64,000 nt of DNA from an uncultured Paracoccaceae bacterium. Its GTDB lineage: Bacteria; Pseudomonadota; Alphaproteobacteria; Rhodobacterales; Rhodobacteraceae. The position numbers and the translations under genes are program-made. The stretch lies in assembly GCA_947489325.1 (NCBI GenBank), contig CANLDA010000003.1, positions 1 through 64,000 on the forward strand, in the 5' to 3' direction. Shown here piece after piece: positions 1 through 64,000 of this stretch; positions within the stretch are counted from its first letter, which is position 1, and every line of letters begins with the position of its first letter. Below the pieces are notes generated by a model, which was given only the letters and a program-made list of their open reading frames with translations, was not told the DNA's origin and did no database searches.

Positions 1-74
1 TCATTCCCCCAGATCATTGAGAACCGTGAATCATGACAGCAATTCCACATCAAGCTGATTAATGGGTCCTGACC

Positions 75-740
75 CTAGCAACCAGTCCCTGCAACCACCA
101 CTCCGACAGTCTGAACAATAACACGCACATCCGCCCCAAGGGAAAGTTCACGGTAATACCGTGTGTCGTGAATGGCACGTTCGGCAAAGCTGCTTTCGTT
201 GCGGTCGCTGACTTGCCAGTATCCGGTGATCCCCGGGCGCATCGCATAATAGGCGGTTCCGGGATAGATGCTGCGTTGATCAACCATCATTGGGCGCGGG
301 CCAACAATCGACATATCCCCACGCAACACGTTCCAAAGCTGTGGCAATTCATCAATCGAACATTTGCGAATAAACAAGCCAATCCGCGTGATCCGTGGAT
401 CGAAACGCAACTTTTGCTTCTCATCCCACTCTTTGCGGGCCTCTGGGTTCTGGGCCAAATAGCGTTCCAACAAGGCATCTGCATTGGGCACCATGCTGCG
501 CAGTTTGAGCATGGAAAAGACCTGTCCATTTCGCCCCAGACGACGCTGGGTATAGAATGGCATGCGCCCATCAAGCGCGATGAGAATTGCAAATATACCG
601 ATAACCACTACTGCAATAGGCGCACAAACCAAGACCAGAAAAATATCCAAACAGCGTTTGGTAAAACTTCGGTAGAGTCCGCCCCGACGAGTTTCCAGAG
701 CAAATGCGTTCTGAAACTCACCCTGTGAGTAAAAAGCCAT
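75..740 (-). CDS. Initiating sugar transferase for exopolysaccharide (undecaprenyl-phosphate sugar phosphotransferase)
   Basis: This 221-aa protein is a bacterial sugar transferase of the WcaJ/PssY type, which moves a sugar-1-phosphate onto undecaprenyl phosphate to start a polysaccharide repeat unit at the inner membrane. A hydrophobic segment lies at about residues 30-55. It is followed by the family motifs KLRSM, DELPQLWNVLRGDMSIVGPRP and GITGYWQVSDR. The length is that of the short, single-membrane-segment catalytic version, not the five-segment WbaP form. The ATG at 740 has a GAGGGG ribosome site just upstream. The Wzz-like gene lies upstream on the same strand across a 488-base gap, so this gene probably has its own promoter. 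Sugar specificity cannot be read from the sequence. Confidence 0.9.
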   Translation of the reverse strand: MAFYSQGEFQNAFALETRRGGLYRSFTKRCLDIFLVLVCAPIAVVVIGIFAILIALDGRMPFYTQRRLGRNGQVFSMLKLRSMVPNADALLERYLAQNPEARKEWDEKQKLRFDPRITRIGLFIRKCSIDELPQLWNVLRGDMSIVGPRPMMVDQRSIYPGTAYYAMRPGITGYWQVSDRNESSFAERAIHDTRYYRELSLGADVRVIVQTVGVVVAGTGC

Positions 741-791
741 GTTCCGTCCCCTCAGTATACACCAAGGAAAAAACGGGCACTACTCAACACC

Positions 792-809
792 CCTGTGGCA
801 GACCACAGG
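792..809. promoter_or_regulatory. Perfect 7-bp inverted repeat, candidate operator
   Basis: CCTGTGG, a 4-base spacer and CCACAGG form a perfect dyad 52-69 bases upstream of the sugar-transferase start. The position suits a repressor site or a 5'-leader hairpin. The binding protein is unknown. Confidence 0.4.
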
Positions 810-1046
810 TTCACCCCCCAATGTTCAACACGTGGGTAGAATGAAAGGCATCACAAGTTTCCAATTGGCAGCAGGAAAATCTTGTGATTGGCAGCGCCTT
901 ATTCTTTCCTAATTTTCACCTTCAACACACCAAATTCTCGTAAAATATGGCAAAAATTAGTCAACAAGTCTACTGACCTAGATGTGCTGAACATCACAAA
1001 CCTTTGAAAATCATACGATTTGTGGAAAACTTGGTTAAATTCACCA

Positions 1047-1067
1047 TGTATTGCGTGATTCAATACA
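1047..1067. promoter_or_regulatory. TGTATTG-N7-CAATACA dyad, candidate operator
   Basis: Two perfect 7-base arms separated by 7 bases give a 21-base symmetrical element inside the AT-rich part of the gap. The geometry resembles a site for a dimeric helix-turn-helix regulator. It is about 310 bases from the sugar-transferase start and beyond the end of the wzz gene, so its target is unclear. Confidence 0.4.
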
Positions 1068-1228
1068 CGCTATGGTTTAGCTCTATTTTTCAATTGGAAA
1101 TTATCCCATTGAACAACTCTTATTGTTTCCAGAAGAGCACTGCCGTTAGGGAAGGCGCCGCATCCAATGCGGCCAAAATGTGGCAGTTTTAGGGAAATTT
1201 AAAATGGACTGATTCGGATCAAGGCACC

Positions 1229-2497
1229 TCAGCCAGCAACAACAATGCCCAAGATAAGGATCACTACCAAAGCAACACCCCCAAGCATCACCGATCGAAT
1301 GAGATGGCGTCGCGCTTTGGCGTTTGGTTTTTCTACGGTTGGGATGGACACGATTGGACGAATGCCCACTTGCTGTTCCAGCTGACGCGCTGTGCGAATG
1401 ACAGGGTTGCGCAGCTCAAGCAGAAATGCGGCGGCCAAAGCAACAAGAAGACTGACCAAAGTGCCAGATGCGACGATACGTTTGCGGTTCGGGGAAATCG
1501 GATATTCCGGCACCAAGGCCCGTTCGAGCAAAGTAAAACTTTCCGCTTGCTGACTCTTTTGCAGCATTTGCCCGGTTTCTGCTTCGGCCTGACTGCGGGT
1601 AATGGCGCGATATTGTTCTGACAGTTTTTCCAGCTGACGTTCCAAGGTGTTGAACGTGCGTTCAACCTCGGGCGCGCGGGCAATGATGCCTTCTGTCTCG
1701 GTGGCACGCTGACGCAAAAGCGCGCGCTGTTCCTCTAGCCGCAACACACGATTGGCCTGCACAGTGCTGGCCCCCGGCTGCAATCCTGTGTTCAACTCAA
1801 CAATCTGACGTTCGATATCCAATTCGGCGGCGCGCAATTCGCCAAGCCGTTCATGGGCTTCGTCAACACCTGCGGGCAATGCTTCGGCATTGACGCTTTT
1901 GAAATTGGCAATTTCCTGTTCCAATGCACGGATCGCGCCACCAACGCGGGCCTCTTCACCTTTGAAGAACTCCAGCGTTTCGCGGGCGCGTTCTTCGCGA
2001 CGACGGCGTGTTTGATCCAATACATTGGTCACAAGCTCATTGGCTACAAGCGCTACAACTTGTGGATCTTGCATGGTTACAGTGATGCTTAGGGCGGTGG
2101 GCGAAATATCAGAGCGCCATTGTAGTGTCGGATCAATCACACGTGTCACAGTCGCAGATTGACGCAATAATTCTGCCTTCATGCCATTTTGAATGTCACC
2201 GCCGGCAAACAGGTTAAACTTCTCAACGATATGCAGCAGATTATCACGTGCCATCACCTGTTGTTCGACGATTTGCAACTGCTGCAAAGTTGACGCATTC
2301 ACGGATTGCGCCCCGGCTGTTGGATCTTGAATCTGGGGTTGTTCAATCTGGATCAACGCCGAAGTTTCATAAAGGCGTGGCAGGCTGGTGGCATAGAGGA
2401 CAGACAGCAAGATGCCACCCAATACGGTAACCGTTATCAGCACTACATGCCGACGTATCATTCCAACATAGTCACTTAATGACTGGAACTGATCCAT
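1229..2497 (-). CDS. Wzz/GumC-like polysaccharide chain-length or export co-polymerase, no kinase domain
   Basis: This 422-aa inner-membrane protein has the Wzz fold. An N-terminal membrane segment lies at about 15-35 and is followed by a periplasmic region with long heptad-like helices (about 130-310). A second membrane segment is at about 345-365 (RKRIVASGTLVSLLVALAAA) and a third, hydrophobic one is at the extreme C-terminus. The Pro/Asn-rich PEYPISPNRKR stretch before the second segment is typical of GumC/ExoP proteins. There is no Walker-type BY-kinase domain, so it would need a separate kinase or act alone. The ATG at 2497 follows AAGGAG with good spacing. It lies 120 bases downstream of the PPTase gene and probably belongs to the same polysaccharide locus. 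Confidence 0.85.
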   Translation of the reverse strand: MDQFQSLSDYVGMIRRHVVLITVTVLGGILLSVLYATSLPRLYETSALIQIEQPQIQDPTAGAQSVNASTLQQLQIVEQQVMARDNLLHIVEKFNLFAGGDIQNGMKAELLRQSATVTRVIDPTLQWRSDISPTALSITVTMQDPQVVALVANELVTNVLDQTRRRREERARETLEFFKGEEARVGGAIRALEQEIANFKSVNAEALPAGVDEAHERLGELRAAELDIERQIVELNTGLQPGASTVQANRVLRLEEQRALLRQRATETEGIIARAPEVERTFNTLERQLEKLSEQYRAITRSQAEAETGQMLQKSQQAESFTLLERALVPEYPISPNRKRIVASGTLVSLLVALAAAFLLELRNPVIRTARQLEQQVGIRPIVSIPTVEKPNAKARRHLIRSVMLGGVALVVILILGIVVAG

Positions 2498-2617
2498 GAC
2501 TGCTCCTTAGGTGTTTCCCGATTGTGTCCACGGGTATCACGCACGATCTTTGCTATAGCTTAACCGGGCAATGCACCCGCAATGTGGTGAACCTATGACC
2601 CATTTGAGGAATCATTC

Positions 2618-3313
2618 TCAAGCCTTGCGCTCTTGCGGCAAGAAAACAAGGCTCAGAATCTGGCAACCGATCACCAAATTGTAACCCGCCAATGTAGAAC
2701 CCGCCGCAAATACCCCTGTATTTTCCACGAATGTTGCAGAAAACCGGCCGTGCGCCGGGTCAAGGCTGATGGCAATGCGCTCAAACCCGAACATCGCCTT
2801 GGTCAGCGGGTACTGGCACTTAAAGGCCGCCTCTTTTGCGCTGAAAATACGTTTGGCCAAAAGCGCGCTCTCTTGCGGGGAGTGTCCACGCAGCCATGCC
2901 TTTTCTTCCGGAAGGCACACAGTGTCCAACAAGGCAGGCGCCAGCGGCAAAGCGCCTTCTATATCGGTGCCGATGGCACGAAACTCTGCCGCATGCCCCA
3001 CAAGTGCGATGCAATGGTCCTGATCATGGGTGAGAGAGCCGACAATACCCTTTGGCCAGATGGGCGCGCGATCTGATCCCATAGGGATTTCAACGGCTGG
3101 ATGGTGCAGCCGCGCCAGGGCTTGTCGAATGGCGGTTCGTCCCAAGGCGAATTCACGTTGTCGTTCCGGCACGGCACGCGCGATGGCTTGGTTTTCAGCT
3201 GGCCATAAAGACGCGGGCGTTTCGGTTTTAGACACAACCGCAGAACAGACACCTTGCGGCAACAGACGCACTAGTGCCCCTTTCAGCGTTGCGTCCTGTG
3301 TCAAAATGCTCAT
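2618..3313 (-). CDS. 4'-phosphopantetheinyl transferase (Sfp/EntD superfamily)
   Basis: This 231-aa protein is predicted to transfer the phosphopantetheine arm of CoA to carrier-protein serines. The magnesium- and CoA-binding signatures are present: GTDIEGA around residue 118 and FSAKEAAFKCQYP about 45 residues later. The length fits the single-chain Sfp/EntD class. The ATG overlaps the stop codon of the NRPS gene in an ATGA junction, so translation is probably coupled. That makes it the likely activating enzyme for the ACP of the PKS and the PCP of the NRPS next door. The region between the two motifs has the arginine-rich N-terminal half usual in EntD-like members. Confidence 0.92.
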   Translation of the reverse strand: MSILTQDATLKGALVRLLPQGVCSAVVSKTETPASLWPAENQAIARAVPERQREFALGRTAIRQALARLHHPAVEIPMGSDRAPIWPKGIVGSLTHDQDHCIALVGHAAEFRAIGTDIEGALPLAPALLDTVCLPEEKAWLRGHSPQESALLAKRIFSAKEAAFKCQYPLTKAMFGFERIAISLDPAHGRFSATFVENTGVFAAGSTLAGYNLVIGCQILSLVFLPQERKA

Positions 3314-6300
3314 TGAGCCGCCTTATTTCGTTTCGCTCGCATAGCGCGCCGCTTGGCCATCGCGTCACTGCGACCTTGGGCGCGCCCGGTTGAGGGTGCG
3401 TTGCCGGACGGGGTGTCTGTCGCCCTGGGAGATGCCAACTTGCCCGCCCGCTTCTCAAGCTGGCTTGCCAGTTCATTGAGTACCGGAAAGCGGAAAATGT
3501 CGGTAATGCTGACCTTGGCGATGCCCAAGCCATCGCGAATTTCACGGTGCGCCTGAACGGCAAGCAGGGAATGCCCTCCGAGTTCAAAGAAATTGTCACG
3601 GCCAGAGACCTGAACCACCCCCAGAATACGTGACCATATAGCCCCGATCTGTTTGGCAAGATCGCCCGTTGAGGTTGCTTCCTCTGGCGCAGTTGTGGCC
3701 GGGGCGGGTTTGGCCATTTGCGGCGCAGGCAGGGCGTTTCGGTTGATTTTCTTGTTGGGGGTCAACGGAAAGCTGTCCAGCGTCACAATATGCGTTGGCA
3801 CCATAAAATCAGGCAAATCGCGTGACAGTGCAACGCGTAGTGCGGCACCTGCTGCGCCACCAGTCACATAGCCCACCAGACGCTGATCCCCTGGTTGATC
3901 TTCTCGCGTGATAACCACAGCCTGACTGACACCCGGTAGCGCCTCAAGCCGGGCCTCGATCTCGCCCAATTCAATCCGATAGCCGCGCAATTTGACCTGA
4001 TGGTCTGCGCGCCCAAGGAAATCAAGTCGCCCATCCCCGCGCCAGCGCACCAAATCGCCCGTGCGATACATACGACCCTGACCTGCGAAAGGATCATCTA
4101 GGAACCGTTCTGCTGTCATGGCCTCGCGCTGCCAATAACCACGCGTAACGCCTGCACCTGCGATCCACAGCTCGCCTGCCACACCAACGGCTACGGGCTG
4201 GTGCTGATCGTCCAAAACATAAAGGCGCGTGTTGGCGATGGGGGTGCCAAGGTCGGCAACGCTTGCAGAAGTCGTCACATCAACCTTGCCCGTGGTGGAC
4301 CAGATTGTGGTTTCCGTTGGGCCATACATGTTTTCGATGTGGGCATCGGTTGCGGTCTGCAATTCAATGGCCAAACTTGTCGGCAGGGCCTCTCCGCCAA
4401 TCATCACATGGCGCAAAATGCCCATGGAGGCACGGGCCGCATCATCACCAACCAACATTCGCGCCATGGACGGGGTGCATTGCAGGTGTGTCACCTTGTG
4501 GCGATGTATTTGGGCCGCAATGGAATAATCCCCCTCAGCGGGGCCCGCACCGGAATTGGCGCGTTGCAGCACCTCTGCTAAGGGCTTCAACCCCTCCAGA
4601 ACCACATCCGTATCAATGCCATAATCAATCAGGCAAGCGACCTCTGCCACACCAATAGATTTCAGTTCTTCAACCCGGGCAAGGCAGTCTTCGACCGTAC
4701 CAAACAGGCCCGAGTCCTCAAAGTATCGCAAGAATGCGAAATCAAGGATTTCCTCAAGCTCATCATCACTCAGGATACCAAGATCAAGCTGAAACGGGTT
4801 GTCGACACCTTTGGGTTTCTTAAAGGCAGGAAAGGCCCAAGCGTATTGCTTGATCAGCCCTGCCGCGCTGCGCAGATAGTTTTTCATCGGCTCGCGCGCT
4901 GTTTCACGCACCTCTTCGCGGTCATGGCCAACAAAGGTGTGCAACATCAACGTGACCTTGAAGTCCTTGGGATCATGACCCGCTTTGCGCAGCTCAGCGT
5001 GATAGAGGCCGATTTTCTCCTGCACCTCTGCAACGCTTTGCCCCAAAAGGTGCGTCAGGATATGAGCGCCGGCCTTGCCTGCGTCTTTCCACGTCTGCGG
5101 ATTGCCAGCAGTGGTGACCCACAGTTCCAATTCTTTGGAAACTGGGCGCGGCTGGGTGCGGGCGGCGAACATACTGCCATCCTTGCGCGCAAACTCCACC
5201 GCTTCGCCACGCCACAGCGCACGCAAGTCTTTCATCTGTTCAAACATCACTGTGCGGTTTTCTGGCGGTGTATGATCAGGCCACAGCACAAAGTCATCCG
5301 GCTGCCAACCCGACGCAATCGCAAGCCCAGCGCGGCCATTTGTCAGATTGTCAATTACAGCCCATTCTTCGGCAATACGCGCTGTATGGTGCAAAGGTGC
5401 GACGCAACTACCTGCACGAATGCCAATGTTATGAGTTACAGCCGCCGCCGCCGCGCCCGTAACCGACGGGTTTGGGTACGGCCCACCAAAAGCATGAAAA
5501 TGACGTTCAGGCGTCCAGACCGCACAAAATCCGTTCTGATCAGCAAATTTTGCGCCTTCCAGCAAGAGACGATATTTCCCCGACCCGGGGGCATCATCGT
5601 TGCCCCAGTAATAGATCGAAAACTCCATTCCTTGGGCAGAGTTGGCGACAAACCCGTTGGAAATCTGGCTCGCTTTGTCGTCCCCGGAAATCACCACCTT
5701 GAATCCACGCGCAAGTGTATAGAACAGCTCTAGCACGGAAATATCAAAGCTAAGGCTTGTAAGCGCCAGCCAAGTGCCTGCTGGATCATGTTGCACGCGC
5801 TCATCCATGCCTGCAAAGAAATTGGCAACGTTACGATGCTCTACCATCACGCCCTTTGGCACACCGGTAGAGCCAGAGGTATAAATCACATAGGCAAGAT
5901 CATTGCCTGTCACGCCGCTGTCAGGATTGGCATCAGGGCCATCTTGCACGTCGTCTATCACCAGAACCTGCGCGTTATGTGTGGGCAGGTCTGCCTGTAT
6001 TGCAGACTGCGTTACAATCACGCCTGCCTGACTGTCCTGAATATAATGCGCAAGCCGATCTTGTGGATAGGCCGGGTCCAGCGGCACATACGCACCGCCT
6101 GCCTTAAGAATACCCAAGACCCCGATCATCATGTCCAGCGACCGTGTGCAATACAGCCCAACAAGTGCGCCCGGCACCACGCCCATGGCTTGCAGTTGGT
6201 GACCAACACGGTTGGCGGCGCGGTTTAATTCATCATAACTCAGACTTTGGTCTTCATACACCACCGCCGTGGCCTCTGGTGTGCGCAGCACCTGCGCTTC

Positions 6301-7830
6301 AAACGCGGAATGCATCGGTACATCATCGAATGCGCAATCTGTTGCGTTCCAGAGATGCAGAAGCTCGTCTTGTTCCACCCCATCCAATAGAACAATCTCT
6401 CGCCCCTCTGACACACATCGCAAGGCGGCTTCAAACCGTGCAACAAGGCGTGTTGCATGCTGATCCTCAACACGTGCACGATCTAACACCATATGCAGAG
6501 TATCACCCAAAACGATGTTCACAGCGCTAACCGGAGTCACACCGACATCCAGCACTGCCAGATCAGGGCATGTCAGGTGGGGCAACTCGGCATCTCGCAA
6601 AGGCAAATCTACTGCAATAGCCCCTTTCTCGGCATACACTAGGGCCACGTCTGCCATGGCATCGCCCAATGGCACAGGCACCCAGTCGGTTAGGTATCCC
6701 GAAGCAACGGGCAAGGCGCCCGAGACATAGGCAAGAGAGCTGCCGATCTCACACCCACTGTTAAGTGCAAATCCGGCAAGGGCCTGCCATATTTGTGCAG
6801 AAGTCATGCCGTCAGGGCGCGCAATCGCATAGCGTTTGTAATTGGCATCTGACGCATCACCGATCAAAGGCAATTGTGCAGGCAGGAAATTGGCCAATTG
6901 TCCGCGCCAAAAGGCATCGTTCGAAGGTGGGATATCCGCACGCGCCGCGTCAACCTTGGTACCGACGCGCACCACATCAGATGCACGCAACGCTTTTCCA
7001 GACATGTCACGCAACCCGGACAAGCGCACAGCACCCTGCGCGCAGGCAATGGTCATATCCTCAGCCACCGCTACAACTGTGCCCGGCATGCCCCCGCCTT
7101 CGATATCGTCTGCGGCACCTACGGCAAAGACCTGTCCTGCGATTTCAATCTTGGCAAGGCCAACAGGGTTCCAATATTCGCCATGATCCAAGGCCCGTAT
7201 CAGGCGTGCGACATCCGCCGAATTGTCCGCAAAATCAAGCGGGGGAATAGGTTTGTTTCCGGCAAAATAGCTGCGCTGATTTAAGTCCTGAGGCGTGCCT
7301 GCGACGTCCTCGGACGTCAGCATGCCCAGCAGATCATCAAAGCTTTCGATTGCGGCCTCATAACAGCGGGTGTTCAGCGTAAGCGCGGTATCTTTGGGGC
7401 CAATATCAAACATACGCTGCACGAGGATATTGCCTGTATCCGCACGCGCCTGCATCAGATGCCATGTGATCCCGTGGTGACGTTCACCATGGATCAGCGC
7501 CCAGACAGGGGCATTCAGCCCGGCATAGTGCGGCAAAGGACCATCGTGGAAATTCACCGCGCCCTTTTGGGCCTGTTCCAACAAGGCTTGTGGCAACATA
7601 TCAAGGTTGGCGATACTCAATAGCCAATCAAAGCTAAGGGCACTGCACCGTGCCACCAAATCCTCATCGGCAGAGATAACCGGCACGTTTCGTGTTTGTG
7701 CCCAGTTGGAAATACCCTGACTGCGGGTGACAACGGCCACGATATCATGACCCGCCGTCAACGCGGCCTCTGCGCATTGGATCAAAAGGGATTCATTGCC
7801 GATCAAAAGCATCTTGAGTCTATCAGACAT
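3310..7830 (-). CDS. NRPS initiation module: formyltransferase / C-remnant / A(Gly) with inserted luciferase-like monooxygenase / PCP
   Basis: This 1506-aa protein carries a methionyl-tRNA-formyltransferase-like domain at 1-300 with the triad Asn93, His95 and Asp131 intact. About 190 residues at 305-500 resemble the back half of a condensation domain and lack HHxxxDG. An adenylation domain follows at 505-1370 (A3 TSGSTGVPKG at 651-660). It is split after A4 (SFDISVLEL, 694-702) by an FMN-dependent luciferase-like monooxygenase at about 733-1090. A5 (YGPTETT) resumes at 1169, and a PCP has Ser1421 in GGHSL. Code residues D696, I697, L700, Q1117, M1143, G1145, M1168, I1176, W1177 and K1361 read DILQMGMIWK, very close to the glycine code DILQLGLIWK. 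A basic tail ends the protein and there is no thioesterase. The start at 7830 was chosen over an upstream frame because GGAGG precedes it. It overlaps the glycosyltransferase gene by 8 bases. The inserted oxygenase belongs to the MupA/Atu3671-type natural-product group. Confidence 0.93.
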   Translation of the reverse strand: MSDRLKMLLIGNESLLIQCAEAALTAGHDIVAVVTRSQGISNWAQTRNVPVISADEDLVARCSALSFDWLLSIANLDMLPQALLEQAQKGAVNFHDGPLPHYAGLNAPVWALIHGERHHGITWHLMQARADTGNILVQRMFDIGPKDTALTLNTRCYEAAIESFDDLLGMLTSEDVAGTPQDLNQRSYFAGNKPIPPLDFADNSADVARLIRALDHGEYWNPVGLAKIEIAGQVFAVGAADDIEGGGMPGTVVAVAEDMTIACAQGAVRLSGLRDMSGKALRASDVVRVGTKVDAARADIPPSNDAFWRGQLANFLPAQLPLIGDASDANYKRYAIARPDGMTSAQIWQALAGFALNSGCEIGSSLAYVSGALPVASGYLTDWVPVPLGDAMADVALVYAEKGAIAVDLPLRDAELPHLTCPDLAVLDVGVTPVSAVNIVLGDTLHMVLDRARVEDQHATRLVARFEAALRCVSEGREIVLLDGVEQDELLHLWNATDCAFDDVPMHSAFEAQVLRTPEATAVVYEDQSLSYDELNRAANRVGHQLQAMGVVPGALVGLYCTRSLDMMIGVLGILKAGGAYVPLDPAYPQDRLAHYIQDSQAGVIVTQSAIQADLPTHNAQVLVIDDVQDGPDANPDSGVTGNDLAYVIYTSGSTGVPKGVMVEHRNVANFFAGMDERVQHDPAGTWLALTSLSFDISVLELFYTLARGFKVVISGDDKASQISNGFVANSAQGMEFSIYYWGNDDAPGSGKYRLLLEGAKFADQNGFCAVWTPERHFHAFGGPYPNPSVTGAAAAAVTHNIGIRAGSCVAPLHHTARIAEEWAVIDNLTNGRAGLAIASGWQPDDFVLWPDHTPPENRTVMFEQMKDLRALWRGEAVEFARKDGSMFAARTQPRPVSKELELWVTTAGNPQTWKDAGKAGAHILTHLLGQSVAEVQEKIGLYHAELRKAGHDPKDFKVTLMLHTFVGHDREEVRETAREPMKNYLRSAAGLIKQYAWAFPAFKKPKGVDNPFQLDLGILSDDELEEILDFAFLRYFEDSGLFGTVEDCLARVEELKSIGVAEVACLIDYGIDTDVVLEGLKPLAEVLQRANSGAGPAEGDYSIAAQIHRHKVTHLQCTPSMARMLVGDDAARASMGILRHVMIGGEALPTSLAIELQTATDAHIENMYGPTETTIWSTTGKVDVTTSASVADLGTPIANTRLYVLDDQHQPVAVGVAGELWIAGAGVTRGYWQREAMTAERFLDDPFAGQGRMYRTGDLVRWRGDGRLDFLGRADHQVKLRGYRIELGEIEARLEALPGVSQAVVITREDQPGDQRLVGYVTGGAAGAALRVALSRDLPDFMVPTHIVTLDSFPLTPNKKINRNALPAPQMAKPAPATTAPEEATSTGDLAKQIGAIWSRILGVVQVSGRDNFFELGGHSLLAVQAHREIRDGLGIAKVSITDIFRFPVLNELASQLEKRAGKLASPRATDTPSGNAPSTGRAQGRSDAMAKRRAMRAKRNKAAQ

Positions 7831-8830
7831 ACGTGTCCTCCTGCCTTGATATTTCAGGCACCTCGCGCGCCTTAGCGGCGCGTCCCCGTAACAGAATCCG
7901 GAAATCATGCATCACTAAATCACGCAAAAAGCGACGTGGGCCTGTCACTTTCTTACCCGTCAATGCCGCACGAACCCACGCCAAAACACCGCCTGCGACA
8001 TGTGCAAGGGTCGCGCCAATCGCATAAACCACCCCGTGGTTGCGCAAGAAATATTGCAGTCGAGAGTCTAGCCAGAACCCAGGGATACGGTCCCATTTGC
8101 GCATGCCGGTGGATACGGACCCCACGTGCAAGACACGGCTTTCGACTACATAATGAGTTTGCCAACCCGCGCGCGCACCGCGCAGGCACAGGTCGGTTTC
8201 CTCAAAATACAGAAAATAGGATTCATCAAAAAGCCCGATGTCTCGCAACATTGCGGTGCGCATCATCATACTGGCACCAGCTGCCCAATCCACCTGACAG
8301 GTTTTTGTGGGAATCGGCGGGGCAACAATGCTGTTTTTCAACAGGCGACTGATTGGTCCGAATTTGGCGGCACCTTCAAATTCGCCCGCTATGGTTGGGA
8401 AACGAAAGGATGAATGTACAGCCTCAACGCCATCTTCGTACAGCTGGCTACAAGCAAAGCCGCATTTGGGGTGGGCACGCATATGTTGCATCAAGACGGC
8501 AATCGCGCCCTGATCGACAAAGGCGTCAGAATTCAGGATCAGCACAAATTCCGGCACACCCTGTCCGCGCGCCATCTGTTGACCGATACCCAGACGAATG
8601 CCGAAATTATTGCCTGCACCAAACCCACCATTGTGCCCGGATTGCGCCACATGCACGCGGGTTTCGGACCAGTCTTGCGCAGACAGCTTGTCGAACGATC
8701 CATCCGCGCTGTCGTTGTCCACCACAACGATTTGTCCATTAATGCCCTCGGTTGCGCGCAGCGCAGCCTCTACGGCCTGCATGGTCATTGTGGGGGTGCG
8801 GTAATTCAAGATCACTGTCAAAAGGCTCAT
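7823..8830 (-). CDS. Family 2 glycosyltransferase (rhamnosyltransferase-like)
   Basis: This 335-aa GT-A fold enzyme opens with LLTVILNYRTP and VVVDNDSADGS, the nucleotide-sugar binding start of family 2. A DSD-like metal site (LNSDAFVD) lies near residue 98 and the acceptor-side motif YFLYFEETDLCLRGARAGW near 210. These resemble dTDP-rhamnose-using enzymes of the WcaA/RfbF kind. The ATG at 8830 is preceded by AGGAGG and overlaps the PKS stop in ATGA. Its 3' end overlaps the NRPS start by 8 bases. Its place between PKS and NRPS in a coupled unit suggests that it glycosylates their product, though it could act on the polysaccharide instead. The donor sugar is not determinable. Confidence 0.88.
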   Translation of the reverse strand: MSLLTVILNYRTPTMTMQAVEAALRATEGINGQIVVVDNDSADGSFDKLSAQDWSETRVHVAQSGHNGGFGAGNNFGIRLGIGQQMARGQGVPEFVLILNSDAFVDQGAIAVLMQHMRAHPKCGFACSQLYEDGVEAVHSSFRFPTIAGEFEGAAKFGPISRLLKNSIVAPPIPTKTCQVDWAAGASMMMRTAMLRDIGLFDESYFLYFEETDLCLRGARAGWQTHYVVESRVLHVGSVSTGMRKWDRIPGFWLDSRLQYFLRNHGVVYAIGATLAHVAGGVLAWVRAALTGKKVTGPRRFLRDLVMHDFRILLRGRAAKAREVPEISRQEDTYV

Positions 8831-11800
8831 TCTGCGGCCTCCTGCCATGCGTCTGTGATGTCTGCCTCGGCGGCCTCGATTACCCGTTTCATGCGTGTGG
8901 CCAGAACCCGCACATTCGGTTCCAGAACCATTGAATCATGATCCCCCGGTACCTCGGTCACGTGCACATTTGGCACCCATTGCCCCCAATCATTATCGGC
9001 AAAAACATAGGCACGTTGACGATCAACCCAGCGGTCGCCCCCAACCTGCCAATAACCATTCAGCGGTGGGCGGAACAATTCAAGCCGGCCGTCCCAGCCA
9101 TGCATATCATAGGCTTCAACAGCAGACAGGAACGCAGCCTCGATCTCAGCATTATGAAAGTGCGGGGTTTCTTCGGCTTTGGAGTGATCTTGCGCGCGGC
9201 GTTTGGAAATTTCCCAAGCGATCCGACTTTTCAGCCATAGCATTGGATACAGCGGCCCACGACGCTTCAGTTCGATCAATTGCATCCACATCCGATCCCC
9301 AAACCTCAGCGGACGGCGTTGTGGCAAAGGCGTATCCAGCAAGATCACAATCGCCACTGTGTCGCCTGCAGCTTCCAACTGACGCGCGATTTCATAGGCG
9401 GTGATCCCCCCGCCAGAAAACCCGCCAAGAAAGTACGGGCCCTTGGGTTGCACCGTTTTCATTTCACGAATGTAATCCGTCGCCGCCTCGCGCAAATCTC
9501 TGTGCGGCGGGGCATCGCCAAACAACCCACGCGCCTGAAGCCCATAAAACGGTCGGTCCGCGCCAAGAAGATGCGCGAGATGGCGCAAGTTCAGAACATT
9601 GCCAAACATACCCGCCACAAGGAAAAACGGCGCTTTGCGCCCGCCTTCGCCATTATGCATTGGGACCAGATGGGTAAAGCGGCGCAGCGGTACGACGCCT
9701 GAATCCGTCGAGGCGTCACTGGTGTCTTGTGGGCCAATACGGTTTTCGATCAAACCCGCACATTGCGCAATTGTCGGGGCCTCAAACAGCACCGAAATGG
9801 GGAATTCCACCGCCCATGTCTTTTTCACCATGGAAAACAGGCGCACCGCGACCAACGAATGCCCGCCCAGATCAAAAAAGCTGTCGTTTGTGCCAACATC
9901 CTGCACGCCCAACAGATCTTGCCAGAATCCGGCAAGGGTGCGCTCTATATCGGTTTGTGGGGCCACAAAATCATTATCCAGATCGGGTCTTTCAAAGGTT
10001 TGGCCGCGATCGATTTCGTCCAGCTCTCCTGCCTGATCAATCAATGCATTCAAATCCATTGACGACACGATAATCTGCGAGGCTTTTGCCGCCAGAGCGC
10101 GGCCAAACATTTCCGCGCCTTCATCGGGGCGAATGCCCTGTTGCAGGTTGTGACGCAAGCGTTCCTCGGCGGGGGTGATGGCATCAGTGGGGGCTTCGAT
10201 AAAGCGAACATCCTGCGCGCGAACAGGGGCACTTGCCGAAACGCCCAGTGCATCTTGCATGCGTTTCAGGGTCAACCCACGCACTTGCACGCAAACTTGT
10301 CCCGCCTCATTCAAAACATCTACGTCAAAGCGAGCAACGCCCTGTGTGTCACTGCCAGACACCAATCGCACCCAACTGACAACCTGCGACGGCAGGTCGT
10401 GATATACCCGGATAGCCCCATAAGATAATGGCACCCACAGCGCTTGTTGCGCATAACCATCAATCAGATCCATCGCCCAACCTGTGGCAATATCCATCAT
10501 CCCCGGATGCAGTGCCATACCGTCATCGACAAAGGCATTGTCCAGTGACAGCTCTGCCAACCCCTCGCCCTTTCCAAAACGCACGGCGCGCAACACTTTC
10601 CAGCGGGGACCAAAGGCAAGATGCGCCTCTTGTGGGGCGGACAGAGCATCGGTGCCACGGGTTTCTTCGCCACATCGGCCTGCCACCTGAGCCGTTAAAA
10701 TATCTTGCGCCGCAGGCATGGTGCCCAAAGCAACAGAGGCTTCGGCATGCAACATTTCGGCCTGACGCCCCTCGACCATAACCCGGCTTACGATTTGCAC
10801 GTCATACCCGATTGCTGCACGTATCAGGCGCACACGAATGTCCTGCGAGACTCCATCAGAAACCACCAAGGGACGCAGGAATATCAGGTCTCGAATTTCA
10901 TAGGGTTTCTGTTCGCCATGTGCCCGCAAGGCCTGCGCGATCAATTCGATATATCCCGTACCGGGCCAAATCGCAGTGCCATCCAGCATGCGGTGTTGAT
11001 CCAGAACCCAGCATTCCTGATTGATATGGGCCGCAAAGACCCGGTGTCCCTGTCCATCATACCCACCTTGGGTCAAAATAGGGGTTTCAATCGGGGCAAG
11101 GCGCTCTTTCGCAGATGCAGGTGCGAGGGCCTCTGCCGCCATACCAACGCCGTTCCAGATACCCCAGTTCAACGCCAGAACACGGGTTTTATCCTGTGCG
11201 CGGCTTTCGGCATACGCATTCAAAAAGGCATTGGCCGCGACGTAATCCACCTGCCCCGCCGGCGCGATGGCAGTGGACGAAGACGCAAACAGTGCCAGCC
11301 AATCCAATGTGCCATCAGGGAACAACGCATCAATCACCTGCGTGCCGTGCAATTTGGGGGCCATAACGTCTTCGACTGAGGCAGAGTTTTTCGACAAAAG
11401 CGGCGCATCATCCACAACGCCTGCGGCATGAATTACACCGTGAATGTCACCCTGTTTTGCCTGAACATCACGCACGACTCCTTGCATCTCTTCCAGATTA
11501 CTGACGTCTGCGGATTTAACGATAACTTGACCACCCAGCGCTTCAAGCCGCTCGATGGTGGCAATTCTGTCAGCAAATCGCGGATTAAGACGCGCCTCAT
11601 TCCACTGTGTACGCGCCGGAAGCGGGGTCCGCCCGACCAGAACAATGCAGCCCGCCCCTTGTTGCAGCAGTGACTGCGCCAACGTCACGCCGATGCCGCC
11701 AAATCCTCCGGTGATCAGATAGGTGCCACCAGCCCGTATATCCGCACCTTGCTCAGGCAACGCATTGGGCCGATAAATCCGCTCAAACCGCTTTGCACCG

Positions 11801-14800
11801 CGCAATGCGGCCACGCGATTTTCAGGTTGGGCGATGATTTCTTCAAGCACGGCATCCACTAAATCTGCCTGCCCCGACACAACGTCCAACAACCCTGCGG
11901 TCACCTGCGGCAATTCACGCGGCGCAACCTGAAGCGGGCCCAGCACCGTTGCCTTTTCTGGGTACGCCAGCCCTTCGCTACGCACCTGTACTGCACCGGA
12001 ACTGATGCAGGACACATGCACGGGCCTTGGGAGGTTTTCATCCGTAATCGCCTGCATCAAAAACAGGATCGAGTGCAGTCCTTGTTCAAGGTTACGATGG
12101 AAAAATGAACTGCCCGGGCGCGCACCTTCGTCTTGCGTTAACAGCCACATGTGCACGATCCGGCTGGGTGCACGTCCGTTGACAATCAGATCAGATATCA
12201 GTTGGTCATATCCTTCACGACCACGCTCTGGGGCCAGAACATAGTGATCCGGTGACAACCGTGCAAAGGCATCACCTGTGTCCACCTCAACCACCCCATG
12301 ACCTGCCGTGCGCAGGCGTTCGGCGACCTTTGCTCCCGTTCCGGCGGCATCGCGAAAGATCAACCAGCTTTCGGTTGGCAGCAGTGACAACTCAGTTTGC
12401 ACATCAATGTCACATTGCGCCAAGGTCGGACGCCACGCCGGACGATATCCCCAGGATGCCATGTCATCTGTGCGCAAAAGTTCGGTATCTTCTGCGACCG
12501 CTTTGCCCGGTTCAATAAAGTATGGTGCGCGCTGGAAGGCATAGGATGGCAACACAACGCGATTGCGACGCGCCTCTCCCCAGATTTGGGCCCAATCAAT
12601 GCTAGCGTTACAAGCCCACAGGCGCGCCAAGACAGTCATGAACCAAATGTCATCGGCCACATCTTCGTCCATATGCCGCAACAAGTTGATCACATGTCCC
12701 GCGCCAATATTCGGCTGCATCCGCGCCAGAACGCACAGGGTTTTGCCTGGGCCAACTTCAAGATAAACGCGATTTTTCTCGGCCGAAAGCGTTTCCATAC
12801 AGTCACCAAACCGCACGGTGTGGCGCAAGTGGGTCACCCAATACTCTGGGCTTGTGGCCTCTTCATCTGTCAGAGGTTGCCCGGTGCGATTTGAGATGAT
12901 CTGCACCTTTGGCACGGCCAGTGTAATTCCAGATAGATAAGCCCTGAATTCATCCAAAACAGGGTCCAACATAGCAGAATGTGCCGCAATATTAATTGGA
13001 ACGCGCTGACATTCGATGTCTTGTGCCGCAAGGGTTGCGGCCAAGTCGTCCAATATAGCATCAGCCCCAGAAACGACTGTCAGCATAGGAGCATTCACCG
13101 AGGCAATGTCCACATCTTCACCGATCAGGGCCTCGACTTCGGCCACAGGCAAGGGGATGCTCAGCATTCCGCCTGCAGGCACGCTGTCCATCAATTGTCC
13201 ACGCAACAGCACGAGGCCGATGCAATCCTCAAACGACATCACGCCCGCCAGACAGGCCGCCGTGTTTTCCCCCATGGAGTGACCCACAAGCGCGGATGGC
13301 ATCACATCCCAGCTTTGCATCAACTGTGCCAATGCATATTCCGCGATCATGATCAGCGGAAGCTGTAGCGAGGGCTGTTTTAGCTGCTCTGCCGCGCCGT
13401 CAACCTGCCCCAACCATAAGGCACGCACGTCATAGCTGACCTGTGCCTGTAAATGGTCCAATCCGCGGTCCATCCATTCTTGGAAAACCGGTTCTGTTTC
13501 ATAGAGACCTTGCGCCATGCCGGCGTATTGTGCGCCGCCACCGGGGAACATGAACACAACTTCGGCCGCATCCGGGGTGGCGTCATGGGCAAACACGCGC
13601 CCTGTCTCTGCCCTGTCCAGCAATTGCGCGGCCTCGGTTGCGTTGTGTGCCACCACAACGCGGCGTTTTTCAAAGGCGCGGCGCCCCTCCTTCAAGGTCC
13701 ATGCAACATCGGCCAAGTTTTGTTCGGGATTGGTACGCAAATGCGTCACTAATGCTGCGGTATTTGCATCCAATGCCTTTTTCGTACGCCCCGAAATGAC
13801 AAGCGGCTGAAAGGGCCAATCGCTTTCGTCGCTTGATACGCGTTCGGGTGCCTCTTGTACCACCACATGCGCATTTGTGCCGCCTACGCCCAATGAATTC
13901 ACCCCGGCCCGGCGCGCGCCCTGTCGTTGTGGCCAATCAGTCAGACGGTCATTCACCACAAAGGGGCTGTTTTCAAAATCAATGGTTGGATTAGGGGCCT
14001 CATAGCCCAGACTTGGCGGCATCTGTTGATGATGCAACGCAAGCGAGGTTTTGATCAGACTGGCGGCCCCGGCTGCTGTATCCAGATGCCCGATGTTTGT
14101 TTTGACCGACCCGATACGGCAAAATCCGCTGTCCGCCACATCGCCGAATGCTTCCGTCAGGGCAGCCACCTCGATCGGGTCGCCCAGATATGTGCCTGTG
14201 CCATGGCATTCGATGTAATCCACGGAATGCGGCTCTATTCCAGCCATTTCCTGCGCTTCTGAAATGGCCGCGGCCTGACCGCCAACACTGGGCGCCAAAT
14301 ATCCAGCCTTATCCGCGCCGTCGTTATTGATCGCGGATCCACGAATGACGGCCCAGATGTGATCGCCGTCCGCTATTGCGTCATCCAAGCGACGTAGGAC
14401 TACAACTCCGGCACCGCTGCCAAAAACCGTGCCTTCAGCGCGATGGTCAAAGGCGTGGCAATGACCGTCCGGGGACAGAATTTCCCCATCGCGATATGTA
14501 TATCCCCGACCATGAGGCAACTCAATCGTAACGCCGCCTGCCAGCGCCATATCGCATTCACCGGTCAGCAGCGACTGACAGGCGTAATGCACAGCCACAA
14601 GCGACGTGGAACAGGCCGTTTGAATATTGACGCTTGGCCCCTTGAGATCAAGAAAATGGCTAAGGCGCGTACTCAGGAAATCCTTGTCATTGCCTGTGTG
14701 GCGCAGCAGGAACATGCCCGTATTTTTGACGAGATCAGGATTGGAACACACATTGAAATAGAAATAGCTGCCCATACCGCACCCGGCATAAACCCCAATC

Positions 14801-15168
14801 GGCCCGCCAAAGTTTTCAGGCATGTGACCGGCGTTTTCCAAGGCCTCCCAGCTGACTTCTAGAAATTGGCGATGTTGGGGGTCCATAATGGCCGCTTCTT
14901 TGGGACTAAGACCAAAAAACTCAGCATCAAAACGCTCAAACCCCTTCAATTTTGCCGCAGCGGGGACATAATTGGGTTGGCGAATTCGGGCACGGCTTTC
15001 GCCTACGGCAAGCAATTCTTCTTCGCTTAGGCGTTCAATTGATTCTACACCATCGCGCAGGTTTTCCCAAAATTCGGCAACAGACTCCGCCCCCGGCAAA
15101 TGCGCGGCCATCCCAACGATAGCGACATCATTGTCGGACCAATCCAGTTTATCTGCACCTTTCGTCAT
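8827..15168 (-). CDS. Type I modular polyketide synthase, KS-AT-KR-DH-ACP-TE
   Basis: This 2113-aa protein contains one extension module. The ketosynthase at 13-435 has Cys186 in TACSTS, His322 and His361. The acyltransferase at about 538-830 has Ser631 in GHSMGE and a IAAH motif at 727-730, which leans towards malonyl-CoA but is not decisive. The ketoreductase has a structural half at about 930-1120, a catalytic half at 1147-1345 (TGGFGGIG) and Lys1272 and Tyr1309. The residues VDD at 1252-1254 lie where B-type enzymes have LDD. The dehydratase at about 1375-1635 has His1392 and Asp1559. The ACP has Ser1771 in GGHSL, and the thioesterase has Ser1918 in GFSGG and a late GDHDSM. The KR precedes the DH, the reverse of the usual order. 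The thioesterase implies that this protein releases the final chain. No strong ribosome site precedes 15168, but the reading frame and first domain fit. Confidence 0.95.
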   Translation of the reverse strand: MTKGADKLDWSDNDVAIVGMAAHLPGAESVAEFWENLRDGVESIERLSEEELLAVGESRARIRQPNYVPAAAKLKGFERFDAEFFGLSPKEAAIMDPQHRQFLEVSWEALENAGHMPENFGGPIGVYAGCGMGSYFYFNVCSNPDLVKNTGMFLLRHTGNDKDFLSTRLSHFLDLKGPSVNIQTACSTSLVAVHYACQSLLTGECDMALAGGVTIELPHGRGYTYRDGEILSPDGHCHAFDHRAEGTVFGSGAGVVVLRRLDDAIADGDHIWAVIRGSAINNDGADKAGYLAPSVGGQAAAISEAQEMAGIEPHSVDYIECHGTGTYLGDPIEVAALTEAFGDVADSGFCRIGSVKTNIGHLDTAAGAASLIKTSLALHHQQMPPSLGYEAPNPTIDFENSPFVVNDRLTDWPQRQGARRAGVNSLGVGGTNAHVVVQEAPERVSSDESDWPFQPLVISGRTKKALDANTAALVTHLRTNPEQNLADVAWTLKEGRRAFEKRRVVVAHNATEAAQLLDRAETGRVFAHDATPDAAEVVFMFPGGGAQYAGMAQGLYETEPVFQEWMDRGLDHLQAQVSYDVRALWLGQVDGAAEQLKQPSLQLPLIMIAEYALAQLMQSWDVMPSALVGHSMGENTAACLAGVMSFEDCIGLVLLRGQLMDSVPAGGMLSIPLPVAEVEALIGEDVDIASVNAPMLTVVSGADAILDDLAATLAAQDIECQRVPINIAAHSAMLDPVLDEFRAYLSGITLAVPKVQIISNRTGQPLTDEEATSPEYWVTHLRHTVRFGDCMETLSAEKNRVYLEVGPGKTLCVLARMQPNIGAGHVINLLRHMDEDVADDIWFMTVLARLWACNASIDWAQIWGEARRNRVVLPSYAFQRAPYFIEPGKAVAEDTELLRTDDMASWGYRPAWRPTLAQCDIDVQTELSLLPTESWLIFRDAAGTGAKVAERLRTAGHGVVEVDTGDAFARLSPDHYVLAPERGREGYDQLISDLIVNGRAPSRIVHMWLLTQDEGARPGSSFFHRNLEQGLHSILFLMQAITDENLPRPVHVSCISSGAVQVRSEGLAYPEKATVLGPLQVAPRELPQVTAGLLDVVSGQADLVDAVLEEIIAQPENRVAALRGAKRFERIYRPNALPEQGADIRAGGTYLITGGFGGIGVTLAQSLLQQGAGCIVLVGRTPLPARTQWNEARLNPRFADRIATIERLEALGGQVIVKSADVSNLEEMQGVVRDVQAKQGDIHGVIHAAGVVDDAPLLSKNSASVEDVMAPKLHGTQVIDALFPDGTLDWLALFASSSTAIAPAGQVDYVAANAFLNAYAESRAQDKTRVLALNWGIWNGVGMAAEALAPASAKERLAPIETPILTQGGYDGQGHRVFAAHINQECWVLDQHRMLDGTAIWPGTGYIELIAQALRAHGEQKPYEIRDLIFLRPLVVSDGVSQDIRVRLIRAAIGYDVQIVSRVMVEGRQAEMLHAEASVALGTMPAAQDILTAQVAGRCGEETRGTDALSAPQEAHLAFGPRWKVLRAVRFGKGEGLAELSLDNAFVDDGMALHPGMMDIATGWAMDLIDGYAQQALWVPLSYGAIRVYHDLPSQVVSWVRLVSGSDTQGVARFDVDVLNEAGQVCVQVRGLTLKRMQDALGVSASAPVRAQDVRFIEAPTDAITPAEERLRHNLQQGIRPDEGAEMFGRALAAKASQIIVSSMDLNALIDQAGELDEIDRGQTFERPDLDNDFVAPQTDIERTLAGFWQDLLGVQDVGTNDSFFDLGGHSLVAVRLFSMVKKTWAVEFPISVLFEAPTIAQCAGLIENRIGPQDTSDASTDSGVVPLRRFTHLVPMHNGEGGRKAPFFLVAGMFGNVLNLRHLAHLLGADRPFYGLQARGLFGDAPPHRDLREAATDYIREMKTVQPKGPYFLGGFSGGGITAYEIARQLEAAGDTVAIVILLDTPLPQRRPLRFGDRMWMQLIELKRRGPLYPMLWLKSRIAWEISKRRAQDHSKAEETPHFHNAEIEAAFLSAVEAYDMHGWDGRLELFRPPLNGYWQVGGDRWVDRQRAYVFADNDWGQWVPNVHVTEVPGDHDSMVLEPNVRVLATRMKRVIEAAEADITDAWQEAAE

Positions 15169-15276
15169 ATAAATTGCTCACATTCAACCAAACCCAGTTT
15201 ATTCGCAAACACGCGAAGGCCATGGGCTATTCATCACCAAACTGTATTTTGGAACCTTCGCCTTTTGTTGAAACTA

Positions 15277-16644
15277 TCAAGGCGAATTCAAGGCACTTAG
15301 TGCCAGAACGGCATCAGCGTTCATCCAAAAGGCAAATCCGGCAAGCCCCAGACCTAGCACAAGAAATACCGCATCATGCAGCGCATCCCAAGTGCCCTGT
15401 TGTCGCGCTAGCCAGACCACCACGGGATAGGCCAGCACATAGGCCACGCCCTGACCAATAAGCGCCCCGATCAAGCCCCAGTATTGCGCGCCAATCACCA
15501 AAGCCGCCAGAGTCAGCGCCGCACGCGTTGCGGCCAGCACAAAGAATTGTCGGGAATTGCCTGCCGCTAGTGCAGCCTGATCATAGGTCAGTGCAATCAC
15601 ATGGGGCACTTGCATGGCTGCAACGACCACCACAACACCGCCCGCAAGCGCATACCGTGGATCATAAAGCGTCGTCACCAACCACGCCCCAACCAGCGCA
15701 AAGAGACCCAGCAGTGCCAAAATCAATAAGCTGAGCGCAACCCGCATGCGCTGCAATTTTCGATAATTTTCGGGTGCATCTTTTGGGGGCAACTCGCGAT
15801 AGATCGGGATCAACGTTTTGCGCACAACCATACCACCCAACAGCATCGGAAAGCTGGCAAGGAAGTAACCGATATTATAAATGCCCAGCGCCTCTAACGT
15901 CAGATACTTGCCAAGGATAACCTTGTCGCCTTGGGACAACAAAAATCCAGCCACAGTGCTGAGAAACACCCATTTACCAAAATGGATCAACTCATGTGCC
16001 GCTGCTTTTTCCCAGCGAAACCTGTTGCGCGCGCCGGGCAAATACGCATCATACAACCAAAGCTGAATGGACGCGCTGACCAGCCCGCTGAGGGCCAGCG
16101 CCCAGACCGACTGCAACCACCACGCCAACAGCACCGCCGCGATGATACCACTGATTTGTGTGATGACATCAATCGCTGTCACCCGCCCCAGCATCAAGTG
16201 GCGGTTGGCGGTTTCAAGGCGCGTGGGATTAAACCCTGTGATGACCAAGGATAGCCCGGCAACGGGCAACAGTTGCGCCAATTGCGGGGCGTCGTAAAAC
16301 CATGCGGCAGGCATCGCCAAGGCGCATGTTCCCAGCCACAACAACACCCCGCGCCAAACTTGTATTGTCCACGCGGTATCCAGGAAACCCGGATCATCGC
16401 CGCGTTTGCTTTGCATGATAGATGGGCCGACGCCAACGTCCGAAAACATCGCCAACCCCATCATAAACACCCCAACAAGGGCCATCATGCCAAAGGCCTC
16501 TGGGAACAGCAGTCGCGTGAGGATCAAATTAGAGGCCAGTCGCAGCGCCTGCGAAGTGGCATAGCCCCCCAATGTCAGTGCCGAACTGCGCATCACACGA
16601 TCACGCAGGCCGTCGCCGCGCAGAAACATCGCAAGGCGGCTCAT
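15277..16644 (-). CDS. Wzx-like oligosaccharide or lipid-linked-product flippase
   Basis: This 455-aa integral membrane protein of the MOP/polysaccharide-transport superfamily flips lipid-linked glycans across the inner membrane. The sequence shows about 12 hydrophobic segments. Its N-terminus, ALTLGGYATSQALRLASNLI followed by LTRLLFPEAFGMMALV, is typical of lipopolysaccharide-biosynthesis flippases of the WzxC/RfbX kind. The frame extends upstream to 16659, but the ATG at 16644 has GGAG at the right distance and overlaps the preceding glycosyltransferase stop in ATGA. The PKS gene starts 108 bases downstream on the same strand. The substrate could be the polysaccharide repeat, the PKS-NRPS product, or a conjugate of both. 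Confidence 0.88.
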   Translation of the reverse strand: MSRLAMFLRGDGLRDRVMRSSALTLGGYATSQALRLASNLILTRLLFPEAFGMMALVGVFMMGLAMFSDVGVGPSIMQSKRGDDPGFLDTAWTIQVWRGVLLWLGTCALAMPAAWFYDAPQLAQLLPVAGLSLVITGFNPTRLETANRHLMLGRVTAIDVITQISGIIAAVLLAWWLQSVWALALSGLVSASIQLWLYDAYLPGARNRFRWEKAAAHELIHFGKWVFLSTVAGFLLSQGDKVILGKYLTLEALGIYNIGYFLASFPMLLGGMVVRKTLIPIYRELPPKDAPENYRKLQRMRVALSLLILALLGLFALVGAWLVTTLYDPRYALAGGVVVVVAAMQVPHVIALTYDQAALAAGNSRQFFVLAATRAALTLAALVIGAQYWGLIGALIGQGVAYVLAYPVVVWLARQQGTWDALHDAVFLVLGLGLAGFAFWMNADAVLALSALNSP

Positions 16645-17462
16645 CTTCCGCGTCTCCATTCATCGCCCCGTCCGGGGCCAAGACGCACTGCAAGGGCCAC
16701 CGATGCATAGGCCGCAAATCCCATTGGATCGCGTAACGCCAATCGTAATGCACCCAGTATCCCAAGGGGTTGCTTGTCATCATTGGTCAGAAGTTCTGGG
16801 AACCAGTCAGATATTTCTACCACCCCTCTGTCCTGCCGCCGACGTACACGCACCAGTTTCGAAAAGCCTTCAACAACGGGCCATTCATAAGAGGCCTGAA
16901 CCTTCAGTCGTTCACGTGACGCGAATTGAAGGCGTGCAAATGTGTCATCGGAGATAATGGCAGGCCAATCGCCCCAACGATCGCGCCCTGCCGCATTCAC
17001 TGCAAAAACACCTGCGCCCGGCACACCCTTGGCCATAAATGGCACCTGCGCCCAAATACGAGCATAGGCACGGCTGAACGCGGTTTGGGCGGTCATCTTC
17101 AAATGACCGCTGGCATAGGTTGGCGCTTTCGTGGACAGGCACTGATAAAGCTGCGCCAATAGGGCAGAATCCACAACAACATCCGCATCCAGATAAACCC
17201 GTGCGGTACCTTGCGCCGCCATATCTCCGGCATTCAGAGCATTGGCCTTGCCACCCTCTGTCAGATCAAGCAACACAAACCGCCAACCTCGTGCACCAAT
17301 CCTATGACGAAAGCTATTCGCAACGGCAACAGTGTCATCCTCACAGCCATTCGCGACGATAATCACCTCAGCGCGCTCTGGTCCATCCGAACGCAAAACC
17401 GCCTCAAGGCAGGATCCAATCCACGCCTCTTCGTTGCTGGCTGGGATAATAATGCTCAGCAC
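16641..17462 (-). CDS. Family 2 glycosyltransferase
   Basis: The first residues LSIIIPASNEEAWIGSCLEA and VIIVANGCEDDT are the classical family 2 opening. DADVVVD near residue 100 is the metal-binding DxD. ISDDTFARLQF near 190 is the catalytic-base region. The frame can be opened at a TTG (17489) with no ribosome site. GTG at 17462, nine bases after AAGGAAGGG, puts the start directly at the conserved beta strand and is preferred, giving 273 aa. It overlaps the flippase start by ATGA and leads the transcript. The product probably adds a sugar to a lipid-linked intermediate at the cytoplasmic face. Confidence 0.85.
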   Translation of the reverse strand: MLSIIIPASNEEAWIGSCLEAVLRSDGPERAEVIIVANGCEDDTVAVANSFRHRIGARGWRFVLLDLTEGGKANALNAGDMAAQGTARVYLDADVVVDSALLAQLYQCLSTKAPTYASGHLKMTAQTAFSRAYARIWAQVPFMAKGVPGAGVFAVNAAGRDRWGDWPAIISDDTFARLQFASRERLKVQASYEWPVVEGFSKLVRVRRRQDRGVVEISDWFPELLTNDDKQPLGILGALRLALRDPMGFAAYASVALAVRLGPGRGDEWRRGR

Positions 17463-17578
17463 TCGTTGTTGCCCTTCCTTATGATCCAAAAATGGTCACG
17501 TCTGCGCCCCAAACATGTTAGACACCTGTATAAGATCAAGTTTCACATAGATTTCTAAGTACGAGCAAGGCCTGCCAC
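17463..17578. promoter_or_regulatory. Divergent promoter region between two glycosyltransferase genes
   Basis: These 116 bases separate outward-reading genes and must contain or overlap promoters for both the long minus-strand biosynthetic unit and the plus-strand family 4 glycosyltransferase. The part around 17515-17565 is AT-rich. I could not assign -35 and -10 boxes with confidence. Confidence 0.4.
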
Positions 17579-18778
17579 GTGACCCGACACTTTAATATCG
17601 GTTATTTAATACCGCAGTTTCCGGGGCAGACCCATATTTTCTTTTGGCGCGAGCTGGAGGCACTGGCGCAATTGGGCGTTACCGCGCAAATATTTTCCAC
17701 ACGCCCCCCCCCGGCAGGCCTCATTTCGCATGATTGGTCTGAGGAAGCGATTGGGCGCACAAAATACCTTGGTCGCATTCGCCCCCTACGTGCCTTACAC
17801 ACATTATTGCGGATTTCGCCACGGATTTGGCTACGTGATGTGATGCGAGAACCTGCATTGATCAAAGATCTTTTGATTTGTCTTGCGGCAGCAGATCAAT
17901 TGGTGCGCAATTGTCAGGAACAGGATATTGATCATGTTCATGTCCATTCTTGCGGACGCGCGGCCTTAATAGCAGCCCTTGCGCATCACTTGTCTGGGCT
18001 AACCTATTCTCTGACGTTGCATGGACCGATGTCTGATTACGGCATCGGCCAGAGGCTCAAATGGCGGAATGCGGCCTTTGGTATTGTGATCACCCGCAAG
18101 CTGATGAGCGAATTGCCTGATCAGTTAGCATCAGATCGACCAGAACGCATCTTGGTGCAGGGCATGGGCGTAGATACCAATGTCTTGAAACGCAACACCC
18201 CGTATGACCCGCCCTTGCCCGGCGATCCGATACGCCTGTTTTCTTGCGGACGTTTAAACATCGTCAAAGGACATCAAGATTTGATGCAAGCCGTTAAAAT
18301 CTTGCGCGATCAAGGCCGAAATGTGCGTCTTGAAATCGCGGGCGAAGATGATGAGGGAGGCACCGGGTTTCATCATGACTTACTTCAAGTCCGCGCCGAT
18401 CTTGGCCTCGAAGAACATGTCACCTTGCTAGGGGCAATTAGTGCCGAGGCCGTGCGAGACAAGCTATGGTCTGCCCATATCTTTGCATTGGCCAGTTGGC
18501 ACGAGCCGCTTGGCGTTGCCTATATGGAGGCCATGGCCTGCGGGATCCCCGTGATCGCCACGAATTCCGGTGGCGTGCCTGAATTGATCACCGATGGGGA
18601 AAACGGCCTGATGGTACCACCCCAAAATCCCACAGCATTGGCAGAGGCCATTCAGCGCATTTGCGAAGATCCTGATCTTGCCCGGCGTCTTGGGCAGAAT
18701 GGACGCAAATATGCGGAAGAAAACTGCCGCTCTTCTCAAGCGGCAGAGGTTTTGCGTGACGAAATTGCCCTGCTGTAG
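17579..18778 (+). CDS. Family 4 glycosyltransferase (EpsE-like)
   Basis: This 399-aa GT-B fold enzyme has an N-terminal acceptor domain beginning IGYLIPQFPGQTHIFFWREL. Its C-terminal donor domain contains LFSCGRLNIVKGH and the retaining EX7E-type region HEPLGVAYMEAMACGIPVIA. NSGGVPELITDGENGLMVPP follows, which is typical of family 4. It begins with GTG at 17579, with AAGG ten bases upstream. It is the only plus-strand gene in the first 30 kb and converges on the RTX glycosidase-like gene seven bases beyond its stop. It probably adds one sugar to the polysaccharide repeat. Confidence 0.88.
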   Translation: MTRHFNIGYLIPQFPGQTHIFFWRELEALAQLGVTAQIFSTRPPPAGLISHDWSEEAIGRTKYLGRIRPLRALHTLLRISPRIWLRDVMREPALIKDLLICLAAADQLVRNCQEQDIDHVHVHSCGRAALIAALAHHLSGLTYSLTLHGPMSDYGIGQRLKWRNAAFGIVITRKLMSELPDQLASDRPERILVQGMGVDTNVLKRNTPYDPPLPGDPIRLFSCGRLNIVKGHQDLMQAVKILRDQGRNVRLEIAGEDDEGGTGFHHDLLQVRADLGLEEHVTLLGAISAEAVRDKLWSAHIFALASWHEPLGVAYMEAMACGIPVIATNSGGVPELITDGENGLMVPPQNPTALAEAIQRICEDPDLARRLGQNGRKYAEENCRSSQAAEVLRDEIALL

Positions 18779-18785
18779 CCCCGCG

Positions 18786-21659
18786 CTATTGCAAGAAGGC
18801 CTCAACCGGCAGGATCAAGTCCGGGTCTGCAGAAAACGATAGGGTTTCCACATCCACCATCACGACCTGATGCTGGGATGACATCGCTTTCAGGCGGCGT
18901 TCATCTGTGGAAAACTCATAGGCATCAAGCTGACCCGGCAATACCACATGATCATCGCCCGGCCCTCCATGCACGCGATCCAGCGGGCCATTGGGGAAAA
19001 ATTCATCGTCGCCCTGATAGCCCAGCAATATGTCGCGATACGGCGATCCTTGCAGGCGATCATCCTGATCGGTGCCAGAAATTACGCCCCCGTTTAAAAA
19101 CGTGCCTTTTACTCGGGTTTCCCACCACGCTGGGTTTTCCTGATTAAACGTCACCAACACATCATTGCGTGCTGTGGTGTCTTCCAGATGGCGCAAATGC
19201 CCCCAACTGCCGTGCGGCACGGGTTTGGCAACATCGACAAAGGCGTTAAACAATGTGGCCCCTGATGTGCGCCATGCATTGAGGATGTCGTGATAAATCA
19301 ACGCCATTTCAGGGGAGTAATTCAGGATCTCAAAAAACCGGGACAGGTCTTCGTTTGCGCTCCAGCCACCGATACCGACAACATGGGTGCCCCCTTCGTA
19401 CATCACCAAATCAAGCCCGTTGTCCGCAGCAACTTTGGCCTGATAGGGCAGCGTTTCCGTAATCAATGTCCTAACAGAGTTTTCGCGCAATATCCGGGCG
19501 GCTTGAGGCACCACCTGATCAAACTCATGCTCTGCAATATATTGATCCAGCAGCGCGTGTTTAAGACCCTGATTGCGCCCATCGCGTTCTACCTTGGTGC
19601 GGCTTTCACCAATCAGGTTCAACACCTTTGGCGCGAAGTCGTCATTTCCCAGTTCAAGGCCGAAATACCCGGTCACTGCATAGGCATCAAAATGATCCAC
19701 CGGGCGCATATCTTTGGCCAAAGGTGCCTCAAGCACGGCCTGTTCCAGCCCGGGCCAGTCAGTGAAAGTGGCGGCAACACGCACCACGCGATCAGGCAAA
19801 TCATTCTGGTAAACTTCAGCAACCACCTCAAACACTTCGGCTGAACGAACGCCGTAGTATTGCATCCAACCATCGTCCTTGGCCTTACGACCCCAGCGTT
19901 CCTTGGCTTGCTCCGCGGCATAGTGGGCCTGTTCAAACAGGAAATTCCAAACTTCGTTGGAGTACTCCACATACGCCTTTTGATCGAGGTCCATGTGGTC
20001 GCGCAAATAGATAGCAAGCTGGCGCACATAATCATTATTGGCGCGATGCGGGATATTGAACCACCCATCCGCGCCGATATGATTGACAAGCGCCACCATG
20101 ATTTCCACCGGCACCCCCCGGCGGGTATAACTAAAATCCGTCGTTCGTGGGCGTTCATCCCATGACTGAATTGGCGACGCGTTGGTGTCCATCCAATCCA
20201 TAAACCGCACAACCCGCAGGTTTTCGATCACCTTGATCCAATCAGGGTTAAAGAGTGCCCCCACCTCGTCCAAGGGAAGCAAATCTTCACGGATCACACG
20301 AATGTTGCGGATGTGGTTGTCGGGATCGGTTTTGCGGATAGCGATGCCAACGGGGCCTTCGCCCGGTGTATATGAAAACCAAACCTCATTCTCTTCACGT
20401 TTGTCGACGCGCGCGCGGCCAGTCACACGCAACTCTCCTACGCCTTCAAAGCTGACACGATACCGCCCTGCAATGCTTTGAAAGTCTTCGGGTTGCTCGG
20501 TCAGGATATAGGTTTCGACTTTTGTCAGAGTGTCAGGAATGCGCAGGGGCCATCCGTTGGCGTCAAAAATATCCTGCGCCACCAATTCTTCATAGGTGAC
20601 ACCGCCCCATTGATCCGGCAAATGCCCAACCCAACGCCGCGCCGATTTCATTTCATCAATGAACGGGTGCTGCGTGGACCAATCGGCAATACCGTTCAAC
20701 CCCATTGCGAGGGAAGGATTGTCTAATTGTATACGCTGGGGCGTCGGTAAATATTGCGGCGCTGTTGTTACGCTTGCGGATGTGTCGCGCGGCATCTCTG
20801 ATGCAATGATTTGCACAAATGCTTCGAAGTTCTGTGCCACCAAAGGATGCACCGTAGGTGGCACAGTTTCGATACGCGGCATCGTGTCAAACAGCCCTGC
20901 ATAGGTGATCGCCCCTGCCAGAAAATAGAGCGTCGGTGTGCCGTGGGGGGCGTCATCTACATATAAATCCGTTACGGGAATATCGGACAAAGGCGTTTCT
21001 GTTAACGCGCGTGCCAAAATGCGCGCCACTGGGATCAGATCAATCTGTACCGATGGGCGCTCTTGTTGCAGCAATCTTTGAAACTCCACATACCAATCAT
21101 GATATGCGCCCTGATTATAGGCGTGATATTTGCGCAAATGCCGTGCAGATGGGGGAAACCGCTGAGTAATAGAGGCCATGTCAGACCAGCCTTCATACAG
21201 CACAAACCTTGGAGGAGCTGCCTGCGCAACGATCCAATCCATCAAATCCACGGTGGCGGAAACCGGGGTCACAGCATCGGGATTATCCCCGTCATAGAAA
21301 ATGTCGGGCGGCTGGTATTGGATGAAGTTCGCAGGGTTCATCATAATGGTATTAAACCCTGCGCGCGCAAAGGGTATGCGGTCTGCATCCCATGCGCTTG
21401 CCACCTCTTTGAAGGACCAGACTGGCGTGGGCGGTAGCTCTGACGCAAAGTTACGCAAAAACCCCCATTGCCCATCGGCGCTGTAATCCTGCCCGGCATT
21501 GCGTGCGAAATATGCCACCCAATGAGGGACAGTGGTTTCGTCGGTCTCTGACAGGTGATGAATCAGGCTGTTACCGAAAATATAGCTGCGCACCTGCGCC
21601 TGTGCAGCACTGGAACACATTAAAATAAAAACGATCAGTCGCAGAAAAGGCAGGCGCAT
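18786..21659 (-). CDS. Secreted SGNH-like / clan-A glycosidase-like protein with C-terminal RTX-like repeats
   Basis: The 957-aa protein begins with a signal peptide (MRLPFLRLIVFILMCSSAAQA). An SGNH-hydrolase-like block has GNS at 29-31 and a DxxH pair Asp236/His239. The middle resembles a clan-A glycoside hydrolase: VEYSNEVWN carries a candidate acid/base Glu569, and LVMYEGGTH carries a candidate nucleophile Glu754. Near the end, GGVISGTDQDDRLQG, LLGYQGDDEF and HGGPGDDHVV are RTX-type calcium-binding nonapeptides. The start at 21659 has GGAG nearby and exposes the signal peptide; the frame opens 16 codons earlier. It is the last gene of the minus-strand operon and probably cuts or trims an extracellular polysaccharide. 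The enzymatic assignment is from motifs only. Confidence 0.72.
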   Translation of the reverse strand: MRLPFLRLIVFILMCSSAAQAQVRSYIFGNSLIHHLSETDETTVPHWVAYFARNAGQDYSADGQWGFLRNFASELPPTPVWSFKEVASAWDADRIPFARAGFNTIMMNPANFIQYQPPDIFYDGDNPDAVTPVSATVDLMDWIVAQAAPPRFVLYEGWSDMASITQRFPPSARHLRKYHAYNQGAYHDWYVEFQRLLQQERPSVQIDLIPVARILARALTETPLSDIPVTDLYVDDAPHGTPTLYFLAGAITYAGLFDTMPRIETVPPTVHPLVAQNFEAFVQIIASEMPRDTSASVTTAPQYLPTPQRIQLDNPSLAMGLNGIADWSTQHPFIDEMKSARRWVGHLPDQWGGVTYEELVAQDIFDANGWPLRIPDTLTKVETYILTEQPEDFQSIAGRYRVSFEGVGELRVTGRARVDKREENEVWFSYTPGEGPVGIAIRKTDPDNHIRNIRVIREDLLPLDEVGALFNPDWIKVIENLRVVRFMDWMDTNASPIQSWDERPRTTDFSYTRRGVPVEIMVALVNHIGADGWFNIPHRANNDYVRQLAIYLRDHMDLDQKAYVEYSNEVWNFLFEQAHYAAEQAKERWGRKAKDDGWMQYYGVRSAEVFEVVAEVYQNDLPDRVVRVAATFTDWPGLEQAVLEAPLAKDMRPVDHFDAYAVTGYFGLELGNDDFAPKVLNLIGESRTKVERDGRNQGLKHALLDQYIAEHEFDQVVPQAARILRENSVRTLITETLPYQAKVAADNGLDLVMYEGGTHVVGIGGWSANEDLSRFFEILNYSPEMALIYHDILNAWRTSGATLFNAFVDVAKPVPHGSWGHLRHLEDTTARNDVLVTFNQENPAWWETRVKGTFLNGGVISGTDQDDRLQGSPYRDILLGYQGDDEFFPNGPLDRVHGGPGDDHVVLPGQLDAYEFSTDERRLKAMSSQHQVVMVDVETLSFSADPDLILPVEAFLQ

Positions 21660-21739
21660 TCTTGGACTCCAATTGTAAGCCAAGGCCCAACGCAGGGCCT
21701 GCGTCAAAGATATTGGCTAATAGGTCGTTGGCAAGTTCG

Positions 21740-24016
21740 TTATAGGGAAAATTCGGCCACATCCCCCTGCAGGCGCAAAACCGTCAGACCAAGACGCAGC
21801 TCGACTTTGTCTTTACCAAGGCGGGCCACCTGAGGATCAGTCGGCCAACGAGATAGGTCCAACGTATATCCCTCACGCCACCCCCGAATGACCGATACCC
21901 CGCCATAGTCCACGATAAAAGTGACGTTGCCATCCCCGGCCTGCACATCATTGTGACCGTTGCCTATAAAGATATGGTCATCGCCCCCTTCAGAACGCAC
22001 GAGGTTTCGGCCAGGTCCAGTATGGATTTGCGAGCCACCCGGACCATCATGAATTTCATCATTACCAGGTCCGGCGTAAATGGTGCTTTTACCTGCACCG
22101 CCTTTGATCAGGTCATTCCCGGCGCCGCCGTCCAGAAAATCACGCCCATTGCCACCAATCAGCGTATCATCCCCCGCCCCACCAAAGAAGCGATGCGCAT
22201 CCTTGCCCCGCCCGGATTTCGCAACCAAAAGATCATTGCCCGCACCGCCGTGGAATGTCGCCCCGCCATATTTCGGACCAATCATCACGTCATCACCGCG
22301 ACTCCCCTGAACATTCACCACCACTCTTTCTGAGGTTTCGAAATTGATTGGGGTATCCGGGTGGGCAACGATGGCGATTTCTTTACCTTCACTTACGTTG
22401 TCCTCGTGGCGTGCAACCACTGTGGCAATGCGAATGTTTTCCACATGTGCAGGAGCATGAAGCACGTAATCATCCGGCCCCGCCATATACCAAAGCGTAT
22501 CATTGCCGCCGTCCGCATCTTCGACGATCTTTTCAGCGTCGGACCCATAGGCCCAATAATCATTGTCAGCATTGCCCCCAGCCATAACCACCGATCCATC
22601 CAGTGACATCATCGCGTTGACGCCGCGTTCCGGGTTTTCAAAGCCGCGCAGGTCTAGCCCCAGCTCCAGCGCATTTTCCACCAGTTCGGCACGCATCTCG
22701 GCCAAGGGACCAGTGTCGGAAAGGTTCGTGGTTTCGCCGGGATCATTCACCAGATCAAACAGATGTTCTTCGCCATCGGGGTATCGGAAATACCTGTATT
22801 GGCTCAGCTCTGCCTTGGCCGAGCGCACAGACAGCGTGCCAAAAACGCTTGTGACCGGGGATTTCGTGCAATCAAATTCGCCAAAACTGTCGTCAATCAA
22901 CGGCAAGAGGCTCTGCCCTGATGTCCAATCAGGGCGATAAGGCAACCCGGCCAAATCCATCACGGTTTTGGGCACATTATGCAGCGACACGGGCATATCC
23001 ACCGTTTGCCCGCCTTCCAAACGCGCATTCCAAATTCCAAGAGGCACATGGGCGGCACTGTCCCATTGGCTCATCTTATGGAAACTATCGTGGGTGCCAA
23101 GATTGAACCCATTGTCCGACAATAACACCACCGTTGTATTTTCTGCCAAAGGAGAGTCGCGCAGCGCATCCATGAAACGGCCAATTTCATGATCCACGTG
23201 ACTGATAGCGGCGAAATAGGCGCGCACCACTTGGCGCCACGCCTCATCCCCTGCCTTTTCCGGGGTCCATGGGCCGTTGGCAATATAGGCCGCCTCATAG
23301 ACTGCCATGCCTTCCTGAGGGCCAAAGTAATCCTCAGGCGCGGCGGTCGATGGCCATGTGATCTGTGTCGGATCATAGGTTTGATAAAATCGATCCGGGC
23401 ATTGCAGGTTGTAATGCGGGTGTTTGAATCCAAGTTGGATCAGATGGCGCCGCGTCGGGTCAGCGCGATCCAGATAATCAATCGCATTCTGGGCAACTTT
23501 CCAGTCATAAAACTTGCGATCTTGCGATCCATCATCATCCGGATGATTGACGCCGGAGATACCCGGCCCTTTGCCAAGGTAGTCTTTTATCTTCTCACGC
23601 TTACCTGCGTCCTTGGCCTCTGGTTCTTCATGAAACAGGACGCGTTTGTATTCGTCGGGCATGGGCTTGTAATTGCTGTCCACCTTACCCGTGGTAAAAC
23701 AGCGAAACCCTGCACGGCGCAGATCAAATTGCCAGCCTTTGGTGGGCGGAAGGACATCACGCCAAAACCGGTTCAGATCGACAAGCCCGGTACGAAACGG
23801 CGACAAGCCAGTGGCCAGTTCTGCCCGACAAGGCGCGCACAATGGCACCGTGGCATAAGCATTGGCAAAGCGCACAGCTTCGGACATGAACCGATCAATG
23901 TTGGGTGTGCTGATCGCAAGACCAAACGATTGACGCCACGTATAAACGTCAATCATGTCATCAATCCAGATGACGCAGATATTGTCGCCTTTGACGGTGT
24001 CGCGATCAAAGCTCAT
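21740..24016 (-). CDS. Sulfatase fused to RTX calcium-binding repeats
   Basis: This 758-aa protein has a type I sulfatase domain at about 1-460. The Asp19-Asp20 pair binds calcium, and CAPCRAELATG from Cys60 matches CxPxRxxxxTG, where Cys becomes formylglycine. A further metal motif LLSDNGFNLGTHD lies near 310. After a linker, about 570-690 holds around eight RTX nonapeptides of the form GGAGNDxLxG. The tail has a terminal secretion-like section. There is no Sec signal peptide, so type I secretion fits. The ATG at 24016 overlaps the preceding stop (ATGA) and follows GAGG. The protein probably desulfates an extracellular glycan. Iduronate- or choline-sulfatase-like activity cannot be told apart. 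Confidence 0.88.
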   Translation of the reverse strand: MSFDRDTVKGDNICVIWIDDMIDVYTWRQSFGLAISTPNIDRFMSEAVRFANAYATVPLCAPCRAELATGLSPFRTGLVDLNRFWRDVLPPTKGWQFDLRRAGFRCFTTGKVDSNYKPMPDEYKRVLFHEEPEAKDAGKREKIKDYLGKGPGISGVNHPDDDGSQDRKFYDWKVAQNAIDYLDRADPTRRHLIQLGFKHPHYNLQCPDRFYQTYDPTQITWPSTAAPEDYFGPQEGMAVYEAAYIANGPWTPEKAGDEAWRQVVRAYFAAISHVDHEIGRFMDALRDSPLAENTTVVLLSDNGFNLGTHDSFHKMSQWDSAAHVPLGIWNARLEGGQTVDMPVSLHNVPKTVMDLAGLPYRPDWTSGQSLLPLIDDSFGEFDCTKSPVTSVFGTLSVRSAKAELSQYRYFRYPDGEEHLFDLVNDPGETTNLSDTGPLAEMRAELVENALELGLDLRGFENPERGVNAMMSLDGSVVMAGGNADNDYWAYGSDAEKIVEDADGGNDTLWYMAGPDDYVLHAPAHVENIRIATVVARHEDNVSEGKEIAIVAHPDTPINFETSERVVVNVQGSRGDDVMIGPKYGGATFHGGAGNDLLVAKSGRGKDAHRFFGGAGDDTLIGGNGRDFLDGGAGNDLIKGGAGKSTIYAGPGNDEIHDGPGGSQIHTGPGRNLVRSEGGDDHIFIGNGHNDVQAGDGNVTFIVDYGGVSVIRGWREGYTLDLSRWPTDPQVARLGKDKVELRLGLTVLRLQGDVAEFSL

Positions 24017-24816
24017 CCGGCATCCTCTTGTTTTTGTACAAATCTGCACGCGCGTTCCATGTCGGCAATGCCGCTGTCAGAACTTAGACCATTGCGGTCA
24101 AACCAGAACAGCACATCCCGGATCACCACATCACCCAACGTTTTCACAATGCCTTTGCGATGACTGCGACAGGCCATGAACACATCTGACGCCCCCAACA
24201 TCGAGGTCGCCAACTCCATGCTGGGGCCGATGTGCTGCACTGATGGGCTAAACCCTTCATGCCCTACACAGGCACTGAGGTAAATATTCCCCTGCGAATA
24301 CCCAAATGCCACCCAACATCCTGGTGCAGGCGTGGGCATGCGCAGGTCAATGGTTTCGCTTTGATCCTGTAAAATCAATGTGCCCTCTTTTTCATGGAGG
24401 AACAGGTAATTTTTATGATCATGTGGATTCACGGAAATCAATGTGCGCGCGTTTGCATGAGGGGTTTGTATTCGGCAAGCAAAGCTGAAATGCGCCGCAT
24501 CTATCAAAGCGTTTTCAACGGCCAAGCCGCAATTCACACCAGCCTGCGCCAGCAATCCACCCCCTTGAGAAAATCGCGCGTGCCCCTCATTGGGAGTTGC
24601 TGGTTTGGCCTTGGTTCCAACTTTATTCTCGGCAGGCCATGCTGTGATCACCCCATCGGTATGCGTGAGTGATGTGCCACGATACCAGATAGCCTCACAT
24701 TCATTCGGATGGCTTGCAGGGCCGATCCATTCAACGTTTTGTTGGGACGGTGGCGTATCACGCAACAGAACCGCCTCTGGCACCTCGATATCCACGACAT
24801 AGGGGGCGTCTGTCAT
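24013..24816 (-). CDS. Unrecognised 267-aa protein, possibly a LamG/concanavalin-like beta-sandwich
   Basis: I do not recognise a family with confidence. The protein has no signal peptide or membrane segment. The stretch ALIDAAHFSFACRIQTP, then KNYLFLHEKEGTLILQD, then GCWVAFGYSQGNIYLSACVG resembles the strand pattern of laminin-G/pentraxin domains that bind sugars (exposure statement, ligand, then display strands). It overlaps the upstream 479-aa gene by one base (TGATG) and the sulfatase by ATGA, so the three are almost certainly translated together. A glycan-binding or assembly partner of the sulfatase is a guess. Confidence 0.6.
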   Translation of the reverse strand: MTDAPYVVDIEVPEAVLLRDTPPSQQNVEWIGPASHPNECEAIWYRGTSLTHTDGVITAWPAENKVGTKAKPATPNEGHARFSQGGGLLAQAGVNCGLAVENALIDAAHFSFACRIQTPHANARTLISVNPHDHKNYLFLHEKEGTLILQDQSETIDLRMPTPAPGCWVAFGYSQGNIYLSACVGHEGFSPSVQHIGPSMELATSMLGASDVFMACRSHRKGIVKTLGDVVIRDVLFWFDRNGLSSDSGIADMERACRFVQKQEDAG

Positions 24817-26255
24817 CAGTGCACCGGTAAGACTGCGGGCAAAGCCCAGCGATACAATGTTTGCCCGGTGCGGCTGCCCATTGACCAGGTGTCGCGCACG
24901 GCACCGCGGTTCGCAGGCATGCCATCCGACGACGGCGCATGCCCTATTGCATAAGCCAGTTCCAAAGCGTCGCCCTTGGGGGCTTTGTCAAAGCGGATCA
25001 GGATGTCGCAGGGATCATCTTTGGCGATCGACACCTCTTTGATCTTAACCTTGTTGGTGGCACCCATCAGGTGAAACCCACATTCCTTACCCGCGCTCAA
25101 CGGATCATTCTCATCCAAAACCAACGTCCCCTGCGCCTGTGCGCGACAGCGGATGGTTTTGCCGTTGTCTTCACGCTCTGCCAGCAAGAACAAGGGACAT
25201 GCCCATGGGGTATCTGCGTTCATTGCCTCAATAGCAGCGGCTTCCATTTCGGTCATCTGGATCAAGGCATCTTGATCAGGGCGGCCAAATTCATTTAGGC
25301 CAAACATATAGCTTGGCGCTACATGCACGAAATCATGCGAGCCGTGGTTCCACGACAATTCCCATTGCGCACGCAACACCGGGGTATCCGTAACACCTTG
25401 CGTGCCCGCATCAAACATCGTGGTAAACAGAGGTTTGCGCAGGCCATGATCTGCAAACAAATCTGTGACCTTATCCATCAGTGCATACATCCCGGCCCGC
25501 CATTCATCACCTGAGGAAACCACATCCTCTAGCACGTAATCCAGGTTGACTGACAAGACCTTAGCTGGCAAATCCATCACCCGCGCCCCAGCACAGAAAT
25601 TGGCCAAAGTCTGTTCAAAGTTGCGATACCCGATGCTGGTGGTAAGTTTTGCAATCGAGGCGGCGCTGTCGGCTTCGGTTCGGGAAAAAATCACCGGCAA
25701 GGCGCGGAAGTCAGCATGGCGTTGGGCAATGATTTCGTCTGCAATCAGGCTGTCGCGCGTTTGTTCACGTACCGTTTGTACATGCGTCACAGCGGTGTTT
25801 TCCTCGCTGCCGGAATTTCCCGCAGCACCCAGATCATCCCCAGCCGTGACAACATGAAAAGGAAATCGCGGTGCAACATCATATGTGTCTGCTCGTCGCG
25901 GGCCACCCAACCCCAAAACGGCAAACAATGCCCCGGTTGGATTGGCAAAAATGTCCGGCGTTCCATCATCGACAGCCTCTTTTAGCCGTCTGAATTCACG
26001 TACGCCCTGTTCACCGGGCAAACGGGCGGAAAACACATACCAACCATTGGCTTCACGCACATTCCATGCATCAATGTCACCCAGAACAGATGCATCAACA
26101 CGCGCGCCTGCGCTGCCCAAACGCCGCCCGATATCAGAAATCACGCTATCACTTAGGTTCATGCGCAATCCGGTTTCGTCAAACCCGATCACATCCCCAT
26201 TGCGCGCCTTCAGCAAAATGCCTTTGCGTGGCTTTGCAGTTGTTTCATCCGTCAC
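24816..26255 (-). CDS. Unrecognised 479-aa protein of the glycan-modification operon
   Basis: No known family was recognised. The protein is soluble in appearance, has no signal peptide, and starts at a GTG preceded by AAGGGGC. The N-terminal 60 residues resemble a short structural repeat (GILLKARNGDVIGFDETGLR). The middle part (about 150-340) contains LSVNLDYVLEDV, FTTMFDAGTQGV, WNHGSHDFVHVAPSY and GRPDQDALIQMTEMEA. The last contains several His and Asp residues that could form a hydrolase site, and the general look is of an SGNH-like esterase. It is coupled to the 267-aa gene. A glycan esterase or carrier is possible, but nothing is proven. Confidence 0.6.
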   Translation of the reverse strand: MTDETTAKPRKGILLKARNGDVIGFDETGLRMNLSDSVISDIGRRLGSAGARVDASVLGDIDAWNVREANGWYVFSARLPGEQGVREFRRLKEAVDDGTPDIFANPTGALFAVLGLGGPRRADTYDVAPRFPFHVVTAGDDLGAAGNSGSEENTAVTHVQTVREQTRDSLIADEIIAQRHADFRALPVIFSRTEADSAASIAKLTTSIGYRNFEQTLANFCAGARVMDLPAKVLSVNLDYVLEDVVSSGDEWRAGMYALMDKVTDLFADHGLRKPLFTTMFDAGTQGVTDTPVLRAQWELSWNHGSHDFVHVAPSYMFGLNEFGRPDQDALIQMTEMEAAAIEAMNADTPWACPLFLLAEREDNGKTIRCRAQAQGTLVLDENDPLSAGKECGFHLMGATNKVKIKEVSIAKDDPCDILIRFDKAPKGDALELAYAIGHAPSSDGMPANRGAVRDTWSMGSRTGQTLYRWALPAVLPVH

Positions 26256-26286
26256 GATGTCGCCCCTTTACATGTGCCGACATGTT

Positions 26287-27210
26287 TCATTCATTTGTAT
26301 CGCACAGTTTGCTTGTCCAATACTGCAATCTTTCCAACAAAATATCGAATGTATCTTTGTCATAGTCCAGCGGCGGATTGTCTTGGTATCCAAACAATGA
26401 CCACTCAAAATCTTGCACCCAACCCATCATTTCCTGACGTTGCTTGTGTCGCACACCGCCGCCGTTTTCACACCCTATCAGCAACCTGATCATGCGCCCA
26501 TCCTGTCGACGCATCCCATTGGCCTGTCGCAAAACCTCAACCTGTATGTCCGAAAGCGATGGGTTACGGTTGTGCAGGCGTTTTTCTGATGTCCACGTCA
26601 GGCCCAATTCTGCACAGAATTGGTCCAGAATGTTCTGACCTTCTTGATAGGTCATGAGGATCTGCCGCTCCGCCCCGAACATTTCTGCAATGTTGGTCGT
26701 CATATCCGTAACGTTCAACAGTTGTGCGGCATAAGGCGCCGCCCAAAAATCGGCGAATGGATCGGGCGTTTGCCACATGTGGTTTGCCGTCACATAGCCC
26801 AATCCAAGATTGTTGCGACGCATCTGCACGGACTGCGCATAGAAACTTTTTTGCCAAGGGGCCATATCGCGAGACACAGACACCACCGTCACATCGTGCT
26901 GGGCAAATAGCGCATGCACGCTGTCCTTAAAATCCGAGCTCATCCCCGGAAATTCGACATAGACATTTTCGTCCGACAAAATGCAGGCAGAACCGAGCGC
27001 CTCACATTGCTTTAGGTAATCTGCCAACGCATCCAGATTGCGCCGTCGCAAATTGTCCCCCAGCCATGTGTGATTGGGAGCATTCCAAGTGATGTTCAAA
27101 GGCGGATAACATACGCCATCATGCGCGGCCTCGGAGTACCCGCGCCACAAGTAATCCTGAATAGAGGTCGTTCCCGTCTTGGGAAGGCCAATGTGGATTA
27201 CAATCTTCAT
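26287..27210 (-). CDS. Sulfotransferase family protein
   Basis: The 307-aa protein begins MKIVIHIGLPKTGTTSIQDY. This is the 5'-phosphosulfate-binding loop of PAPS-dependent sulfotransferases (PKTGTTS). VVSVSRDMAPWQKSFYAQ near 120 resembles the 3'-phosphate-binding RDP-type segment. Such enzymes move sulfate from PAPS to a sugar or lipid hydroxyl in the cytoplasm. The start is preceded by GGAAGG at about 11 bases. It lies 31 bases upstream of the 479-aa gene and six bases downstream of the hydrolase. Its presence with a sulfatase two genes later implies that sulfate is placed on, and later removed from, the same glycan. Confidence 0.85.
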   Translation of the reverse strand: MKIVIHIGLPKTGTTSIQDYLWRGYSEAAHDGVCYPPLNITWNAPNHTWLGDNLRRRNLDALADYLKQCEALGSACILSDENVYVEFPGMSSDFKDSVHALFAQHDVTVVSVSRDMAPWQKSFYAQSVQMRRNNLGLGYVTANHMWQTPDPFADFWAAPYAAQLLNVTDMTTNIAEMFGAERQILMTYQEGQNILDQFCAELGLTWTSEKRLHNRNPSLSDIQVEVLRQANGMRRQDGRMIRLLIGCENGGGVRHKQRQEMMGWVQDFEWSLFGYQDNPPLDYDKDTFDILLERLQYWTSKLCDTNE

Positions 27211-27216
27211 TAATGT

Positions 27217-28092
27217 CTAACCTTCCTGATGAGGTGTTACCCAACGTCTAACCAGACGACCAAACCCGTTTTCCTGTGCCAGCCGCAAAAATAACTGAGC
27301 GCGCGGATTATTCCGATCATGCATGATAGAGCCAAGTTTGCGCAGATAGCGAAAGCCAACTCGGCGTTTACTACGAAACGCACGGCGCAATGCCCTAGCA
27401 TCAGTTTTATCACGCAGCAGATCGAATAAAACCTCCTGTATGCCCATCTGAACACATGACTGAATTGCGGCATGTCCAACACCATGCATTATGACGCGGC
27501 TATAGTGGCCACGGCGCGGTATACGCGCCTCATGTTTGCGATCCTGACCATGGAGGGGATCATAGATCACAACGTATTCACGGCGCTTGTCCATATGGTG
27601 GCGCAACTGATGCTTCCATTTCCCCATCGCCGCCCACTCTGCATGATAGCGCCGTTCAAACCGCACCGCGGCCGGATCAATCGACACCTGAGGAGATACC
27701 GCCACCGCACGTTTGGCCCGCAACGCTTGTGACCCAAGCAACGCGCCATAGCCTCCCATACTGAATCCATAGGACACAACGGGATGGCGGCGACCAAGAA
27801 AAGCACGGCAAGCCGCCATAGCCTCAAAAAAATCATCATATTGATGCCAATCAGGGTGGGCATGAAACACGCAAACATGCGCAATGCCACGCTTGGTGAA
27901 TGACCGCGACCCCCAGCCCTCTGCCGCATCAAACGGATAATCATAGGGCGGAAAGGCCACAACGGTATGGCCTGTCTGTTTTGGACCAAAATATTCCAGA
28001 CGCAGGTTTTCGCTTTGCCAGATGACGTGGCCTTGCACCCAGTCCTCAGGAAATGGAACCGGCTCAGCCATACGTATACGCAGGTTGTGCAT
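27217..28092 (-). CDS. Alpha/beta-hydrolase-fold protein
   Basis: This 291-aa protein contains the nucleophile elbow GFSMGGYG near residue 115 (Ser), a likely acid in VVIYDPLHGQD and a histidine in IMHGVGHAAIQ. Together they suggest a Ser-Asp-His esterase or acyl hydrolase. The C-terminal 60 residues are Arg/Lys-rich and probably helical. The ATG at 28092 has GAGG six bases upstream and overlaps the preceding glycosyltransferase gene by 29 bases, so coupling is likely. A later ATG (28071) has no ribosome site. No signal peptide is visible. An ester-removing or transacylating role on the glycan is inferred from context only. Confidence 0.72.
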   Translation of the reverse strand: MHNLRIRMAEPVPFPEDWVQGHVIWQSENLRLEYFGPKQTGHTVVAFPPYDYPFDAAEGWGSRSFTKRGIAHVCVFHAHPDWHQYDDFFEAMAACRAFLGRRHPVVSYGFSMGGYGALLGSQALRAKRAVAVSPQVSIDPAAVRFERRYHAEWAAMGKWKHQLRHHMDKRREYVVIYDPLHGQDRKHEARIPRRGHYSRVIMHGVGHAAIQSCVQMGIQEVLFDLLRDKTDARALRRAFRSKRRVGFRYLRKLGSIMHDRNNPRAQLFLRLAQENGFGRLVRRWVTPHQEG

Positions 28093-28966
28093 TCATCGCC
28101 TCAACATCCACCTTATCCAAGCGCCGCACCCCTGTGGTTCGATCCAACATACGTTTGGCGTGACGCAATTGATCAACCTCGCGCAAGACCTTGAAATTGC
28201 GATAGTGGATCATGCGAATATCGTGGTTGTCCGGCAAAGGTTCCCCACGCAGCACACCACCCAGGATATAATGTTGCTCTTCGGGTAAAATATTCCAATT
28301 CAACCCTGCCGCGCGAATGGCCAATGGCAGGCTCATTTGGTCCAAATAGGGGCGTTTTTTGATGATGTCGATCTTATCGATTCTTTGTGCAAGGCGCATC
28401 CAAACCTCGGCGAAACTCTCGCCATCTTCGGTCACGGGACCTTCGGGGAACACTATCAGACCTGCGTTAAAATATGGCATCAACTTGCGCGCCTTTTGAC
28501 GTGACAGCCAAATGCGTTCATCGGGTTTTTCCATGTCGCAAGCCGCATATATGTCGTCCCAGATCTTCTGGCCAGACCAATACATCGACGTGGCAGGCGC
28601 GACAGAAACATGGCCTTCGCGGATCATTTCATCGGATGTGTTCTTTCCAATGAACAACATGTCCGAATCCATAAAGGCAGAATATGGCGTGTCGCGTGGC
28701 TGCAACGCCGCAACCATCTTGTTGCCATGGGGATATGCAGGATCAAATACGCCTTCGGTTTTCATTGGTCGAATGTCGACCCCCAGCTTGCGATATATCG
28801 CCATGGCCTGAGGTTCCATATCAACCATGCGATCCTCAGGGACATAGCCGATCAGATCAATTGGTTCCTTGAACTGACACCGCACAGATGCCGCAAGGTA
28901 GCAGCCCATATTTTGGTATTTTGGCGGCTCTGCCACAAAGAAAATAGACAGTTTTGGCTGTACCAT
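28064..28966 (-). CDS. GT-A-fold glycosyltransferase-like protein
   Basis: The 300-aa protein shows SIFFVAEPPKYQNMGCYLAA at the start, a clear metal-binding AFMDSDMLFIG near residue 105, and YLDQMSLPLAIRAAG near 225. MSYWSG-like and PYFNAGLIVFPEG segments follow the pattern of nucleotide-diphospho-sugar transferases related to family 8. The frame opens five codons earlier, but the ATG at 28966 has GGAGG seven bases upstream. It lies 21 bases after the methyltransferase gene. It probably transfers a sugar during glycan assembly. Donor and linkage cannot be predicted. Confidence 0.75.
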   Translation of the reverse strand: MVQPKLSIFFVAEPPKYQNMGCYLAASVRCQFKEPIDLIGYVPEDRMVDMEPQAMAIYRKLGVDIRPMKTEGVFDPAYPHGNKMVAALQPRDTPYSAFMDSDMLFIGKNTSDEMIREGHVSVAPATSMYWSGQKIWDDIYAACDMEKPDERIWLSRQKARKLMPYFNAGLIVFPEGPVTEDGESFAEVWMRLAQRIDKIDIIKKRPYLDQMSLPLAIRAAGLNWNILPEEQHYILGGVLRGEPLPDNHDIRMIHYRNFKVLREVDQLRHAKRMLDRTTGVRRLDKVDVEAMNAQPAYTYG

Positions 28967-28987
28967 TTCGCGACCTCCCAAGGTCTT

Positions 28988-29716
28988 TCAGTTCGCAGGA
29001 TCTGCAATTCCGCGCAGCTTGTCCCAATTGCGATAGACCCGGTGAAATTCATTATCCACAAGACCCAATTCTGGTTCTACCGGGCGGATCATCTTGAGCT
29101 GTTCTTCGCGTCGAATGGCCTTGCGGACGGATGCAATTCCGGTGTCATCATGCACCACGAATGCATCCGGCGTCAGTACAGGGCGAATAGCGCAGAGTTC
29201 GCGGAAGTGCGTAACCTTGGCCCCGTCCAAATGCACGGCATCAATATGGCGACGTTTGTTTTCGATGGCATAGCGCGGCGTTTCAATCAGCGAATGTCCA
29301 CGAAGGAATTTCACCCGTCCCGGAAAGTTGATCTCCAGCCATTTGCCTGCGACCTCGACATAAATTTCGGTGGGCGCCCATTGTTTTTGTACCCGTTCGC
29401 AGATGTCCACGCCTACAGCTTTCAAATTAGGATTGGCCATCAGCATCAAAAGCAGACTGTGCCCACCATTCACACCGATTTCAAACATATGGGACGAGTT
29501 TTGCGCCACGATAAACAGATTGCGTCGCTTCACTTCCATTTCTTCAATCGGGTCAATCTCCCAGAAATTTTCTTGTTGGCTGTGGTAAAATACATTGCCT
29601 TGCAGTACCGGTTTTTCACCTGCAGCCTCTAGACAATCTTTAAGCATCTGATTTAATTCGCCTAGTTTTACATGCCAAGCATCACTGGCGATCATTTCAT
29701 CGTAACTTTCAAACAT
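28988..29716 (-). CDS. Class I SAM-dependent methyltransferase
   Basis: This 242-aa protein has a Rossmann methyltransferase core. HMFEIGVNGGHSLLLML is motif I (SAM-binding GxGxGx-type loop). AVGVDICER is motif II with the ribose-binding acid, and IDAVHLDGAKVTHF is the motif IV region. It resembles the Methyltransf_24 group, which methylates sugars or small molecules. A GGAGG lies 11 bases from the ATG. It is the second gene of the operon, 18 bases after the GT90 gene. O-methylation of a glycan residue is the likely role in this context. Confidence 0.82.
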   Translation of the reverse strand: MFESYDEMIASDAWHVKLGELNQMLKDCLEAAGEKPVLQGNVFYHSQQENFWEIDPIEEMEVKRRNLFIVAQNSSHMFEIGVNGGHSLLLMLMANPNLKAVGVDICERVQKQWAPTEIYVEVAGKWLEINFPGRVKFLRGHSLIETPRYAIENKRRHIDAVHLDGAKVTHFRELCAIRPVLTPDAFVVHDDTGIASVRKAIRREEQLKMIRPVEPELGLVDNEFHRVYRNWDKLRGIADPAN

Positions 29717-29734
29717 CCCTCAACTCTTCCTCCC

Positions 29735-30859
29735 TCAGGCGATTTTTCCGGCTTGTGATCCGGTCACCATGTTCTTTTTGACAGCCGCCAAAACACCTTG
29801 AGCGACCTGATCTCGCAATTCCTGTCGGGCCAACAAGTCACACATTGCATTCGCACGGCGCACCATCTCTTGGCATTTATCCTGATTGTCCGCGCACCAT
29901 TGAAGATTTTCCTCCAGATCACGCATATCCCGGCGAAACGGGACATAATGCTCCCAGGGTTTAAAATGACAGCTGGCAAAGCTGTCAAACTCTGGCGTCA
30001 TCACAAGACCAAGGCTGCTGCTATTCATGACCCAAAAGAAGTTGGACCCCACATCCGCACCGGGCAAAACAGCCAAATATTTAAAGTGTCCAAAATTCAG
30101 CTGCGGCACGCGGTCTTTCTGAAAGCCACTAATGAAAGGGGCCGTTTCCAATGGCATGGGTTCAAACCCTGCATACCCCAAATCAAATCGTGGATCGTCA
30201 AAATAGGTTGCGATGAACCTGTGACGATTAATCGTCATCAGCGTGATTTTGACCTGCTCTGCGGAAACTTTACCCTCATTGTATCGGTTCAACAGCGCAT
30301 GCATGCGGATCATATTGCCGCGTCCCCACCTGCCCAATCGCCCCCATCCGCCGGCGCTGCCACGCCAGGCAACGATGGGTTTTTTGTCCGCCCATGGAAT
30401 ATCGCGCAGCGCGTCAGGCCCCAAAAATCCGGGATTTCCGATGTCATGATAACTTGGCAGCGGCCAAAGAATACGCCCGGTCGCCTTATCAACAGGGCGG
30501 TTAAAACCGAACACCGGATAGGCATGACCTTCGGGATCAATCAAAGAGCGTGCGCGATGGTCCTGCATATCAATGGCAAATCCGATATCGGCCGCCTTCG
30601 CTGCAAGCACTTGATCCAGTGCGCCACCTGTTTTGATCTTATTGGCCTTGCTACCGCGTTTTTGCAAATCTCCGCGCCGTATGAACCAGCCATTATGCGT
30701 ATCAGGCGCCTTGCTTTGTGCATCCCAAAACAGGGCCATTCCACTGGAAGCATTCATGCCATAGTCGCGCGCCGCATCGGTTTGCGACAGCTTATAGCCG
30801 CTCAGATCACCGATCTGATGCGCCACCGATCTTTGCACAAACTCCGCGTCCGAGACCAT
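29735..30859 (-). CDS. Family 90 (CAP10-like) glycosyltransferase
   Basis: This 374-aa protein matches the family 90/LPS-modifying pattern. KPIVAWRGSAGG lies in the centre. KYLAVLPGADVGSNFFWVM is followed by NSSSLGLVM and KPWEHYVPFRRDMRDLEENL, the nucleotide-sugar site of CAP10/POGLUT-like enzymes. It is the first gene of the minus-strand operon. A GGAGG lies 13 bases before the ATG at 30859, which is somewhat far. The 129 bases between it and trhO (same strand) may hold the operon promoter. It probably transfers xylose or another sugar to a surface glycan. Confidence 0.85.
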   Translation of the reverse strand: MVSDAEFVQRSVAHQIGDLSGYKLSQTDAARDYGMNASSGMALFWDAQSKAPDTHNGWFIRRGDLQKRGSKANKIKTGGALDQVLAAKAADIGFAIDMQDHRARSLIDPEGHAYPVFGFNRPVDKATGRILWPLPSYHDIGNPGFLGPDALRDIPWADKKPIVAWRGSAGGWGRLGRWGRGNMIRMHALLNRYNEGKVSAEQVKITLMTINRHRFIATYFDDPRFDLGYAGFEPMPLETAPFISGFQKDRVPQLNFGHFKYLAVLPGADVGSNFFWVMNSSSLGLVMTPEFDSFASCHFKPWEHYVPFRRDMRDLEENLQWCADNQDKCQEMVRRANAMCDLLARQELRDQVAQGVLAAVKKNMVTGSQAGKIA

Positions 30860-30988
30860 CTACTGCCACTACCTCCGGGGATTTCGCAGGTTACCCTGTC
30901 TTGCCCATATGTCGTGCAGTCTAAATGTGAGAACGCATTGGCACCAGTAGTTTTGCAAATTTTTGGAAACGATACGGCTTGAATGGCG
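30860..30988. promoter_or_regulatory. Intergenic region upstream of the glycan-modification operon
   Basis: These 129 bases lie between trhO and the GT90 gene, both on the minus strand. No strong terminator or palindrome is obvious. A promoter for the nine-gene operon is expected here but could not be pinned to specific boxes. Confidence 0.35.
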
Positions 30989-31897
30989 TTACTGTCGCCC
31001 CGCCACATGGGTTTCACCACGCGCGCGCGCCAATTCCATCTGTTTTTGACGCTCACGAAAGCGACCTTTGTCGAACTCTGACGTTTCATCAACACATTGA
31101 TGGCAGCTGACGCCATGTTCATATTCCGGGCGATCAAAATCCTCGGGCAGGATTGGACGACGGCAAGCGTGGCACAAAACGTGCGGCCCCTCTTCCAAGC
31201 CGTGCCCGACGGAAACGCGACCATCAAAGACAAAACAATCACCTTCCCAAGTGCTGTTTTCTTGCGGCACTTCTTCAAGGTATTTCAGAATACCGCCTTT
31301 CAGGTGATAGACATCTTCCACCCCTTGGCCGATCAGATAATTCGTCGATTTCTCGCACCGAATACCGCCAGTACAGAACATCGCCACGCGCTTGTTGTGA
31401 AAGCGCTCTTTGTTTTCTTCCCACCATGAGGGGAAATCTCGAAAAGTTTCTGTTTTTGGGTCAATCGCGCCCTGAAAGGTGCCAATCGCCACCTCGTAAT
31501 CATTGCGTGTATCAATGGTGACAACATCAGGGGACTGGATCAATTCGTTCCAATCCTCCGGGTTCACATAATGCCCCACGGCTGCAAGTGGATCGACATC
31601 AGGTTGACCCAATGTGACAATCTCCTTCTTCAGCTTCACCTTCATGCGGGGAAAGGGTTGGGCACTGGCGGTGCTTTCTTTCCATTCAAGATTTCCGCAC
31701 CCCGGTAAGGATTGTATATGCGCAATCGCGGCATCAATGCCATGGCGCGACCCGGCGATGGTTCCATTGATCCCTTCGCGAGCCAGCAACAAAGTGCCGG
31801 TCACGCCTTCGCCTTCACAAAGCGTCAACAATGGATCACGCAACGCTTCGGGATCAGCGAAAGGGGTGAAATGATAGAGTGCAGCAACTGTAAACAT
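30989..31897 (-). CDS. trhO: tRNA uridine 5-oxyacetic-acid-pathway hydroxylase, rhodanese-related (TrhO/YceA)
   Basis: TrhO converts the wobble uridine of some tRNAs to 5-hydroxyuridine using oxygen. The 302-aa protein shows the family layout. An N-terminal ferredoxin-like domain (GVTGTLLLAREGINGTIAG) comes first, and a rhodanese domain carries the active cysteine in MFCTGGIRCEKS at about 180. A zinc-ribbon-like C-terminus follows, with CHACRRPI and CHQCVD. All expected cysteines are present. It is a core gene, and the neighbouring EPS genes are unrelated to it. Confidence 0.95.
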   Translation of the reverse strand: MFTVAALYHFTPFADPEALRDPLLTLCEGEGVTGTLLLAREGINGTIAGSRHGIDAAIAHIQSLPGCGNLEWKESTASAQPFPRMKVKLKKEIVTLGQPDVDPLAAVGHYVNPEDWNELIQSPDVVTIDTRNDYEVAIGTFQGAIDPKTETFRDFPSWWEENKERFHNKRVAMFCTGGIRCEKSTNYLIGQGVEDVYHLKGGILKYLEEVPQENSTWEGDCFVFDGRVSVGHGLEEGPHVLCHACRRPILPEDFDRPEYEHGVSCHQCVDETSEFDKGRFRERQKQMELARARGETHVAGRQ

Positions 31898-31951
31898 GGG
31901 CGCGATTTACACCGTTCACCGCATCCCATGCAAGTGATAGCTGACGCGCAT

Positions 31952-32815
31952 CTATTCAGCGGCCATGGATTGATTTTCAGGCACGCCAATTTCCGTGATT
32001 TCAGCAATGACTGCGCGCATCACCTGACAGAAATCAGCGAAATCCGGCAGAGGTTCAATACGGCTCTCATCCATATATAACCCCCGATCGATTTCGATTT
32101 GAATGGCATGCTGGCGGCGCGATGGGCGACCGTAGTGTTGGCTAACAAAGGCCCCCGCAAAGGGTGCATTGCGCACAACCAAAAACCCGGCCGACGAAAA
32201 CGCAGCCTCGATTTGCTCCACCACATCATTGTCAGCCGCCGCGCCGAACCGATCCCCTAGCACAATATCCGGCCTACGGGCGTTTGCCTTTATCAACCCT
32301 TCCAAGGCCTCATGCGGCATAGAATGGCAATCAATCAGAATCGCCTCACCAAATTGGTCATGTGATTCCTGCAAAAGCGATTGCAGTCGGGCATGATAGG
32401 GTTTCCAGTAATGGTCTATCCGTCGTTTAGCCTCGATCTCAGACAGTTTTCCGCGAAAGATGGCACGGCCTCCCGCAACCACACGCGGAATCACACCAAG
32501 CCCAGAGGCTATACGCGGATTAAGTGCCCCCTTGGGCACACCCTCGACCGCAGCCGGGTCCATCTCTTTCATACCACGGTTATAATCAATAAATGCACGT
32601 GGCGCCTCGGCCAACAAAAGCGGTGCGCCAAATTCTGGCACTGCTGCAAATACCTTATCCACAAAGGCATCTTCAGAACTGCGTAGCAATTGAGCGTCCA
32701 AAACAGATTGGCGCACAAACCATTCAGGATAGTCATTGCCACTGTGAGGAGAGGCAAACACCACCGAGGACCGTCTTTTCTTTGGGCGCAGCAAAGAGTA
32801 TGCGTGTTTCGGCAT
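31952..32815 (-). CDS. N-formylglutamate amidohydrolase family protein
   Basis: This 287-aa zinc-dependent hydrolase cleaves N-formyl-L-glutamate or a related N-formyl or N-acyl amino acid. The motifs VVFASPHSGNDYP, LIDCHSMPHEA and GRPSRRQHAIQIEIDRGLYM mark the FGase family, with metal-binding His residues in the first two and a conserved Glu in the last. The frame is open from 32854, but the ATG at 32815 has AGGAGG five bases upstream. It is a single gene, 54 bases upstream of trhO on the same strand. Related to histidine degradation in other bacteria, but no hut genes are visible here. Confidence 0.88.
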   Translation of the reverse strand: MPKHAYSLLRPKKRRSSVVFASPHSGNDYPEWFVRQSVLDAQLLRSSEDAFVDKVFAAVPEFGAPLLLAEAPRAFIDYNRGMKEMDPAAVEGVPKGALNPRIASGLGVIPRVVAGGRAIFRGKLSEIEAKRRIDHYWKPYHARLQSLLQESHDQFGEAILIDCHSMPHEALEGLIKANARRPDIVLGDRFGAAADNDVVEQIEAAFSSAGFLVVRNAPFAGAFVSQHYGRPSRRQHAIQIEIDRGLYMDESRIEPLPDFADFCQVMRAVIAEITEIGVPENQSMAAE

Positions 32816-33012
32816 TTCGCCTCCTGAGTGATGTGCGGGCACCATTGGCGCCACACCGGCTTGTCGTTTATGTCGTCAAATAAATCATAGACTGAAAAAG
32901 ATATGTATCAAAAGCCCTTGAACACCTGCGCGACTCCTTTTATAGACCGCCCCACTGGCGCGGATTTCCGCGCTCCTTTTCGTGAGGGGCATGGTGTTTA
33001 CGTCGGTTTCAT

Positions 33013-33087
33013 GGGCGATTAGCTCAGCGGTAGAGCACTTCGTTGACATCGAAGGGGTCACAAGTTCGATCCTTGTATCGCCCACCA
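33013..33087 (+). tRNA. tRNA-Val (anticodon GAC)
   Basis: The cloverleaf is complete. GGGCGAT (33013-33019) pairs with ATCGCCC (33077-33083). The D arm is AGCTCAGCGGTAGAGC, and the anticodon stem CTTCG/CGAAG encloses TTGACAT with GAC at 33045-33047. The T arm is ACAAG-TTCGATC-CTTGT. The CCA end is encoded (33085-33087). Confidence 0.97.
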
Positions 33088-33155
33088 TGAATTGATGCCT
33101 CGTCAGAGGTGCCCGTTAACTAGGCGCAGGCCGCGCCGCGAAAGAGGAGAAGACC

Positions 33156-33281
33156 ATGAAGGTTAAAAACTCACTCCGCTCGCTCAAGCAGCGTCATCGC
33201 GACTGCCGCGTTGTGCGTCGTAAGGGCCGCGTATACGTCATTAATAAGACGCAACGCCGCTTTAAGGCACGTCAGGGTTAA
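33156..33281 (+). CDS. rpmJ: 50S ribosomal protein L36 (alternative, 41 aa)
   Basis: The 41-residue protein reads [20 protein letters not shown] and ends with RRFKARQG, the signature of L36 in alphaproteobacteria. It is a zinc-binding or zinc-free small protein of the large subunit; here it has only one cysteine, so it is the zinc-independent (C-minus) form. An AGAGGAG ribosome site lies ten bases before the ATG. It sits 68 bases after tRNA-Val and is followed by a strong terminator. Confidence 0.96.
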
Positions 33282-33306
33282 GCCCTCGTTCCTTGAAAAA
33301 GTTTAA

Positions 33307-33338
33307 GCCGCTCTGCATCGCAGGGCGGTTTTTCTTTT
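33307..33338 (+). terminator. Rho-independent terminator after rpmJ
   Basis: CCGCTCTG (33308-33315), loop CATCG and CAGGGCGG (33321-33328) form an 8-base-pair stem with one G-T pair, followed by TTTTTCTTTT. It lies 26 bases after the rpmJ stop. Confidence 0.9.
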
Positions 33339-33393
33339 GCTTAATCAAATTTGGTTGATAGTCAGGCATGGCAGGCAACCATCAGGGCAGATC

Positions 33394-34257
33394 ATGGACA
33401 TTCGCGCAATCGGCATGGGGCTGGCATTTGCTCTAATCTGGTCATCTGCTTTTACCTCGGCCCGTATTATCGTAGCGGATGCCTCGCCACTGGCATCACT
33501 ATCACTGCGATTCTTTTTATCGGGCATCATTGGTGTCGCGATTGCACGTGCCATGGGCCAAAGCTGGCATTTGACCCGTGATCAATGGCGGGCCACACTG
33601 GTGTTTGGCCTGTGCCAAAACGCACTGTATCTGGGCCTGAACTTTGTCGCCATGCAAACGATTGAGGCCTCATTGGCGTCGATCATCGCCTCCACCATGC
33701 CCTTGTTGGTCGCCTTGGCGGGCTGGATCATCTTTCGTGACCGCCTGTCAAAACTGGCCACTGCCGGATTAATCATGGGCATTGTTGGCGTTGCGCTGAT
33801 CATGGGGTCCCGATTAAACGGCGGTGTTGATCTTTACGGAGTTGCCCTATGCGGGATTGCTGCCGTGGCACTGACCATAGCCACGCTGATGGTGCGTGGC
33901 GCATCCTCAGGGGGTAACCTGATGATGATTGTGGGATTGCAGATGTTTGTCGGGGCTGCGATTCTGGCCGTAGCATCCGTAGCAACCGAAACCCTGCGTG
34001 TGAACATGACATGGGAATTGGGGGCCGCCTTTATTTATACCACCTTGGCACCCGGCCTGCTGGCGACATGGATCTGGTTTTCACTGGTCGGGCGCATCGG
34101 TGCTGTGCGCGCGGCAACCTTTCACTTTCTAAACCCGTTCTTTGGCGTGGCAATTGCAGCGGCATTATTGGGCGAACGTTTGGGTCTGATCGATATTGTC
34201 GGTGTTGCGATAATTACCCTGGGTATCTTGGCTGTTCAGCTGTCAAAACAGAAATAA
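33394..34257 (+). CDS. EamA-family (DMT superfamily) transporter
   Basis: This 287-aa membrane protein has about ten hydrophobic segments arranged as two EamA repeats. The second repeat contains ATWIWFSLVGRIGAVRAATFHFLNPFFGVAIAA, the usual end of the family. Such proteins export amino acids, nucleosides or other metabolites. The open frame begins upstream, but MDIRAIGMGLAFALIWSSAF at 33394 starts exactly at the first membrane segment. The stop is three bases from the LysR gene stop, so the two are convergent. The substrate is unknown. Confidence 0.87.
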   Translation: MDIRAIGMGLAFALIWSSAFTSARIIVADASPLASLSLRFFLSGIIGVAIARAMGQSWHLTRDQWRATLVFGLCQNALYLGLNFVAMQTIEASLASIIASTMPLLVALAGWIIFRDRLSKLATAGLIMGIVGVALIMGSRLNGGVDLYGVALCGIAAVALTIATLMVRGASSGGNLMMIVGLQMFVGAAILAVASVATETLRVNMTWELGAAFIYTTLAPGLLATWIWFSLVGRIGAVRAATFHFLNPFFGVAIAAALLGERLGLIDIVGVAIITLGILAVQLSKQK

Positions 34258-34260
34258 CGG

Positions 34261-35172
34261 TTACGCCTGACCATCTGCCTTGGACGCCATCCAATCCCGC
34301 ACCCGCGCCGCCTGCGGGATCAAAGGCGTTGTGCGTGACCAAACCAGATAAAACCCTTTACCTGTTTGCCAGCTCCAGCCGGTGCGCGCCGATAGCAAGC
34401 CTTGTGAAATCAAACCACGGGTGACGTGTTGCCAGCCAAAGGCAAACCCCTCACCCGCCATGGCTGCCTGTAAAACCAACGCATAATCATTTAGCCGCAA
34501 TCCAGCCTTTGGCGCACGGTCCATCACCCCATGATGGGCAAACCATCCGCCCCATGTGGGCCGCTCCCGTACGGGTTCCTCCAGATGAATAAGGCGTTCA
34601 TGCAACAGATTGGGCACGGTTTTGAGATTGACTGCAGCGCGCATCACTTGCGGGCTGGCAATGGGATAAATCACCTCAGGCGCGATCAGCACGGAATGGC
34701 AATCTTCCCAATTGCCATCACCGCGTCTTATGCCAAGACTGATTCCTTCGGCATCAATATCCGGTTCTCGATCGCTGGTTTGCAGGCGCAGATCAATTCC
34801 CGGTTCTGTCCTGTGGAACTCTTCCAGACGCGGCACCATCCAGTAATAAGCAAAGGCCGTGCTAACCGACAAGGTCACGTGATCATTCAATCCACGCTGA
34901 TGCAGAGCGCGTGCCGAATGCAAAATCGTTTCCAAACCACTTGAAACGTCAACAAATAAACGCTCTCCCGCCTTTGTTAACGTCACCTTTCGATGCTGCC
35001 TAAGGAACAGCGCAACCCCCAAGGAGGCCTCCATCTGTTTGATCGCTGCACTGACCGCAGGCTGCTGTACATTCAACTCGTTTGCAGCGCGTGTGAAAGA
35101 GCCAAGCCGCGCCGCAGCTTCAAACACGATCAGATGTCGGGGTGATGTCAGTAGTTTCCAAAGCTCTTGCAT
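34261..35172 (-). CDS. LysR-family transcriptional regulator (GcvA-like)
   Basis: The 303-aa protein has an N-terminal winged helix-turn-helix, with RHLIVFEAAARLGSFTRAAN and LNVQQPAVSAAIKQMEASLG at about 13-55. A C-terminal periplasmic-binding-like effector domain follows. The HTH sequence resembles GcvA and AmpR relatives. It is divergent from the mttB-like gene with 92 bases between the starts, a standard arrangement for LysR control of the neighbouring operon, and an inverted repeat lies in that gap. A methylated amine or glycine-betaine-derived ligand is a guess. Confidence 0.92.
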   Translation of the reverse strand: MQELWKLLTSPRHLIVFEAAARLGSFTRAANELNVQQPAVSAAIKQMEASLGVALFLRQHRKVTLTKAGERLFVDVSSGLETILHSARALHQRGLNDHVTLSVSTAFAYYWMVPRLEEFHRTEPGIDLRLQTSDREPDIDAEGISLGIRRGDGNWEDCHSVLIAPEVIYPIASPQVMRAAVNLKTVPNLLHERLIHLEEPVRERPTWGGWFAHHGVMDRAPKAGLRLNDYALVLQAAMAGEGFAFGWQHVTRGLISQGLLSARTGWSWQTGKGFYLVWSRTTPLIPQAARVRDWMASKADGQA

Positions 35173-35230
35173 AACTGTGGTTTATCCAAAGCATCAGAAT
35201 TTTCAACCGTCACGTATCGAAATTTTCCTC

Positions 35231-35252
35231 ATAAGGTGTGCATCACCTTTAT
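35231..35252. promoter_or_regulatory. Inverted repeat in the LysR-mttB intergenic region
   Basis: AAGGTG, TGCAT and CACCTT (35233-35249) form a perfect 6-base dyad that extends to near-symmetry at both ends. It ends just before the GGAG ribosome site of the mttB-like gene. It may be the LysR site or a leader hairpin. Two GAATTTTC-like repeats lie a few bases upstream (around 35190-35226). Confidence 0.45.
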
Positions 35253-35264
35253 GGAGAGTCCCCA

Positions 35265-36785
35265 ATGGCCCGTCGTTCGCGCGCATCTCGTGACAGAAAC
35301 CTCGCCGTCTCTGGCGCCCCTGCGTCGCCCTATATCCAGCGACAAATGCCCTTTTATGACATTTTGGATGAAGAGCAGGTCGCCAAGATCGAAGCCCAAG
35401 TTGATTGGATGTTTGAAAATGTCGGCATAGCCTTTCGCGATGATCCAGAGGCCCTGCGCATCTGGAAAGACGCCGGGGCAACGGTTGATGGGGACATCAT
35501 TCGCGCTGATGCGCAGTGGATTCGCGATCTTTGCGCCAAGGCGCCACGCCAGTTTACACAACTGGCCCGCAACCCGGAGCGCTCTGTTGTGATTGGCGGC
35601 ACCAATCAGGTATTTGCCCCGATCTATGGCGCGCCCTTTGTTCGGGATCTGGAAGGTGGGCGGCGCTATGGCGACATGGACAGCTTTGAGAAGCTGGTCA
35701 AGCTGGCGTATATGCACCCCAATCTCCATCACACAGGTTTGGTAATTTGCGAACCTTGTGATGTCCCAGTCAGCAAACGCCATCTTGATATGGTCTATGC
35801 GCATATGACGTTGTCGGACAAACCCCACCTTGGCGCCATTACGGAAATGAGCCGCGCACAAGACAGCGTGGATATGGCCGAGATCATCCATGGCAAAGAT
35901 GTGATGGAGAAAAATTGCGTCATCATGGGCAATGTGAATACCAACTCCCCCTTGTTGGTCGACAAAGTCGTGACAGAAGCGATCCGAGTATATTGCGGGC
36001 GTGGTCAGGGCATCGTGGTGGTCCCCTTTATCCTGAGCGGTGCAATGGGTCCGGTGTCTACGGCGGCCTCTGTTGCGCAGGCCATGGCCGAGGCAATGAT
36101 GTGCTGTGCCTTTGCGCAGATCGTACGACCGGGTGCCCCATTTGTGTTGGGCAACTTTCTATCATCCATGTCGCTGAAATCCGGCGCCCCGACATTTGGG
36201 ATGCCGGAACCTGTCGTGTCCAACTATGCCATTGGCCAACTGGCGCGTCGTGCAGGATTGCCTTTGCGGTGCGGAGGATCGTTGACGGCCTCCAAGATTG
36301 AGGATGCTCAGGCAGCCTATGAATCAGCAGATTCAATGCATTCCACGATGCTGGCAGGCGCAAACTATGTGCTGCACGCAGCCGGTTGGATGGAAGGCGG
36401 GCTGTGCACTGGGTTTGAAAAACTGATCATGGATGCGGATCGACTGGGGTCATATCAAAAAGTGTTGTCACAAGGGTTAGTTACCAGCGACGAAGAAATG
36501 GCGCGGGATGCCTATGGTGAGGTAGAGCCCGGCGGACACTTCCTTGGGTCGGCCCATACAATGCGCAATTATCAATCCGCGTTTTATGAACCCAAACTGA
36601 GCGACAGTGAGAACGTCGAGAGTTGGGAAGATGCTGGCGAAAAAGACATGCGGCGGCGCGCATTTGAGCGTTGGAACCAAATGCTGCATGACTATGAAAA
36701 GCCAGCGATTGATCCGGCGAAAGAGGAAGAGCTGGCCGCCTATGTGGCGAAACGCAAAGAAGAGATCCCTGACGCTTGGTATTAA
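35265..36785 (+). CDS. Trimethylamine methyltransferase family (MttB superfamily) protein, non-pyrrolysine type
   Basis: This 506-aa protein belongs to the MttB superfamily of corrinoid-linked methyltransferases acting on quaternary amines such as glycine betaine. The family segments are GAPFVRDLEGGRRYGD, LHHTGLVICEPCDVP and GASTAASVAQ-like NSPLLVDKVVTEAIR. The reading frame is continuous with no amber codon, so the lysine-derived pyrrolysine of archaeal MttB is absent. The ATG at 35265 has GGAG at 35252-35255. The next gene (a dimethylglycine dehydrogenase-like flavoprotein) follows in the same direction, suggesting stepwise demethylation of a methylated glycine. No corrinoid protein is visible nearby. 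Confidence 0.9.
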   Translation: MARRSRASRDRNLAVSGAPASPYIQRQMPFYDILDEEQVAKIEAQVDWMFENVGIAFRDDPEALRIWKDAGATVDGDIIRADAQWIRDLCAKAPRQFTQLARNPERSVVIGGTNQVFAPIYGAPFVRDLEGGRRYGDMDSFEKLVKLAYMHPNLHHTGLVICEPCDVPVSKRHLDMVYAHMTLSDKPHLGAITEMSRAQDSVDMAEIIHGKDVMEKNCVIMGNVNTNSPLLVDKVVTEAIRVYCGRGQGIVVVPFILSGAMGPVSTAASVAQAMAEAMMCCAFAQIVRPGAPFVLGNFLSSMSLKSGAPTFGMPEPVVSNYAIGQLARRAGLPLRCGGSLTASKIEDAQAAYESADSMHSTMLAGANYVLHAAGWMEGGLCTGFEKLIMDADRLGSYQKVLSQGLVTSDEEMARDAYGEVEPGGHFLGSAHTMRNYQSAFYEPKLSDSENVESWEDAGEKDMRRRAFERWNQMLHDYEKPAIDPAKEEELAAYVAKRKEEIPDAWY

Positions 36786-36800
36786 TTCATTCCAACATCC

Positions 36801-36862
36801 GCTCATCGCTCGCTGACGCGCGCTCTTCGCTAGCGAAGAGGGACCGCAAGGGACTGATGAGC
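36801..36862. repeat. Long imperfect hairpin with an 18-bp perfect palindrome inside
   Basis: The outer arms GCTCATC (36801-36807) and GATGAGC (36856-36862) surround CTCTTCGCTAGCGAAGAG (36823-36840), a perfect palindrome. The right half also matches, in reverse orientation, a segment at 40482-40511. It lies between two plus-strand genes, so it may attenuate or stabilise their transcript. Confidence 0.75.
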
Positions 36863-36890
36863 GCCCCCGATATTTGGCAAGGAGAGACAC

Positions 36891-39341
36891 ATGCCTGAGA
36901 TCCAAACAGACCAAACCACCGGAGCGAAAAAACTCCCTTCCCACGCCAAGGCCGTTATTATTGGTGGTGGTGTTGTTGGATGCTCCATTCTCTTTCACCT
37001 GGCAAAATTTGGATGGAAAGACGTTGTTTTGCTGGAGCGCGATGAGTTGACATCCGGCTCGTCATGGCATGCCGCTGGACAAATTCACACCATCAGCTCA
37101 GACCCCAACATTTCACGCCTGCAGTCATATACAATTGATCTGTACAAAGAAATTGAAGAGCTGTCCGGCCATTCGGTGGGCTTGCACATCACCGGCGGGT
37201 TCTATCTGGCGTCCAATAAGACATGGTATGATTACCTGAAACGCGAGCGTTCCAAGGCGCGCTATATGGGCCTTAATCAAGAATTCATCAGCCCCAAGGA
37301 AGTGGCAGAGCGTCACCCGCTGATTGACCCAAAACATTATCATGCCGCGCTGTGGGATGATCAGGATGGCGATCTTGATCCATCAGGTGCCACCTATGCC
37401 TTTGCCAAGGCGGCCAAAGTGCATGGCGCGCAATATTTCACCCACACCCCGGCACAATCTGTCAGCCAGCGTGCGGACGGAAGTTGGGACGTTGTGACCC
37501 CCAAAGGCACCATCAATGCCGAGCACATCGTCAACTGCGGCGGTCTATGGGCACGCGAAGTGGGCCATATGGCGGGCCTGAACATCCCGGTGCAACCGAT
37601 GGAGCACCACTATCTGATCACCGAAAAGATCGACGCGGTTGCCAACCACCCCACACGCCTGCCTGCGGGGATCGATTACGAGGCGAACATCTATTTCCGA
37701 CAGGAACGTCAGGGGATGCTTTTGGGAACGTACGAACCAAAAGGCACACCTTGGAAGGTTGGCGGCACGCCGTGGGACTTTGGGCACGAATTGCTGCAAC
37801 CAGATCTGGATCGCATTGCTGATCGTTTGGAAATGTCATTTGAACGTATCCCCGCCATAGGCGAGGTGGGTATCAAAGACATGATCAACGGTCCCTTTAC
37901 CTTTGGACCTGATGGCAATCCAATGATCGGCCCGGTTCCAGGCATGCGCAATTACTGGTGTGCTGTTGGGGTTATGGCAGGGTTCTGCCAGGGTGGCGGC
38001 GTAGGTCTAACCATGGCCGAATGGATGATCGATGGCGAGCCATCCATCGACGTCTGGGCGATGGATGTGGCGCGTTTTGGTGATTGGGCAACGCCCGATT
38101 GGGGCACAGTCAAATCCACTGAAAACTATGAACGTCGCTTCGTGATGACCTTCCCGAATGAAACCCTGCCAAAGGGGCGTTTGCAAAAAACCACGGCACT
38201 TTATGATCGTCTGGTCGCCAAAGGCGCGCTGATGGGACAAGGATTTGGTCTTGAGAATGCGCTATGGTTTGCAGATGGCCCGGAAGACGCACACGAGGAC
38301 CCCACGTTTGAGCGCAATCGTTCACATGACTATGTCGCGCACGAGGTAAAGGCCGTGCGTGAGGCCGTGGGCGGCATTGAAATCGCCAACTTTGCCAAGC
38401 ATGAATTCAAAGGCCCCGGCGCGCGCGCCTATCTGGATCGCATCCTCGCCGGATACGTTCCGAAATCGGGTCGCCTGACCTTAACCCCAATGTTGACCCC
38501 AAAGGGCAATCTTTATGGCGATTTGACCGTGGCCTGTTTGAGTGAAGAGCATTTCATGTTGTTTGGATCCGGCACCATGCAAGAAGCGCACCGACGTTGG
38601 TTTGAAAAAGACCTGCCCGCGGATGTGTCCTATGCAAATGTCAGCGATGACTGGCACGGTATTGCGCTGTCCGGTCCAAGATCACGTGAATTGCTGCAAC
38701 GCATCACGCGTGATGACGTCAGTGCGGAGGCCTTCAAGTTTCGCGATCTGCGTCAGACATATGTCGGCAGCGTGCCCGTGATCCTAAACCGGATCAGTTT
38801 CTCCGGTGAGTTGGGTTATGAAATCTATTGCAAACCGCAATATCTGTTGCGCCTGGCCGAGGCGATTGAAGAGGCAGGCGCGGATATTGGCTATCGTTGG
38901 TATGGCGCGCGCGCACTGATGTCGATGCGTCTGGAAAAAGGGTGGGGTGTCTGGAGCCTTGATTTCCGCCCCGATTTTGACGCGATGGAAAGCGGCATGG
39001 ATGCCTTTATCAACTGGAAAAAAGACTTTGTTGGCAAAGACGCCACGCTGCAAGCCCGCGAAGAGGGACCCAAGCGTAAACTTGTCACGATGACCATTGA
39101 TGTGGATGGCATTGACGTCAGCAATGACGAGGCAATCCTGAAGGATGGCGAAGCGGTCGGCTACATCTCATCCGGCGGATATGCACACCACGCGCAGAAA
39201 TCCATGGCCATGGGGTATGTCGAAACAGAACACGCAGCGCCGGGAACAACGCTACAGGTGGAAATTCTGGGCGAGATGTTTGAGGCCCAGATTTTGGGTG
39301 CAGCCATCTATGATGCCAATGGTGCAAATATGCGCGCCTAA
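36891..39341 (+). CDS. FAD-dependent dimethylglycine/sarcosine dehydrogenase-like protein with GcvT domains
   Basis: The 816-aa protein has an N-terminal DAO-type flavin domain (VIIGGGVVGCSILFHLAKFG). SGSSWHAAG at about 63 holds the histidine that in rat DMGDH binds FAD covalently. The C-terminal half carries the aminomethyltransferase fold (VSYANVSDDWHGIALSGPRS) and GcvT_C-like beta barrel (VGYISSGGYAHHAQKSMAMG). It is a single-chain version of the DMGDH/sarcosine dehydrogenase group, which passes a methyl group to tetrahydrofolate. The start has AAGGAGAG upstream. It is downstream of the mttB-like gene, and a hairpin follows its stop. Confidence 0.9.
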   Translation: MPEIQTDQTTGAKKLPSHAKAVIIGGGVVGCSILFHLAKFGWKDVVLLERDELTSGSSWHAAGQIHTISSDPNISRLQSYTIDLYKEIEELSGHSVGLHITGGFYLASNKTWYDYLKRERSKARYMGLNQEFISPKEVAERHPLIDPKHYHAALWDDQDGDLDPSGATYAFAKAAKVHGAQYFTHTPAQSVSQRADGSWDVVTPKGTINAEHIVNCGGLWAREVGHMAGLNIPVQPMEHHYLITEKIDAVANHPTRLPAGIDYEANIYFRQERQGMLLGTYEPKGTPWKVGGTPWDFGHELLQPDLDRIADRLEMSFERIPAIGEVGIKDMINGPFTFGPDGNPMIGPVPGMRNYWCAVGVMAGFCQGGGVGLTMAEWMIDGEPSIDVWAMDVARFGDWATPDWGTVKSTENYERRFVMTFPNETLPKGRLQKTTALYDRLVAKGALMGQGFGLENALWFADGPEDAHEDPTFERNRSHDYVAHEVKAVREAVGGIEIANFAKHEFKGPGARAYLDRILAGYVPKSGRLTLTPMLTPKGNLYGDLTVACLSEEHFMLFGSGTMQEAHRRWFEKDLPADVSYANVSDDWHGIALSGPRSRELLQRITRDDVSAEAFKFRDLRQTYVGSVPVILNRISFSGELGYEIYCKPQYLLRLAEAIEEAGADIGYRWYGARALMSMRLEKGWGVWSLDFRPDFDAMESGMDAFINWKKDFVGKDATLQAREEGPKRKLVTMTIDVDGIDVSNDEAILKDGEAVGYISSGGYAHHAQKSMAMGYVETEHAAPGTTLQVEILGEMFEAQILGAAIYDANGANMRA

Positions 39342-39373
39342 ACATCTAGGCCACGCCAACGCGACAAACCAAG

Positions 39374-39400
39374 GGGGCAAGCGATACGCCTGCTTGCCCC
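39374..39400 (+). terminator. Hairpin after the dehydrogenase gene
   Basis: GGGGCAAGC (39374-39382) and GCTTGCCCC (39392-39400) form a perfect 9-base-pair stem with a 9-base loop. It is followed only by TCGTTCATTT, a weak T tract. It probably ends the mttB-dehydrogenase transcript, possibly with help. Confidence 0.6.
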
Positions 39401-39525
39401 TCGTTCATTTGCAGAGGCCTGTGTCAGACTCATCACCTCCATGTCAGGAGAGTGTAATATATCTTTGATATTCGAATGTGCTGTCCCATGTAGGACACAA
39501 GATGAAAAAATCAGGGACATACGCC

Positions 39526-39972
39526 ATGACAACATACTTCAAAGATCCCGATGCCATTGCCAACCTGTCGGCCGAGCAATTCAGGGTCACACAACAAAGT
39601 GGGACAGAACGTCCCGGTACCGGAGAATATCTGCGCAACAAGGCGGTCGGCATTTACGTGGACATCGTTTCTGGCGAACCATTGTTTGCGAGTTCAGACA
39701 AGTATGATTCTGGGTGTGGCTGGCCAAGCTTTACCAAGCCGATTGACACCCATCATGTGACAGAACATCACGACGCAACCCATGGCATGGTGCGTGTTGA
39801 GGTGCGGTCGCACGACGGGGACAGCCATTTGGGGCATGTTTTCCCTGATGGGCCACCTGATCGGGGTGGGCTGCGGTATTGCATTAACTCTGCAAGTCTG
39901 CGGTTTGTGCATCGTGACGATATGGAGGCTGCGGGCTATGGTGCCTATCTGGACCAAGTGGAGGACATCTAA
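39526..39972 (+). CDS. msrB: Peptide-methionine (R)-S-oxide reductase
   Basis: MsrB reduces the R form of methionine sulfoxide. The 148-aa protein contains [22 protein letters not shown] and [11 protein letters not shown] with the catalytic cysteine; there are no CxxC zinc pairs, as the CGWPSF form shows only one of them. The open frame reaches back to 39478. ATG at 39502 (with AGGA upstream) and ATG at 39526 (with AGGG nine bases upstream) are both possible starts; the second is chosen because it begins close to the conserved DPDAIANL stretch. It is one base from msrA. Confidence 0.92.
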
Positions 39973-39973
39973 G

Positions 39974-40477
39974 ATGACAACAGAACGCGCAGTTTTGGCC
40001 GGGGGATGTTTCTGGGGCATGCAGGATCTGATCCGGCGCCGCAAGGGGATTGTTGGCACTCGTGTGGGATATACGGGTGGGGATGTTCCAAATGCGACGT
40101 ATAGGGATCATGGCACCCATGCCGAAGGAATCGAAATCACGTTTGATCCAGCGAAAACCTCGTATCGGGAAATTTTGGAGTTCTTTTTTCAAATTCATGA
40201 TCCGACCACGCCAAATCGGCAGGGCAATGATCGGGGAATGTCATATCGGTCTGCAATTTATTATGTGGATGATGCGCAAAAAGATATGGCTGAAGATACG
40301 ATTGCAGATGTGAATGCATCCGCATTATGGCCGGGAAAAGTTGTAACTGAAGTGGCCCCAGTTGGAGATTTCTGGGAAGCAGAAGAGTATCATCAGGATT
40401 ATCTGGAAAAGAACAAAGGTGGATATACCTGTCATTTTCCGCGTGCCGATTGGGTTTTGCCTAAACGGCAATCTTAA
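39974..40477 (+). CDS. msrA: Peptide-methionine (S)-S-oxide reductase
   Basis: The 167-aa protein has the MsrA active-site GGCFWGMQD at the start and the motifs [31 protein letters not shown] and [13 protein letters not shown]. It reduces the S form of methionine sulfoxide using thioredoxin. It starts one base after the msrB stop, with GGAGG at about 11 bases upstream, so the two form an operon. The open frame is longer, but the ATG at 39974 begins right at the family's first strand. Confidence 0.96.
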
Positions 40478-40479
40478 AC

Positions 40480-40512
40480 GCCACTCATCAGTCCCTTATG
40501 GTCCTTCTTCGC
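40480..40512. repeat. Partner copy of the intergenic repeat at 36832-36864
   Basis: Between msrA and the BaiN-like gene, CTCATCAGTCCCTT, two differing bases, GGTCC, one differing base and TCTTCGCT match the reverse complement of 36832-36862 at about 27 of 30 positions. The two copies are 3.6 kb apart in opposite orientation. Confidence 0.75.
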
Positions 40513-40535
40513 TGTGTGGTGGAGAAGGAATCCTA

Positions 40536-41693
40536 TCAGCGAGCAAACTGGGCGGCGTGTTGCGCTGCCCAGCGACCTGTTGCAAGGCAAGCAGTGAGCA
40601 GATACCCCCCTGTCGGGGCTTCCCAGTCCAACATTTCCCCTGCAGCGAACACTCCGGGCATGTCCTTGATCATCAGGTTTTGGTCCAGCGCATTCAGCGG
40701 GATACCCCCGGCGGTTGAGATTGCCTCATCCAACGGGCGCGGGCCTGTATGTTGAATAGGTAGAGATTTAATTAGCGGAGCGAGGTCATCAGGCAAAGGG
40801 CGGGCGCATTCCATTAAGAGCGCCTGTTTGGCTGGGTCGAGTTTCAACACCTTTCGCAGATAGTTTGTCATGCTCATTTTTCCGCGTGGGCGACTTAATT
40901 TGTGTCGAATTTCTTCTTCTGACAAATCTGGCATCAAATCGAGGGTGAGTGTCGCACCTTCGCGCATCTCGCGGGACACAGCATAGAGCCCACCCCCTTC
41001 GATTCCTTTTTCTGACAGGACGCATTCGGCGCGCACCTTTTTAGCACCGGCACACAGCGTGACGCTTTTGATCGGGGAGCCAAAGTGTTTTGCCATATGC
41101 GTGGACCACGCCACGTGAAACCCCATGTTGGCGGGTTTGAAGGGAGCCATGGGGATGCTCAGGTGGTCAACCCATGCGCCATCTGATCCAAGCCGTGCCC
41201 AGCTAGCACCACCGCATGCCAGCACCGTCACGCGCGGGTGCAAGGTCTGTTCTCCGTCTGGTGCGTCAAACATGAACCCGTCTTCTTGCAGGCCAACCCA
41301 ACGCCATCCTGTGCGGATTTCAACGTTTTGTTGCGCCAATTTCTGCAACCAAGCACGAAGGAGAGGGGACGCCTTCATCACCTCGGGAAACACACGGCCC
41401 GATGACCCAACGAACATATCTTGCCCCAAGGATTGCGCCCAATTGATACAGTCCTTTGGGCCAAACTCTGACAACATGGGGCGCAGGAAGGGCGCGGCCT
41501 CTGCGTAAGCAGACAAGAAGGGGGTAAAGGGTTCATCCTTGGTCAGGTTCAAGCCGGATTTTCCGGCCATCAGAAATTTGCGTGCAACCGAAGGCTTGGC
41601 CTCTGCGACGATAACCTGACGTCCGGCAGCAGATAGAATATCCGCAGCCATCAGACCTGCAGGTCCACCCCCAATGACCAATGCATCTGTCAT
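40536..41693 (-). CDS. BaiN/HI0933-like FAD-dependent oxidoreductase (TIGR03862 type)
   Basis: This 385-aa flavoprotein begins with the dinucleotide-binding motif [21 protein letters not shown]. It has the family signature [16 protein letters not shown], and the second nucleotide motif is [35 protein letters not shown] at the end. These are the marks of the HI0933/BaiN family, in which the physiological substrate is mostly unknown. It overlaps the MscS gene stop by ATGA, so it is translated with that channel. TIGR03862 is recalled from family knowledge, not searched. Confidence 0.87.
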   Translation of the reverse strand: [385 protein letters not shown]

Positions 41694-43012
41694 TCTGCGC
41701 GTGTTATCAAAGGTGTTTTGAATTCCACTGTACGGTGCGGGTAAGGGATTTCGATGCCGTTGCCCTTAAGCGCATTCCAGATCAAGAAAAGCACATCAGA
41801 GGTGTATTTCTTATCCCCATCATCAATGCCATTCACCCAGAATTCCACGGCAAAATCGATGCCGCTGTCACCAAATCCGCGCAGCTCGCAATCTGGGGGA
41901 TAAGGAGAATCCAGCACCTCTGGATGTTTGGCCACGGCCTTTTCGATAATGTCAGGCACAAGGTTGATGTCCGTGTCATAGCTGACTGAAAATGGGGCCT
42001 CATACCGATTGGCCGATCCACTGTCCGAAAAATTAACAACCCGCGTGGTGATGAAATCCTCATTCGGGACAACAATCCAGCGTCCATCATATGTTTCTAA
42101 AATCGCGGCGCGGGCTGTCATCTTCACGATGGTTCCGGCCTCTCCGCCGTCCAGTTCAACATAATCGCCAACGGTGGCCTGCCCTTCGAGCAAGAGGATC
42201 ACACCTGATATGAAATTGGATGCGATCTTTTGCAAACCAAAACCAAGACCAACGCCAATCGCACCACCCAACACGGCAAGCGACGTCAGCGAAATACCCA
42301 TGACATTCATCAAGATCAGAAAGGCAAGGCCAAAGATCCCGATCTCTGCAGCCTTTGCCGCCAGTTCGCGTGTTGCGGGACGCATGTCTTCTTGGCTTTT
42401 GATAAAGGCTGCGGATTGATCATTTGACCAACGACCAAACCAAAAAATGACACCACCAAGAATGGCAAAGCGGATCAGGAACAAAAGCGAGAACGACAGA
42501 TTACCCAGTGGCACCACGGTGTCATCAAGGCGGGTTGTGACAAAATCCATCAAGCCCAAGGCATAGACAGCCGCCACTGGCACCAAAAGATAACGCCCCA
42601 CGACCTTCATCAGAGGATCTTGAATGATTTCTTTGACCAAAATGCGCACTGCCAAGAACAAGAACACGCGTTTGCCAAAGGCAATTACAGCACCAGAGCC
42701 AAACAACGATCGCGTGACACTTTCACCAATGCCGATCAGAACATAGGCCAGAAGCGGCAGTAAGAGCGGTACAAATATCAACACATAGCGCCGGAATTTG
42801 GCAATCATGTGGGCCTGATCTTTGGGCGGTGTCAAAAGTTTGGTCACCACTGGACGAGCCTTGCGGCTGATCACCAAGGCAGCGACATAAGCAAGGATCA
42901 ACAAGGCAAACTGTGACCATGCCGCAGGGCTGAGCAACCAGCCTTTGGCAATCAGCCAGCCTTCGTTTGCGAAATTCAGAACCGTTGTCACGATCTCTGG
43001 TTGATTTTCCAC
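41690..43012 (-). CDS. MscS-family mechanosensitive ion channel
   Basis: The 440-aa protein has about six membrane segments and then the channel-forming helix SLAVLGGAIGVGLGFGLQKIASNFISG, which is followed by GVILLLEGQATVGDYVEL, the start of the beta domain. This matches MscS and its larger relatives. The channel opens on osmotic downshock and lets solutes out. The start appears to be GTG at 43012. The gene is coupled to the oxidoreductase downstream; a functional link is not obvious. Confidence 0.92.
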   Translation of the reverse strand: MENQPEIVTTVLNFANEGWLIAKGWLLSPAAWSQFALLILAYVAALVISRKARPVVTKLLTPPKDQAHMIAKFRRYVLIFVPLLLPLLAYVLIGIGESVTRSLFGSGAVIAFGKRVFLFLAVRILVKEIIQDPLMKVVGRYLLVPVAAVYALGLMDFVTTRLDDTVVPLGNLSFSLLFLIRFAILGGVIFWFGRWSNDQSAAFIKSQEDMRPATRELAAKAAEIGIFGLAFLILMNVMGISLTSLAVLGGAIGVGLGFGLQKIASNFISGVILLLEGQATVGDYVELDGGEAGTIVKMTARAAILETYDGRWIVVPNEDFITTRVVNFSDSGSANRYEAPFSVSYDTDINLVPDIIEKAVAKHPEVLDSPYPPDCELRGFGDSGIDFAVEFWVNGIDDGDKKYTSDVLFLIWNALKGNGIEIPYPHRTVEFKTPLITRAE

Positions 43013-43105
43013 ACCTATACCCCCGCGTTACCCCAAACACATTGAACAGTTTCATGCCTGTTTGATCGCAAAATCTCAAGGGAAAGCAGCAATCGGGGCG
43101 ATGCA

Positions 43106-43852
43106 TTACCTTGAGGCAGGCCAGATTTGTATGTTGTGAGGATCAGTGATCTGGCCGTTCAGACCTTCGATTTCAAGGCCATTCAAAGCAGGAGTTTTAC
43201 CAAACAACGCGCCGGGAACATGCTGAAACTCCAGAACCGTATAAGGGCGCTTCCACAGCCATTCGCGATTGTGGATCGCCAATAGATCGGGATCAGGAGG
43301 GGTCTCATCCGTAAAGGCCAGAAAGTAGAGATCAAACCCAAAGTCAGGAACTGGTTGTATCGACAACGGCCTCATGCCCAAACCTTCATAGAATGACAGG
43401 TCTGACATAATACCCCCCGTGCGCAGCGTAATCTGCCCAATCCGCGCACCGCCTCCCAACGGCAGAGTGGCATCCCCTGCATGATCCGGACGCATCGTTT
43501 GAAAATCATGTTGCAGCAGCTCAATCACAAACCCCTCTGAGTCTTGCAAGTGGCACATATAACCAATGTCCAAAAATTGCCACGGCTCTGAAACCTCTAT
43601 GCCTTTGGCGCGCAACTGCACCACAGCCATATCCACGTTTGGTAGGGTAATTCCGATCTTCCAATATTGGTCAGATTTTTTCGCGGCGAAGGCTGGTCCG
43701 TCGGGGAAAAGCACAAGATCAGCATCCTGTCCGGGATAACCGACGCGCCAGATTTCACCGTCGCGACGCGCGGTCATGCCAAAGTGATCGGCATAGAAAC
43801 CGGCCAACAACTTGGGCTTTTGCACATTCAAGCGAAGACCGGACAGCCGCAT
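43106..43852 (-). CDS. VOC-family protein with two glyoxalase-like halves
   Basis: The 248-aa protein shows two vicinal-oxygen-chelate repeats. The first runs from LRLNVQKPKLLAGFYADHFGM to DSEGFVIELLQHD, and the second from IGQITLRTGGIMSDLSFYEGLGM onward. Such proteins include glyoxalases and dioxygenases. Only part of the metal ligand set (Glu in VIELL) is clear, so activity is unknown. A GTG at 43867 inside the enoyl-CoA hydratase gene is also possible; the ATG at 43852, two bases past that gene's stop, is chosen. It is the third gene of the SDR-ECH-VOC set. Confidence 0.78.
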   Translation of the reverse strand: MRLSGLRLNVQKPKLLAGFYADHFGMTARRDGEIWRVGYPGQDADLVLFPDGPAFAAKKSDQYWKIGITLPNVDMAVVQLRAKGIEVSEPWQFLDIGYMCHLQDSEGFVIELLQHDFQTMRPDHAGDATLPLGGGARIGQITLRTGGIMSDLSFYEGLGMRPLSIQPVPDFGFDLYFLAFTDETPPDPDLLAIHNREWLWKRPYTVLEFQHVPGALFGKTPALNGLEIEGLNGQITDPHNIQIWPASR

Positions 43853-43854
43853 AG

Positions 43855-44469
43855 TCAGCTTTGGCACAGTGATTTGATACCCGCAACGATGTCAGGCTTG
43901 GCCGCAAGAGTGTCTGTGGCGATGGCGCGAGCCGCATCCAAAACAGAGCCATCCTGCACAATGCGATCCACGAGACCAAATTGCAGCGCCTCTTCGGCAA
44001 GAATTTTTTGCCCCCCCATCAGGATCAATTTTGTACGCGCTGGACCGATCAAATCGGCCATCCGCTTAGGGTCAGATGGTTGTGGCAGAAATCCCAGTTT
44101 CATCACGGGATAAAAGAATTTGGCATTGGCAACAGACAGGCGCATGTCGCACGCCAAGGCCATCCCCATAGCCCCACCCGCCAACGTGCCGTTTAGGGCC
44201 GCGATCGACAAGCCGGGCAGCGCGGCAATGGCTGATGACAAACGCTCCCAAACCGGGCTGGTGGCCAATCCTGCGCGTGCCTCTTCCAGATCGGCACCTG
44301 CGGAAAACACTTTACCCGCCCCGGTCAGCACAAATACCCGCGCGTCTTGGGCGGCTTCGGCGATGTCGGCCAGTTCATTTAACATGGCCTCAGTCAAAGA
44401 ATTTGCTTTGTCCGGGCGGTTGATCGTCACGATCCACAGTCCGGAGTCTTCTTTTGTCAGATCAATCAA
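43855..44469 (-). CDS. Enoyl-CoA hydratase/isomerase family protein
   Basis: This 204-aa crotonase-fold protein has the oxyanion-hole segments VFSAGADLEEA and ALNGTLAGGAMGMALACD, and a following FYPVMKLGFLPQPSDP. It is about 50 residues shorter than the usual 255-260, lacking the C-terminal trimer-locking helices. One of the two usual catalytic glutamates (in the position after GG) is not seen. It begins with TTG at 44469 inside the TGA of the SDR gene (TTGA overlap). A role in fatty or organic acid breakdown is likely but the substrate is unknown. Confidence 0.8.
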   Translation of the reverse strand: MIDLTKEDSGLWIVTINRPDKANSLTEAMLNELADIAEAAQDARVFVLTGAGKVFSAGADLEEARAGLATSPVWERLSSAIAALPGLSIAALNGTLAGGAMGMALACDMRLSVANAKFFYPVMKLGFLPQPSDPKRMADLIGPARTKLILMGGQKILAEEALQFGLVDRIVQDGSVLDAARAIATDTLAAKPDIVAGIKSLCQS

Positions 44470-45215
44470 ATCAGGCCTACTTTTTGTCGTATGGTTTCAT
44501 CACGCAAAGATATTTCTGCCCCCAGCCAATCATCCGCCTCGGCACCACACATCCACAACAAGGCCTTTGCAGGCCAGTCCGCCGGGATGTGATCAGACCA
44601 GTCCAGCTGACTTATTGGATTGATACCGCTTGCCTTGATGTCGTGCTGCATTTGTGTGGCAACCGTACCCGGCGACAGGCTGATGGCACGGATGTCTTGA
44701 TGGCCGTTTTCCTCATGCACACAACGCGTCAGCATTAGCGCTGCTGCCTTAGAGGAGCAATAGTGGCTCCATGCCTCAACTGGGCCATGCGCGGCCCCTG
44801 ACCCGATGGTCAGAATACTCCCTCCACCCGCGGCAATCATCACAGGCAAGGCAGCCCGCATGCCGTTGAACACACCCTTAAGATTGATATCGATAGCATG
44901 GCCCCATTGGTCTGGGTCTGCTTGTGACAGATGGGAAATAGGATCAATCACACCAGCATTATTGATCAGCACATCCAATCCGCCAAAGGTTTCCACACAG
45001 GCAGAAACGGCTTTCTCCATTTCCCAATACCGGCTGACGTCACAGGGAATGGCAATTGCGTTCGGGCCAATGCTCCCCGCGATTTCAGCAATGCGATCCT
45101 TGCTTCGGGCCACCAGCGCCACGCGTGCCCCAGCAGCGGAAAATTCGCGCGCCGCGCTTTCCCCAATGCCGCGACTGGCTCCCGTGATCAGTACCGTTTT
45201 TCCCTGCATATTCAT
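44466..45215 (-). CDS. Short-chain dehydrogenase/reductase
   Basis: The 249-aa protein has the NAD(P)-binding TGASRGIG near residue 12, the structural NNAGV, catalytic Ser in ILTIGSGAA and the YxxxK replacement HYCSSKAAALML at about 150, where His occupies the first column and Tyr follows directly. It belongs to the classical SDR group. The frame opens at 45329, but the ATG at 45215 has GGAGG six bases upstream. It is the first gene of a three-gene set with ECH and VOC genes. It may reduce or oxidise a hydroxyacyl compound. Confidence 0.88.
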   Translation of the reverse strand: MNMQGKTVLITGASRGIGESAAREFSAAGARVALVARSKDRIAEIAGSIGPNAIAIPCDVSRYWEMEKAVSACVETFGGLDVLINNAGVIDPISHLSQADPDQWGHAIDINLKGVFNGMRAALPVMIAAGGGSILTIGSGAAHGPVEAWSHYCSSKAAALMLTRCVHEENGHQDIRAISLSPGTVATQMQHDIKASGINPISQLDWSDHIPADWPAKALLWMCGAEADDWLGAEISLRDETIRQKVGLI

Positions 45216-45352
45216 GGATGGCCTCCCTTGATTACGCCCAGTGGTAAACCGCCGATCGGCCTTGGTCCAGTGCGAGAATCCTCCATAAGCCCTTGACCTT
45301 GCACGCGCCAAGATCGAAGCTATTGCCAAAATTCGTATTTGAAAGGTCCGTT

Positions 45353-46858
45353 ATGACTCGCTCGAAACTCATTCTTGGAACGACTGCACTTGCTTCAATT
45401 TTAACTGCCGGCAGCGCATTTGCTGATATCACCGCGAACGATGTTTGGGGGGATTGGCGCGAATATATGGAAAGTTTTGGCTATGACGTGTCCGCCACTG
45501 AAACGCGTTCAGGGGACACATTGACAGTCGAAGGATTGTCCATGACGATCCCTATTCCTGAAGAAAACAGTGAGCTCTCGGTCACCATGGGTGAACTCAA
45601 CTTTACTGAGGCATCTGATGGCACCGTAAATATCACCTACCCCACTGTTTTGCCATTGAATTTTGTCGGCTCCGAGGGGGGCGCAGAAATGGTCAACGGC
45701 ACGGTGAATATGGGCCATAAGGGCCTTACAGTCGTGGCCTCTGGCGACCCGAGTGACATCAGCTATAATTACAGCGCCAGCGAGATGACCCTGGAACTGG
45801 CCGATTTTAACGTTGAAGGCGAAAAAGTCGACTTTGTGACCTTTTCGGCGACAATGAGCAATATCACAGGCCACGCCGCCACAAAGATGGGCGCCCTTCG
45901 AAGCCTAGAAGAGGCGTTTCATTTTGGCTCACTCAGCTATGACTTCAGTTTCGACGACCCCGAATCTGATGATAATCTGGCCGCGAACGGCACGTACAGT
46001 GATCTTAATATGAAATTAAGTGCCTCTATTCCTGATATCGAAACCGAAGATCCGCTTGAAATGTTCAATGCCGGCCTTGCCTTTAATGGATCGATTTCAT
46101 TTGGTTCATCTCAGGGTAGCATGTCCGGCGTTTCAGAGGGTAGCCCGTTGAATGTTCAATCCAGCTACAGTCAGGGCGGCTTTGATATCTCGATGGATAA
46201 GAACATCTTCAATTTGTCAGGTGGCGGAGAAGATGGCCAAGTGACCATGACGTTGCCCGATCTTCCCTTGCCCATTTCCTATAGCATAGGCAGCGTGGAA
46301 CTCGATTTTCAAATACCTCTGGCCAAATCTGACACGCAACAAGACTTTACCGCACTTGTGCATTTTGGCGATCTGAGTGTTGATGATTTCCTCTGGAACC
46401 TGTTTGATCCCGGTCAAATCCTGCCACGTGATCCGGCGTCTGCCACATTTGATCTGTCTGGCAAACTTCGCCTGCTGACCGATCTGATGGATCCCGCTAT
46501 TCAAGACAGCGACGATTTCCCGGGCGAGTTACATGCCATGTCGCTGAACAGCATCCTTTTGCAGTTCGCAGGGGCCAAGCTGACAGGGACTGGTGATTTC
46601 ACCTTTGATAACTCTGATCTCACCAGCTTTGACGGCATGCCCAAACCAACGGGCGCAATTGATCTGAACCTAAAAGGCGGTAATGGTCTTTTGGATAAAT
46701 TGGTTCAAATGGGCCTGATTCCAGAGGATCAAGCCATGGGTGCAAGGATGATGATGGGGCTGTTTGCGGTTCCCGGCGCAGGCGAAGACGAGCTGAATTC
46801 CAAGATCGAAGTCAACGATCAGGGGCACGTTCTGGCCAATGGGCAGCGTATCCAATAA
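45353..46858 (+). CDS. Secreted or periplasmic DUF2125-like protein
   Basis: The 501-aa protein starts with a signal peptide (MTRSKLILGTTALASILTAG, cut after SAFA). What follows is a long beta-rich series, with repeated patterns such as NGTVNMGHKGLTVVASGD and LELADFNVEGEKVDF, that resembles the DUF2125 proteins of Rhodobacterales. Its role is not known; AsmA/YdgA-like outer-membrane or lipid-transport relatives are a guess. GAAAGG lies before the ATG at 45353; an in-frame ATG at 45293 would hide the signal peptide. A strong terminator follows. Confidence 0.75.
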   Translation: MTRSKLILGTTALASILTAGSAFADITANDVWGDWREYMESFGYDVSATETRSGDTLTVEGLSMTIPIPEENSELSVTMGELNFTEASDGTVNITYPTVLPLNFVGSEGGAEMVNGTVNMGHKGLTVVASGDPSDISYNYSASEMTLELADFNVEGEKVDFVTFSATMSNITGHAATKMGALRSLEEAFHFGSLSYDFSFDDPESDDNLAANGTYSDLNMKLSASIPDIETEDPLEMFNAGLAFNGSISFGSSQGSMSGVSEGSPLNVQSSYSQGGFDISMDKNIFNLSGGGEDGQVTMTLPDLPLPISYSIGSVELDFQIPLAKSDTQQDFTALVHFGDLSVDDFLWNLFDPGQILPRDPASATFDLSGKLRLLTDLMDPAIQDSDDFPGELHAMSLNSILLQFAGAKLTGTGDFTFDNSDLTSFDGMPKPTGAIDLNLKGGNGLLDKLVQMGLIPEDQAMGARMMMGLFAVPGAGEDELNSKIEVNDQGHVLANGQRIQ

Positions 46859-46878
46859 TCTACTCCCAATGCATTTTT

Positions 46879-46906
46879 ACGGCCGTCCATTGGGCGGCCG
46901 TTTTTC
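46879..46906 (+). terminator. Rho-independent terminator after the DUF2125-like gene
   Basis: ACGGCCG (46879-46885), a 9-base loop and CGGCCGT (46895-46901) form a perfect 7-base-pair GC stem followed by TTTTTC. It lies 20 bases after the stop codon. Confidence 0.92.
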
Positions 46907-46965
46907 TTGCCACTTGAACACTGCTCTTGTGCGGTCTACCTCATGAGAAACGATATGAGGATCGC

Positions 46966-48312
46966 ATGAGCCAATCTCTAGACAGTTTGACACAAGCTCT
47001 TTTGGATGCCGCCCGACGCGCAGGTGCGGATGGGGCTGATGCCATCGCCTTGCAGGGCACATCGGTTTCCGTCGACGTTCGCGCAGGTGCGTTGGAACAC
47101 GCAGAACGATCCGAGGGGCTCGACCTTGGCTTGCGTGTGTTTTTGGGGCAGCGTCAGGCCAATGTATCGTCCTCAGATGCGCGTGCTGAGACCATTGAAA
47201 CCATGGCGGAACGCGCTGTCGCCATGGCACGCGAAGCCCCCGAAGACCCGATGATTGGCCTTGCCTCTCCGGATCAGCTTGCACAACACTGGGATATTGC
47301 GGCGCTGGAATTGGCCGACCCCGCCGATGAACCAGCCCCGGCCAACCTACAAGAAGACGCTGCGCGCGCCGAAGCGGCAGCATTGGCACATGACGGAATT
47401 TCACAGGTTCAGGCAGCGTCTGCCGGATATGGGGAAACATCGGTTCATCTGGCGGCCAGCAACGGGTTTTCCGGCGGATATCGTCGCACAAGCCGGTCTG
47501 TGTCCTGTGTCGCAATTGCAGGCACGGGCGCTGAAATGGAACGCGACTATGACGGGGATTCCCGGATTTTTCAGGCCGACCTGCGATCCTCGGGCGAAAT
47601 TGGCGACACCGCCGCCCGCCGCGCCCTTGCCCGGCTGAACGCCAAACAACCGCCAACCGGCACCTTTCCGGTGCTGTTTGATGAGCGCATTTCTTCCTCT
47701 TTGATCGGACATCTATTGGGGGCAGCCAACGGCGCTGCAGTTGCGCGCGGCTCTTCTTGGCTATTGGATAAACTTGGGCAGCAAGTTTTGCCTGACACCC
47801 TGTCCATAATCGAAGACCCCCACCGCCCACGGGTGATGGGGTCTCGTCCTTTTGACGCAGAAGGTCTGCCCACTCAACGTCGCGCGATTGTTGAAAATGG
47901 TACTCTGACGGGATGGACCCTTGATCTGGCCAATGCGCGCAAGCTGGGCATGGCATCGACAGGCAATGCCGCCAAAGGCACGAGCGCTCCGCCCTCTCCC
48001 AGCACTTGGAACATTGCACTCACCCAGGGCACATCTTCACGCTCTGACCTGATACGCGATATGGGCACCGGGCTAGTTGTGACATCCCTGATAGGGTCAA
48101 CCATCAACCCAAACACCGGTGATTATTCCCGAGGTGCGGCTGGATTTTGGGTGGAAGACGGCGAAATCACTCATGCCATCAATGAATGCACCATAGCAGG
48201 AAATCTGAACGACATGCTGCGCCGAATAATTCCCGCGAATGATGCTCGGACACATCTTTCCAATGTAGTGCCTTCCTTGTTGATCGAAGGATTGACCCTT
48301 GCAGGATCATGA
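46966..48312 (+). CDS. pmbA: TldD/PmbA-family metalloprotease
   Basis: The 448-aa protein has the TldD/PmbA layout: an N-terminal domain with ADAIALQGTSVSVDVRAG, a middle with FPVLFDERISSSLIGHLLGA and ANGAAVARGSSWLLD, and a C-terminal GTGLVVTSLIGSTINPNTGDYSRGAAGFWVEDG, which is the strongest signature. PmbA with TldD processes peptides such as microcin B17 and degrades CcdA in E. coli. PmbA lacks the zinc motif of TldD, and HExxxH is indeed not seen. The ATG at 46966 has GAGG at six bases. It overlaps the next gene by 14 bases. Confidence 0.9.
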   Translation: MSQSLDSLTQALLDAARRAGADGADAIALQGTSVSVDVRAGALEHAERSEGLDLGLRVFLGQRQANVSSSDARAETIETMAERAVAMAREAPEDPMIGLASPDQLAQHWDIAALELADPADEPAPANLQEDAARAEAAALAHDGISQVQAASAGYGETSVHLAASNGFSGGYRRTSRSVSCVAIAGTGAEMERDYDGDSRIFQADLRSSGEIGDTAARRALARLNAKQPPTGTFPVLFDERISSSLIGHLLGAANGAAVARGSSWLLDKLGQQVLPDTLSIIEDPHRPRVMGSRPFDAEGLPTQRRAIVENGTLTGWTLDLANARKLGMASTGNAAKGTSAPPSPSTWNIALTQGTSSRSDLIRDMGTGLVVTSLIGSTINPNTGDYSRGAAGFWVEDGEITHAINECTIAGNLNDMLRRIIPANDARTHLSNVVPSLLIEGLTLAGS

Positions 48313-49078
48313 CCTTCAGCTTTTGATCGATGCGGCCCTTGAAGCAGGCAAGGTCGCCACACGATTCAGCGGACCGACGGCACAGGTTTGGAACAAACCA
48401 GATGGCGCGGGCCCTGTGACCGAGGCCGATCTTGCCGTCAATCAGATGTTAGAGGCTGAACTGCGTGCTGCGCGGCCTGATTTTGGCTGGTTGTCCGAGG
48501 AATCCGCGGACGACCCTGACCGCTTGAACACGGAACACTGCTTCATTGTTGACCCGATTGACGGGACACGTAGCTTTATCGAGGGCTCAAGCACATGGGC
48601 CCACGCGTTGGCGATTGCAAAAGAAGGCGTTGTTACGGCGGCAGTTGTCTACCTGCCACAACGTGACAAACTCTATGCTGCCAGCCTTGGACAAGGGGCC
48701 ACGTTGAATGGTGATCCTCTTCAGGTATCGGACCGCGCCGACCTAACTGACGCCCACATCCTTGCCGCGCGCCCTGTGATGGATGCCGCAAATTGGCCCC
48801 GTGGCGTACCGCCAGTCCAGCGCAGCCACAGACCATCGCTGGCCTATCGCCTGTCTTTGATTGCCCAAGGGCGGTATGACGCGATGGTCACCCTGCGCCC
48901 TACATGGGAATGGGATATTGCATCCGGTGACTTGCTTATCAAAGAGGCAGGGGGCGTTACGTCAGATAGATACGGCGCACCCTTGGTGTTTAACAACGCA
49001 GATCCGCGGCTGCCCGGAATGATTGGCGCCGCGTCCCCTGTTCATGCCGCATTGACGGCGGCATTAGGGAACGAATGA
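48299..49078 (+). CDS. Inositol monophosphatase-family phosphatase (CysQ/HisN-like)
   Basis: The 259-aa protein has the metal-binding motifs GPVTEADLAVN, WLSEES and IVDPIDGTRSFIEG and the C-terminal WEWDIASGDLLIKEAGG. These define the lithium-sensitive phosphatase family. The substrate could be 3'-phosphoadenosine 5'-phosphate (CysQ), histidinol phosphate or inositol phosphate. A PAPS-using sulfotransferase elsewhere in the window makes CysQ-type activity useful, but no direct link is shown. It starts with TTG at 48299 inside pmbA; the frame has no better start nearby. Confidence 0.85.
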   Translation: MQDHDLQLLIDAALEAGKVATRFSGPTAQVWNKPDGAGPVTEADLAVNQMLEAELRAARPDFGWLSEESADDPDRLNTEHCFIVDPIDGTRSFIEGSSTWAHALAIAKEGVVTAAVVYLPQRDKLYAASLGQGATLNGDPLQVSDRADLTDAHILAARPVMDAANWPRGVPPVQRSHRPSLAYRLSLIAQGRYDAMVTLRPTWEWDIASGDLLIKEAGGVTSDRYGAPLVFNNADPRLPGMIGAASPVHAALTAALGNE

Positions 49079-49085
49079 ACCGCCC

Positions 49086-49925
49086 CTAAATCACCAAATC
49101 AAGCGGCAGGTCGGCAATGTCACGCAGGCGTTGACCTTCGATCATTGTCTCTACAAGCTCTAGTGTTTCAGGTTTTTGATTTTTCAAAACCTCCACCAGT
49201 TCGGGCAAGGCGAAATGGTAAACACAATCTATATCCCCGGTGCCCAGCGCAATCGCGGCAATTCGCGATGGCAAAGGTTCGGCCGTAACCGCCGCAATAT
49301 GGGGCAGACGCCCCTTGCGATTTCGGATCAGGTTAAGCGCCTCTGAACGGGTGTTTTGTACGCGATCAGATCGGATTGTCAGCTTACAACTGACCGAAGC
49401 ATGCAGCGTCGCAAGCCCACCATTCGCGGTACGCAAAGGTGTATGTTGAGCGACCGTGTCATCCACCAACACTCCCATCTCATTCAACACCCTGTCAGAA
49501 ATGGGTTCACGGATCACCACGACATCGGGTTTGATCAGGTAATCAGACCCCAAATGCGTTTTCAGTTCGCGGCTGGCATTGGCCAATTGGCGCAAATCAT
49601 CCAGAAAAGAATATTGATCAAACTGCGAAATAGCGCGCCCCTTCTCCACAGAAAAGGTACCGGGGCGCAGATGGGACAATTTGGCAAAACAGTCGGACAA
49701 AAACGTCTGGCAAGCGCTTTCGAACATGGCACCTGCGGTTTGGCCTGCGGGTTTCTCCGCAGTGGTTTGGGTGGTGCCAATTCGCGCAACAAGGGCAGTT
49801 GCGATCTCTCGGCTGATCTTGCTTGATACATCCGCGATGCTGGGCACGCCGCGGGTTTGCGTGATCGGGCCTGCCAGACACTCATCATGAAATCGTCTGC
49901 GTGCTTGAGACAGCCAAGACATCAT
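49086..49925 (-). CDS. NgoMIV-family type II restriction endonuclease
   Basis: The 279-aa protein matches the NgoMIV/Cfr10I group. KPD gives Asp134, SCK gives Lys181 and RSE gives Glu195, so the spacing is PD-x46-K-x13-E, exactly that of NgoMIV (Asp140, Lys187, Glu201; offset by six throughout). The length also fits (NgoMIV 286 aa). NgoMIV cuts G^CCGGC. The frame extends upstream to 50087, but that part overlaps the methyltransferase gene; ATG at 49925, one base after the methyltransferase stop, is chosen, and 49922 is also possible. No control protein or Vsr gene is present. Recognition of GCCGGC is by family inference. Confidence 0.9.
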   Translation of the reverse strand: MMSWLSQARRRFHDECLAGPITQTRGVPSIADVSSKISREIATALVARIGTTQTTAEKPAGQTAGAMFESACQTFLSDCFAKLSHLRPGTFSVEKGRAISQFDQYSFLDDLRQLANASRELKTHLGSDYLIKPDVVVIREPISDRVLNEMGVLVDDTVAQHTPLRTANGGLATLHASVSCKLTIRSDRVQNTRSEALNLIRNRKGRLPHIAAVTAEPLPSRIAAIALGTGDIDCVYHFALPELVEVLKNQKPETLELVETMIEGQRLRDIADLPLDLVI

Positions 49926-49926
49926 T

Positions 49927-50898
49927 TTACGCAACCGCATAAAGGCGGCGCGATGTGATCGCCTTGTGCAGATTGGTTGCCACAGCCTCGGCCACGGGTG
50001 GGGGGAAGGCATTTCCAACCTGGCGATAAGCATTGGTTTTACGCCCCGCAAAAGCCCAGTCATTCGGAAAGCCCTGCAACCGCGCAACCATAGGCACGGT
50101 CAGACGCGGCATGCCTTCGAAATCCGGTTCAGGTGGCGCATCTGCAAGGGATTTGCCATTCACGCCCAATGTTTCCCACGCACGCCTCGCACGGGTTGGC
50201 CCCAAATCAGGACCACCATGTTTCTTGGAGCCACCCACAATGGTTGGCGCAATTTCATCGGCTTGGGCACGCCATGCATCCGCACCTTTCCAGCCGCACG
50301 AAGCCATCTGATCATGCAACAATTCACCCACCGTCAGCGGGGCAATATTTGATCCCTGCGGCCATTCAAAATCTTCGGCATAATTTTCATGAACGGCAAC
50401 AATCACAACCCGCGGGCGCAACTGAGACACGCCAAAGTCACTGGCATTGTACAAATGCCAATCCGCAAAGGTGTAGCCCATTTTCTTAAGCTGTTTCTTG
50501 AGGCTCAGGCGATAATCAGCAAACACTGCATCCAGAAACCCACGTACATTTTCCAGCATAACGGCCTTGGGGCGAATTTCATCAATCACCCGCAAAGCAT
50601 CCGGAAAAAGATCACGCTCATCCGCCGCACCAAGCTGTTTTCCGGCCTTGGAAAAAGGAGGGCACGGAACACCACCTGCCACCAAATCAACCCCGGCAAA
50701 AGGGGTGCCGTCAAATTTTGTCAAATCAGCCTGATCGCCTTCAATCACGTTCCACGCAGGTCGGTTAAGACGCAGCGTATCCCGGCACCATTTGTCAATT
50801 TCCACCAGCGCCGTATGGCCAAACCCAGCCCGCTCTACGCCAAGAGCTTGCCCCCCTGCGCCTGCGCAAAGCTCCACTGATGTCAGAGTTTTTGACAT
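49927..50898 (-). CDS. DNA (cytosine-5) methyltransferase of the restriction-modification pair
   Basis: The 323-aa protein has the C5-methyltransferase motifs in order: SVELCAGAGGQALG (I), GGVPCPPFS with the catalytic Cys79 (IV), MLENVRGF (VI), QLRPRVVIV (VIII), a variable target region, and RQVGNAFPPPVAEAVA (X). It should methylate a cytosine in the site cut by the neighbouring nuclease. The ATG at 50898 has GGAG eight bases upstream; the frame opens earlier. The nuclease gene follows after one base, so the methyltransferase is made first, as is usual for protecting the host. Confidence 0.95.
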   Translation of the reverse strand: MSKTLTSVELCAGAGGQALGVERAGFGHTALVEIDKWCRDTLRLNRPAWNVIEGDQADLTKFDGTPFAGVDLVAGGVPCPPFSKAGKQLGAADERDLFPDALRVIDEIRPKAVMLENVRGFLDAVFADYRLSLKKQLKKMGYTFADWHLYNASDFGVSQLRPRVVIVAVHENYAEDFEWPQGSNIAPLTVGELLHDQMASCGWKGADAWRAQADEIAPTIVGGSKKHGGPDLGPTRARRAWETLGVNGKSLADAPPEPDFEGMPRLTVPMVARLQGFPNDWAFAGRKTNAYRQVGNAFPPPVAEAVATNLHKAITSRRLYAVA

Positions 50899-51030
50899 GA
50901 AATGCTCCGGTTTCCTGTTATCAGCATAAGGCGTGTTGAGCGTGAAAATGTCAACGCGTGGCCGCAAGATAAGCGGAAAATGTTTCCGTAATGTTCTGCC
51001 AGTTCAAAAAAACCAAACAGGCTCACCGCC

Positions 51031-51768
51031 CTATTTCTGATAGTGCGTCACAAAATTGCGCAGAATTTTTTCCGGAGCATGCACATCCGCTGCGCGACAC
51101 ATATCAATCAGTCGTTGCGCATCTTCTGGCGGGAAGTACCCCCGATGTTTGTAGATATTGATACGGGTTTCAAACCCATCGGCATCTGCCTCGGGGTGGA
51201 ATTGTGTGGCATAGACGTTTTGGCCAAAGCGGATCATCTGATAAGGACAAGTGGGCGAACGCACTAAATGCGTACAGCCCTCTGGCAGATACTGAACGGC
51301 CTCTTTGTGACCTACAAAAGCATTAAACCGTTCTGGCAGCCCTTCTAGTATGGGGTCGCGTCGCCCTTCCTCTGTCAGATGACAATCAGATGCGCCGACA
51401 TCTTCGCCATATTGTTCCTTGCTGACACATTGCGCCAGATGGTGACCCAGAATACCAATGCCATAACAGCAGCCCATGAAAGGCAAATCCTTTTGGGTGA
51501 TCTCTGGCATCAGGCGCAAAATTTCATGTTCGATCTGGGTCTCGATCGCTGATTTCTGGTCCATCGGGTCGCTCACGCATCCCGGGCCGCCTCCAACGAT
51601 TATGCCGGCATAATCCTCAAGATTCAGATCATCAGGCAAGGTTTTCTGATCCAGTCGAATACGGTGCACATCTGCTTCGCTCAGACCAGATTTGTTCAAA
51701 ATGGCGGCGAACTCGTCGTCAGAAGCTTCGGTCTCGGGGCGCAGTTGCAGGATCAGAAAAGGTTTCAT
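51031..51768 (-). CDS. Class I glutamine amidotransferase-like protein
   Basis: This 245-aa protein has the nucleophile elbow GCCYGIG near 103 and the catalytic FHPE near 183, both in the class I triad arrangement. It resembles the stand-alone GMP-synthase-glutamine-amidotransferase-like domain proteins of bacteria, with no partner synthase nearby. IIVGGGPGCVSDP near 55 is the usual N-terminal feature. The ATG at 51768 has GAGGAG five bases upstream and the frame opens slightly earlier. The reaction it serves is unknown. Confidence 0.85.
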   Translation of the reverse strand: MKPFLILQLRPETEASDDEFAAILNKSGLSEADVHRIRLDQKTLPDDLNLEDYAGIIVGGGPGCVSDPMDQKSAIETQIEHEILRLMPEITQKDLPFMGCCYGIGILGHHLAQCVSKEQYGEDVGASDCHLTEEGRRDPILEGLPERFNAFVGHKEAVQYLPEGCTHLVRSPTCPYQMIRFGQNVYATQFHPEADADGFETRINIYKHRGYFPPEDAQRLIDMCRAADVHAPEKILRNFVTHYQK

Positions 51769-51942
51769 TTCTCCTCGTTGCCCCAAGCCGCGTGCGGGGT
51801 CAACCATCCATCAACAACTCTTGCCGCCCGCACAGGGACGTCATACTTTGCAACAGAGCAGATAAGGGAGCCAAAATGATCCTGCGCAGGCACAGACATG
51901 CGGCAATAGCCGCCTCCCAACTCCGAAGGTTGGGATAGTCGT

Positions 51943-53163
51943 ATGGTGGCTTCGATCAGCCTTGCGGCCTATCTGGCGTTTGCGCGACGGGCGTCGGCAC
52001 GTGGGATTGATAGATCCGTACCCCGACCTGTCGGTGAATTGGTTTGGATGCATTGCGCCGACCTGTCACGCGCACGCACTTTTGCGCGTCTTGGTCAACG
52101 TCTGATGGCGCAACGCGAGGGCCTCACGGTTCTCTTAACAACATCACGCGCTTCTGGGACGCCACCCGATTTGCCGGATCATATTCTCTGGCAAGAAGCC
52201 CCATCCGAAAGCCCCGACGACATCGAGGCGTTTCTGGAGTTTTGGAAACCTGACGCCTGCCTGTGGCTTGGACCTTGGCTTCGACCATCATTGATCCATG
52301 CGAGCACACGCAAAAACGTGCCTTTGATCCTTGTGGACGCCAGTGATCTGGGGGTAGAGAACAAACGCTGGCGATGGTTGCCCGAACCCATTCGGGGCAC
52401 CCTGCAGCTGTTTTCATATATCTTGGCACACGACACGGCCACTGCAACCCAACTAAAGCGGTTGGCCTTGGAAGACACGCACATTAGCGTCACTGGGCCA
52501 TTGCTGGACGAAGGCACGGCACTTTCTTGCAATGAAACGGATAGAGAAGACCTGACAGCACTTTTGGCGGGGAGACCGACATGGCTGGCAGCGCATGTTC
52601 AACCTGCGGAATTGGCCACCATATTGAAGGCCCAACGCGCAACGCTGCGGATGTCCCACCGGTTGCTGCTGATCCTTTCCGCCGCAAATCCCAAAGACGC
52701 CGATAAAATGCTGGAAATCGTGCGCCAAGAAGGGTGGCGCACTGGCTTTTGGGATGATGGCGACATGCCCAGTGAAGACATTCAGATCTTAATCACGTCA
52801 GATCCACGCGAGCTTGGATTGTGGTATCGCGTGGCCCCTGTGACCCTTATGTGTAGTTCCTTTAAGGGCGGATTTGGCGGGCGTAATCCGCTTGATCCTG
52901 CTGCATTAGGTTCTGCTATTTTGTATGGGCCAGGCATTGGGAACCATCTGGGCACATATTCCCGACTGGCCAAAGCCGGCGCTGCGCGTATTGTGAAGGA
53001 TACTGACAGCCTGTGTGCCGCGCTGACCTTATTGCTCGCCCCTGATCAAGTTGCATCCATGGCACATGCAGGATGGACCGTCATGTCCGAAGGCGCCGAG
53101 GTTTCCAACCGTATCTCAGAACTGGTACACCTTGTTTTAGACAATGAAGAGGCCCACCCATGA
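51943..53163 (+). CDS. waaA: 3-deoxy-D-manno-octulosonic-acid (Kdo) transferase
   Basis: The 406-aa protein is a WaaA/KdtA-type GT-B enzyme that adds Kdo to lipid A precursor at the inner membrane. [20 protein letters not shown] is the N-terminal domain motif, and [20 protein letters not shown] is the diagnostic C-terminal motif. It begins with a hydrophobic segment ([18 protein letters not shown]). It overlaps lpxK in ATGA, the usual waaA-lpxK pair. Ribosome site before the start is weak. Sequence divergence from enteric WaaA is typical for Rhodobacterales. Confidence 0.87.
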
Positions 53164-54158
53164 AAGCGCCCCTGTTTTGGGATACCTCCCCTGAAAATCC
53201 AAATTGGCGGGCGCGAGTTTTGTCTCCGCTTGGGGCTTTGTACGGGGCTCTTACGGCAAAACGCATAGGTAAACCCGCAGGGTTTCATGCAGATGTTCCG
53301 GTGATTTGCGTGGGCAATTTGAATGCAGGTGGCACAGGTAAAACCCCAACAACCATCGCCCTTGTGCAGCTGCTACAAGCGCGTGGATTCTGCCCCATGG
53401 TCGTGTCGCGTGGCCATGGTGGGGCGCTGGAAGGCCCGATAAAAGTGAATGAACGCCAACATCAGGCCCAAGACGTGGGTGACGAGCCTTTGCTTATGGC
53501 AGCCTTTGTCCCAGTGATTGTCGCCAAAGACCGTGCTGCGGGCGTCAAAGTTGCGCAGGAAGATGGGGCCAATATCATCTTGATGGACGACGGATTTCAG
53601 AACCCATCCGTACACAAGGATATCAGCATTGTTGTGGTGGATGCCCACAAAGGGTTTGGTAATGGGCGGTGCTTACCGGCCGGCCCTTTGCGCGAACCTG
53701 TACACAAAGGGTTGTTGCGCGCCGACATGGTATTAAGTGTCGGTCCCGAGGCGGCACAAGAACAGTTCGCGAAAAACTGGGGGGCAACCCTGATTGTCCC
53801 TCATGTTCAGGCCACATTGGTGCCGCTGGAAACCGGTATGAATTGGCAAGGTGCGCGGTGTCTGGCCTTTGCGGGCATCGGGCATCCGGAAAAGTTCTTT
53901 GCCACATTACGCGCGTTGGGAGCCGATCTATGTGAAACCCATGCGCTTGATGATCACCAACCGCTGACGCGAGCGTTGCTAACACGGCTCAGCCAGAAGG
54001 CCCGCAGCCTTGGTGCGCAACTTGTCACCACCGAAAAGGACGCCGTTCGCCTGCCAACTGACATGCGCTCTCAGGTGTTGGCGCTGCCTGTCAGATTGCA
54101 GTTTCAATCCACTGACGTTTTGGATGGATTGCTGGCCAAACACTTCCCGCCAGCTTGA
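53160..54158 (+). CDS. lpxK: Tetraacyldisaccharide 4'-kinase
   Basis: LpxK phosphorylates the 4' position of the lipid A disaccharide at the inner membrane. The 332-aa protein has the Walker A motif [14 protein letters not shown] at about 52-65, a SRGHGG motif, [11 protein letters not shown] (the Walker B-like DDGFQ) and [11 protein letters not shown] near the C-terminus. These are all hallmarks of LpxK. The length (about 330 aa) is normal. It starts inside the waaA stop (ATGA). Confidence 0.97.
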
Positions 54159-54176
54159 TATTACATTCAATCTCGA

Positions 54177-54202
54177 AAAAAGACGGACCAAATGGCCCGC
54201 CT
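54177..54202. terminator. Probable bidirectional hairpin between lpxK and the DsbA-like gene
   Basis: AAAGACGGACC and GGCCCGCCTTT form an 11-position stem with two mismatches, flanked by A-rich sequence on the left and TTTG on the right. It lies between convergent genes and so may stop both transcripts. Confidence 0.5.
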
Positions 54203-54226
54203 TTGAAATGATCTGATCGGGTTGCC

Positions 54227-54913
54227 TTACAGCAAGCCGTCCAACACCTCTTTCATGTCTGCATAGCTCATGTTGGAATGTTTCTTGCCGTTGATCACAA
54301 AAGAGGGGGTACCTTCGACGTTGTCACGTTCGGCGTTTTCCTGATACCAGTTGATCAGTTTTTGCGCCTCATCCTTGTCTTGCATGCAGGCCTCCAATTG
54401 CTCTTCGCCAAGCCCAGCCAAACGACCAACTTTGCGAATGGCATCTGCGATGGCCAAAGGCTCACCCGCGCGCGCCCAATCGCTTTGCCCCTTGAAGAAC
54501 AGGTCGGTCATGCCAAAGAAACGGCTTTCGCCACCACATCGCGCAACCATTGATGCCCACAGGCCAAAACGGTCGAAATATACTTCGCGGAACACGAATT
54601 TGACCTTGCCAGTGTCGATATAATCAGCCTTCAGTTGCTTGAAGACGTTGTTGTGAAAGCTTGCGCAATGGGGGCAGGTGAAGGAAGCATATTCCACCAA
54701 GGTAATTGGTGCATTAGGGTCGCCCAACACCATGTCCACCACCTCTGATGACGAAGCGGCAACCTCGACCACCGCCCCTTCAGAAATGTCGCTGTCATCA
54801 GCAATGATTGTCGTCTGAGCCTCGGCGGCACGATCGTTCCCTTGAACGATCCAATACCCACCACCGGCGATGGCGATCACTGCAATGATAATGATTGGAA
54901 GAATACGGTTCAT
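54227..54913 (-). CDS. DsbA-family thiol:disulfide oxidoreductase, membrane-anchored or secreted
   Basis: The 228-aa protein has a hydrophobic N-terminus (ILPIIIIAVIAIAGGGYWIV), an Ala/Val linker, and a thioredoxin-like domain with the active site FTCPHCASF (Cys80, Cys83). The cis-Pro loop GTPSFVING lies near 205. The helical insert fits the DsbA/DsbG-like group of alphaproteobacteria, sometimes called ScsC-like. It makes or shuffles disulfides in the periplasm. GAGGTC precedes the ATG. Confidence 0.92.
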   Translation of the reverse strand: MNRILPIIIIAVIAIAGGGYWIVQGNDRAAEAQTTIIADDSDISEGAVVEVAASSSEVVDMVLGDPNAPITLVEYASFTCPHCASFHNNVFKQLKADYIDTGKVKFVFREVYFDRFGLWASMVARCGGESRFFGMTDLFFKGQSDWARAGEPLAIADAIRKVGRLAGLGEEQLEACMQDKDEAQKLINWYQENAERDNVEGTPSFVINGKKHSNMSYADMKEVLDGLL

Positions 54914-54925
54914 ATTTGACCTCGT

Positions 54926-55438
54926 TTAATGCTTTGGTTTTGCGTAAAAATTACGGGCCAGCGTTTCTAACGCATCACGTAATTCTGCATTCTGGACAGG
55001 CGCAGCAATGTCTTGTGCCGCTTTGATGGCCTGAGCGTTCTGTTGTGGTGTCTTTTCTTTTGGCTTGGGCGCAAAGGATGCCTGACCTTCGGCAAATCCA
55101 ACCGGCGCTGTTTGGGTGATACGTAGGCGCGCAATGGCGTTATATCCATAGGCAGCGTTCACTTTATTACGCAGCCGTTCCTTTTGCATTTCCAGCATGG
55201 GCGCCTGCGCACCCGTTGTCAGAATGGTCAATGTCGCGCCAAATCCTTGGCGACCATATTTGATATCAACTGGCTTGCAGATACTGGCGGTGTCTGATCC
55301 GACGATTTCTGCCCAATGGGTCAAGACCTTGGTCACCGCAAAGCCACGGGTTTCCCCAGCTGTGCGGATTCTGTCGCGTAACAGCGACGCGGTCTTTTGA
55401 AACCCTTTTGATCTCTTTGGGCGCATCTTGGCTTGCAT
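54926..55438 (-). CDS. DciA/DUF721-like protein
   Basis: The protein (170 aa from the ATG chosen) has the DUF721 core: LTHWAEIVGSDTASICKPVDIKYGR, ATLTILTTGAQAPMLEMQKERLRNKVNAAYGYNAIARLRI. DciA-type proteins load the replicative helicase. The C-terminal third is Lys/Pro/Gln-rich and probably disordered. The frame can start at TTG 55477, ATG 55438 or ATG 55426; none has a clear ribosome site, so the start is uncertain. It diverges from mutY. Confidence 0.82.
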   Translation of the reverse strand: MQAKMRPKRSKGFQKTASLLRDRIRTAGETRGFAVTKVLTHWAEIVGSDTASICKPVDIKYGRQGFGATLTILTTGAQAPMLEMQKERLRNKVNAAYGYNAIARLRITQTAPVGFAEGQASFAPKPKEKTPQQNAQAIKAAQDIAAPVQNAELRDALETLARNFYAKPKH

Positions 55439-55511
55439 CCTTGTTTCAGGCGCTATTTTAGTGGCCCCACGAAACAACGCCAGCGAAACCGCACAAGACA
55501 GGTCCTAAATC

Positions 55512-56558
55512 TTGCGTGAACAGCCAAATCCCGCCGATCTTTTGGAATGGTATGACCGCCATGCGCGCATTATGCCGTGGCGCATTGGCCCTGCGGATCG
55601 CGCCAACGGGGATGTGTCTGACCCATATCGCGTGTGGTTGTCTGAAATTATGTTGCAACAGACCACTGTGGCTGCTGTGCGTGAATACTTCTTGCGATTC
55701 ACAGAACGTTGGCCCGACGTGCGTGCACTGGCAAGCGCCAAGGATGAGGACGTCATGGCCCAATGGGCGGGGCTTGGGTATTACGCCCGGGCGCGCAATC
55801 TGTTGAAATGTGCCCGCGCGGTGGTGACAGATCACGATGGACAGTTTCCCGATACCGAAGAGGCATTGCTGACCCTGCCAGGGATCGGCCCTTACACCGC
55901 TGCTGCTGTTGCCTCGATTGCTTTTGATCAGCAGGCCACTGTTGTGGATGGCAATGTCGAACGGGTGATGGCGCGGCTCTATGATGTACACACGCCTCTG
56001 CCCACTGCCAAGAAAGAGCTAACCGATCTGGCCGCAATCCTGACGCCCCCCAAGCGCCCCGGTGATTATGCCCAAGCGGTGATGGATCTGGGCGCAACCA
56101 TCTGCACCCCGCGCAATCCTGCCTGTGGAATTTGCCCATGGCGCACGCCGTGTCAGGCCCGACTGGCCGGAACGGCAGCAGAACTGCCCAAGAAACTGCC
56201 GAAAAAGAAAAAGCCCGTGCGCTTTGGCACCGCTTATGTGGCGCGGCGGGTGGACGGTGCGTTGCTGTTGGAAAGACGCCCTGACAAAGGATTGTTGGGT
56301 GGCATGTTGGGCTGGCCGGGGTCCGAATGGGCAGAGGACGACACCCCACCCCATGACGCCCCTATTCGCGCGGAATGGAAAACCCTGAACACCGAGGCCC
56401 GTCACACCTTTACCCATTTCCACCTGCGCCTGAAAGTTCAGACCGCGCTGGTTCCGATGGATCGCCACCCCAAAACGGGCGAATTCATTACCGCCGATCA
56501 GTTTGCCGCAGATGATTTGCCAAGCGTGATGCGCAAGGTTTTTGCCCTGATCCCCTGA
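55512..56558 (+). CDS. mutY: A/G-specific adenine glycosylase
   Basis: MutY removes adenine mispaired with 8-oxoguanine. The 348-aa protein has SEIMLQQTTV (Glu45 equivalent of the catalytic acid), LPGIGPYTAAAVASIAF and VVDGNVERVMAR (catalytic Asp), then a four-cysteine iron-sulfur loop in CTPRNPACGICPWRTPC. The C-terminal NUDIX-like 8-oxoG-reading domain follows (ALLLERRPDKGLLGGMLGWPG). The start at 55512 is a TTG, 34 bases from the DciA-like TTG start on the other strand; no ATG fits. Confidence 0.96.
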   Translation: MREQPNPADLLEWYDRHARIMPWRIGPADRANGDVSDPYRVWLSEIMLQQTTVAAVREYFLRFTERWPDVRALASAKDEDVMAQWAGLGYYARARNLLKCARAVVTDHDGQFPDTEEALLTLPGIGPYTAAAVASIAFDQQATVVDGNVERVMARLYDVHTPLPTAKKELTDLAAILTPPKRPGDYAQAVMDLGATICTPRNPACGICPWRTPCQARLAGTAAELPKKLPKKKKPVRFGTAYVARRVDGALLLERRPDKGLLGGMLGWPGSEWAEDDTPPHDAPIRAEWKTLNTEARHTFTHFHLRLKVQTALVPMDRHPKTGEFITADQFAADDLPSVMRKVFALIP

Positions 56559-56642
56559 TCTGCGACACAAAGGACGCATTGCACCGACAGACCCAGATGC
56601 GCATAGTTGACAACAACGCGCATCATGAGAAACGGTCGTGCC

Positions 56643-57776
56643 ATGCTTACCTCTCGTCAGATTGCAAAATTCAGCCGTGCCTTGCCGTTTTGGCTTTCAC
56701 TCTTGTTGATACCGCTGATCTGGTATTCGGCAATTCAAGGGGGTTGGTGGGTCATCACAGCACCGCTGGCCACGTGGTATTTGTTTTCTGCGCTGGATGC
56801 GATTACCGGTCTTAATCTGGATAACGCAGACCCTGACATCGATGACGCGCATCTGTTCTGGTATCGTCTTGTCACATTGGTCTGGCCACCTCTGCAATTT
56901 GTGACGCTATTTGGCCTGATCGGATATGCAACTGGGGCAGAGCATCTGTCGTTGCTGGAAAAGATAGGGCTGTTTTTTGGGGTCGGTGTGGTGACGGGCA
57001 CAATTGGCATCAACTACAGCCATGAATTGATGCACCAAAAGGATCGGCGCGAACGCTGGCTTGGCGATCTTTTGTTGTCCATGGTGCTCTATTCTCATTT
57101 TCGGTCGGAACATTTGCTGGTGCATCACCGCCATGTCGGCACCCCCCGAGATCCAGTCACTGCGCGCTATAATGAAGGGTTTCACAGGTATTACCCTCGG
57201 GTGTTGGTTGGCTCTTTGCGATCTGCATTCAAGGCCGAGCGCGCCATGCTCGCCCGCAAGGGTCAGTCTTGGCGTAACTTGTCCAATCCATTTTTCCGCT
57301 ATTGGGCCTTGCAGGCCGCGATGTTGTTGCTGGCCCTGATCATCGGTGGCTGGAGTGGCGTTTTCCTATTCATCTGGCAAGCAAGCGTCGCGATTTGGCA
57401 GCTAGAGTTGGTAAATTACGTCGAACATTACGGGCTGACACGCAAATATCTGGGGGATGGCAAATATGAACATGTTATGCCGCACCACAGCTGGAATGCT
57501 GCACATCGGGCGTCAAATTGGTTGCTGATCAATCTGCAACGCCACAGCGACCATCACTACAGACCAGATCGACGATTTCCGTTGCTGCAAAACTATGACG
57601 ACGCACAGGCCCCTCAACTGCCCTTTGGCTATCCGATCATGACCATGGCCGCGATGGTGCCCCCGCTCTGGCGCAAGGTCATGAACCCGCGTGTGCGCAA
57701 ATGGCGCGGCACGTATTACCCGGAAATCACGGATTGGGCGCCGTATAACAAAGCGAGCAATCCGATGCCGAAATGA
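56643..57776 (+). CDS. alkB: Alkane 1-monooxygenase (AlkB-type, non-haem di-iron)
   Basis: The 377-aa membrane enzyme hydroxylates terminal carbons of medium-chain alkanes. Its histidine boxes are HELMHQ, HLLVHHRHVGT and LQRHSDHH, and NYVEHYGL is the family HYG motif. Six hydrophobic segments surround them. Starts at TTG 56607, ATG 56625 or ATG 56643 are possible; the last is chosen because the frame then opens with LTSRQIAKFSRALPFWLSLL. No rubredoxin gene is in the window. It is downstream of mutY in the same direction and converges on creatinase. Confidence 0.93.
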   Translation: MLTSRQIAKFSRALPFWLSLLLIPLIWYSAIQGGWWVITAPLATWYLFSALDAITGLNLDNADPDIDDAHLFWYRLVTLVWPPLQFVTLFGLIGYATGAEHLSLLEKIGLFFGVGVVTGTIGINYSHELMHQKDRRERWLGDLLLSMVLYSHFRSEHLLVHHRHVGTPRDPVTARYNEGFHRYYPRVLVGSLRSAFKAERAMLARKGQSWRNLSNPFFRYWALQAAMLLLALIIGGWSGVFLFIWQASVAIWQLELVNYVEHYGLTRKYLGDGKYEHVMPHHSWNAAHRASNWLLINLQRHSDHHYRPDRRFPLLQNYDDAQAPQLPFGYPIMTMAAMVPPLWRKVMNPRVRKWRGTYYPEITDWAPYNKASNPMPK

Positions 57777-57779
57777 AAA

Positions 57780-57803
57780 CTGCCCCAGTTTTCACCGGGG
57801 CAG
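57780..57803. terminator. Hairpin between convergent alkB and creatinase genes
   Basis: CTGCCCC (57780-57786), a 10-base loop and GGGGCAG (57797-57803) form a perfect 7-base-pair stem. Read on the minus strand it is followed by TTTTCATTT, so it best serves the creatinase transcript. Confidence 0.75.
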
Positions 57804-57827
57804 CCCAAATCATCATAAGATCACAAA

Positions 57828-59036
57828 TTACCCAACAACATTGAATTCCGGACCATAAGGATAGCCGGTGATGTTTTCATTGCCATCCTCGGTGATCACA
57901 AGAATATCGTGTTCACGATACCCACCTGCACCCGGTTCATCATTTGCTATCGTCAACATCGGTTCCATGGAAATGACCATGCCCGGCTCTAGCACCGTGT
58001 CGATGTCTTCGCGCAGCTCAAGCCCTGCCTCGCGACCATAATAATGGCTGAGCACACCAAATGAATGCCCATAGCCAAAGGTGCGATGTTGCAGCATTTG
58101 GCGCTCTTCAAAGAAATCGTTGATCTGGTGGGTGATCTCGGCACAGCTTGCGCCGGGTTTCAGCAAGGAAATCCCCAACTCATGCGCGCCGACGTTGGCC
58201 TCCCAATAGCGCAGGCTGGCAGGATCCACCGCTTTCACAAACATCGTGCGTTCCAGAGCGGTGTAATATCCGGAAATCATCGGGAATGTGTTGAGGCTGA
58301 GGATATCGCCGCGCTGTAGCTGACGTGCAGTGACGGGGTTATGCGCACCATCAGTGTTGATACCTGATTGGAACCACACCCAAGTGTCGCGATATTCCGC
58401 ATCCGGGAAACGTTTTGCGATTTCCATTTCCATTGCGTCGCGGCCCGCCATGGCCACGTCAATTTCACGCGCACCTTCTTTGACCGCATCGCGGATCGCA
58501 TAGCCGCCCACATCTGCCACAGCGGCGCCTGCACGGATCATCACGATCTCAGCTTCGGATTTATGCATGCGTTGGCGCATTGTGGCCTCATACAAGTCCA
58601 CCATGCTGGATGGCTTCAGGAAGGTTTCCAGCTTGGCCTTTTGCATCATACTTAGGTGATCGCTTTCATATCCGATCACCCCGTTTTCGCCAGATACCGA
58701 ACGGATCGCGCGCCAGTAATTATCGCGCTGCCAATCAGTATAGGTGATGTTGTCGCCATAACAGCGCCGCCATGGTTGGCCCGCATCGATACCTGCGCTG
58801 ATGGTTACGCATTCGGTCTCTGTCACCACCAATCCGTAAGGCCGCCCAAAGGCGCAATAGGTGAAACCCGAGTAGTAAGAAATATTGTGCATCGACGTAA
58901 ATACGGCCGCGGACACACCCGCATCTGCCATGATCTTACGAAGACCTGCCACGCGCGTGGCATATTCAGCCTCTGCAAATTGCAAAGGCGCTTTTTCACC
59001 GTTGTGAAAACGGTACATTTCAGGACGTGCAGTCAT
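57828..59036 (-). CDS. Creatinase (creatine amidinohydrolase)
   Basis: Creatinase splits creatine to sarcosine and urea. The 402-aa protein follows the Pseudomonas creatinase closely. Shared segments include HNISYYSGFTYCAFGRPY, WFQSGINTDGAHNPVT, RTFGYGHSFGVLSHYYGREA and LELREDIDTVLEPGMVISME. The His in FGYGHSFG is the catalytic residue in the pita-bread fold. Length (about 403) and sequence are typical. GGAGGTC precedes the start. Sarcosine made here could feed the dehydrogenase encoded at 36891. An inverted repeat lies upstream at 59072-59110. Confidence 0.94.
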   Translation of the reverse strand: MTARPEMYRFHNGEKAPLQFAEAEYATRVAGLRKIMADAGVSAAVFTSMHNISYYSGFTYCAFGRPYGLVVTETECVTISAGIDAGQPWRRCYGDNITYTDWQRDNYWRAIRSVSGENGVIGYESDHLSMMQKAKLETFLKPSSMVDLYEATMRQRMHKSEAEIVMIRAGAAVADVGGYAIRDAVKEGAREIDVAMAGRDAMEMEIAKRFPDAEYRDTWVWFQSGINTDGAHNPVTARQLQRGDILSLNTFPMISGYYTALERTMFVKAVDPASLRYWEANVGAHELGISLLKPGASCAEITHQINDFFEERQMLQHRTFGYGHSFGVLSHYYGREAGLELREDIDTVLEPGMVISMEPMLTIANDEPGAGGYREHDILVITEDGNENITGYPYGPEFNVVG

Positions 59037-59381
59037 TTGTTGACCTCCAGTTCAAGGACGCATCAGGCACAGGGGCCTCTTTTGATGCGCCAGCGTTCAA
59101 AAGAGGTCCCGGCGTTCAGGACTGGATTATGATAAAGCGCGCTCCTTTATGACTGTCAGGAGCGTGGCGACGCCATCGCCATTTGCTGTGGGGACTGTAA
59201 TGTCATGATTCAGTATCTGACAAGCCCGTTCCCGCCATTGATATGTCGCTTTCCATCCTCTTGGTTTTGTCGAGAACAGAATGTCGCGCATTCTGATCTC
59301 ATATCGGCAGCGCACGTGATCTGCCATGACTCGAACAAACAAGGAATTGCTGTAATGTAGCGATCAACAAAGGAGACACCC
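59037..59381. other. 345-base divergent intergenic region between creatinase and P1 peptidase
   Basis: No gene is supported here. The only notable structure is a long dyad at 59072-59110. A 71-codon minus-strand frame (59127-59342) has no recognisable family and no ribosome site. Promoters for both outward genes must lie here. Confidence 0.6.
59072..59110. promoter_or_regulatory. 14-base inverted repeat upstream of creatinase, candidate operator
   Basis: GGGGCCTCTTTTGA (59072-59085) and TCAAAAGAGGTCCC (59097-59110) match as an inverted repeat with one mismatch and an 11-base spacer. The last ten bases of each arm are perfect. It ends 36 bases before the creatinase start on the minus strand, a good place for an operator. 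Confidence 0.6.
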
Positions 59382-60365
59382 ATGACACCCGGCCCGCGAA
59401 ATTTGATCACTGATGTTGCAGGCTTGCGGGTTGGCAACGCCTCTGATGCAAAGATCAAATCAGGCACCACCGTTTTAACCGCCAAAACACCGTTCACGGT
59501 TGGGGTCAATGTCATGGGCGGCGCGCCCGGCACACGGGAAACCGACCTTCTGGCCCCTGATAAAACTGTGCAACAGGTCAACGCATTGGTTCTGTCAGGT
59601 GGATCCGCCATCGGGTTGGATGCGGCATCAGGCGTGGTAGATGCTCTACGCGCCCAAAGCCTTGGGTTTGCGGTTGCAGATCAGGTTGTCCCCATTGTTC
59701 CTGCTGCCATATTGTTTGACCTGCTGAATGGTGGGGACAAACGATGGGGTCGCTCCCCCTATTACGATCTGGGAAAGGCTGCATTGACCGCAGCGCACAC
59801 AGATTTTGATCTGGGCACAGAAGGGGCCGGCACAGGCTGCACCACCAATTCGTTGAAAGGCGGGCTTGGCTCTGCCTCTGTGGTTCTGCCATCGGGTCAC
59901 ACAGTGGGCGCATTGGTGGCAGTCAATGCGCTGGGTGATGCAGTTGTGCCGGATACCGCACATTTTTGGGCCGCCCCTTGGGAAATCAAAGGAGAATTTG
60001 GCGATATCGGCGCGGCACATAAGTTCCCGACAAACTGGCCGCAGACAAAGCTTTCTCAACACAACACCACCATCGCCATTGTTGCCACCGATGCCGCACT
60101 GGATCAGGCACAATGCACGCGTATGGCGACGGCTGCGCAGGATGGCATGGCCCGCGCGTTGGTGCCCAGCCACACGCCTATGGACGGCGATCTGGTGTTT
60201 GCAGCGTCAACTGGGCAACGACCTTTGCAGGATGATTTGTCTGATCCTGTGATGATAGGCCATGCCGCAACCACATGTCTGGCACGCGCCATTGCCCGTG
60301 GGGTGTTCCACGCAACCGCGGCAAAAGGCGACACGGTTCCTTGTTATCAAGAACGTTTCAAATAA
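59382..60365 (+). CDS. P1 (DmpA-type) aminopeptidase family protein
   Basis: The 327-aa protein belongs to the self-processing P1 peptidases, which cleave themselves and then remove N-terminal D- or beta-amino acids or act on amides. The key block GAGTGCTTNSLKGGLGSASV holds the Asn-Ser-like cleavage region; the usual GxGxxxGxKGGxGtaS is mostly kept. LVLSGGSAIGLDAASGVVDAL is the other conserved stretch. GGAG precedes the ATG. It diverges from creatinase, so the two could be co-regulated, but no functional link is shown. Confidence 0.85.
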   Translation: MTPGPRNLITDVAGLRVGNASDAKIKSGTTVLTAKTPFTVGVNVMGGAPGTRETDLLAPDKTVQQVNALVLSGGSAIGLDAASGVVDALRAQSLGFAVADQVVPIVPAAILFDLLNGGDKRWGRSPYYDLGKAALTAAHTDFDLGTEGAGTGCTTNSLKGGLGSASVVLPSGHTVGALVAVNALGDAVVPDTAHFWAAPWEIKGEFGDIGAAHKFPTNWPQTKLSQHNTTIAIVATDAALDQAQCTRMATAAQDGMARALVPSHTPMDGDLVFAASTGQRPLQDDLSDPVMIGHAATTCLARAIARGVFHATAAKGDTVPCYQERFK

Positions 60366-60452
60366 CCTCTTGGCAACCTGCGCTATGATTTGCAACGCGG
60401 CGGGCAGATACGTTTGCAGCGCCCGCAAGAGCAGCCCCGCCGCCTTGCCCGA

Positions 60453-61232
60453 TCATCCCAACAATTCTTGCATCAAAGCACTGTCTGTCTCTTCCAGATC
60501 AGCGATCACGTCAAAATGATGGCGCCCCGGTGCGATCACGTGCCCACAGTCCCAAGCCTCTGCCAGCCACCGCGCCTGATCCAGAAACGCAGGTCGCTCA
60601 TCTCCGCCCACCCATGCCGTGACAGGCAGTTCTGACAAAGGGCGCGCCAATACCGGGCTTTCTGCTATGGCTTCATCAGAACTCAACCGCAAATCATCAT
60701 TCATGGCTGTTCGTAACAATGGTCGTAAATCAGACAAGGGTGAAATAGGCACCACCTTCTGAATGCGGTGCGCCACTTGGTCTGGCAAGACACCTTTACA
60801 CACCATCCGCGCCACCAAATGCCCACCTGCCGAATGACCTGCCAATACAATCGGCTCTACAAACCGTGCTGCAACCTTTTGAATAACCACTGCGATCTGC
60901 TGTGTGATCTCTCCAATACGTGCATCTGGGGCCAGACGATAGCTTGGAATAACAACCGACCATCCCCGCGCCACAGCCCCCGCTGCAAGATGTGACCAAC
61001 TGCTGCGGTCAAAGGCGCGCCAATATCCGCCATGAACAAATACCATCACCCCTACTGCAGATGTGTCGGGCAAAAACACATCAAAGACATCCCGTACATC
61101 CGGCCCATATGGCACCCCGATTTCACACCGGCAGCGCTCGCGAAACGCCGCCGCCTTTTGCGCCCACATATCCGGAAAGTCACTGGCACCCGCGATATAG
61201 GCCCCATTGGCATAGGCATCATCCAAATCCAT
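60453..61232 (-). CDS. Alpha/beta hydrolase, kynurenine-formamidase-like
   Basis: The 259-aa protein has the oxyanion motif VHGGYWRAF near 65, the nucleophile AGHSAGGH near 130, and a late RHHFDVIADL with the catalytic His. HGGxW and GHSAGGH together are typical of arylformamidases (KynB-like), which open N-formylkynurenine. Starts at GTG 61256 and ATG 61232 are possible; the ATG is chosen because it matches the family length better. No other kynurenine-pathway gene is nearby, so another amide or ester substrate is possible. Confidence 0.8.
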   Translation of the reverse strand: MDLDDAYANGAYIAGASDFPDMWAQKAAAFRERCRCEIGVPYGPDVRDVFDVFLPDTSAVGVMVFVHGGYWRAFDRSSWSHLAAGAVARGWSVVIPSYRLAPDARIGEITQQIAVVIQKVAARFVEPIVLAGHSAGGHLVARMVCKGVLPDQVAHRIQKVVPISPLSDLRPLLRTAMNDDLRLSSDEAIAESPVLARPLSELPVTAWVGGDERPAFLDQARWLAEAWDCGHVIAPGRHHFDVIADLEETDSALMQELLG

Positions 61233-61293
61233 AGTGGTCTCTTTTGTTGACTTCACGATCGTTTCATCTCTTTTCTGGACTCATATTGTTAAC

Positions 61294-61305
61294 TGGACAA
61301 GTCCA
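61294..61305. promoter_or_regulatory. Short dyad TGGAC-AA-GTCCA between formamidase-like gene and gabD
   Basis: A 5-base inverted repeat with a 2-base centre lies 45 bases before gabD in the divergent gap, with another TGGAC at 61276-61280. It could be half of a regulator site, but such short dyads occur by chance. Confidence 0.25.
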
Positions 61306-61349
61306 ACCGCAGATGCTTTGCATTCGCGCGACATATACTGGAGACCCCT

Positions 61350-62825
61350 ATGCTTGACGCAACAACTGATTTGAAATCCCTTCTTAAGGACCCATCTCTT
61401 CTGGAAACCCGCGCCTATATCGGTGGGCAGTTCGTTGCCGGCGAGGGGGGCACTTTTGACGTGAAGAACCCCGCGCGCGGTGATGTTGTTGCCCAAGTGG
61501 CAGACGTCACACGCCCACAGGTGGCAGGTGCAATTGCACAGGCGGACGCGGCACAAAAAGAATGGGCCAAATGGACCGGCAAGGAACGCGCAAATGTGAT
61601 GCGCAAATGGTTTGATCTGATGATTGAAAATCAGGACGATCTGGGCGTCATCCTGACCGCAGAAATGGGCAAACCTCTGGCCGAAGCCAAAGGCGAGATC
61701 GGTTATGGCGCGTCTTTCATCGAATTTTTCGCCGAAGAGGCCAAACGCATCTATGGTGAAACAATTCCCGGCCATCAGCGCGACAAACGTATCACCGTGA
61801 TCAAACAGCCCATCGGTGTTGCCGCGTCTATCACACCGTGGAACTTCCCCAATGCGATGATCACCCGTAAGGCGGGCCCGGCACTGGCGGCTGGCTGTGC
61901 ATTCGTGGCACGCCCCGCAGCAGAAACACCGCTATCTGCAATCGTTCTGGCGGTTTTGGCAGACCGCGCAGGTATTCCGGCGGGTGTATTCAACGTTGTC
62001 CCATCCTCACGATCCAGCGACATCGGTAAAGAGTTCTGTGAAAACGACGCTGTGCGCAAACTGACCTTTACTGGATCAACCGAAGTTGGCCGCATTCTGT
62101 TGCGTCAAGCCGCTGATAGCGTGATGAAATGTTCTATGGAATTGGGTGGCAACGCACCGTTCATCGTGTTTGACGATGCTGACCTAGATGCCGCTGTCGA
62201 AGGCGCAATCATGTGCAAATTCCGCAACAACGGGCAAACCTGCGTCTGCGCCAACCGCATTTACGTGCAGGCGGGTGTCTATGACGCTTTTGCTGAAAAA
62301 TTACGCGCACGTGTGGCGGCAATGAAGGTCGGGGATGGTCTGGAAGATGGTGTTCTGTTTGGTCCGCTGATCAATACCGGTGCCATGGATAAGGTGCAGG
62401 AACATATCGCAGATGCCACAGCCAAAGGCGCCGAGGTTATTTTGGGCGGCAAAGTATCTGATCTGGGCGGTAGTTTCTTTGAGCCAACCATCGTAACAGG
62501 CGCCACACAGGACATGGCCTTTGCCACTGATGAAACCTTTGGCCCGCTGGCCCCTTTGTTCAAGTTTGAAAACGAGGACGAAGTGATCGCTATGGCCAAT
62601 GACACGATCTTTGGCCTGGCGTCCTATTTCTATGCCAAAGACCTAAGCCGCGTTTACAAGGTGGCCGAAGCGTTGGAATATGGCATCGTTGGCATCAACA
62701 CAGGTATCATTTCAACCGAGGTTGCGCCCTTTGGTGGGGTCAAACAATCCGGCCTTGGCCGCGAAGGCAGCCACCACGGCATCGAGGATTACCTTGAGAT
62801 GAAATACATCTGCATGTCGGTCTGA
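61350..62825 (+). CDS. gabD: NAD(P)-dependent succinate-semialdehyde dehydrogenase
   Basis: GabD oxidises succinate semialdehyde to succinate. The 491-aa aldehyde dehydrogenase has ITPWNFPNAMITRKAGPALA (cofactor site), FTGSTEVGRILL, MELGGNAPFIVFDDAD and the catalytic cysteine in RNNGQTCVCANRIYVQ. The extended CVCAN form is typical of GabD. The C-terminal EVAPFGGVKQSGLGREGSHHGI matches the group. GGAG precedes the ATG. It may act in the breakdown of gamma-aminobutyrate or polyamines; no aminotransferase is next to it. Confidence 0.93.
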   Translation: MLDATTDLKSLLKDPSLLETRAYIGGQFVAGEGGTFDVKNPARGDVVAQVADVTRPQVAGAIAQADAAQKEWAKWTGKERANVMRKWFDLMIENQDDLGVILTAEMGKPLAEAKGEIGYGASFIEFFAEEAKRIYGETIPGHQRDKRITVIKQPIGVAASITPWNFPNAMITRKAGPALAAGCAFVARPAAETPLSAIVLAVLADRAGIPAGVFNVVPSSRSSDIGKEFCENDAVRKLTFTGSTEVGRILLRQAADSVMKCSMELGGNAPFIVFDDADLDAAVEGAIMCKFRNNGQTCVCANRIYVQAGVYDAFAEKLRARVAAMKVGDGLEDGVLFGPLINTGAMDKVQEHIADATAKGAEVILGGKVSDLGGSFFEPTIVTGATQDMAFATDETFGPLAPLFKFENEDEVIAMANDTIFGLASYFYAKDLSRVYKVAEALEYGIVGINTGIISTEVAPFGGVKQSGLGREGSHHGIEDYLEMKYICMSV

Positions 62826-62840
62826 TCCGACTGCAAAGAG

Positions 62841-62860
62841 GCGGGGGGCCAGCCCCCCGC
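62841..62860. terminator. Perfect GC hairpin after gabD
   Basis: GCGGGGGGC, CA and GCCCCCCGC form a 9-base-pair perfect stem with almost no loop. No T tract follows (ACCCCCCGGG comes next), so it is a hairpin-type ending or a pause site, not a standard terminator. Confidence 0.6.
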
Positions 62861-62979
62861 ACCCCCCGGGATTCTTTCACCAAGAAGAAGCATAATCCCG
62901 CAAAAGTACCTTTCTCATAATTTATGCACAATCACGCCAAGGATTGACCACGCGGCTGCGTTTCATCACGGTGATGCGT

Positions 62980-63516
62980 ATGACAGTCAGCGACGAAGAT
63001 TTGGCCCAAGCGGCGGCACATGGGGATGCAAAGGCGTTTTCGTCTTTGTTGCATCGTCATTATGATCGCATCTTTGCGCTTGGGTTTCGCATGACGGGTC
63101 ATCGTGCCGAAGCCGAAGATTTGACACAGGATATTTGTGCCGCCCTGCCAGATAAAATCGCGAGATATGTGCCGACCGCGCGCTTTACAACATGGTTGTA
63201 TCGGGTGGTGGTCAATGCGGCACATGACCGGCGACGACGCGCGGCCACCCATGCGCGTGCAGCGGATGGGTGGGGCGATTGGGAAGTATCCCGACAAGCC
63301 GCGATCTCTGATACTAACGCCCAATTAGATTGGCTGACCCGCGCCATGCGTGCCTTGCCCGAAGATTTGCGTGATACACTGGCATTGGTTCTGGATGACA
63401 TGACCCACGCGCAAACCGCAGAGATACTTGGCGTATCTGAAGGCACCATAAGTTGGCGCATTTCCGAGGCCAAGAAACACCTGCGTGCCCTGAAACAACA
63501 GGAGGACGCCCCATGA
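62980..63516 (+). CDS. RNA polymerase ECF-type sigma factor
   Basis: The 178-aa protein has region 2 (HYDRIFALGFRMTGHRAEAEDLTQDI and TTWLYRVVVNAAHD) and region 4 (ALPEDLRDTLALVLDDMTHAQTA and EILGVSEGTISWRISEAKKHL). Region 4 reads as a clear helix-turn-helix. It belongs to the extracytoplasmic-function group. Possible starts are TTG 62944, ATG 62974 and ATG 62980; none has a strong ribosome site. It overlaps the next gene in ATGA, so the downstream product probably regulates it or is its target. Confidence 0.9.
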   Translation: MTVSDEDLAQAAAHGDAKAFSSLLHRHYDRIFALGFRMTGHRAEAEDLTQDICAALPDKIARYVPTARFTTWLYRVVVNAAHDRRRRAATHARAADGWGDWEVSRQAAISDTNAQLDWLTRAMRALPEDLRDTLALVLDDMTHAQTAEILGVSEGTISWRISEAKKHLRALKQQEDAP

Positions 63517-64000
63517 GCGACCCCTTTGACGATCTGGACGATTTGAAAGCCGCCATTAAGGCCGCAACACCTGTGCCGGATGCCGGGCGCCGGGCGGAAA
63601 ACATCACCTTGGCGGAAAAAAATTTCGCAACCCACCAAGAAACTGCTGACCTGAGCCGTTCCAACTTTGATCGCCCGAAAACGGGCCTGTTCAGAGGAGT
63701 AGTTTCAATGATCCGTACATTTACCCCCCGCCATACGTTAACGGCCACCACAGCGCTTGTCGCTGTTGGGCTTATCGTGGCCTTGCCAGCGCTGCGCGAA
63801 GGCGTTCCCACGCCCGGCCGTGTTTTGGAGAAAGACGCCACCGCCGAAGTAACATCCGTAACTGAAGAACGAGCTGAGCTGAGCGGTTTAGCAGATGAAG
63901 TGAGCGCTTTTGCAGAACCGGTGATTGAACCTCTCATCATTGAAACAGCCCCTGCCCCCGAATTTGAGATCATGGAAGAAGACAGCTTTGCCGGTGCAGC
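63513..64000 (+). CDS. Start of a gene cut by the window end: anti-sigma or VWA-type membrane protein
   Basis: Only the first 162 codons are visible. They begin MSDPFDDLDDLKAAIKAATP, have a membrane segment near 80-95 (TLTATTALVAVGLIVALPAL), and continue into an acidic, Pro/Ala-rich region. Position after an ECF sigma gene, in ATGA overlap with GGAGG upstream, suggests either a membrane anti-sigma factor or the N-terminus of a von Willebrand-type (YfbK-like) protein that follows such sigma genes in Rhodobacterales. Which one cannot be told here. Confidence 0.75.
   Translation, partial: MSDPFDDLDDLKAAIKAATPVPDAGRRAENITLAEKNFATHQETADLSRSNFDRPKTGLFRGVVSMIRTFTPRHTLTATTALVAVGLIVALPALREGVPTPGRVLEKDATAEVTSVTEERAELSGLADEVSAFAEPVIEPLIIETAPAPEFEIMEEDSFAGA

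Follow-up and report, generated by a model that had tools for sequence, protein, structure and literature searches.

A NRPS whose glycine-type adenylation (A) domain is split by a luciferase-like monooxygenase (LLM) stands at the head of a line of two enzymes, conserved in the polysaccharide clusters of many marine bacteria, and this setting is the new element of our analysis. We give a probability of roughly one half to the reading that this initiation module supplies the adjacent PKS with an oxidised glycine as starter. The features of the window, by which we mean the whole 64,000-nucleotide stretch of DNA analysed, are listed in Table 1. As a protein type the LLM-split NRPS is already known and annotated in public records, because its LLM belongs to the named family TIGR04020, and a few pathways with LLM-split glycine A domains have been described. 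Our comparisons indicate that such domains are widespread, that a glycine code goes with them in four phyla, and that in Alphaproteobacteria they often form part of formylated initiation modules.

Table 1. Features of the window that bear on the split NRPS and its surroundings
Feature	Coordinates	Strand	Basis
Bacterial sugar transferase, WbaP-like catalytic domain	75..740	minus	profiles
Wzz-type polysaccharide chain length determinant	1229..2497	minus	profiles
Sfp-type phosphopantetheinyl transferase, overlaps NRPS stop	2618..3313	minus	profiles
NRPS initiation enzyme	3310..7908	minus	1532 aa ORF; FT - degenerate linker - A(LLM) - PCP
Peptidyl carrier domain (PCP), residues 1420-1482	3463..3651	minus	Pfam/NCBIfam
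Adenylation core part 2, residues 1131-1400, A5 + C-terminal subdomain	3709..4518	minus	profiles + fold
Inserted luciferase-like monooxygenase (LLM), residues 763-1113	4570..5622	minus	TIGR04020
Adenylation core part 1, residues 536-745, ends just past A4	5674..6303	minus	Pfam/NCBIfam + fold
Poorly conserved linker, residues 330-520	6349..6921	minus	alignment of 44 rows
Formyltransferase (FT) domain, residues 30-317	6958..7821	minus	Pfam/NCBIfam + N119, H121, D157
Family 2 glycosyltransferase, between PKS and NRPS	7823..8848	minus	profiles
Type I PKS KS-AT-KR-DH-ACP-TE	8827..15168	minus	profiles
Wzx-type oligosaccharide flippase	15277..16659	minus	profiles
Family 2 glycosyltransferase	16641..17489	minus	profiles
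EpsE-type family 4 glycosyltransferase	17579..18778	plus	NF041876, over cut-off

The split adenylation domain and its monooxygenase

The A core breaks off past A4 (SFDISVLEL, residue 720 on) and restarts ahead of A5 (YGPTETT, 1195). Pfam and NCBIfam place the first AMP-binding stretch at residues 536-745, with other A-domain models resuming at about 1127-1133. In an AlphaFold model built with 48 of 76 available relatives, the two halves jointly superpose on GrsA PheA (1amu; Z 53.4, 500 aligned, 2.0 A, over model range 5-896), so the A fold into which the insert is set is itself complete. Profiles, motif positions and the fold of both halves all agree with the original prediction of an LLM between A4 and A5. 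The LLM fold was absent from the structure matches to this model, a list filled by A domains.

Mapping also bore out the predicted specificity code, DILQMGMIWK, which is glycine-type by comparison with the known glycine code DILQLGLIWK. The same type of code is found in all 44 rows of the NRPS alignment and in 20/20 LLM-split A domains of a second set. Across the 63 different LLM-split domains that these make up (44 plus 20 less the overlap, L075 being common to both), the code is always of glycine type and always has Met in position 7, and four phyla are represented. This consistency lends added support to the glycine reading, and the A domain most likely loads glycine.

The LLM itself is, by its profile scores, a clear member of TIGR04020, the MupA/Atu3671 family (470.2 and 474.8 bits, where the cut-off is 244.45). 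The match spans positions 1-340 of the 341 in the model, and the inserted LLM is complete. Its nearest solved relative in a sequence search is PuwE (6ket, E 1.2e-97), and as a candidate FMN-dependent enzyme it aligns closely with PuwE and luciferases at the sequence level. Among 42 relatives (L075 omitted from the means), it is the most conserved NRPS domain, with a mean identity to the window of 0.74 against 0.62/0.64 for the A parts, 0.60 for the PCP, 0.49 for the FT and 0.26 for the linker, and 100 of its 351 columns are invariant across 44 rows. On a Streptomyces plasmid, an LLM-NRPS gene runs at its end into an overlapping gene for a flavin reductase. The literature searched, which covers few subscription papers, gave no paper on Atu3671, Atu3682 or Atu3670.

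Two cassettes lacking the LLM were noticed, L218 and L219. In the A-domain tree, L218 is sister to the LLM-bearing L221 (100/99) and L219 lies within an 11-row group (100/100), while the remaining 56 rows all carry the LLM, so that loss on at least two occasions is the simplest account. We therefore rejected the idea that the A domain of these cassettes originally lacked the LLM. In L218, the LLM, the whole DH and the KR tyrosine are gone, and the FT, A, PCP, KS, AT, ACP and TE motifs are kept. L219 is decayed (FT NxH, PCP serine, KS cysteine, AT serine, KR tyrosine and DH histidine gone; one stop in the PKS frame), and we set it aside as clean evidence of co-loss because the cassette is broken throughout. 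Loss of the KR tyrosine in 2/2 LLM-less vs. 0/46 other rows gives a Fisher value of 0.0009, which includes the decayed L219, ignores kinship and is not leaned on here. The apparent co-loss of the LLM with the KR tyrosine and DH thus comes from one well-kept variant, L218. Its cassette lacking LLM, KR and DH, together with a genus mate keeping all three, offers a natural comparison pair for the contribution of the LLM.

A formyltransferase-headed module within a polysaccharide locus

The gene had been placed at 3310-7830, and its end at 3310 holds. The ORF reaches 7908, and 7830 is an internal ATG (Met27) within it. That ATG is nevertheless the likelier start, since relatives align from about residue 30. 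Formyl_trans_N/C matches cover residues 78-313 (Pfam, NCBIfam), and N119, H121 and D157 are kept in 44/44 aligned rows; this N-H-D set is presumably catalytic, as known from methionyl-tRNA formyltransferase. The HHxxxDG condensation motif occurs in the linker (330-520) of none of the 44 rows, and the linker may be what is left of the C-lobe of a condensation domain. A model of FT plus linker (52 of 69 relatives) drew structure matches filled by formyltransferases, none resolving the linker fold. The PCP keeps Ser1447 in 44/44 rows, and domain profiles place no TE in the NRPS protein, the TE sitting in the partner PKS. The N-terminal FT with its N-H-D residues and the missing HHxxxDG therefore support the predicted initiation module, and by its motifs the NRPS has the LgrA-type architecture of N-terminal FT followed by A-PCP, with no active C domain. 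Neither the FT nor the polysaccharide surroundings had been noticed in the original prediction.

Full-length relatives of this NRPS are present in the genomes of 75/247 other genera of the family. The LLM-split A arrangement recurs in 43/44 related loci and in other phyla, and is therefore not a product of chance; the recurrence and the full-length relatives likewise rule out an annotation artefact. The exception, L052, has no single full ORF and was left out of the NRPS alignment. In 40 loci, a non-random selection among the 75 full-length relatives that mostly took the highest scores, a PKS lies upstream of the NRPS in 39, a glycosyltransferase directly upstream in 38 by rule plus L052 by eye, and a phosphopantetheinyl transferase downstream in 34. 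PKS active-site residues (KS C186, KR Y1309, DH H1392/D1559, TE S1918/H2077) are kept in 46/46 rows of an alignment of the window with 45 of 50 loci (L037, L075, L188, L192 and L210 left out).

In the window, these four genes form an operon-like cassette within a Wzx/Wzz polysaccharide locus, which has a Wzx flippase, Wzz and an initiating sugar transferase, components of a Wzx/Wzy-type locus. Several ORFs of 18786-29000 have no Pfam match. At E<=1e-25, where no genome gave more than one match of either kind, a Wzz match falls within about 25 kb in 37 of 40 genomes (40 genera) and a Wzx match in 31. No Wzz, Wzx or WbaP match above 100 bits was found in the 20 kb initially scanned in 10/40 loci. 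We found no description of a polysaccharide-cluster setting for an LLM-split NRPS/PKS line in the literature searched, from which most subscription papers were absent. The tight Wzx/Wzz linkage raises the testable possibility that assembly-line chemistry modifies a surface polysaccharide of common marine bacteria.

A proposed route to an oxidised glycine starter

Under our main reading, the phosphopantetheinyl transferase would, judging from its family, arm the carrier domains, and the A domain would activate glycine and load it onto the PCP. The FT is predicted from its domain and catalytic residues to N-formylate the glycyl-PCP. With reduced FMN and O2, the LLM may then oxidise C-alpha to give N-formyl-alpha-hydroxyglycyl-PCP, the formyl group standing in for the upstream peptide of MtaG/MelG. 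The PKS would add a malonyl unit, KR and DH would act, and the TE would release or transfer the acyl unit. The weakest step, suggested by gene neighbourhood only, is that this unit might be glycosylated or joined to the exported polysaccharide.

That the product is a free secreted metabolite, with the polysaccharide position a historical, non-functional linkage, we consider somewhat doubtful. In L189, L192, L207 and L208, FT-A(LLM)-PCP adjoins KS-AT-KR-DH-ACP(-TE) without an evident polysaccharide cluster (a search for window homologues only), and an Aminobacter locus has a gene of the TolC family next to its PKS. However, the Wzz linkage in 37/40 genera and the presence of a glycosyltransferase gene between those for the PKS and the NRPS in 39/40 loci would be hard to maintain by chance. 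A more far-reaching reading, in which the hybrid NRPS-PKS is integral to how many Rhodobacterales and Hyphomicrobiales assemble polysaccharide and builds a four-carbon N-formyl-hemiaminal acyl unit for the exported sugar chain, is tentative and rather unlikely. The unit would be 4-formamido-4-hydroxy-crotonyl or a relative, its glycine carbon oxidised inside the A domain, and would be glycosylated or chain-attached; if true, it gives the sugar chain a masked aldehyde.

The oxidation step could instead have another outcome. If the carbinolamide formed on N-formylglycyl-PCP collapsed to formamide and glyoxylyl-PCP, the PKS would start from a two-carbon glyoxylyl thioester. The pathways to myxothiazol and melithiazol reportedly include such a collapse (PMC10204066), and the downstream KS, KR and DH could handle an aldehyde-bearing starter. 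Yet the conserved FT would then be almost wasteful, no TE directly follows the PCP, and solanimycin B is reported to keep its alpha-hydroxyglycine (PMC10204066), and we regard this outcome as unlikely.

Improbable, in our estimation, is that the FT formylates a nucleotide amino sugar of the polysaccharide and the LLM oxidises unformylated glycyl-PCP. The closest folds and PDB sequences to the FT are the sugar formyltransferases ArnA and WbkC and methionyl-tRNA formyltransferases, and by sequence it is nearer to ArnA (E 6.7e-22) and WbkC (9.7e-19) than to the LgrA F domain (1.2e-07). Still, all 54 FT-bearing rows of the A-domain tree set have the FT joined to the initiation module in one protein, LgrA shares the domain order, and the fusion persists in the loci lacking an evident polysaccharide cluster, which argues that the FT acts on a carrier-bound amino acid. 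Finally, an LLM that is a structural relic without catalysis is highly improbable: although L218 shows that the module can keep its A, FT and PCP motifs without it, the LLM is the most conserved domain, and its rare loss coincides there with loss of KR and DH.

Comparison with known systems

LgrA of linear gramicidin is an established formylating initiation module of F-A-PCP order. The window NRPS shares this order, and its A fold matches 5es5 and others, but LgrA has no monooxygenase and the FT domains are only weakly alike (E 1.2e-07). As for TIGR04020, database entries from Ruegeria, Paracoccus and Aminobacter annotate the same architecture under that name, although the family spans several architectures and its stated function is generic. 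PuwE, by contrast, lies between PKS and NRPS modules and is proposed to hydroxylate the acyl chain, not glycine, in the part of the report available (PMC4219810).

Type I PKS clusters of the Acetobacteraceae alpha-group likewise combine a PKS, glycosyltransferase, formyltransferase and capsular gene, but the accessible text does not mention an LLM-split A domain (PMC8776678). NRPS-like/T1PKS clusters in Rhodobacteraceae (Roseibaca; Phaeobacter Inhi_1972/_1974) are probably of the same type, by description rather than sequence; they are listed as unknown, and the available portions of these sources mention neither LLM, formyltransferase nor polysaccharide link (PMC10584327, PMC4062626).

The SolF module of solanimycin also carries a flavin monooxygenase within a glycine A domain, proposed to give an alpha-hydroxyglycine that is retained, but there the monooxygenase lies between A8 and A9 of an elongation module, according to the part of the source available (PMC10204066). 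In myxothiazol and melithiazol synthesis, the same partial source describes a monooxygenase between A4 and A5 of a glycine A domain and C-alpha hydroxylation of glycine (PMC10204066), so that the predicted MtaG/MelG-like insertion site matches this published description, the basis of our comparison in place of sequence. The associated amide release is where the likeness ends. An amide-releasing terminal module was rejected on architecture (N-terminal FT, no TE in the NRPS, a PKS with TE as partner), and context points away from that outcome because the module feeds a PKS and has no TE of its own. MtaG and MelG are late modules releasing an amide via a TE, whereas the window NRPS is an FT-headed initiation module feeding a PKS.

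The split adenylation domain and its monooxygenase

The original prediction of an adenylation (A) domain split by a luciferase-like monooxygenase (LLM) was borne out by domain-model matches along the NRPS and by an AlphaFold model covering residues 505-1405 (pTM 0.65, mean pLDDT 83.3), in which the A parts on either side of the LLM superpose on GrsA PheA (Z 53.4, 500 aligned, 2.0 Å). The start it had placed at 7830, Met27 of the open reading frame, is probably right, since the alignments of relatives begin at about residue 30.

Features of the window NRPS and its cassette, with two related cassettes that have no LLM
Feature	Position	Location or strand	Remark
NRPS ORF	3310..7908	window, minus	1532 aa
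Formyl_trans_N/C	residues 78-313	NRPS	domain-model match
AMP-binding, first stretch	residues 536-745	NRPS	domain-model match
LLM, TIGR04020	residues 763-1113	NRPS	470.2 bits vs cut-off 244.45
A-domain matches start again after LLM	from about residues 1127-1133	NRPS	domain-model match
A C-terminal subdomain	residues 1316-1387	NRPS	domain-model match
PP-binding domain	residues 1420-1482	NRPS	domain-model match
PKS	8827-15168	window	first gene in cassette order
GT2	7823-8848	window	between PKS and NRPS
PPTase	2618-3313	window	after NRPS
Wzz	1229-2497	window	beyond PPTase
L218, cassette without LLM	1976-11628	G085:C42	
L219, second cassette without LLM	141000-160999	G097:C17	

The nearest solved relative of the LLM is PuwE (6ket, E 1.2e-97), followed by luciferase-like monooxygenases. 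Conservation across 42 relatives is highest in the LLM, where identity to the window averages 0.74; the figures are 0.62 and 0.64 for the A parts, 0.60 for PCP, 0.49 for the formyltransferase (FT) and 0.26 for the linker. In the 44-row NRPS alignment, 100 of the 351 LLM columns are invariant. The LLM is likely to be catalytically active. On a Streptomyces plasmid, an LLM-split NRPS gene (L191:10573-16361) is overlapped by a flavin reductase gene and adjoined by LysW/LysX-type genes; this locus is a candidate system in which to test two-component flavin chemistry. Another locus (L085:172-2925) carries an LLM of the same family after most of the A domain, apparently near A8-A9, as reported for SolF.

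Glycine-type code and proposed formylation

The ten code positions read DILQMGMIWK, compared with the glycine code DILQLGLIWK. All 44 rows of the NRPS alignment carry DILQ[M/F/L/Y]GMIWK. A second set of 22 loci yields twenty LLM-split A domains with DILQ.GM[I/V]W or DMVQLGMVW over the first nine positions, the tenth being variable or uncovered in several; their sources are Pseudomonadota, Cyanobacteriota (Nostoc), Actinomycetota (Streptomyces) and Deinococcota. No code was obtained for the second LLM of locus L228. With one locus (L075) common to both sets, these make 63 different LLM-split A domains, every one with Met at the seventh position. One of the two Leu-to-Met changes in the original prediction thus marks the LLM-split subgroup. 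Among the LLM-less cassettes, L218 has Leu here and the exact code DILQLGLIWK, and L219 retains Met. A Deinococcus plasmid (L225) offers an example from outside Proteobacteria: an LLM-split glycine-code NRPS and a PKS are neighbours there, and a gene for polysaccharide biosynthesis lies ~2.7 kb off.

FT residues N119, H121 and D157 are retained in 44/44 rows, and no HHxxxDG motif occurs between residues 318 and 530 in any row. Since the FT resembles ArnA and WbkC more closely than it does LgrA, it may formylate a sugar instead of carrier-bound glycine. However, FT-A(LLM)-PCP also stands beside a matching PKS in four loci from Methylobacterium and other Alphaproteobacteria (L189, L192, L207 and L208), where the only homologue of the window's polysaccharide genes found was a weak GT4 match in L189. 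This setting favours FT action on carrier-bound glycine. Four loci have LLM-split A domains without an FT (L190, L191, L211 and L212), among them those of Nostoc and Streptomyces.

In the proposed mechanism, the NRPS would load glycine, the FT would formylate it, and the LLM would hydroxylate C-alpha, with the hemiaminal retained; we infer these steps and likewise the fate of the product. Sequence establishes the architecture, glycine-type code, intact motifs, conservation and neighbourhood of the NRPS; the proposed glycine-oxidation chemistry is plausible.

A conserved cassette in polysaccharide loci

In the window, PKS, GT2, NRPS and PPTase follow one another with small overlaps, then Wzz, with Wzx, glycosyltransferases (GTs) and a WbaP-like sugar transferase around them. 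The PKS active-site residues KS C186, KR Y1309, DH H1392 and D1559, ACP S1771 and TE S1918/H2077 are kept in 46/46 rows of an alignment of the window with 45 of 50 loci. Since the order is KS-AT-KR-DH-ACP-TE with no ER, the predicted product is an unsaturated or hydroxylated acyl unit. The polysaccharide region also encodes a sulfatase with RTX calcium-binding repeats (21740-24049, minus), which suggests a sulfated or processed glycan, along with a 973-aa ORF (18786-21707, minus) and several neighbours (24013-28981) without a Pfam match at 1e-5.

In a family survey of 248 genomes with each genus represented once, a full-length NRPS relative (starting at residue 34 or before and reaching at least residue 1489) is among the matches listed for 75 of the 247 genomes other than the window's own. 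Of 40 loci read from those 75 genomes, 39 have the PKS upstream on the strand of the NRPS and 34 have the PPTase downstream; a GT directly upstream of the NRPS was scored by rule in 38, with L052 added by eye. At E<=1e-25, none of these 40 genomes yields more than a single hit for Wzz or for Wzx; two yield none for Wzz and two none for Wzx. Wzz shares a contig with the NRPS, at a distance of up to about 25 kb, in 37 genomes, as does Wzx in 31, a linkage far above the 1-2 per cent expected at random places in genomes of 3 to 6 Mb. The cassette plasmid of Ruegeria conchae carries rfb genes, and that of Aminobacter niigataensis carries export, flippase and O-antigen ligase genes. More widely, the TIGR04020 cut-off was exceeded in 11/385 genomes across the class, and the LLM profile matched at E<=1e-60 in 19/398 across the phylum. 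Two genomes (G126 and G132) have two full-length NRPS copies each; G245 has one, plus a shortened copy in one open frame (L220:4842-8255, G245:C24) that lacks pieces of the linker, of the LLM and of the A domain.

Natural losses and known systems

In L218, the A domain passes from A4 directly into A5, with 56 aa to the next block, where L221 has 419 and the window 421. L221 belongs to a genus mate (G979) with LLM, KR and DH all present. Because the tree groups L218 with this LLM-bearing locus (100/99), we read the absence as a loss. L218 retains FT, A, PCP, KS, AT, ACP and TE motifs; its PKS has lost DH altogether, and other residues stand in place of the KR serine and tyrosine. This single well-kept case suggests that the oxidation and KR/DH steps serve one product. 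L219 weighs little on co-loss, since nearly every active-site residue is gone (FT, PCP, KS, AT, KR and DH; those of ACP and TE are kept) and its PKS contains one stop, although the cassette as a whole still has mostly long open frames.

The protein family already has a name. Our literature searches, which did not extend to most subscription papers, gave no account of polysaccharide loci with a formylating initiation module of the LLM-split kind. According to PMC10204066, the myxothiazol and melithiazol glycine modules carry a monooxygenase between A4 and A5 and lead to amide release, and SolF carries one between A8 and A9 and keeps alpha-hydroxyglycine. Other papers describe hybrid NRPS-like/T1PKS clusters, their products unknown, from 18/37 species studied (PMC10584327) and a PKS and an NRPS of Phaeobacter inhibens whose locus tags differ by two (PMC4062626), both probably of the same cluster type as the window cassette, and Acetobacteraceae PKS clusters with a GT, formyltransferase and capsular gene (PMC8776678). 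New here are the placement in an initiation module, the link to polysaccharide loci and the variant with no LLM.

Follow-up and report, generated by a model that had tools for sequence, protein, structure and literature searches.

A PKS and an NRPS gene are embedded in a polysaccharide locus of the Wzx/Wzz type, in the window analysed here (a whole stretch of 64,000 nucleotides from an uncultured Paracoccaceae bacterium). This raises the question of what such an assembly line makes for, or beside, a polymer that is exported by a flippase. The first-pass annotation of this DNA had suggested that a small polyketide-peptide may decorate a glycan or glycolipid, or be carried on undecaprenyl phosphate and flipped. 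We analysed the locus, its relatives and the family genomes in this light.

Organisation of the locus

The core of the locus consists of four genes on the reverse strand: a type I PKS with the domains KS-AT-KR-DH-ACP-TE (8827..15168), a GT2 glycosyltransferase that adjoins the PKS-NRPS genes in most Rhodobacterales loci (7823..8830; PF00535/PF13641), the "NRPS" (3310..7830) and an Sfp-type PPTase (2618..3313; PF17837 at E 6e-25, and PF01648). As the first-pass annotation had claimed, these genes are joined by short overlaps: an ATGA between PKS and GT2, the ATG of the latter standing at 8830, eight nucleotides between GT2 and NRPS, and again an ATGA between NRPS and PPTase. The ATG of the NRPS is at 7830, preceded by AGGAGG; the start at 7908, which gives the longest open reading frame, was rejected as too long. 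The PPTase is the sole Sfp-type enzyme of the genome, the other match found in a search of this genome being a 145-aa AcpS-like frame.

Upstream, and on the same strand as had been noted, lie a Wzx/MOP-type flippase (15277..16644; PF13440, E 2e-50) and a further GT2 glycosyltransferase (16641..17489; PF00535, E 3e-18), themselves joined by an ATGA (16644). The translational coupling does not extend from Wzx to the PKS, because a gap of 108 nucleotides separates them. Downstream, the annotation was right in placing on the same strand a Wzz/GNVR-type chain-length determinant (1229..2497; PF02706 at E 8e-8, with a partial match to TIGR03007) and the initiating sugar transferase, an undecaprenyl-phosphate hexose-1-phosphate transferase of the short Bac_transf form (75..740; PF02397, E 8e-56). 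Beyond this gene the contig terminates, at window position 1, so that the remainder of the locus is absent from this assembly stretch. At the other end the locus includes, on the opposite (forward) strand, a GT4 glycosyltransferase of the EpsE family (17579..18778; NF041876, 594 bits for a cut-off of 400) and, on the reverse strand, a gene whose product is probably secreted and combines an SGNH-like domain at its N-terminus with an RTX repeat at its C-terminus (18786..21707; PF00353; profile E 5.6e-24 at 20781-21611). A first SGNH profile missed this copy, which was detected by a profile of 16 sequences; members of its SGNH-like family are also encoded in about 20 related loci.

Every family in the locus was confirmed by Pfam and NCBIfam matches. 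Wzx and an initiating phosphoglycosyltransferase, two components of a Wzx/Wzy pathway, are both present. Wzy_C gave no match in this genome, whose contig ends at window position 1, and in relatives Wzy-like genes adjoin the PKS. The locus thus resembles Wzx-dependent exopolysaccharide loci by its initiating sugar transferase, Wzx, Wzz and glycosyltransferases, and by the Wzy-like, Wza and Wzc genes of its relatives; it differs from them by the embedded PKS-NRPS pair and PPTase, with which this Wzx always goes in the sampled family.

A glycine-type initiation module and its PKS partner

The product of the gene called NRPS at first pass proves to be an initiation module, comprising a formyltransferase (FT), the C-lobe of a condensation domain, an A domain with a Gly-type code that is split by a monooxygenase (MOX) domain, and a PCP; it has no complete C domain and no TE. 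In its predicted structure the FT shows both parts of the formyltransferase fold in full, ArnA being the nearest match (Z 27.8, rmsd 2.2 over 283 residues), and the FT sequence is closer to the sugar N-formyltransferases ArnA/WbkC (E 2e-21) than to LgrA (4e-8). Residues 325-532 form the condensation C-lobe: they match McyB residues 201-471 by profile (E 1.2e-17), their model has a pLDDT of 92, and the fold matches listed for it are all condensation-type domains, with top Z of 13-14.5. The FT stands in place of the lobe that would hold the HHxxxDG motif. Pfam did not detect the half domain in the window protein; it was detected by a profile of 48 sequences and by a separate structure model, made because the fold list from the joint model of FT and half-C covered the FT part only. 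LgrA of linear gramicidin also has an FT fused N-terminally to an A-PCP initiation module, but there FT and A domain are directly adjacent, whereas here the C-lobe, of about 200 residues, sits between them and the FT is nearer ArnA/WbkC.

The MOX domain (residues 763-1113; TIGR04020, 470 bits for a cut-off of 244) interrupts the A domain after the A4 motif and ahead of the next residue of the code. It is luciferase-like, of the MupA/Atu3671 type, and nearest to PuwE (6ket, E 1e-97), also of TIGR04020 and predicted to act on an acyl chain bound to a carrier, by hydroxylating its 2-position; PuwE acts after a PKS module, whereas the present MOX lies inside a glycine-type A domain. The code of this A domain, read by hand from the motifs, is DILQMGMIWK, and DILQ[M/F/L]GMIWK across the 69 homologs. 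Four MOX-containing Gly domains have been reported, all with DILQLGMIWK (PMC12283262), a code that the window protein matches at nine of ten positions; by its specificity code the A domain is of the glycine type. For a comparable MOX module, the product assigned is alpha-hydroxyglycine (PMC10204066). The glycine modules of myxothiazol, melithiazol and solanimycin (SolF) share with ours a flavin monooxygenase embedded in the A-domain module, but they end or extend their line, while this one, with FT and half-C in front, starts it.

The catalytic sites are invariant or nearly so in 69 NRPSs and 57 PKSs. The FT residues N/H/D and the PCP serine are found in 69 of 69 NRPS homologs; KS C/H/H, AT S/H, KR Y/N, DH H/D and ACP S in all 57 PKSs, as are the D and H of the TE, whose serine is present in 55 (C in the two others). 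NRPS and PKS distances correlate, with r 0.93 over 54 loci. The NRPS would act before the PKS, since the FT is at the N-terminus of the former and the TE at the end of the latter, and since in four loci (L078, L027, L092 and L165) a MOX module directly precedes a KS-AT-KR-DH protein.

Recurrence of the pair within polysaccharide loci

A scan for relatives, taking one genome per species, yielded 80 loci. Their genes were found with profiles seeded on Alphaproteobacteria, so that distant phyla are under-annotated; the marker profiles (Wzx, sugar transferase, Wzz, Wzc, Wza, Wzy-like and CpsF) were built from the window and from plasmid proteins. In plasmid records of Ruegeria, Parasedimentitalea, Paracoccus, Aminobacter and Shinella the PKS-NRPS pair lies within annotated polysaccharide loci. 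Among alphaproteobacterial loci of at least 20 kb, 41 of 43 hold at least one marker and 38 at least two, against 0 of 20 random windows taken from the genomes of relatives and from the genome studied here. Two family genomes appeared at first marker-free, and have full loci just past the cut.

The recurrence of the gene order in relatives, to which the earlier annotation had looked, is borne out: GT2-Wzx-PKS-GT-NRPS-PPTase-Wzz is found in L029, L037 (Roseovarius marisflavi), L046 and L064, among others, and the identical order in many genera leads us to reject chance or an assembly artefact. PKS, GT and NRPS mostly follow one another in Rhodobacterales; many Hyphomicrobiales have PKS and NRPS in divergent orientation, still inside polysaccharide loci, so that the link with polysaccharides is independent of one ancestral operon.

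The possibility that the core is regularly found without polysaccharide genes, raised at first pass, does not hold for Alphaproteobacteria, but it does for some Chloroflexi and Planctomycetes, and probably for Ramlibacter and a Myxococcales. The pair occurs without such genes in Anaerolineae (L063, L076) and in a planctomycete (L095). No polysaccharide markers were seen in Ramlibacter (L085, L086) or in the Myxococcales member (L077), several frames of L085 giving no match and its context being poorly resolved. A divergent form of the core (L027, L092, G168) is likewise not in polysaccharide loci. The core thus exists without these genes in Chloroflexi and Planctomycetes, and cannot be regarded as a polysaccharide enzyme by nature.

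Association with one type of Wzx

In 296 genomes of the family, one per genus, the NRPS is present in 103, a Wzx match (E <= 1e-60) in 107 and both in 96, while a Wzx of at least 48% identity occurs in 96 genomes, 96 of 96 with the core, and in 0 of 189 core-less genomes; the P values of these two co-occurrences (8e-56 and 6e-66 respectively) take no account of shared ancestry and serve as no more than a guide, and the 48% threshold was chosen after the list had been seen. The core itself, counting the genomes where it was revealed by its ACP-TE part, is present in 107 of the 296; 11 of these lack a Wzx that reaches 48% identity. Wzx and NRPS need not be close: in G034 and G079 they share a contig but are separated by 1.5-1.9 Mb. 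Of 61 genomes, 14 have an ortholog of the GT2 encoded between PKS and NRPS (at least 50% identity), and these are the 14 that have the Wzx ortholog. The sugar transferase, used as control, is generic and not restricted to core genomes: it is present at 54-60% identity in the core-less G001, G006, G007, G010, G019 and G035.

We also considered a variable decoration on a polysaccharide locus otherwise devoid of PKS, and rejected it: the four genomes that appeared to have Wzx only (at least 48% identity) all carry variants of PKS or NRPS, or copies cut by a contig end. Altogether, the evidence from Alphaproteobacteria strongly supports a functional coupling between the PKS-NRPS and a Wzx polysaccharide pathway.

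Two natural variants of the line

Two genomes with the usual gene order, G109 (locus L156) and G121 (locus L154), are without MOX. G109 is also without DH and has lost the S, Y and N of its KR; its FT, A (code DILQLGLIWK), PCP, KS, AT, ACP and TE sites are intact. In G121 the losses reach KS (C/H/H to D/Q/D), AT (S/H to G/T), KR (Y/N to R/D) and DH (H to Y), as well as FT (N/H/D to A/R/A) and PCP (S to W) on the NRPS side, and what is retained is the Gly code of the A domain, the ACP serine and the TE triad. The mean identity to the family set is 0.61-0.63 for A (normal 0.66-0.67), 0.71 for ACP (0.77) and 0.55 for TE (0.65), and for dead domains 0.48 for KS (0.79), 0.32 for AT (0.73) and 0.34 for PCP (0.65). 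The frames are open except for one in-frame stop between KR and DH, which splits the PKS. The A domain of G121 would need to load the ACP in trans.

The line of G121, a single genome, looks like one reduced to glycine activation, carrier and TE. As a TE capable of hydrolysis only would make of it a futile glycine cycle, we favour a TE that transfers its substrate to an acceptor.

A proposed function

The reading that we prefer, with a probability of roughly 0.55, is that the two-protein line is dedicated to one Wzx polysaccharide, for which it makes a small acyl group derived from glycine, and that the TE passes this group to the lipid-linked unit flipped by the cognate Wzx. The PPTase would arm both carrier domains and the A domain would load glycine on the PCP, where the FT may N-formylate it and the embedded MOX may hydroxylate its alpha-carbon. 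The PKS, supposing a single extension, would add one malonate, and KR and DH would leave a 4-formamido(-4-hydroxy)but-2-enoyl chain on the ACP. The TE might then move the acyl group onto a sugar of the undecaprenyl-linked repeat unit, and the cognate Wzx would flip the decorated unit for polymerisation. The product to be expected is an N-formylated C4 amino acid unit, to which glycine and one malonate contribute, possibly carrying a hydroxyl on what was the alpha-carbon of glycine, and dehydrated.

The remnant in G121, together with the Wzx pattern, favours transfer by the TE to the glycan precursor. Against the proposal weigh the cores found outside polysaccharide loci, the divergent form included, the 11 core genomes without this Wzx, and the limits of G121, a single genome with a split PKS and an A domain that would have to act in trans; nor is any acyltransferase besides the TE constantly present. 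Of the original suggestion, the coupling to the pathway stands, while for the attachment to the glycan, which we infer, G121 argues for the TE. In its boldest form, which we hold tentatively and at somewhat less than even odds, the proposal makes the TE a glycan acyltransferase, setting a glycine-derived N-formyl amino-acyl group (possibly alpha-hydroxylated and cross-linkable) on lipid-linked repeat units that only the dedicated Wzx flips; such a system, reducible to glycyl transfer, would be a new glycan-modification machinery.

The product could instead be a small molecule that is secreted in free form, as a signal, chelator or antibiotic, the line sharing only regulation and inheritance with the polysaccharide locus and using the flippase at most for export. 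The TE could indeed hydrolyse, and outside Alphaproteobacteria the pair is found without polysaccharide genes, in the planctomycete and in Chloroflexi, where it lies beside ABC importers, class III aminotransferases and an aldehyde dehydrogenase. However, no dedicated exporter, receptor or resistance gene was found among the window genes scanned, the core accompanies this Wzx in 96 of 96 genomes even when unlinked, and G121 could yield nothing but glycine if its product were free, which makes this explanation unlikely. Slightly less probable again is a decoration of the surface by another route than the TE acting on a lipid-linked repeat unit, the acyl group going to a sugar nucleotide, a surface protein or a lipid: the recurrence of SGNH-like and other possible surface-modifying enzymes in the locus would fit, as would an FT closest to ArnA and WbkC, but the confinement of this Wzx to genomes with the core suggests that what it flips is a decorated substrate. 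The PKSs of the RkpA/WcbR type, in capsule loci, are proposed to make an acyl chain as lipid anchor or acceptor of the polysaccharide, and an iterative PKS making here a longer chain of this kind is improbable, since a glycine-type loading module with FT nearly always partners the PKS, which has no ER domain and so would give no saturated chain, since the locus is of the Wzx/Wzz type with a sugar-phosphate initiating enzyme, and since the reduced line of G121 could make no chain.

By their description RkpA and WcbR resemble the present PKS, being mono-modular type I PKSs in a surface-polysaccharide locus. The part of the published account considered here mentions no NRPS partner for them and gives an rkp/wcb capsule-cluster context (PMC3908369). 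As far as the contig end, the window locus shows a Wzx, a Wzz and an initiating sugar transferase. No description of our locus, or of an FT-halfC-A-MOX-PCP protein with polysaccharide genes, was found in the open-licence literature searched; this is weak evidence of novelty.

The transfer of a glycine-derived group to a Wzx-flipped unit is directly testable by mass difference on three natural versions of the line: full, devoid of MOX, KR and DH, or reduced to A, ACP and TE. PKS-NRPS lines are usually read as makers of free natural products, whereas in about 100 genomes of the family, one per genus, this line goes together with a polysaccharide exporter. The core is present in about a third of the sampled members of the family, and its relatives reach several phyla. 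If the polymer does carry the product, a whole group of clusters is being misread by genome-mining tools, and the surface polymer of these bacteria bears an unusual amino-acyl group, which could play a part in adhesion, in metal binding or in contact with a host.

Genes of the window beyond the NRPS-PKS core

An SGNH-like domain and an RTX repeat are combined in the protein encoded at 18786-21707, and the next gene (21740-24049) encodes a sulfatase that also carries RTX repeats; both are likely to be extracellular modifiers of the polymer made by the locus itself. A minus-strand gene run follows at 24013-28981, four genes of which have no Pfam match, and is adjoined by genes for sulfotransferase-like, methyltransferase and GT90 proteins extending to 30859. 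The N-formylglutamate amidohydrolase-like gene at 31952-32854 shares the strand of the locus, but nothing seen links it to the locus.

Variants and surroundings of the pair in related loci

Additional candidate activating enzymes are encoded in some relatives: the polysaccharide locus of Paracoccus marcusii (L024) contains a second NRPS, C-A-PCP-TE, at 686-4564, and the Neorhizobium-type loci L050-L052, L058, L070, L090 and L098 a free-standing AMP-ligase-like protein near 21-23 kb, which may catalyse a further activation of an amino-acyl or acyl group.

We also observe altered versions of the pair. At 8193-18515 of locus L154 (genome G121), NRPS and PKS have lost nearly every catalytic residue while retaining long open frames; only the A domain, the ACP and the TE keep intact sites. 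For L140 (G009), PKS and NRPS are fragmented into several frames in a locus otherwise normal, which reflects either decay or sequencing errors.

A divergent form (L027, L092 and L165, the latter in G168), whose PKS protein has an extra A-PCP(-TE), gave no match to the half-C profile, and no polysaccharide genes were seen at these loci. Nor is the pair surrounded by polysaccharide genes in the Anaerolineae loci L063 and L076: genes nearby encode class III aminotransferases, an aldehyde dehydrogenase and polyamine/GABA-type ABC importers, a neighbourhood that would be consistent with a GABA-like product.

Follow-up and report, generated by a model that had tools for sequence, protein, structure and literature searches.

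Our analysis favours, by a modest degree, the reading that an NRPS gene in the window (the whole 64,000-nucleotide stretch of DNA that was analysed) encodes the initiation module of an NRPS-PKS within an exopolysaccharide operon, which would open a chain with an N-formyl-(alpha-hydroxy)glycyl unit and yield an acyl group for the polysaccharide. The domains and catalytic residues, the absence of the N-terminal subdomain of a condensation (C) domain, the gene order and its conservation were all observed by computation. Sequence comparison supports an initiation-type module, since the formyltransferase (F) triad is intact, no working C domain precedes the adenylation (A) domain, and the A code is glycine-like.

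Gene start and domain order of the NRPS

The NRPS open reading frame covers window positions 3310-7908 on the minus strand, its longest frame beginning at ATG 7908. The ATG at 7830 is the likely start and was preferred over 7908 because an AGGAGG, 6 bases upstream, precedes only the former. Pfam assigned Formyl_trans_N, Formyl_trans_C and a two-piece AMP-binding domain with a luciferase-like monooxygenase between the pieces, followed by a carrier domain (PCP); this is the C-terminal end, and no C or thioesterase (TE) domain was found by Pfam in the same protein. The features are as follows.

3310..7830, minus strand: NRPS gene, F - C(C-subdomain) - A(LLM) - PCP, 1506 aa (ORF, AGGAGG start, domains)
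6949..7830, minus strand: F domain, a complete ArnA/FMT-like formyltransferase with catalytic part and C-terminal barrel (Pfam, AlphaFold2 model, VIA-align)
7438..7554, minus strand: catalytic triad Asn93 (7554-7552), His95 (7548-7546) and Asp131 (7440-7438), conserved in homologues
6319..6957, minus strand: predicted C-terminal subdomain of a condensation domain and start of the C-A linker, without N-subdomain and HHxxxDG (profile, model, fold matches)
5674..6303, minus strand: adenylation domain, first part, with code residues D722, I723 and L726 (Pfam PF00501)
4570..5622, minus strand: FMN luciferase-like monooxygenase (TIGR04020) inserted between A4 and A5 (470 bits; 334 bits to PuwE 6ket)
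3730..4527, minus strand: adenylation domain, second part, with code residues Q, M, G, M, I, W and K (Pfam/TIGR domain matches)
3463..3651, minus strand: peptidyl carrier domain, Ser1447 of the ORF (Pfam PF00550; Ser in 104/104 ungapped homologues)

The F domain is closer to ArnA than to LgrA

Both parts of the F domain were matched by Pfam (Formyl_trans_N, E 1.7e-17; Formyl_trans_C, E 1.6e-5), and the triad numbering N93, H95 and D131 is exact when the start is taken as 7830, these residues being kept in 108/108, 107/108 and 107/108 homologues, respectively. An AlphaFold2 model of residues 1-504 (63 sequences) reached a mean pLDDT of 94.2, and its F domain superposed on the ArnA formyltransferase domain (2bln) with a VIA-align Z of 27.7, at 2.5 A over 283 residues; the fold search, which with the whole F-remnant model probed F only, also returned methionyl-tRNA formyltransferases. 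These results bear out the original prediction, made from the letters, that the triad is intact at these positions and that an FMT-like barrel follows; its box of 6900-7830 for this domain captured F, which ends near 6949, but also took in about 16 residues of the condensation remnant. By sequence, F scored 80.9 bits over 291 residues against ArnA vs 33.9 bits over 125 against LgrA, and its best structural and sequence matches were ArnA, Fmt and sugar N-formyltransferases. Judged by sequence and model, F is more similar to ArnA/methionyl-tRNA formyltransferase than to LgrA, with the predicted FMT C-terminal barrel retained.

The region after F corresponds to the C-terminal half of a condensation domain

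Over the approximately 200 residues after F, Pfam gave no match even at E 10, and the HHxxxDG motif was sought there and was absent. As Pfam gave nothing on this remnant, we turned to a profile of the family and to a fold of the remnant by itself. The profile, built from 29 relatives, matched solved condensation domains at their C-terminal end (McyB, E 2.6e-12; Txo1, 3.1e-7; Txo2, 3.7e-7). Since the fold search with the whole model had covered F only, the remnant (~210 residues) was modelled by itself with AlphaFold2, giving a pLDDT of 92.6, and this model matched AmbE (Z 14.6 over 175 residues) and RzmA (Z 14.0 over 178); the PDB matches listed for it were all of condensation type (condensation, starter, cyclization and X-domains), with Z of 12.7-14.6. 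The alignments fall in the C-terminal subdomain (RzmA 184-430; LgrA C2 942-1220), and the active-site histidine that is mutated in the RzmA structures, residue 140, lies in the subdomain that is absent here, so that F would occupy the place of the N-terminal subdomain. As both profile and model predict, the remnant is a complete condensation-domain C-terminal subdomain, in agreement with the original prediction that some 190 residues after F look like the back half of such a domain without HHxxxDG. Of the HHxxxDG motif and two subdomains of a condensation domain, only the C-terminal subdomain was found, and the missing N-terminal subdomain accounts for the lack of the motif.

Conservation is lowest in the remnant: its mean majority-residue share is 0.44, whereas F reaches 0.66 and the monooxygenase 0.81, and such a level fits a structural role better than an enzymatic one. 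Given this lowest conservation, yet a confident predicted fold, the remnant looks like a structural part rather than an enzyme, which favours the second of the two roles, vestigial or structural, first proposed for it.

The adenylation domain is glycine-like and contains a flavin monooxygenase

Alignment to the motif positions of GrsA gave the A code DILQMGMIWK, which is glycine-like and close to the glycine code, DILQLGLIWK. Among the homologues aligned there, 9/10 code positions were invariant, and from this code we infer that glycine is the A-domain substrate. Between A4 and A5, the A domain harbours an inserted FMN luciferase-like monooxygenase, which scored 470.2 bits against TIGR04020 (curated cut-off 244.45) and is homologous over its full length to PuwE 6ket (334 bits).

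In myxothiazol and melithiazol biosynthesis, the monooxygenase at A4-A5 of the glycine A domain of MtaG/MelG alpha-hydroxylates glycine (PMC10204066, PMC11342130). As the oxygenase is placed here as in MtaG/MelG, the starter is, by analogy, probably N-formyl-alpha-hydroxyglycyl-PCP. For the original prediction of an initiating module making N-formylglycyl-PCP, the initiation type and the glycine-like code are in its favour, while N-formylglycyl-PCP itself is probably just an intermediate, because a monooxygenase that the prediction did not mention sits inside the A domain. Nor did the prediction bring in the PKS and the polysaccharide genes. A point against our main explanation is that the hydroxylated glycine of MtaG/MelG falls apart rather than being extended (PMC10204066). 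The N-formyl-alpha-hydroxyglycyl-PCP could likewise split into formamide and glyoxylyl-S-PCP, with the PKS extending a two-carbon aldehyde: the insertion site is the same as in the myxothiazol and melithiazol systems, where the hydroxylated N-acylglycine breaks into an amide and a glyoxylyl thioester (PMC10204066), and the code is glycine-like. However, alpha-hydroxyglycine is kept without cleavage in solanimycin and skyllamycin (PMC10204066), and it would be wasteful to formylate a nitrogen that is later discarded; we consider such a glyoxylyl starter unlikely.

The NRPS belongs to a conserved PKS-GT2-NRPS-PPTase block

The NRPS gene is flanked upstream by a family 2 glycosyltransferase (GT2) gene and a PKS gene and downstream by a phosphopantetheinyl transferase (PPTase) gene. 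PKS-GT2-NRPS was found in 66/66 relatives, the PPTase in 63/66, a flippase in 46/66 and Wzz in 42/66, the 66 loci being those with at least 20 kb of sequence among the best 80 matches and representing close relatives, not independent events.

8827..15168, minus strand: type I PKS, KS-AT-KR-DH-ACP-TE, active-site residues conserved (Pfam; 102 homologues)
7823..8848, minus strand: family 2 glycosyltransferase, its gene lying between those of the PKS and NRPS with an overlap on either side (Pfam; 66/66 loci)
2618..3313, minus strand: Sfp-type 4'-phosphopantetheinyl transferase, with a 4-base overlap with the NRPS gene (Pfam; 63/66 loci)

The PKS, GT2, NRPS and PPTase genes overlap by 22, 8 and 4 bases, and the catalytic residues of the KS, AT, KR, DH, ACP and TE domains are conserved in 102 PKS homologues. 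The expected working order, with the PKS gene immediately after the one for A(LLM)-PCP, is seen in Methylobacterium, Aliiroseovarius and Deinococcus. In the PKS, KR precedes DH, and the DH motif reads H-x4-G-x4-P where HxxxGxxxxP is usual, a difference of one extra residue, with the H and the catalytic D kept in 102/102 homologues. One genome paper records, for Phaeobacter inhibens, the PKS Inhi_1972 and the NRPS Inhi_1974, which differ by two in locus number and are given no function; they may be homologues.

Polysaccharide genes surround the block

Polysaccharide genes lie on both sides of the PKS-NRPS block, and the initiating transferase, Wzx, Wzz and glycosyltransferases of a Wzx/Wzy exopolysaccharide locus are all present. 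A Wzy polymerase was not identified in the 64,000-nucleotide window, and the Wzy_C match of the relatives is below the Pfam cut-off, which counts against our main explanation.

15277..16659, minus strand: Wzx-type flippase (Pfam Polysacc_synt_3; 46/66 loci)
16641..17489, minus strand: family 2 glycosyltransferase of the polysaccharide locus (Pfam; 50/66 loci)
1229..2497, minus strand: Wzz chain-length determinant (Pfam; 42/66 loci)
75..740, minus strand: initiating sugar-phosphate transferase (Pfam Bac_transf; 18/66 loci, within the flanking sequence covered)

The polysaccharide locus is a neighbour of the NRPS-PKS, and such neighbourhood does not prove that the two share a product, another point against our main explanation. 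That the NRPS-PKS instead yields a natural product that diffuses freely, with no functional meaning in the polysaccharide genes around it, we hold to be quite unlikely: NRPS-PKS products are usually free molecules, and a homologue with another partner, in Aliiroseovarius (L005), lies beside nos genes, but the window gene overlaps with those of GT2 and PPTase, PKS-GT2-NRPS recurs in all 66 loci, and Wzx and Wzz accompany it in 46 and 42 of them. The locus also bears on the substrate of F, since an ArnA-like F would equally suit an amino sugar, which counts against our main explanation. On such an account, F would act on an amino sugar of the polysaccharide, as ArnA or WbkC does, and its fusion to the NRPS would serve co-expression only; the top matches of F (ArnA, Fmt, sugar N-formyltransferases) and a locus that makes polysaccharide speak for it. 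Against it, NRPSs of Mycetohabitans and Rhizobium jaguaris with the identical F-remnant-A order, and without the oxygenase, have no polysaccharide genes in their annotated flanks, and in the LgrA precedent, tested as F-A-PCP, F acts on the PCP-bound amino acid (PMC5053139). We judge this account very improbable.

Next to the polysaccharide genes are a sulfatase with RTX repeats (window 21740-24049; Pfam Sulfatase, 117 bits) and a 973-aa RTX-repeat protein (18786-21707), and a possible sulfotransferase lies at 26287-27210; the sulfatase and possible sulfotransferase genes suggest that the polysaccharide may be sulfated. A link to exosortase XrtD, suspected from XrtD or VPLPA-CTERM genes near three relatives (L001, L005 and L006), was dropped, as full XrtD matches occurred in 2/20 genomes with the NRPS vs 5/20 without it.

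Proposed pathway and distribution

In the preferred reading of an N-formyl-(alpha-hydroxy)glycyl start, the A domain would load glycine onto the PCP, F would formylate the glycyl amine with formyl-tetrahydrofolate as donor, and the embedded FMN monooxygenase would hydroxylate the alpha carbon. The adjacent PKS would take up the resulting unit at its KS and put it through a single cycle of malonyl extension, reduction and dehydration, and the TE would release the product, probably as an acyl group on a polysaccharide sugar. Between F and A, the C-terminal C subdomain would be retained as a platform and would carry out no condensation. For this pathway we infer both the formylation and the hydroxylation, as well as the hand-over to the PKS, the acceptor and the product.

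F together with the condensation remnant (F-X) was present in 105/295 sampled genomes of the family Rhodobacteraceae (~36%), counting matches with E up to 2e-39, beyond which the next lies at 9.6e-22. TIGR04020 scored above its cut-off in 3/190 genomes of the class, all three of the same family, and in 0/187 of other families. The module is carried on plasmids of Ruegeria, Parasedimentitalea, Paracoccus, Aminobacter, Shinella, Rhizobium and Methylobacterium, and this carriage in several genera suggests horizontal spread. No relatives were found in the viral contigs searched.

Several variants of the module were seen. Genomes G126, G132 and G245 have two F-X modules each, and F-remnant start modules without the oxygenase occur at L013:8004-15398 and L150:7941-14870. 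On a Paracoccus marcusii plasmid (NZ_CP143307.1, 248011-252187; hit H19), the NRPS relative matches as eight segments, with several hypothetical proteins as annotation, and is probably a broken copy. In Deinococcus actinosclerus, F is a separate 304-aa protein with the triad kept (L011:11785-12696), adjoining an A(LLM)-PCP gene (L011:12945-17108) and a PKS, with polysaccharide genes around them; no Pfam family matches the ~360 N-terminal residues of this A protein. F-like matches, by F alone, were also found on plasmids of Bradyrhizobium, Sinorhizobium, Mesorhizobium and Legionella (L. adelaidensis) (hits H55-H90), several annotated as NRPS, which suggests that the class of F-start modules may extend more widely.

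A broader proposal, which we find possible but doubtful as a whole, is that a widespread Rhodobacteraceae exopolysaccharide is decorated with an acyl group from a dedicated NRPS-PKS that starts from N-formyl-alpha-hydroxyglycine and in which a formyltransferase has replaced the N-terminal half of a condensation domain. If true, assembly-line enzymes usual for antibiotics and siderophores would act as polysaccharide decorators in a large marine bacterial group, and the decorating locus would be present in about a third of the sampled genomes of the family. F on a half C domain would show a route for grafting tailoring domains, in which the N-terminal subdomain is swapped and the C-terminal subdomain with its A junction is retained, and would offer a design lead for engineered N-formylated starters. 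In a literature search, largely without subscription journals, on F with a luciferase-like monooxygenase, Atu3671 and NRPS-PKS with exopolysaccharide, no paper on the locus was found, and within that literature the combination of F, half C and embedded oxygenase appears to have no description and no known product.

Comparison with known systems

LgrA of linear gramicidin, the likeness drawn in the original prediction, shares an N-terminal F with the N-H-D triad before A and PCP, in a first module without a condensation domain, and to this extent the likeness stands. It does not extend to the architecture, because F in LgrA matches to residue 142 and A starts from ~204, leaving no room for a C remnant, whereas the window module keeps the FMT barrel and places a ~210-residue C subdomain between F and A. 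The window module thus has a triad-bearing F and no functional C before A and PCP, but not a short F directly on A; it further differs in its glycine-like A with a monooxygenase, its PKS partner and an F nearer to ArnA by bit score.

The F-A starters of conglobatin (CongA), oxazolomycin and rhizopodin likewise open a PKS chain with F, A and PCP, and in conglobatin the A domain is predicted to activate glycine, with F-A(Gly)-PCP feeding the PKS (PMC4504003). The window module differs from these in its embedded monooxygenase and polysaccharide locus, and in that no CongE/OzmP-type cyclodehydratase gene was noticed among the conserved genes of the 66 loci in the gene-conservation survey.

PuwE (6ket) and other MupA/Atu3671-type oxygenases (TIGR04020) are homologous to the embedded oxygenase over its full length, but they sit in other host modules, and none of those compared had an F domain. 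MtaG and MelG share the flavin monooxygenase at A4-A5 of a glycine A domain; they are, however, termination modules, whose proteins also contain C and TE and which cleave the chain to an amide, whereas the window module, which has neither a complete C nor a TE, is a predicted start module with F in place of C.

Follow-up and report, generated by a model that had tools for sequence, protein, structure and literature searches.

A two-protein NRPS-PKS system with its dehydratase after its ketoreductase, predicted to produce a vinylogous glycine, in a widespread and glycosyltransferase-coupled bacterial gene family

The window, meaning the whole 64,000-nucleotide stretch of DNA analysed, from an uncultured Paracoccaceae bacterium, encodes an NRPS and a single-module PKS that are proposed, with a probability of roughly 0.6, to form a two-enzyme hybrid line making a vinylogous glycine, which is likely glycosylated or placed on a surface glycan. 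The two partner enzymes, probably makers of a small reactive unsaturated acid from glycine, co-occur in hundreds of bacteria from marine and soil habitats, usually among genes for cell-surface sugars, and no product of the Rhodobacterales cluster was found in the open-access literature. What is new is this wide, orphan, glycosyltransferase-coupled family, usually lodged in polysaccharide loci; the placement of the ketoreductase (KR) before the dehydratase (DH) has itself precedents. The line is compact and very widespread (about 510 signature places in GTDB species genomes, a count of close kin), has a testable product, and could serve as a minimal model, made of just two proteins, for studying why the DH follows the KR in some PKS modules, a question dating from the 2016 work on rakicidin. 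If the glycan link is true, NRPS/PKS chemistry would be joined to the polysaccharides on the cell surface with which marine bacteria attach and interact.

The PKS open reading frame, 2113 amino acids long, comprises one module:

8827..15168, minus strand: type I PKS, KS-AT-KR-DH-ACP-TE (Pfam; catalytic residues of all domains kept in 11-12 relatives)
13852..15132, minus strand: KS domain, Cys186, His322 and His361 (Pfam at residues 13-389, E 2.3e-72; residues conserved in relatives)
12739..13557, minus strand: AT domain, Ser631 in GHSMG, specificity stretch IAAHS (Pfam at 538-810, E 8e-44; residues conserved)
11152..12456, minus strand: KR, structural and catalytic parts, TGGFGGIG, Tyr1309, VDD at 1252-1254 (Pfam at about 952-1054 for the structural part and at 1148-1339, E 1.7e-49, for the KR; conserved)
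10249..11052, minus strand: DH after the KR, His1392 (10993-10995) and Asp1559 (10492-10494) (Pfam in both DH halves, PKS_DH_N at 1373-1462, E 1.3e-12, and PS-DH at 1494-1638, E 3e-18; conservation, AlphaFold and PDB matches)
9751..9939, minus strand: ACP, Ser1771 in LGGHS (Pfam at 1744-1806; residue conserved)
8899..9621, minus strand: TE, Ser1918 in GFSGG, Asp1945 and His2077 (Pfam from 1850, E 1.9e-17; residues conserved)

Every catalytic motif from KS to TE is intact and conserved in relatives, and the presence of KS, AT and ACP on one chain with intact active sites makes this a type I modular cis-AT synthase. The KR lies upstream of the DH, as the first-pass annotation of this DNA had reported, in departure from the DH-before-KR order that is usual for, rather than required of, such synthases; the Pfam E-values put the observed order far beyond chance, and it recurs in all 80 relatives examined, the best 80 of 508. 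A chance or misassigned domain order was ruled out by Pfam, by these relatives and by structure. Malonyl specificity is assumed for the AT, whose IAAHS stretch is no standard malonyl signature. The VDD motif, taken earlier as a sign of a B-type KR, is indeed present, but constitutes weak evidence of stereochemistry because it decays in some relatives, to 'TRD' in L027 and 'IGD' in L023.

The DH motif reads WVLDQ-H1392-RMLD-G-TAIW-P, with four residues between the His and the Gly (H-x4-G-x4-P) rather than the usual three. This extra residue, correctly identified and numbered in the first-pass annotation, lengthens the distance from His to Pro by one in 96 of 99 relatives in the DH alignment, such that the domain departs from canonical HxxxGxxxxP spacing and is filed as a variant DH. 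Canonical spacing is found in two older sister relatives with the KR-DH order, L142 and L143; the idea that the extra residue causes or marks that order was rejected, since L142, L143 and a Chroococcidiopsis synthase combine the order with canonical spacing. The residue is instead a change specific to one clade, without evident loss of activity.

An inactive DH, which had been raised as grounds for refuting the earlier interpretation, is unlikely because the catalytic His and Asp are each kept in 99 of 99 aligned relatives. An AlphaFold model built on a 34-sequence alignment adopts the double-hotdog fold of a normal dehydratase, bearing out the structure prediction proposed at first pass, with a pLDDT of 94.7; when compared to the PDB with Foldseek and VIA-align, the top match is the BGC11 DH (Z 32.8, 2.2 Å over 268 residues), followed by CurJ, PksJ and CurF, with CurH lower down. 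Judged by this predicted fold and the invariant His and Asp, the domain is almost certainly an active dehydratase. That it might instead be an isomerase, pyran-synthase-like or merely structural, leaving the product with its 3-hydroxyl, is improbable: the motif does carry an extra residue, the position four after the catalytic Asp is Gly in 97 of 99 relatives in place of the classical Gln or His of DxxxQ, and the model also resembles the folds of pyran synthase and enoyl isomerase (Z 28.6 and 25.8), but it matches ordinary DHs best, the structurally characterised DH CurH likewise aligns without the Gln, and the older relatives have normal spacing.

The PKS gene is followed on the same strand by three further genes:

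7823..8848, minus strand: GT2-family glycosyltransferase (GTb), between PKS and NRPS and overlapping both (Pfam; present in 75 of 75 testable relatives)
3310..7830, minus strand: NRPS comprising formyltransferase, condensation-like remnant, A domain with inserted monooxygenase, PCP and basic C-terminal tail (Pfam, TIGR04020, motif survey)
6970..7821, minus strand: formyltransferase domain of the NRPS (Pfam, 1.7e-17 and 1.6e-5; NxH...LP motif in 88 of 90 family members)
4570..5622, minus strand: luciferase-like monooxygenase interrupting the A domain between motifs A4 and A5 (Pfam, 3.1e-44; TIGR04020, E 3.7e-141)
3463..3651, minus strand: PCP domain (Pfam)
2618..3313, minus strand: 4'-phosphopantetheinyl transferase (PPTase) (profile match; in 63 of 80 relatives' loci)

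Overlaps at all three junctions, of 22 bases between PKS and GT2, 8 between GT2 and NRPS and 4 between NRPS and PPTase, indicate a tight operon. The NRPS open reading frame extends over 3310-7908 on the minus strand, but the true start is likely at 7830, residue 27 of the frame, after GGAGGA. The TIGR04020 match of the monooxygenase reaches 470 bits against a curated cutoff of 244, and the Pfam positions place it as an insertion within the AMP-binding domain. The HHxxxDG condensation motif is found in none of 90 NRPS family members, that of the window included, and the protein is thereby composed as a formylating initiation module: an N-terminal formyltransferase with NxH, then A and PCP. Reading the A-domain specificity code by motif gives DILQ(M/L/F/Y)GMIW in 80 of 81 readable members. 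The known glycine code is DILQLGLIWK, and this closeness suggests a glycine-type A domain.

As noted at first pass, the NRPS has no TE and the PKS has one, from which it had been presumed that the NRPS acts first, despite its downstream gene. Comparative genomics bears this out. In L142 and L143, which belong to alphaproteobacterial families other than that of the window, a gene encoding formyltransferase, A, monooxygenase and PCP lies directly upstream, on the same strand, of one encoding KS-AT-KR-DH-ACP-TE; similarly, in Aliiroseovarius L168 and in L194 a formyltransferase-bearing NRPS directly precedes, on the same strand, a KS-AT-KR-DH-ACP-C-A-PCP-TE protein, and the C-A-PCP-TE following the PKS module fixes the direction as from this NRPS to the PKS. 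In these four colinear loci, an aminoacyl NRPS module thus supplies a KR- and DH-bearing PKS module. Furthermore, the conserved NRPS tail is basic, with a mean charge of +5.5, versus a mean of -2.5 for the acidic head of the PKS. After the PCP, the C-terminus bears a conserved motif of the type AMxRRRxMRAxR, in the window (3313-3396) and in relatives, and this basic tail is possibly a docking element. The colinear loci, the missing condensation motif, the tail and head charges and the TE on the PKS all support transfer from NRPS to PKS. That the PKS might act first or independently, with the NRPS modifying another substrate, would fit the transcription of the PKS gene first in the window and most relatives, but is very improbable given an NRPS that opens with a formyltransferase, lacks the HHxxxDG motif and is encoded ahead of the PKS in four divergent loci, and a TE that sits on the PKS.

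The chemistry proposed for the line would begin with the NRPS loading glycine and formylating its nitrogen, after which the inserted flavin monooxygenase would probably hydroxylate the alpha carbon. The aminoacyl group would then be handed to the KS of the PKS, perhaps via the basic C-terminal tail, an order that comes from the comparative genomics. Given the intact active sites, the PKS would add one malonyl unit, the KR reduce it and the DH positioned after the KR dehydrate it, yielding 4-formamido(-4-hydroxy)but-2-enoyl-ACP, from which the TE would release or transfer the acyl group. The predicted product is a formylated and probably hydroxylated vinylogous glycine of the 4-formamidocrotonate type. 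The short unsaturated formamido acid suggested earlier belongs to the right product class, but calling it the simplest skeleton ignores the monooxygenase present in 75 of 75 testable loci. The hydroxylated form could lose the formamide or cyclise; an alpha-hydroxylated N-acyl glycine can, by analogy with myxothiazol, also cleave, which would change the product. Overall, the first-pass interpretation is partly supported: it was mostly right, and incomplete on the inserted monooxygenase and the overlapping GT2 gene, both absent from it, and on prior examples of the domain order.

Each part of this line has known counterparts. Among PDB structures the NRPS best matches LgrA, of linear gramicidin; LgrA and other formylating modules have F-A-PCP initiation in common with it, but LgrA lacks the monooxygenase insertion and hands over to an NRPS rather than a PKS. 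In SolF of solanimycin and in the myxothiazol and melithiazol systems, the alpha carbon of glycine is hydroxylated by a flavin monooxygenase domain lying within the glycine module (PMC10204066); these resemble the window NRPS in domain content, but act later, on growing chains, whereas the window module starts the line, after the formyltransferase. Likewise, the barnesin, syringolin and glidobactin hybrids, which give a gamma-amino alpha,beta-unsaturated acid (PMC13096860, PMC2773804, PMC8248439), consist as here of an NRPS and then a single PKS module that contains KR and DH, order aside, and a TE; unlike the window's line, they make peptides or lipopeptides and have no coupling to a glycosyltransferase.

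The earlier view of the KR-DH order as a departure from the usual stands as regards its rarity, but the order is not new. In the biosynthesis of rakicidin, the KR-DH module of RakEF turns serine and malonate into a vinylogous amino acid, and its authors described the order as unusual, some 300 actinomycete PKS genes all being DH-KR except those for enediynes (PMC5073741). RakEF, from Streptomyces sp. MWW064, resembles the window PKS in being a cis-AT single module in which KR precedes DH, in receiving its substrate from an amino-acid NRPS and in making one malonyl extension; it differs in using serine rather than glycine, in having no reported formyltransferase or monooxygenase, and in passing its product to further NRPS modules rather than a TE, in an actinomycete lipodepsipeptide context. 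A domain survey includes a KR-DH entry from Streptomyces atroolivaceus (PMC2613160), and the text on lusichelin gives a cyanobacterial precedent (PMC12210259). The order also occurs in Chroococcidiopsis (L166, with canonical DH spacing) and on a Streptomyces plasmid. The S. atroolivaceus entry is presumably the leinamycin PKS. Enediyne PKSs (PMC5073741), leinamycin-type trans-AT PKSs and cyanobacterial KS-AT-KR-DH-ER modules thus also have KR before DH, but are iterative, trans-AT or fully reducing, and have no partner combining a formyltransferase with glycine. Uniqueness of the order to this locus is ruled out by the Chroococcidiopsis and Streptomyces plasmid cases, by the rakicidin paper and by the domain survey.

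In the DH phylogeny suggested at first pass, an IQ-TREE analysis of 44 rows, the DHs of 25 KR-DH modules fall in one strongly supported group (100/99) that also contains two long-branched domains from DH-KR modules (L148 and L160); the tree neither shows nor rejects one common origin for the DHs of all KR-DH modules (AU p 0.074). An NRPS gene stands just before the KR-DH PKS in RakEF, L142, L143, L168, L194, Chroococcidiopsis L166 and L195. It seems a reasonable generalisation from these sequences that the DH lineage of KR-DH modules is tied to the extension of aminoacyl units, and the KR-DH order would then be an inherited trait of that lineage.

In a search of 61 genomes, another 13 from the same family carried close relatives. 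A GTDB-wide scan with a DH signature returned 511 matching stretches, a figure that counts close kin and says nothing on other lineages, the signature having been chosen from the family; 508 were confirmed as relatives and the best 80 examined, among them Shimia, Paracoccus, Ruegeria, Tateyamaria, Defluviimonas, Hydrogenophaga and Curvibacter. Within these 80, all 75 loci with enough flank have the NRPS with formyltransferase, split A domain, monooxygenase and PCP, together with the GT2 gene, which separates PKS from NRPS in 74 and is placed before the PKS in Curvibacter L097. The conserved unit is PKS, GT2, NRPS and, in most loci, PPTase. On plasmids of Aminobacter, Rhizobium and Shinella the PKS and NRPS are divergently transcribed, and the annotated Aminobacter and Shinella plasmid records have PPTase and glycan genes with the pair, the Rhizobium record carrying no annotation. 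A viral origin was discounted, no relative being found in viral contigs.

In the window, the unit is adjoined by genes of a Wzx/Wzy-type locus, namely a flippase, a Wzz, an initiating sugar transferase and glycosyltransferases:

75..740, minus strand: Bac_transf initiating sugar transferase (Pfam)
1229..2497, minus strand: Wzz chain-length determinant (Pfam)
15277..16659, minus strand: polysaccharide flippase, Wzx type (Pfam)
16641..17489, minus strand: GT2 glycosyltransferase (Pfam)
17579..18778, plus strand: GT4 glycosyltransferase (Pfam)
18786..21707, minus strand: large protein with a brief match to RTX-type repeats

General Pfam scans of the window gave no match to a Wzy polymerase. A Wzx, Wzz or sugar transferase gene occurs in 52 of the 75 loci, and any window-type neighbour, the RTX-type protein included, in 61. 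Since the operon has a glycosyltransferase locked into it, and Wzx, Wzz or sugar-transferase genes accompany it in most loci, the acyl group would most likely be glycosylated or placed on a surface glycan. More specifically, and tentatively, the formylated vinylogous glycine may be carried by the interlocked glycosyltransferase and export genes to become a reactive, non-sugar decoration of surface glycans in hundreds of species of Rhodobacterales, Hyphomicrobiales and Burkholderiales; this fuller version is rather less probable than its converse.

The glycan destination is not universal, because 14 of the 75 loci have none of the window's glycan genes and no polysaccharide genes were found near L142; it is likely to hold, on gene content, for the main clade. 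In 12 loci with no Wzx match, the flanks comprise WecG/TagA-type and GT2 glycosyltransferases in some cases and ordinary unrelated genes in others, and near L168 there are only an esterase and exosortase genes. L142, L168 and the 14 loci without the window's glycan genes would suit a free diffusible electrophile, acting as protease inhibitor, signal or antibiotic in the manner of barnesin, syringolin and glidobactin, with the glycan genes as neighbourhood only, and vinylogous amino acids are known warheads (PMC13096860). This alternative is nonetheless the less likely one in view of the near-invariant lodging of the GT2 gene between PKS and NRPS, the recurrence of flippase, sugar transferase or O-antigen genes in families as distant as Shinella, Aminobacter and Ruegeria, and a core that showed no recurring gene dedicated to export or resistance.

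A number of further observations concern the surroundings of these genes. The large protein at 18786-21707, whose only match is a weak one to RTX repeats, also accompanies the PKS unit in 35 of the 80 loci (L032-L111). Beyond it, at 21740-31897 on the same strand, are a sulfatase bearing RTX repeats, a weak match to a sulfotransferase, several unassigned open reading frames of 260-480 amino acids, a GT90-type gene and a methyltransferase gene, a set that may indicate a locus for a sulfated glycan. The longer sister line of L168 (3490-17259), encoding formyltransferase-A-monooxygenase-PCP and then KS-AT-KR-DH-ACP-C-A-PCP-TE, is carried by a plasmid of Aliiroseovarius, close to exosortase XrtD; L194 has the same line in another alphaproteobacterial genome. 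In L193 (G723), a KR-DH PKS of the family is accompanied by a divergent NRPS that keeps the monooxygenase and gives no formyltransferase match, such that its starter may differ. The PKS and NRPS of L016 (G009:C3) are broken into several frames, through assembly error or decay, and the PKS frame of L165 (11790-18337, plasmid pRPC of Rhizobium sp. BG6) is broken in the AT region by a frameshift or sequencing error. The window's own genome also harbours a second, distant PKS, at G000:C2:274602-275435, in a 2541-amino-acid open frame.
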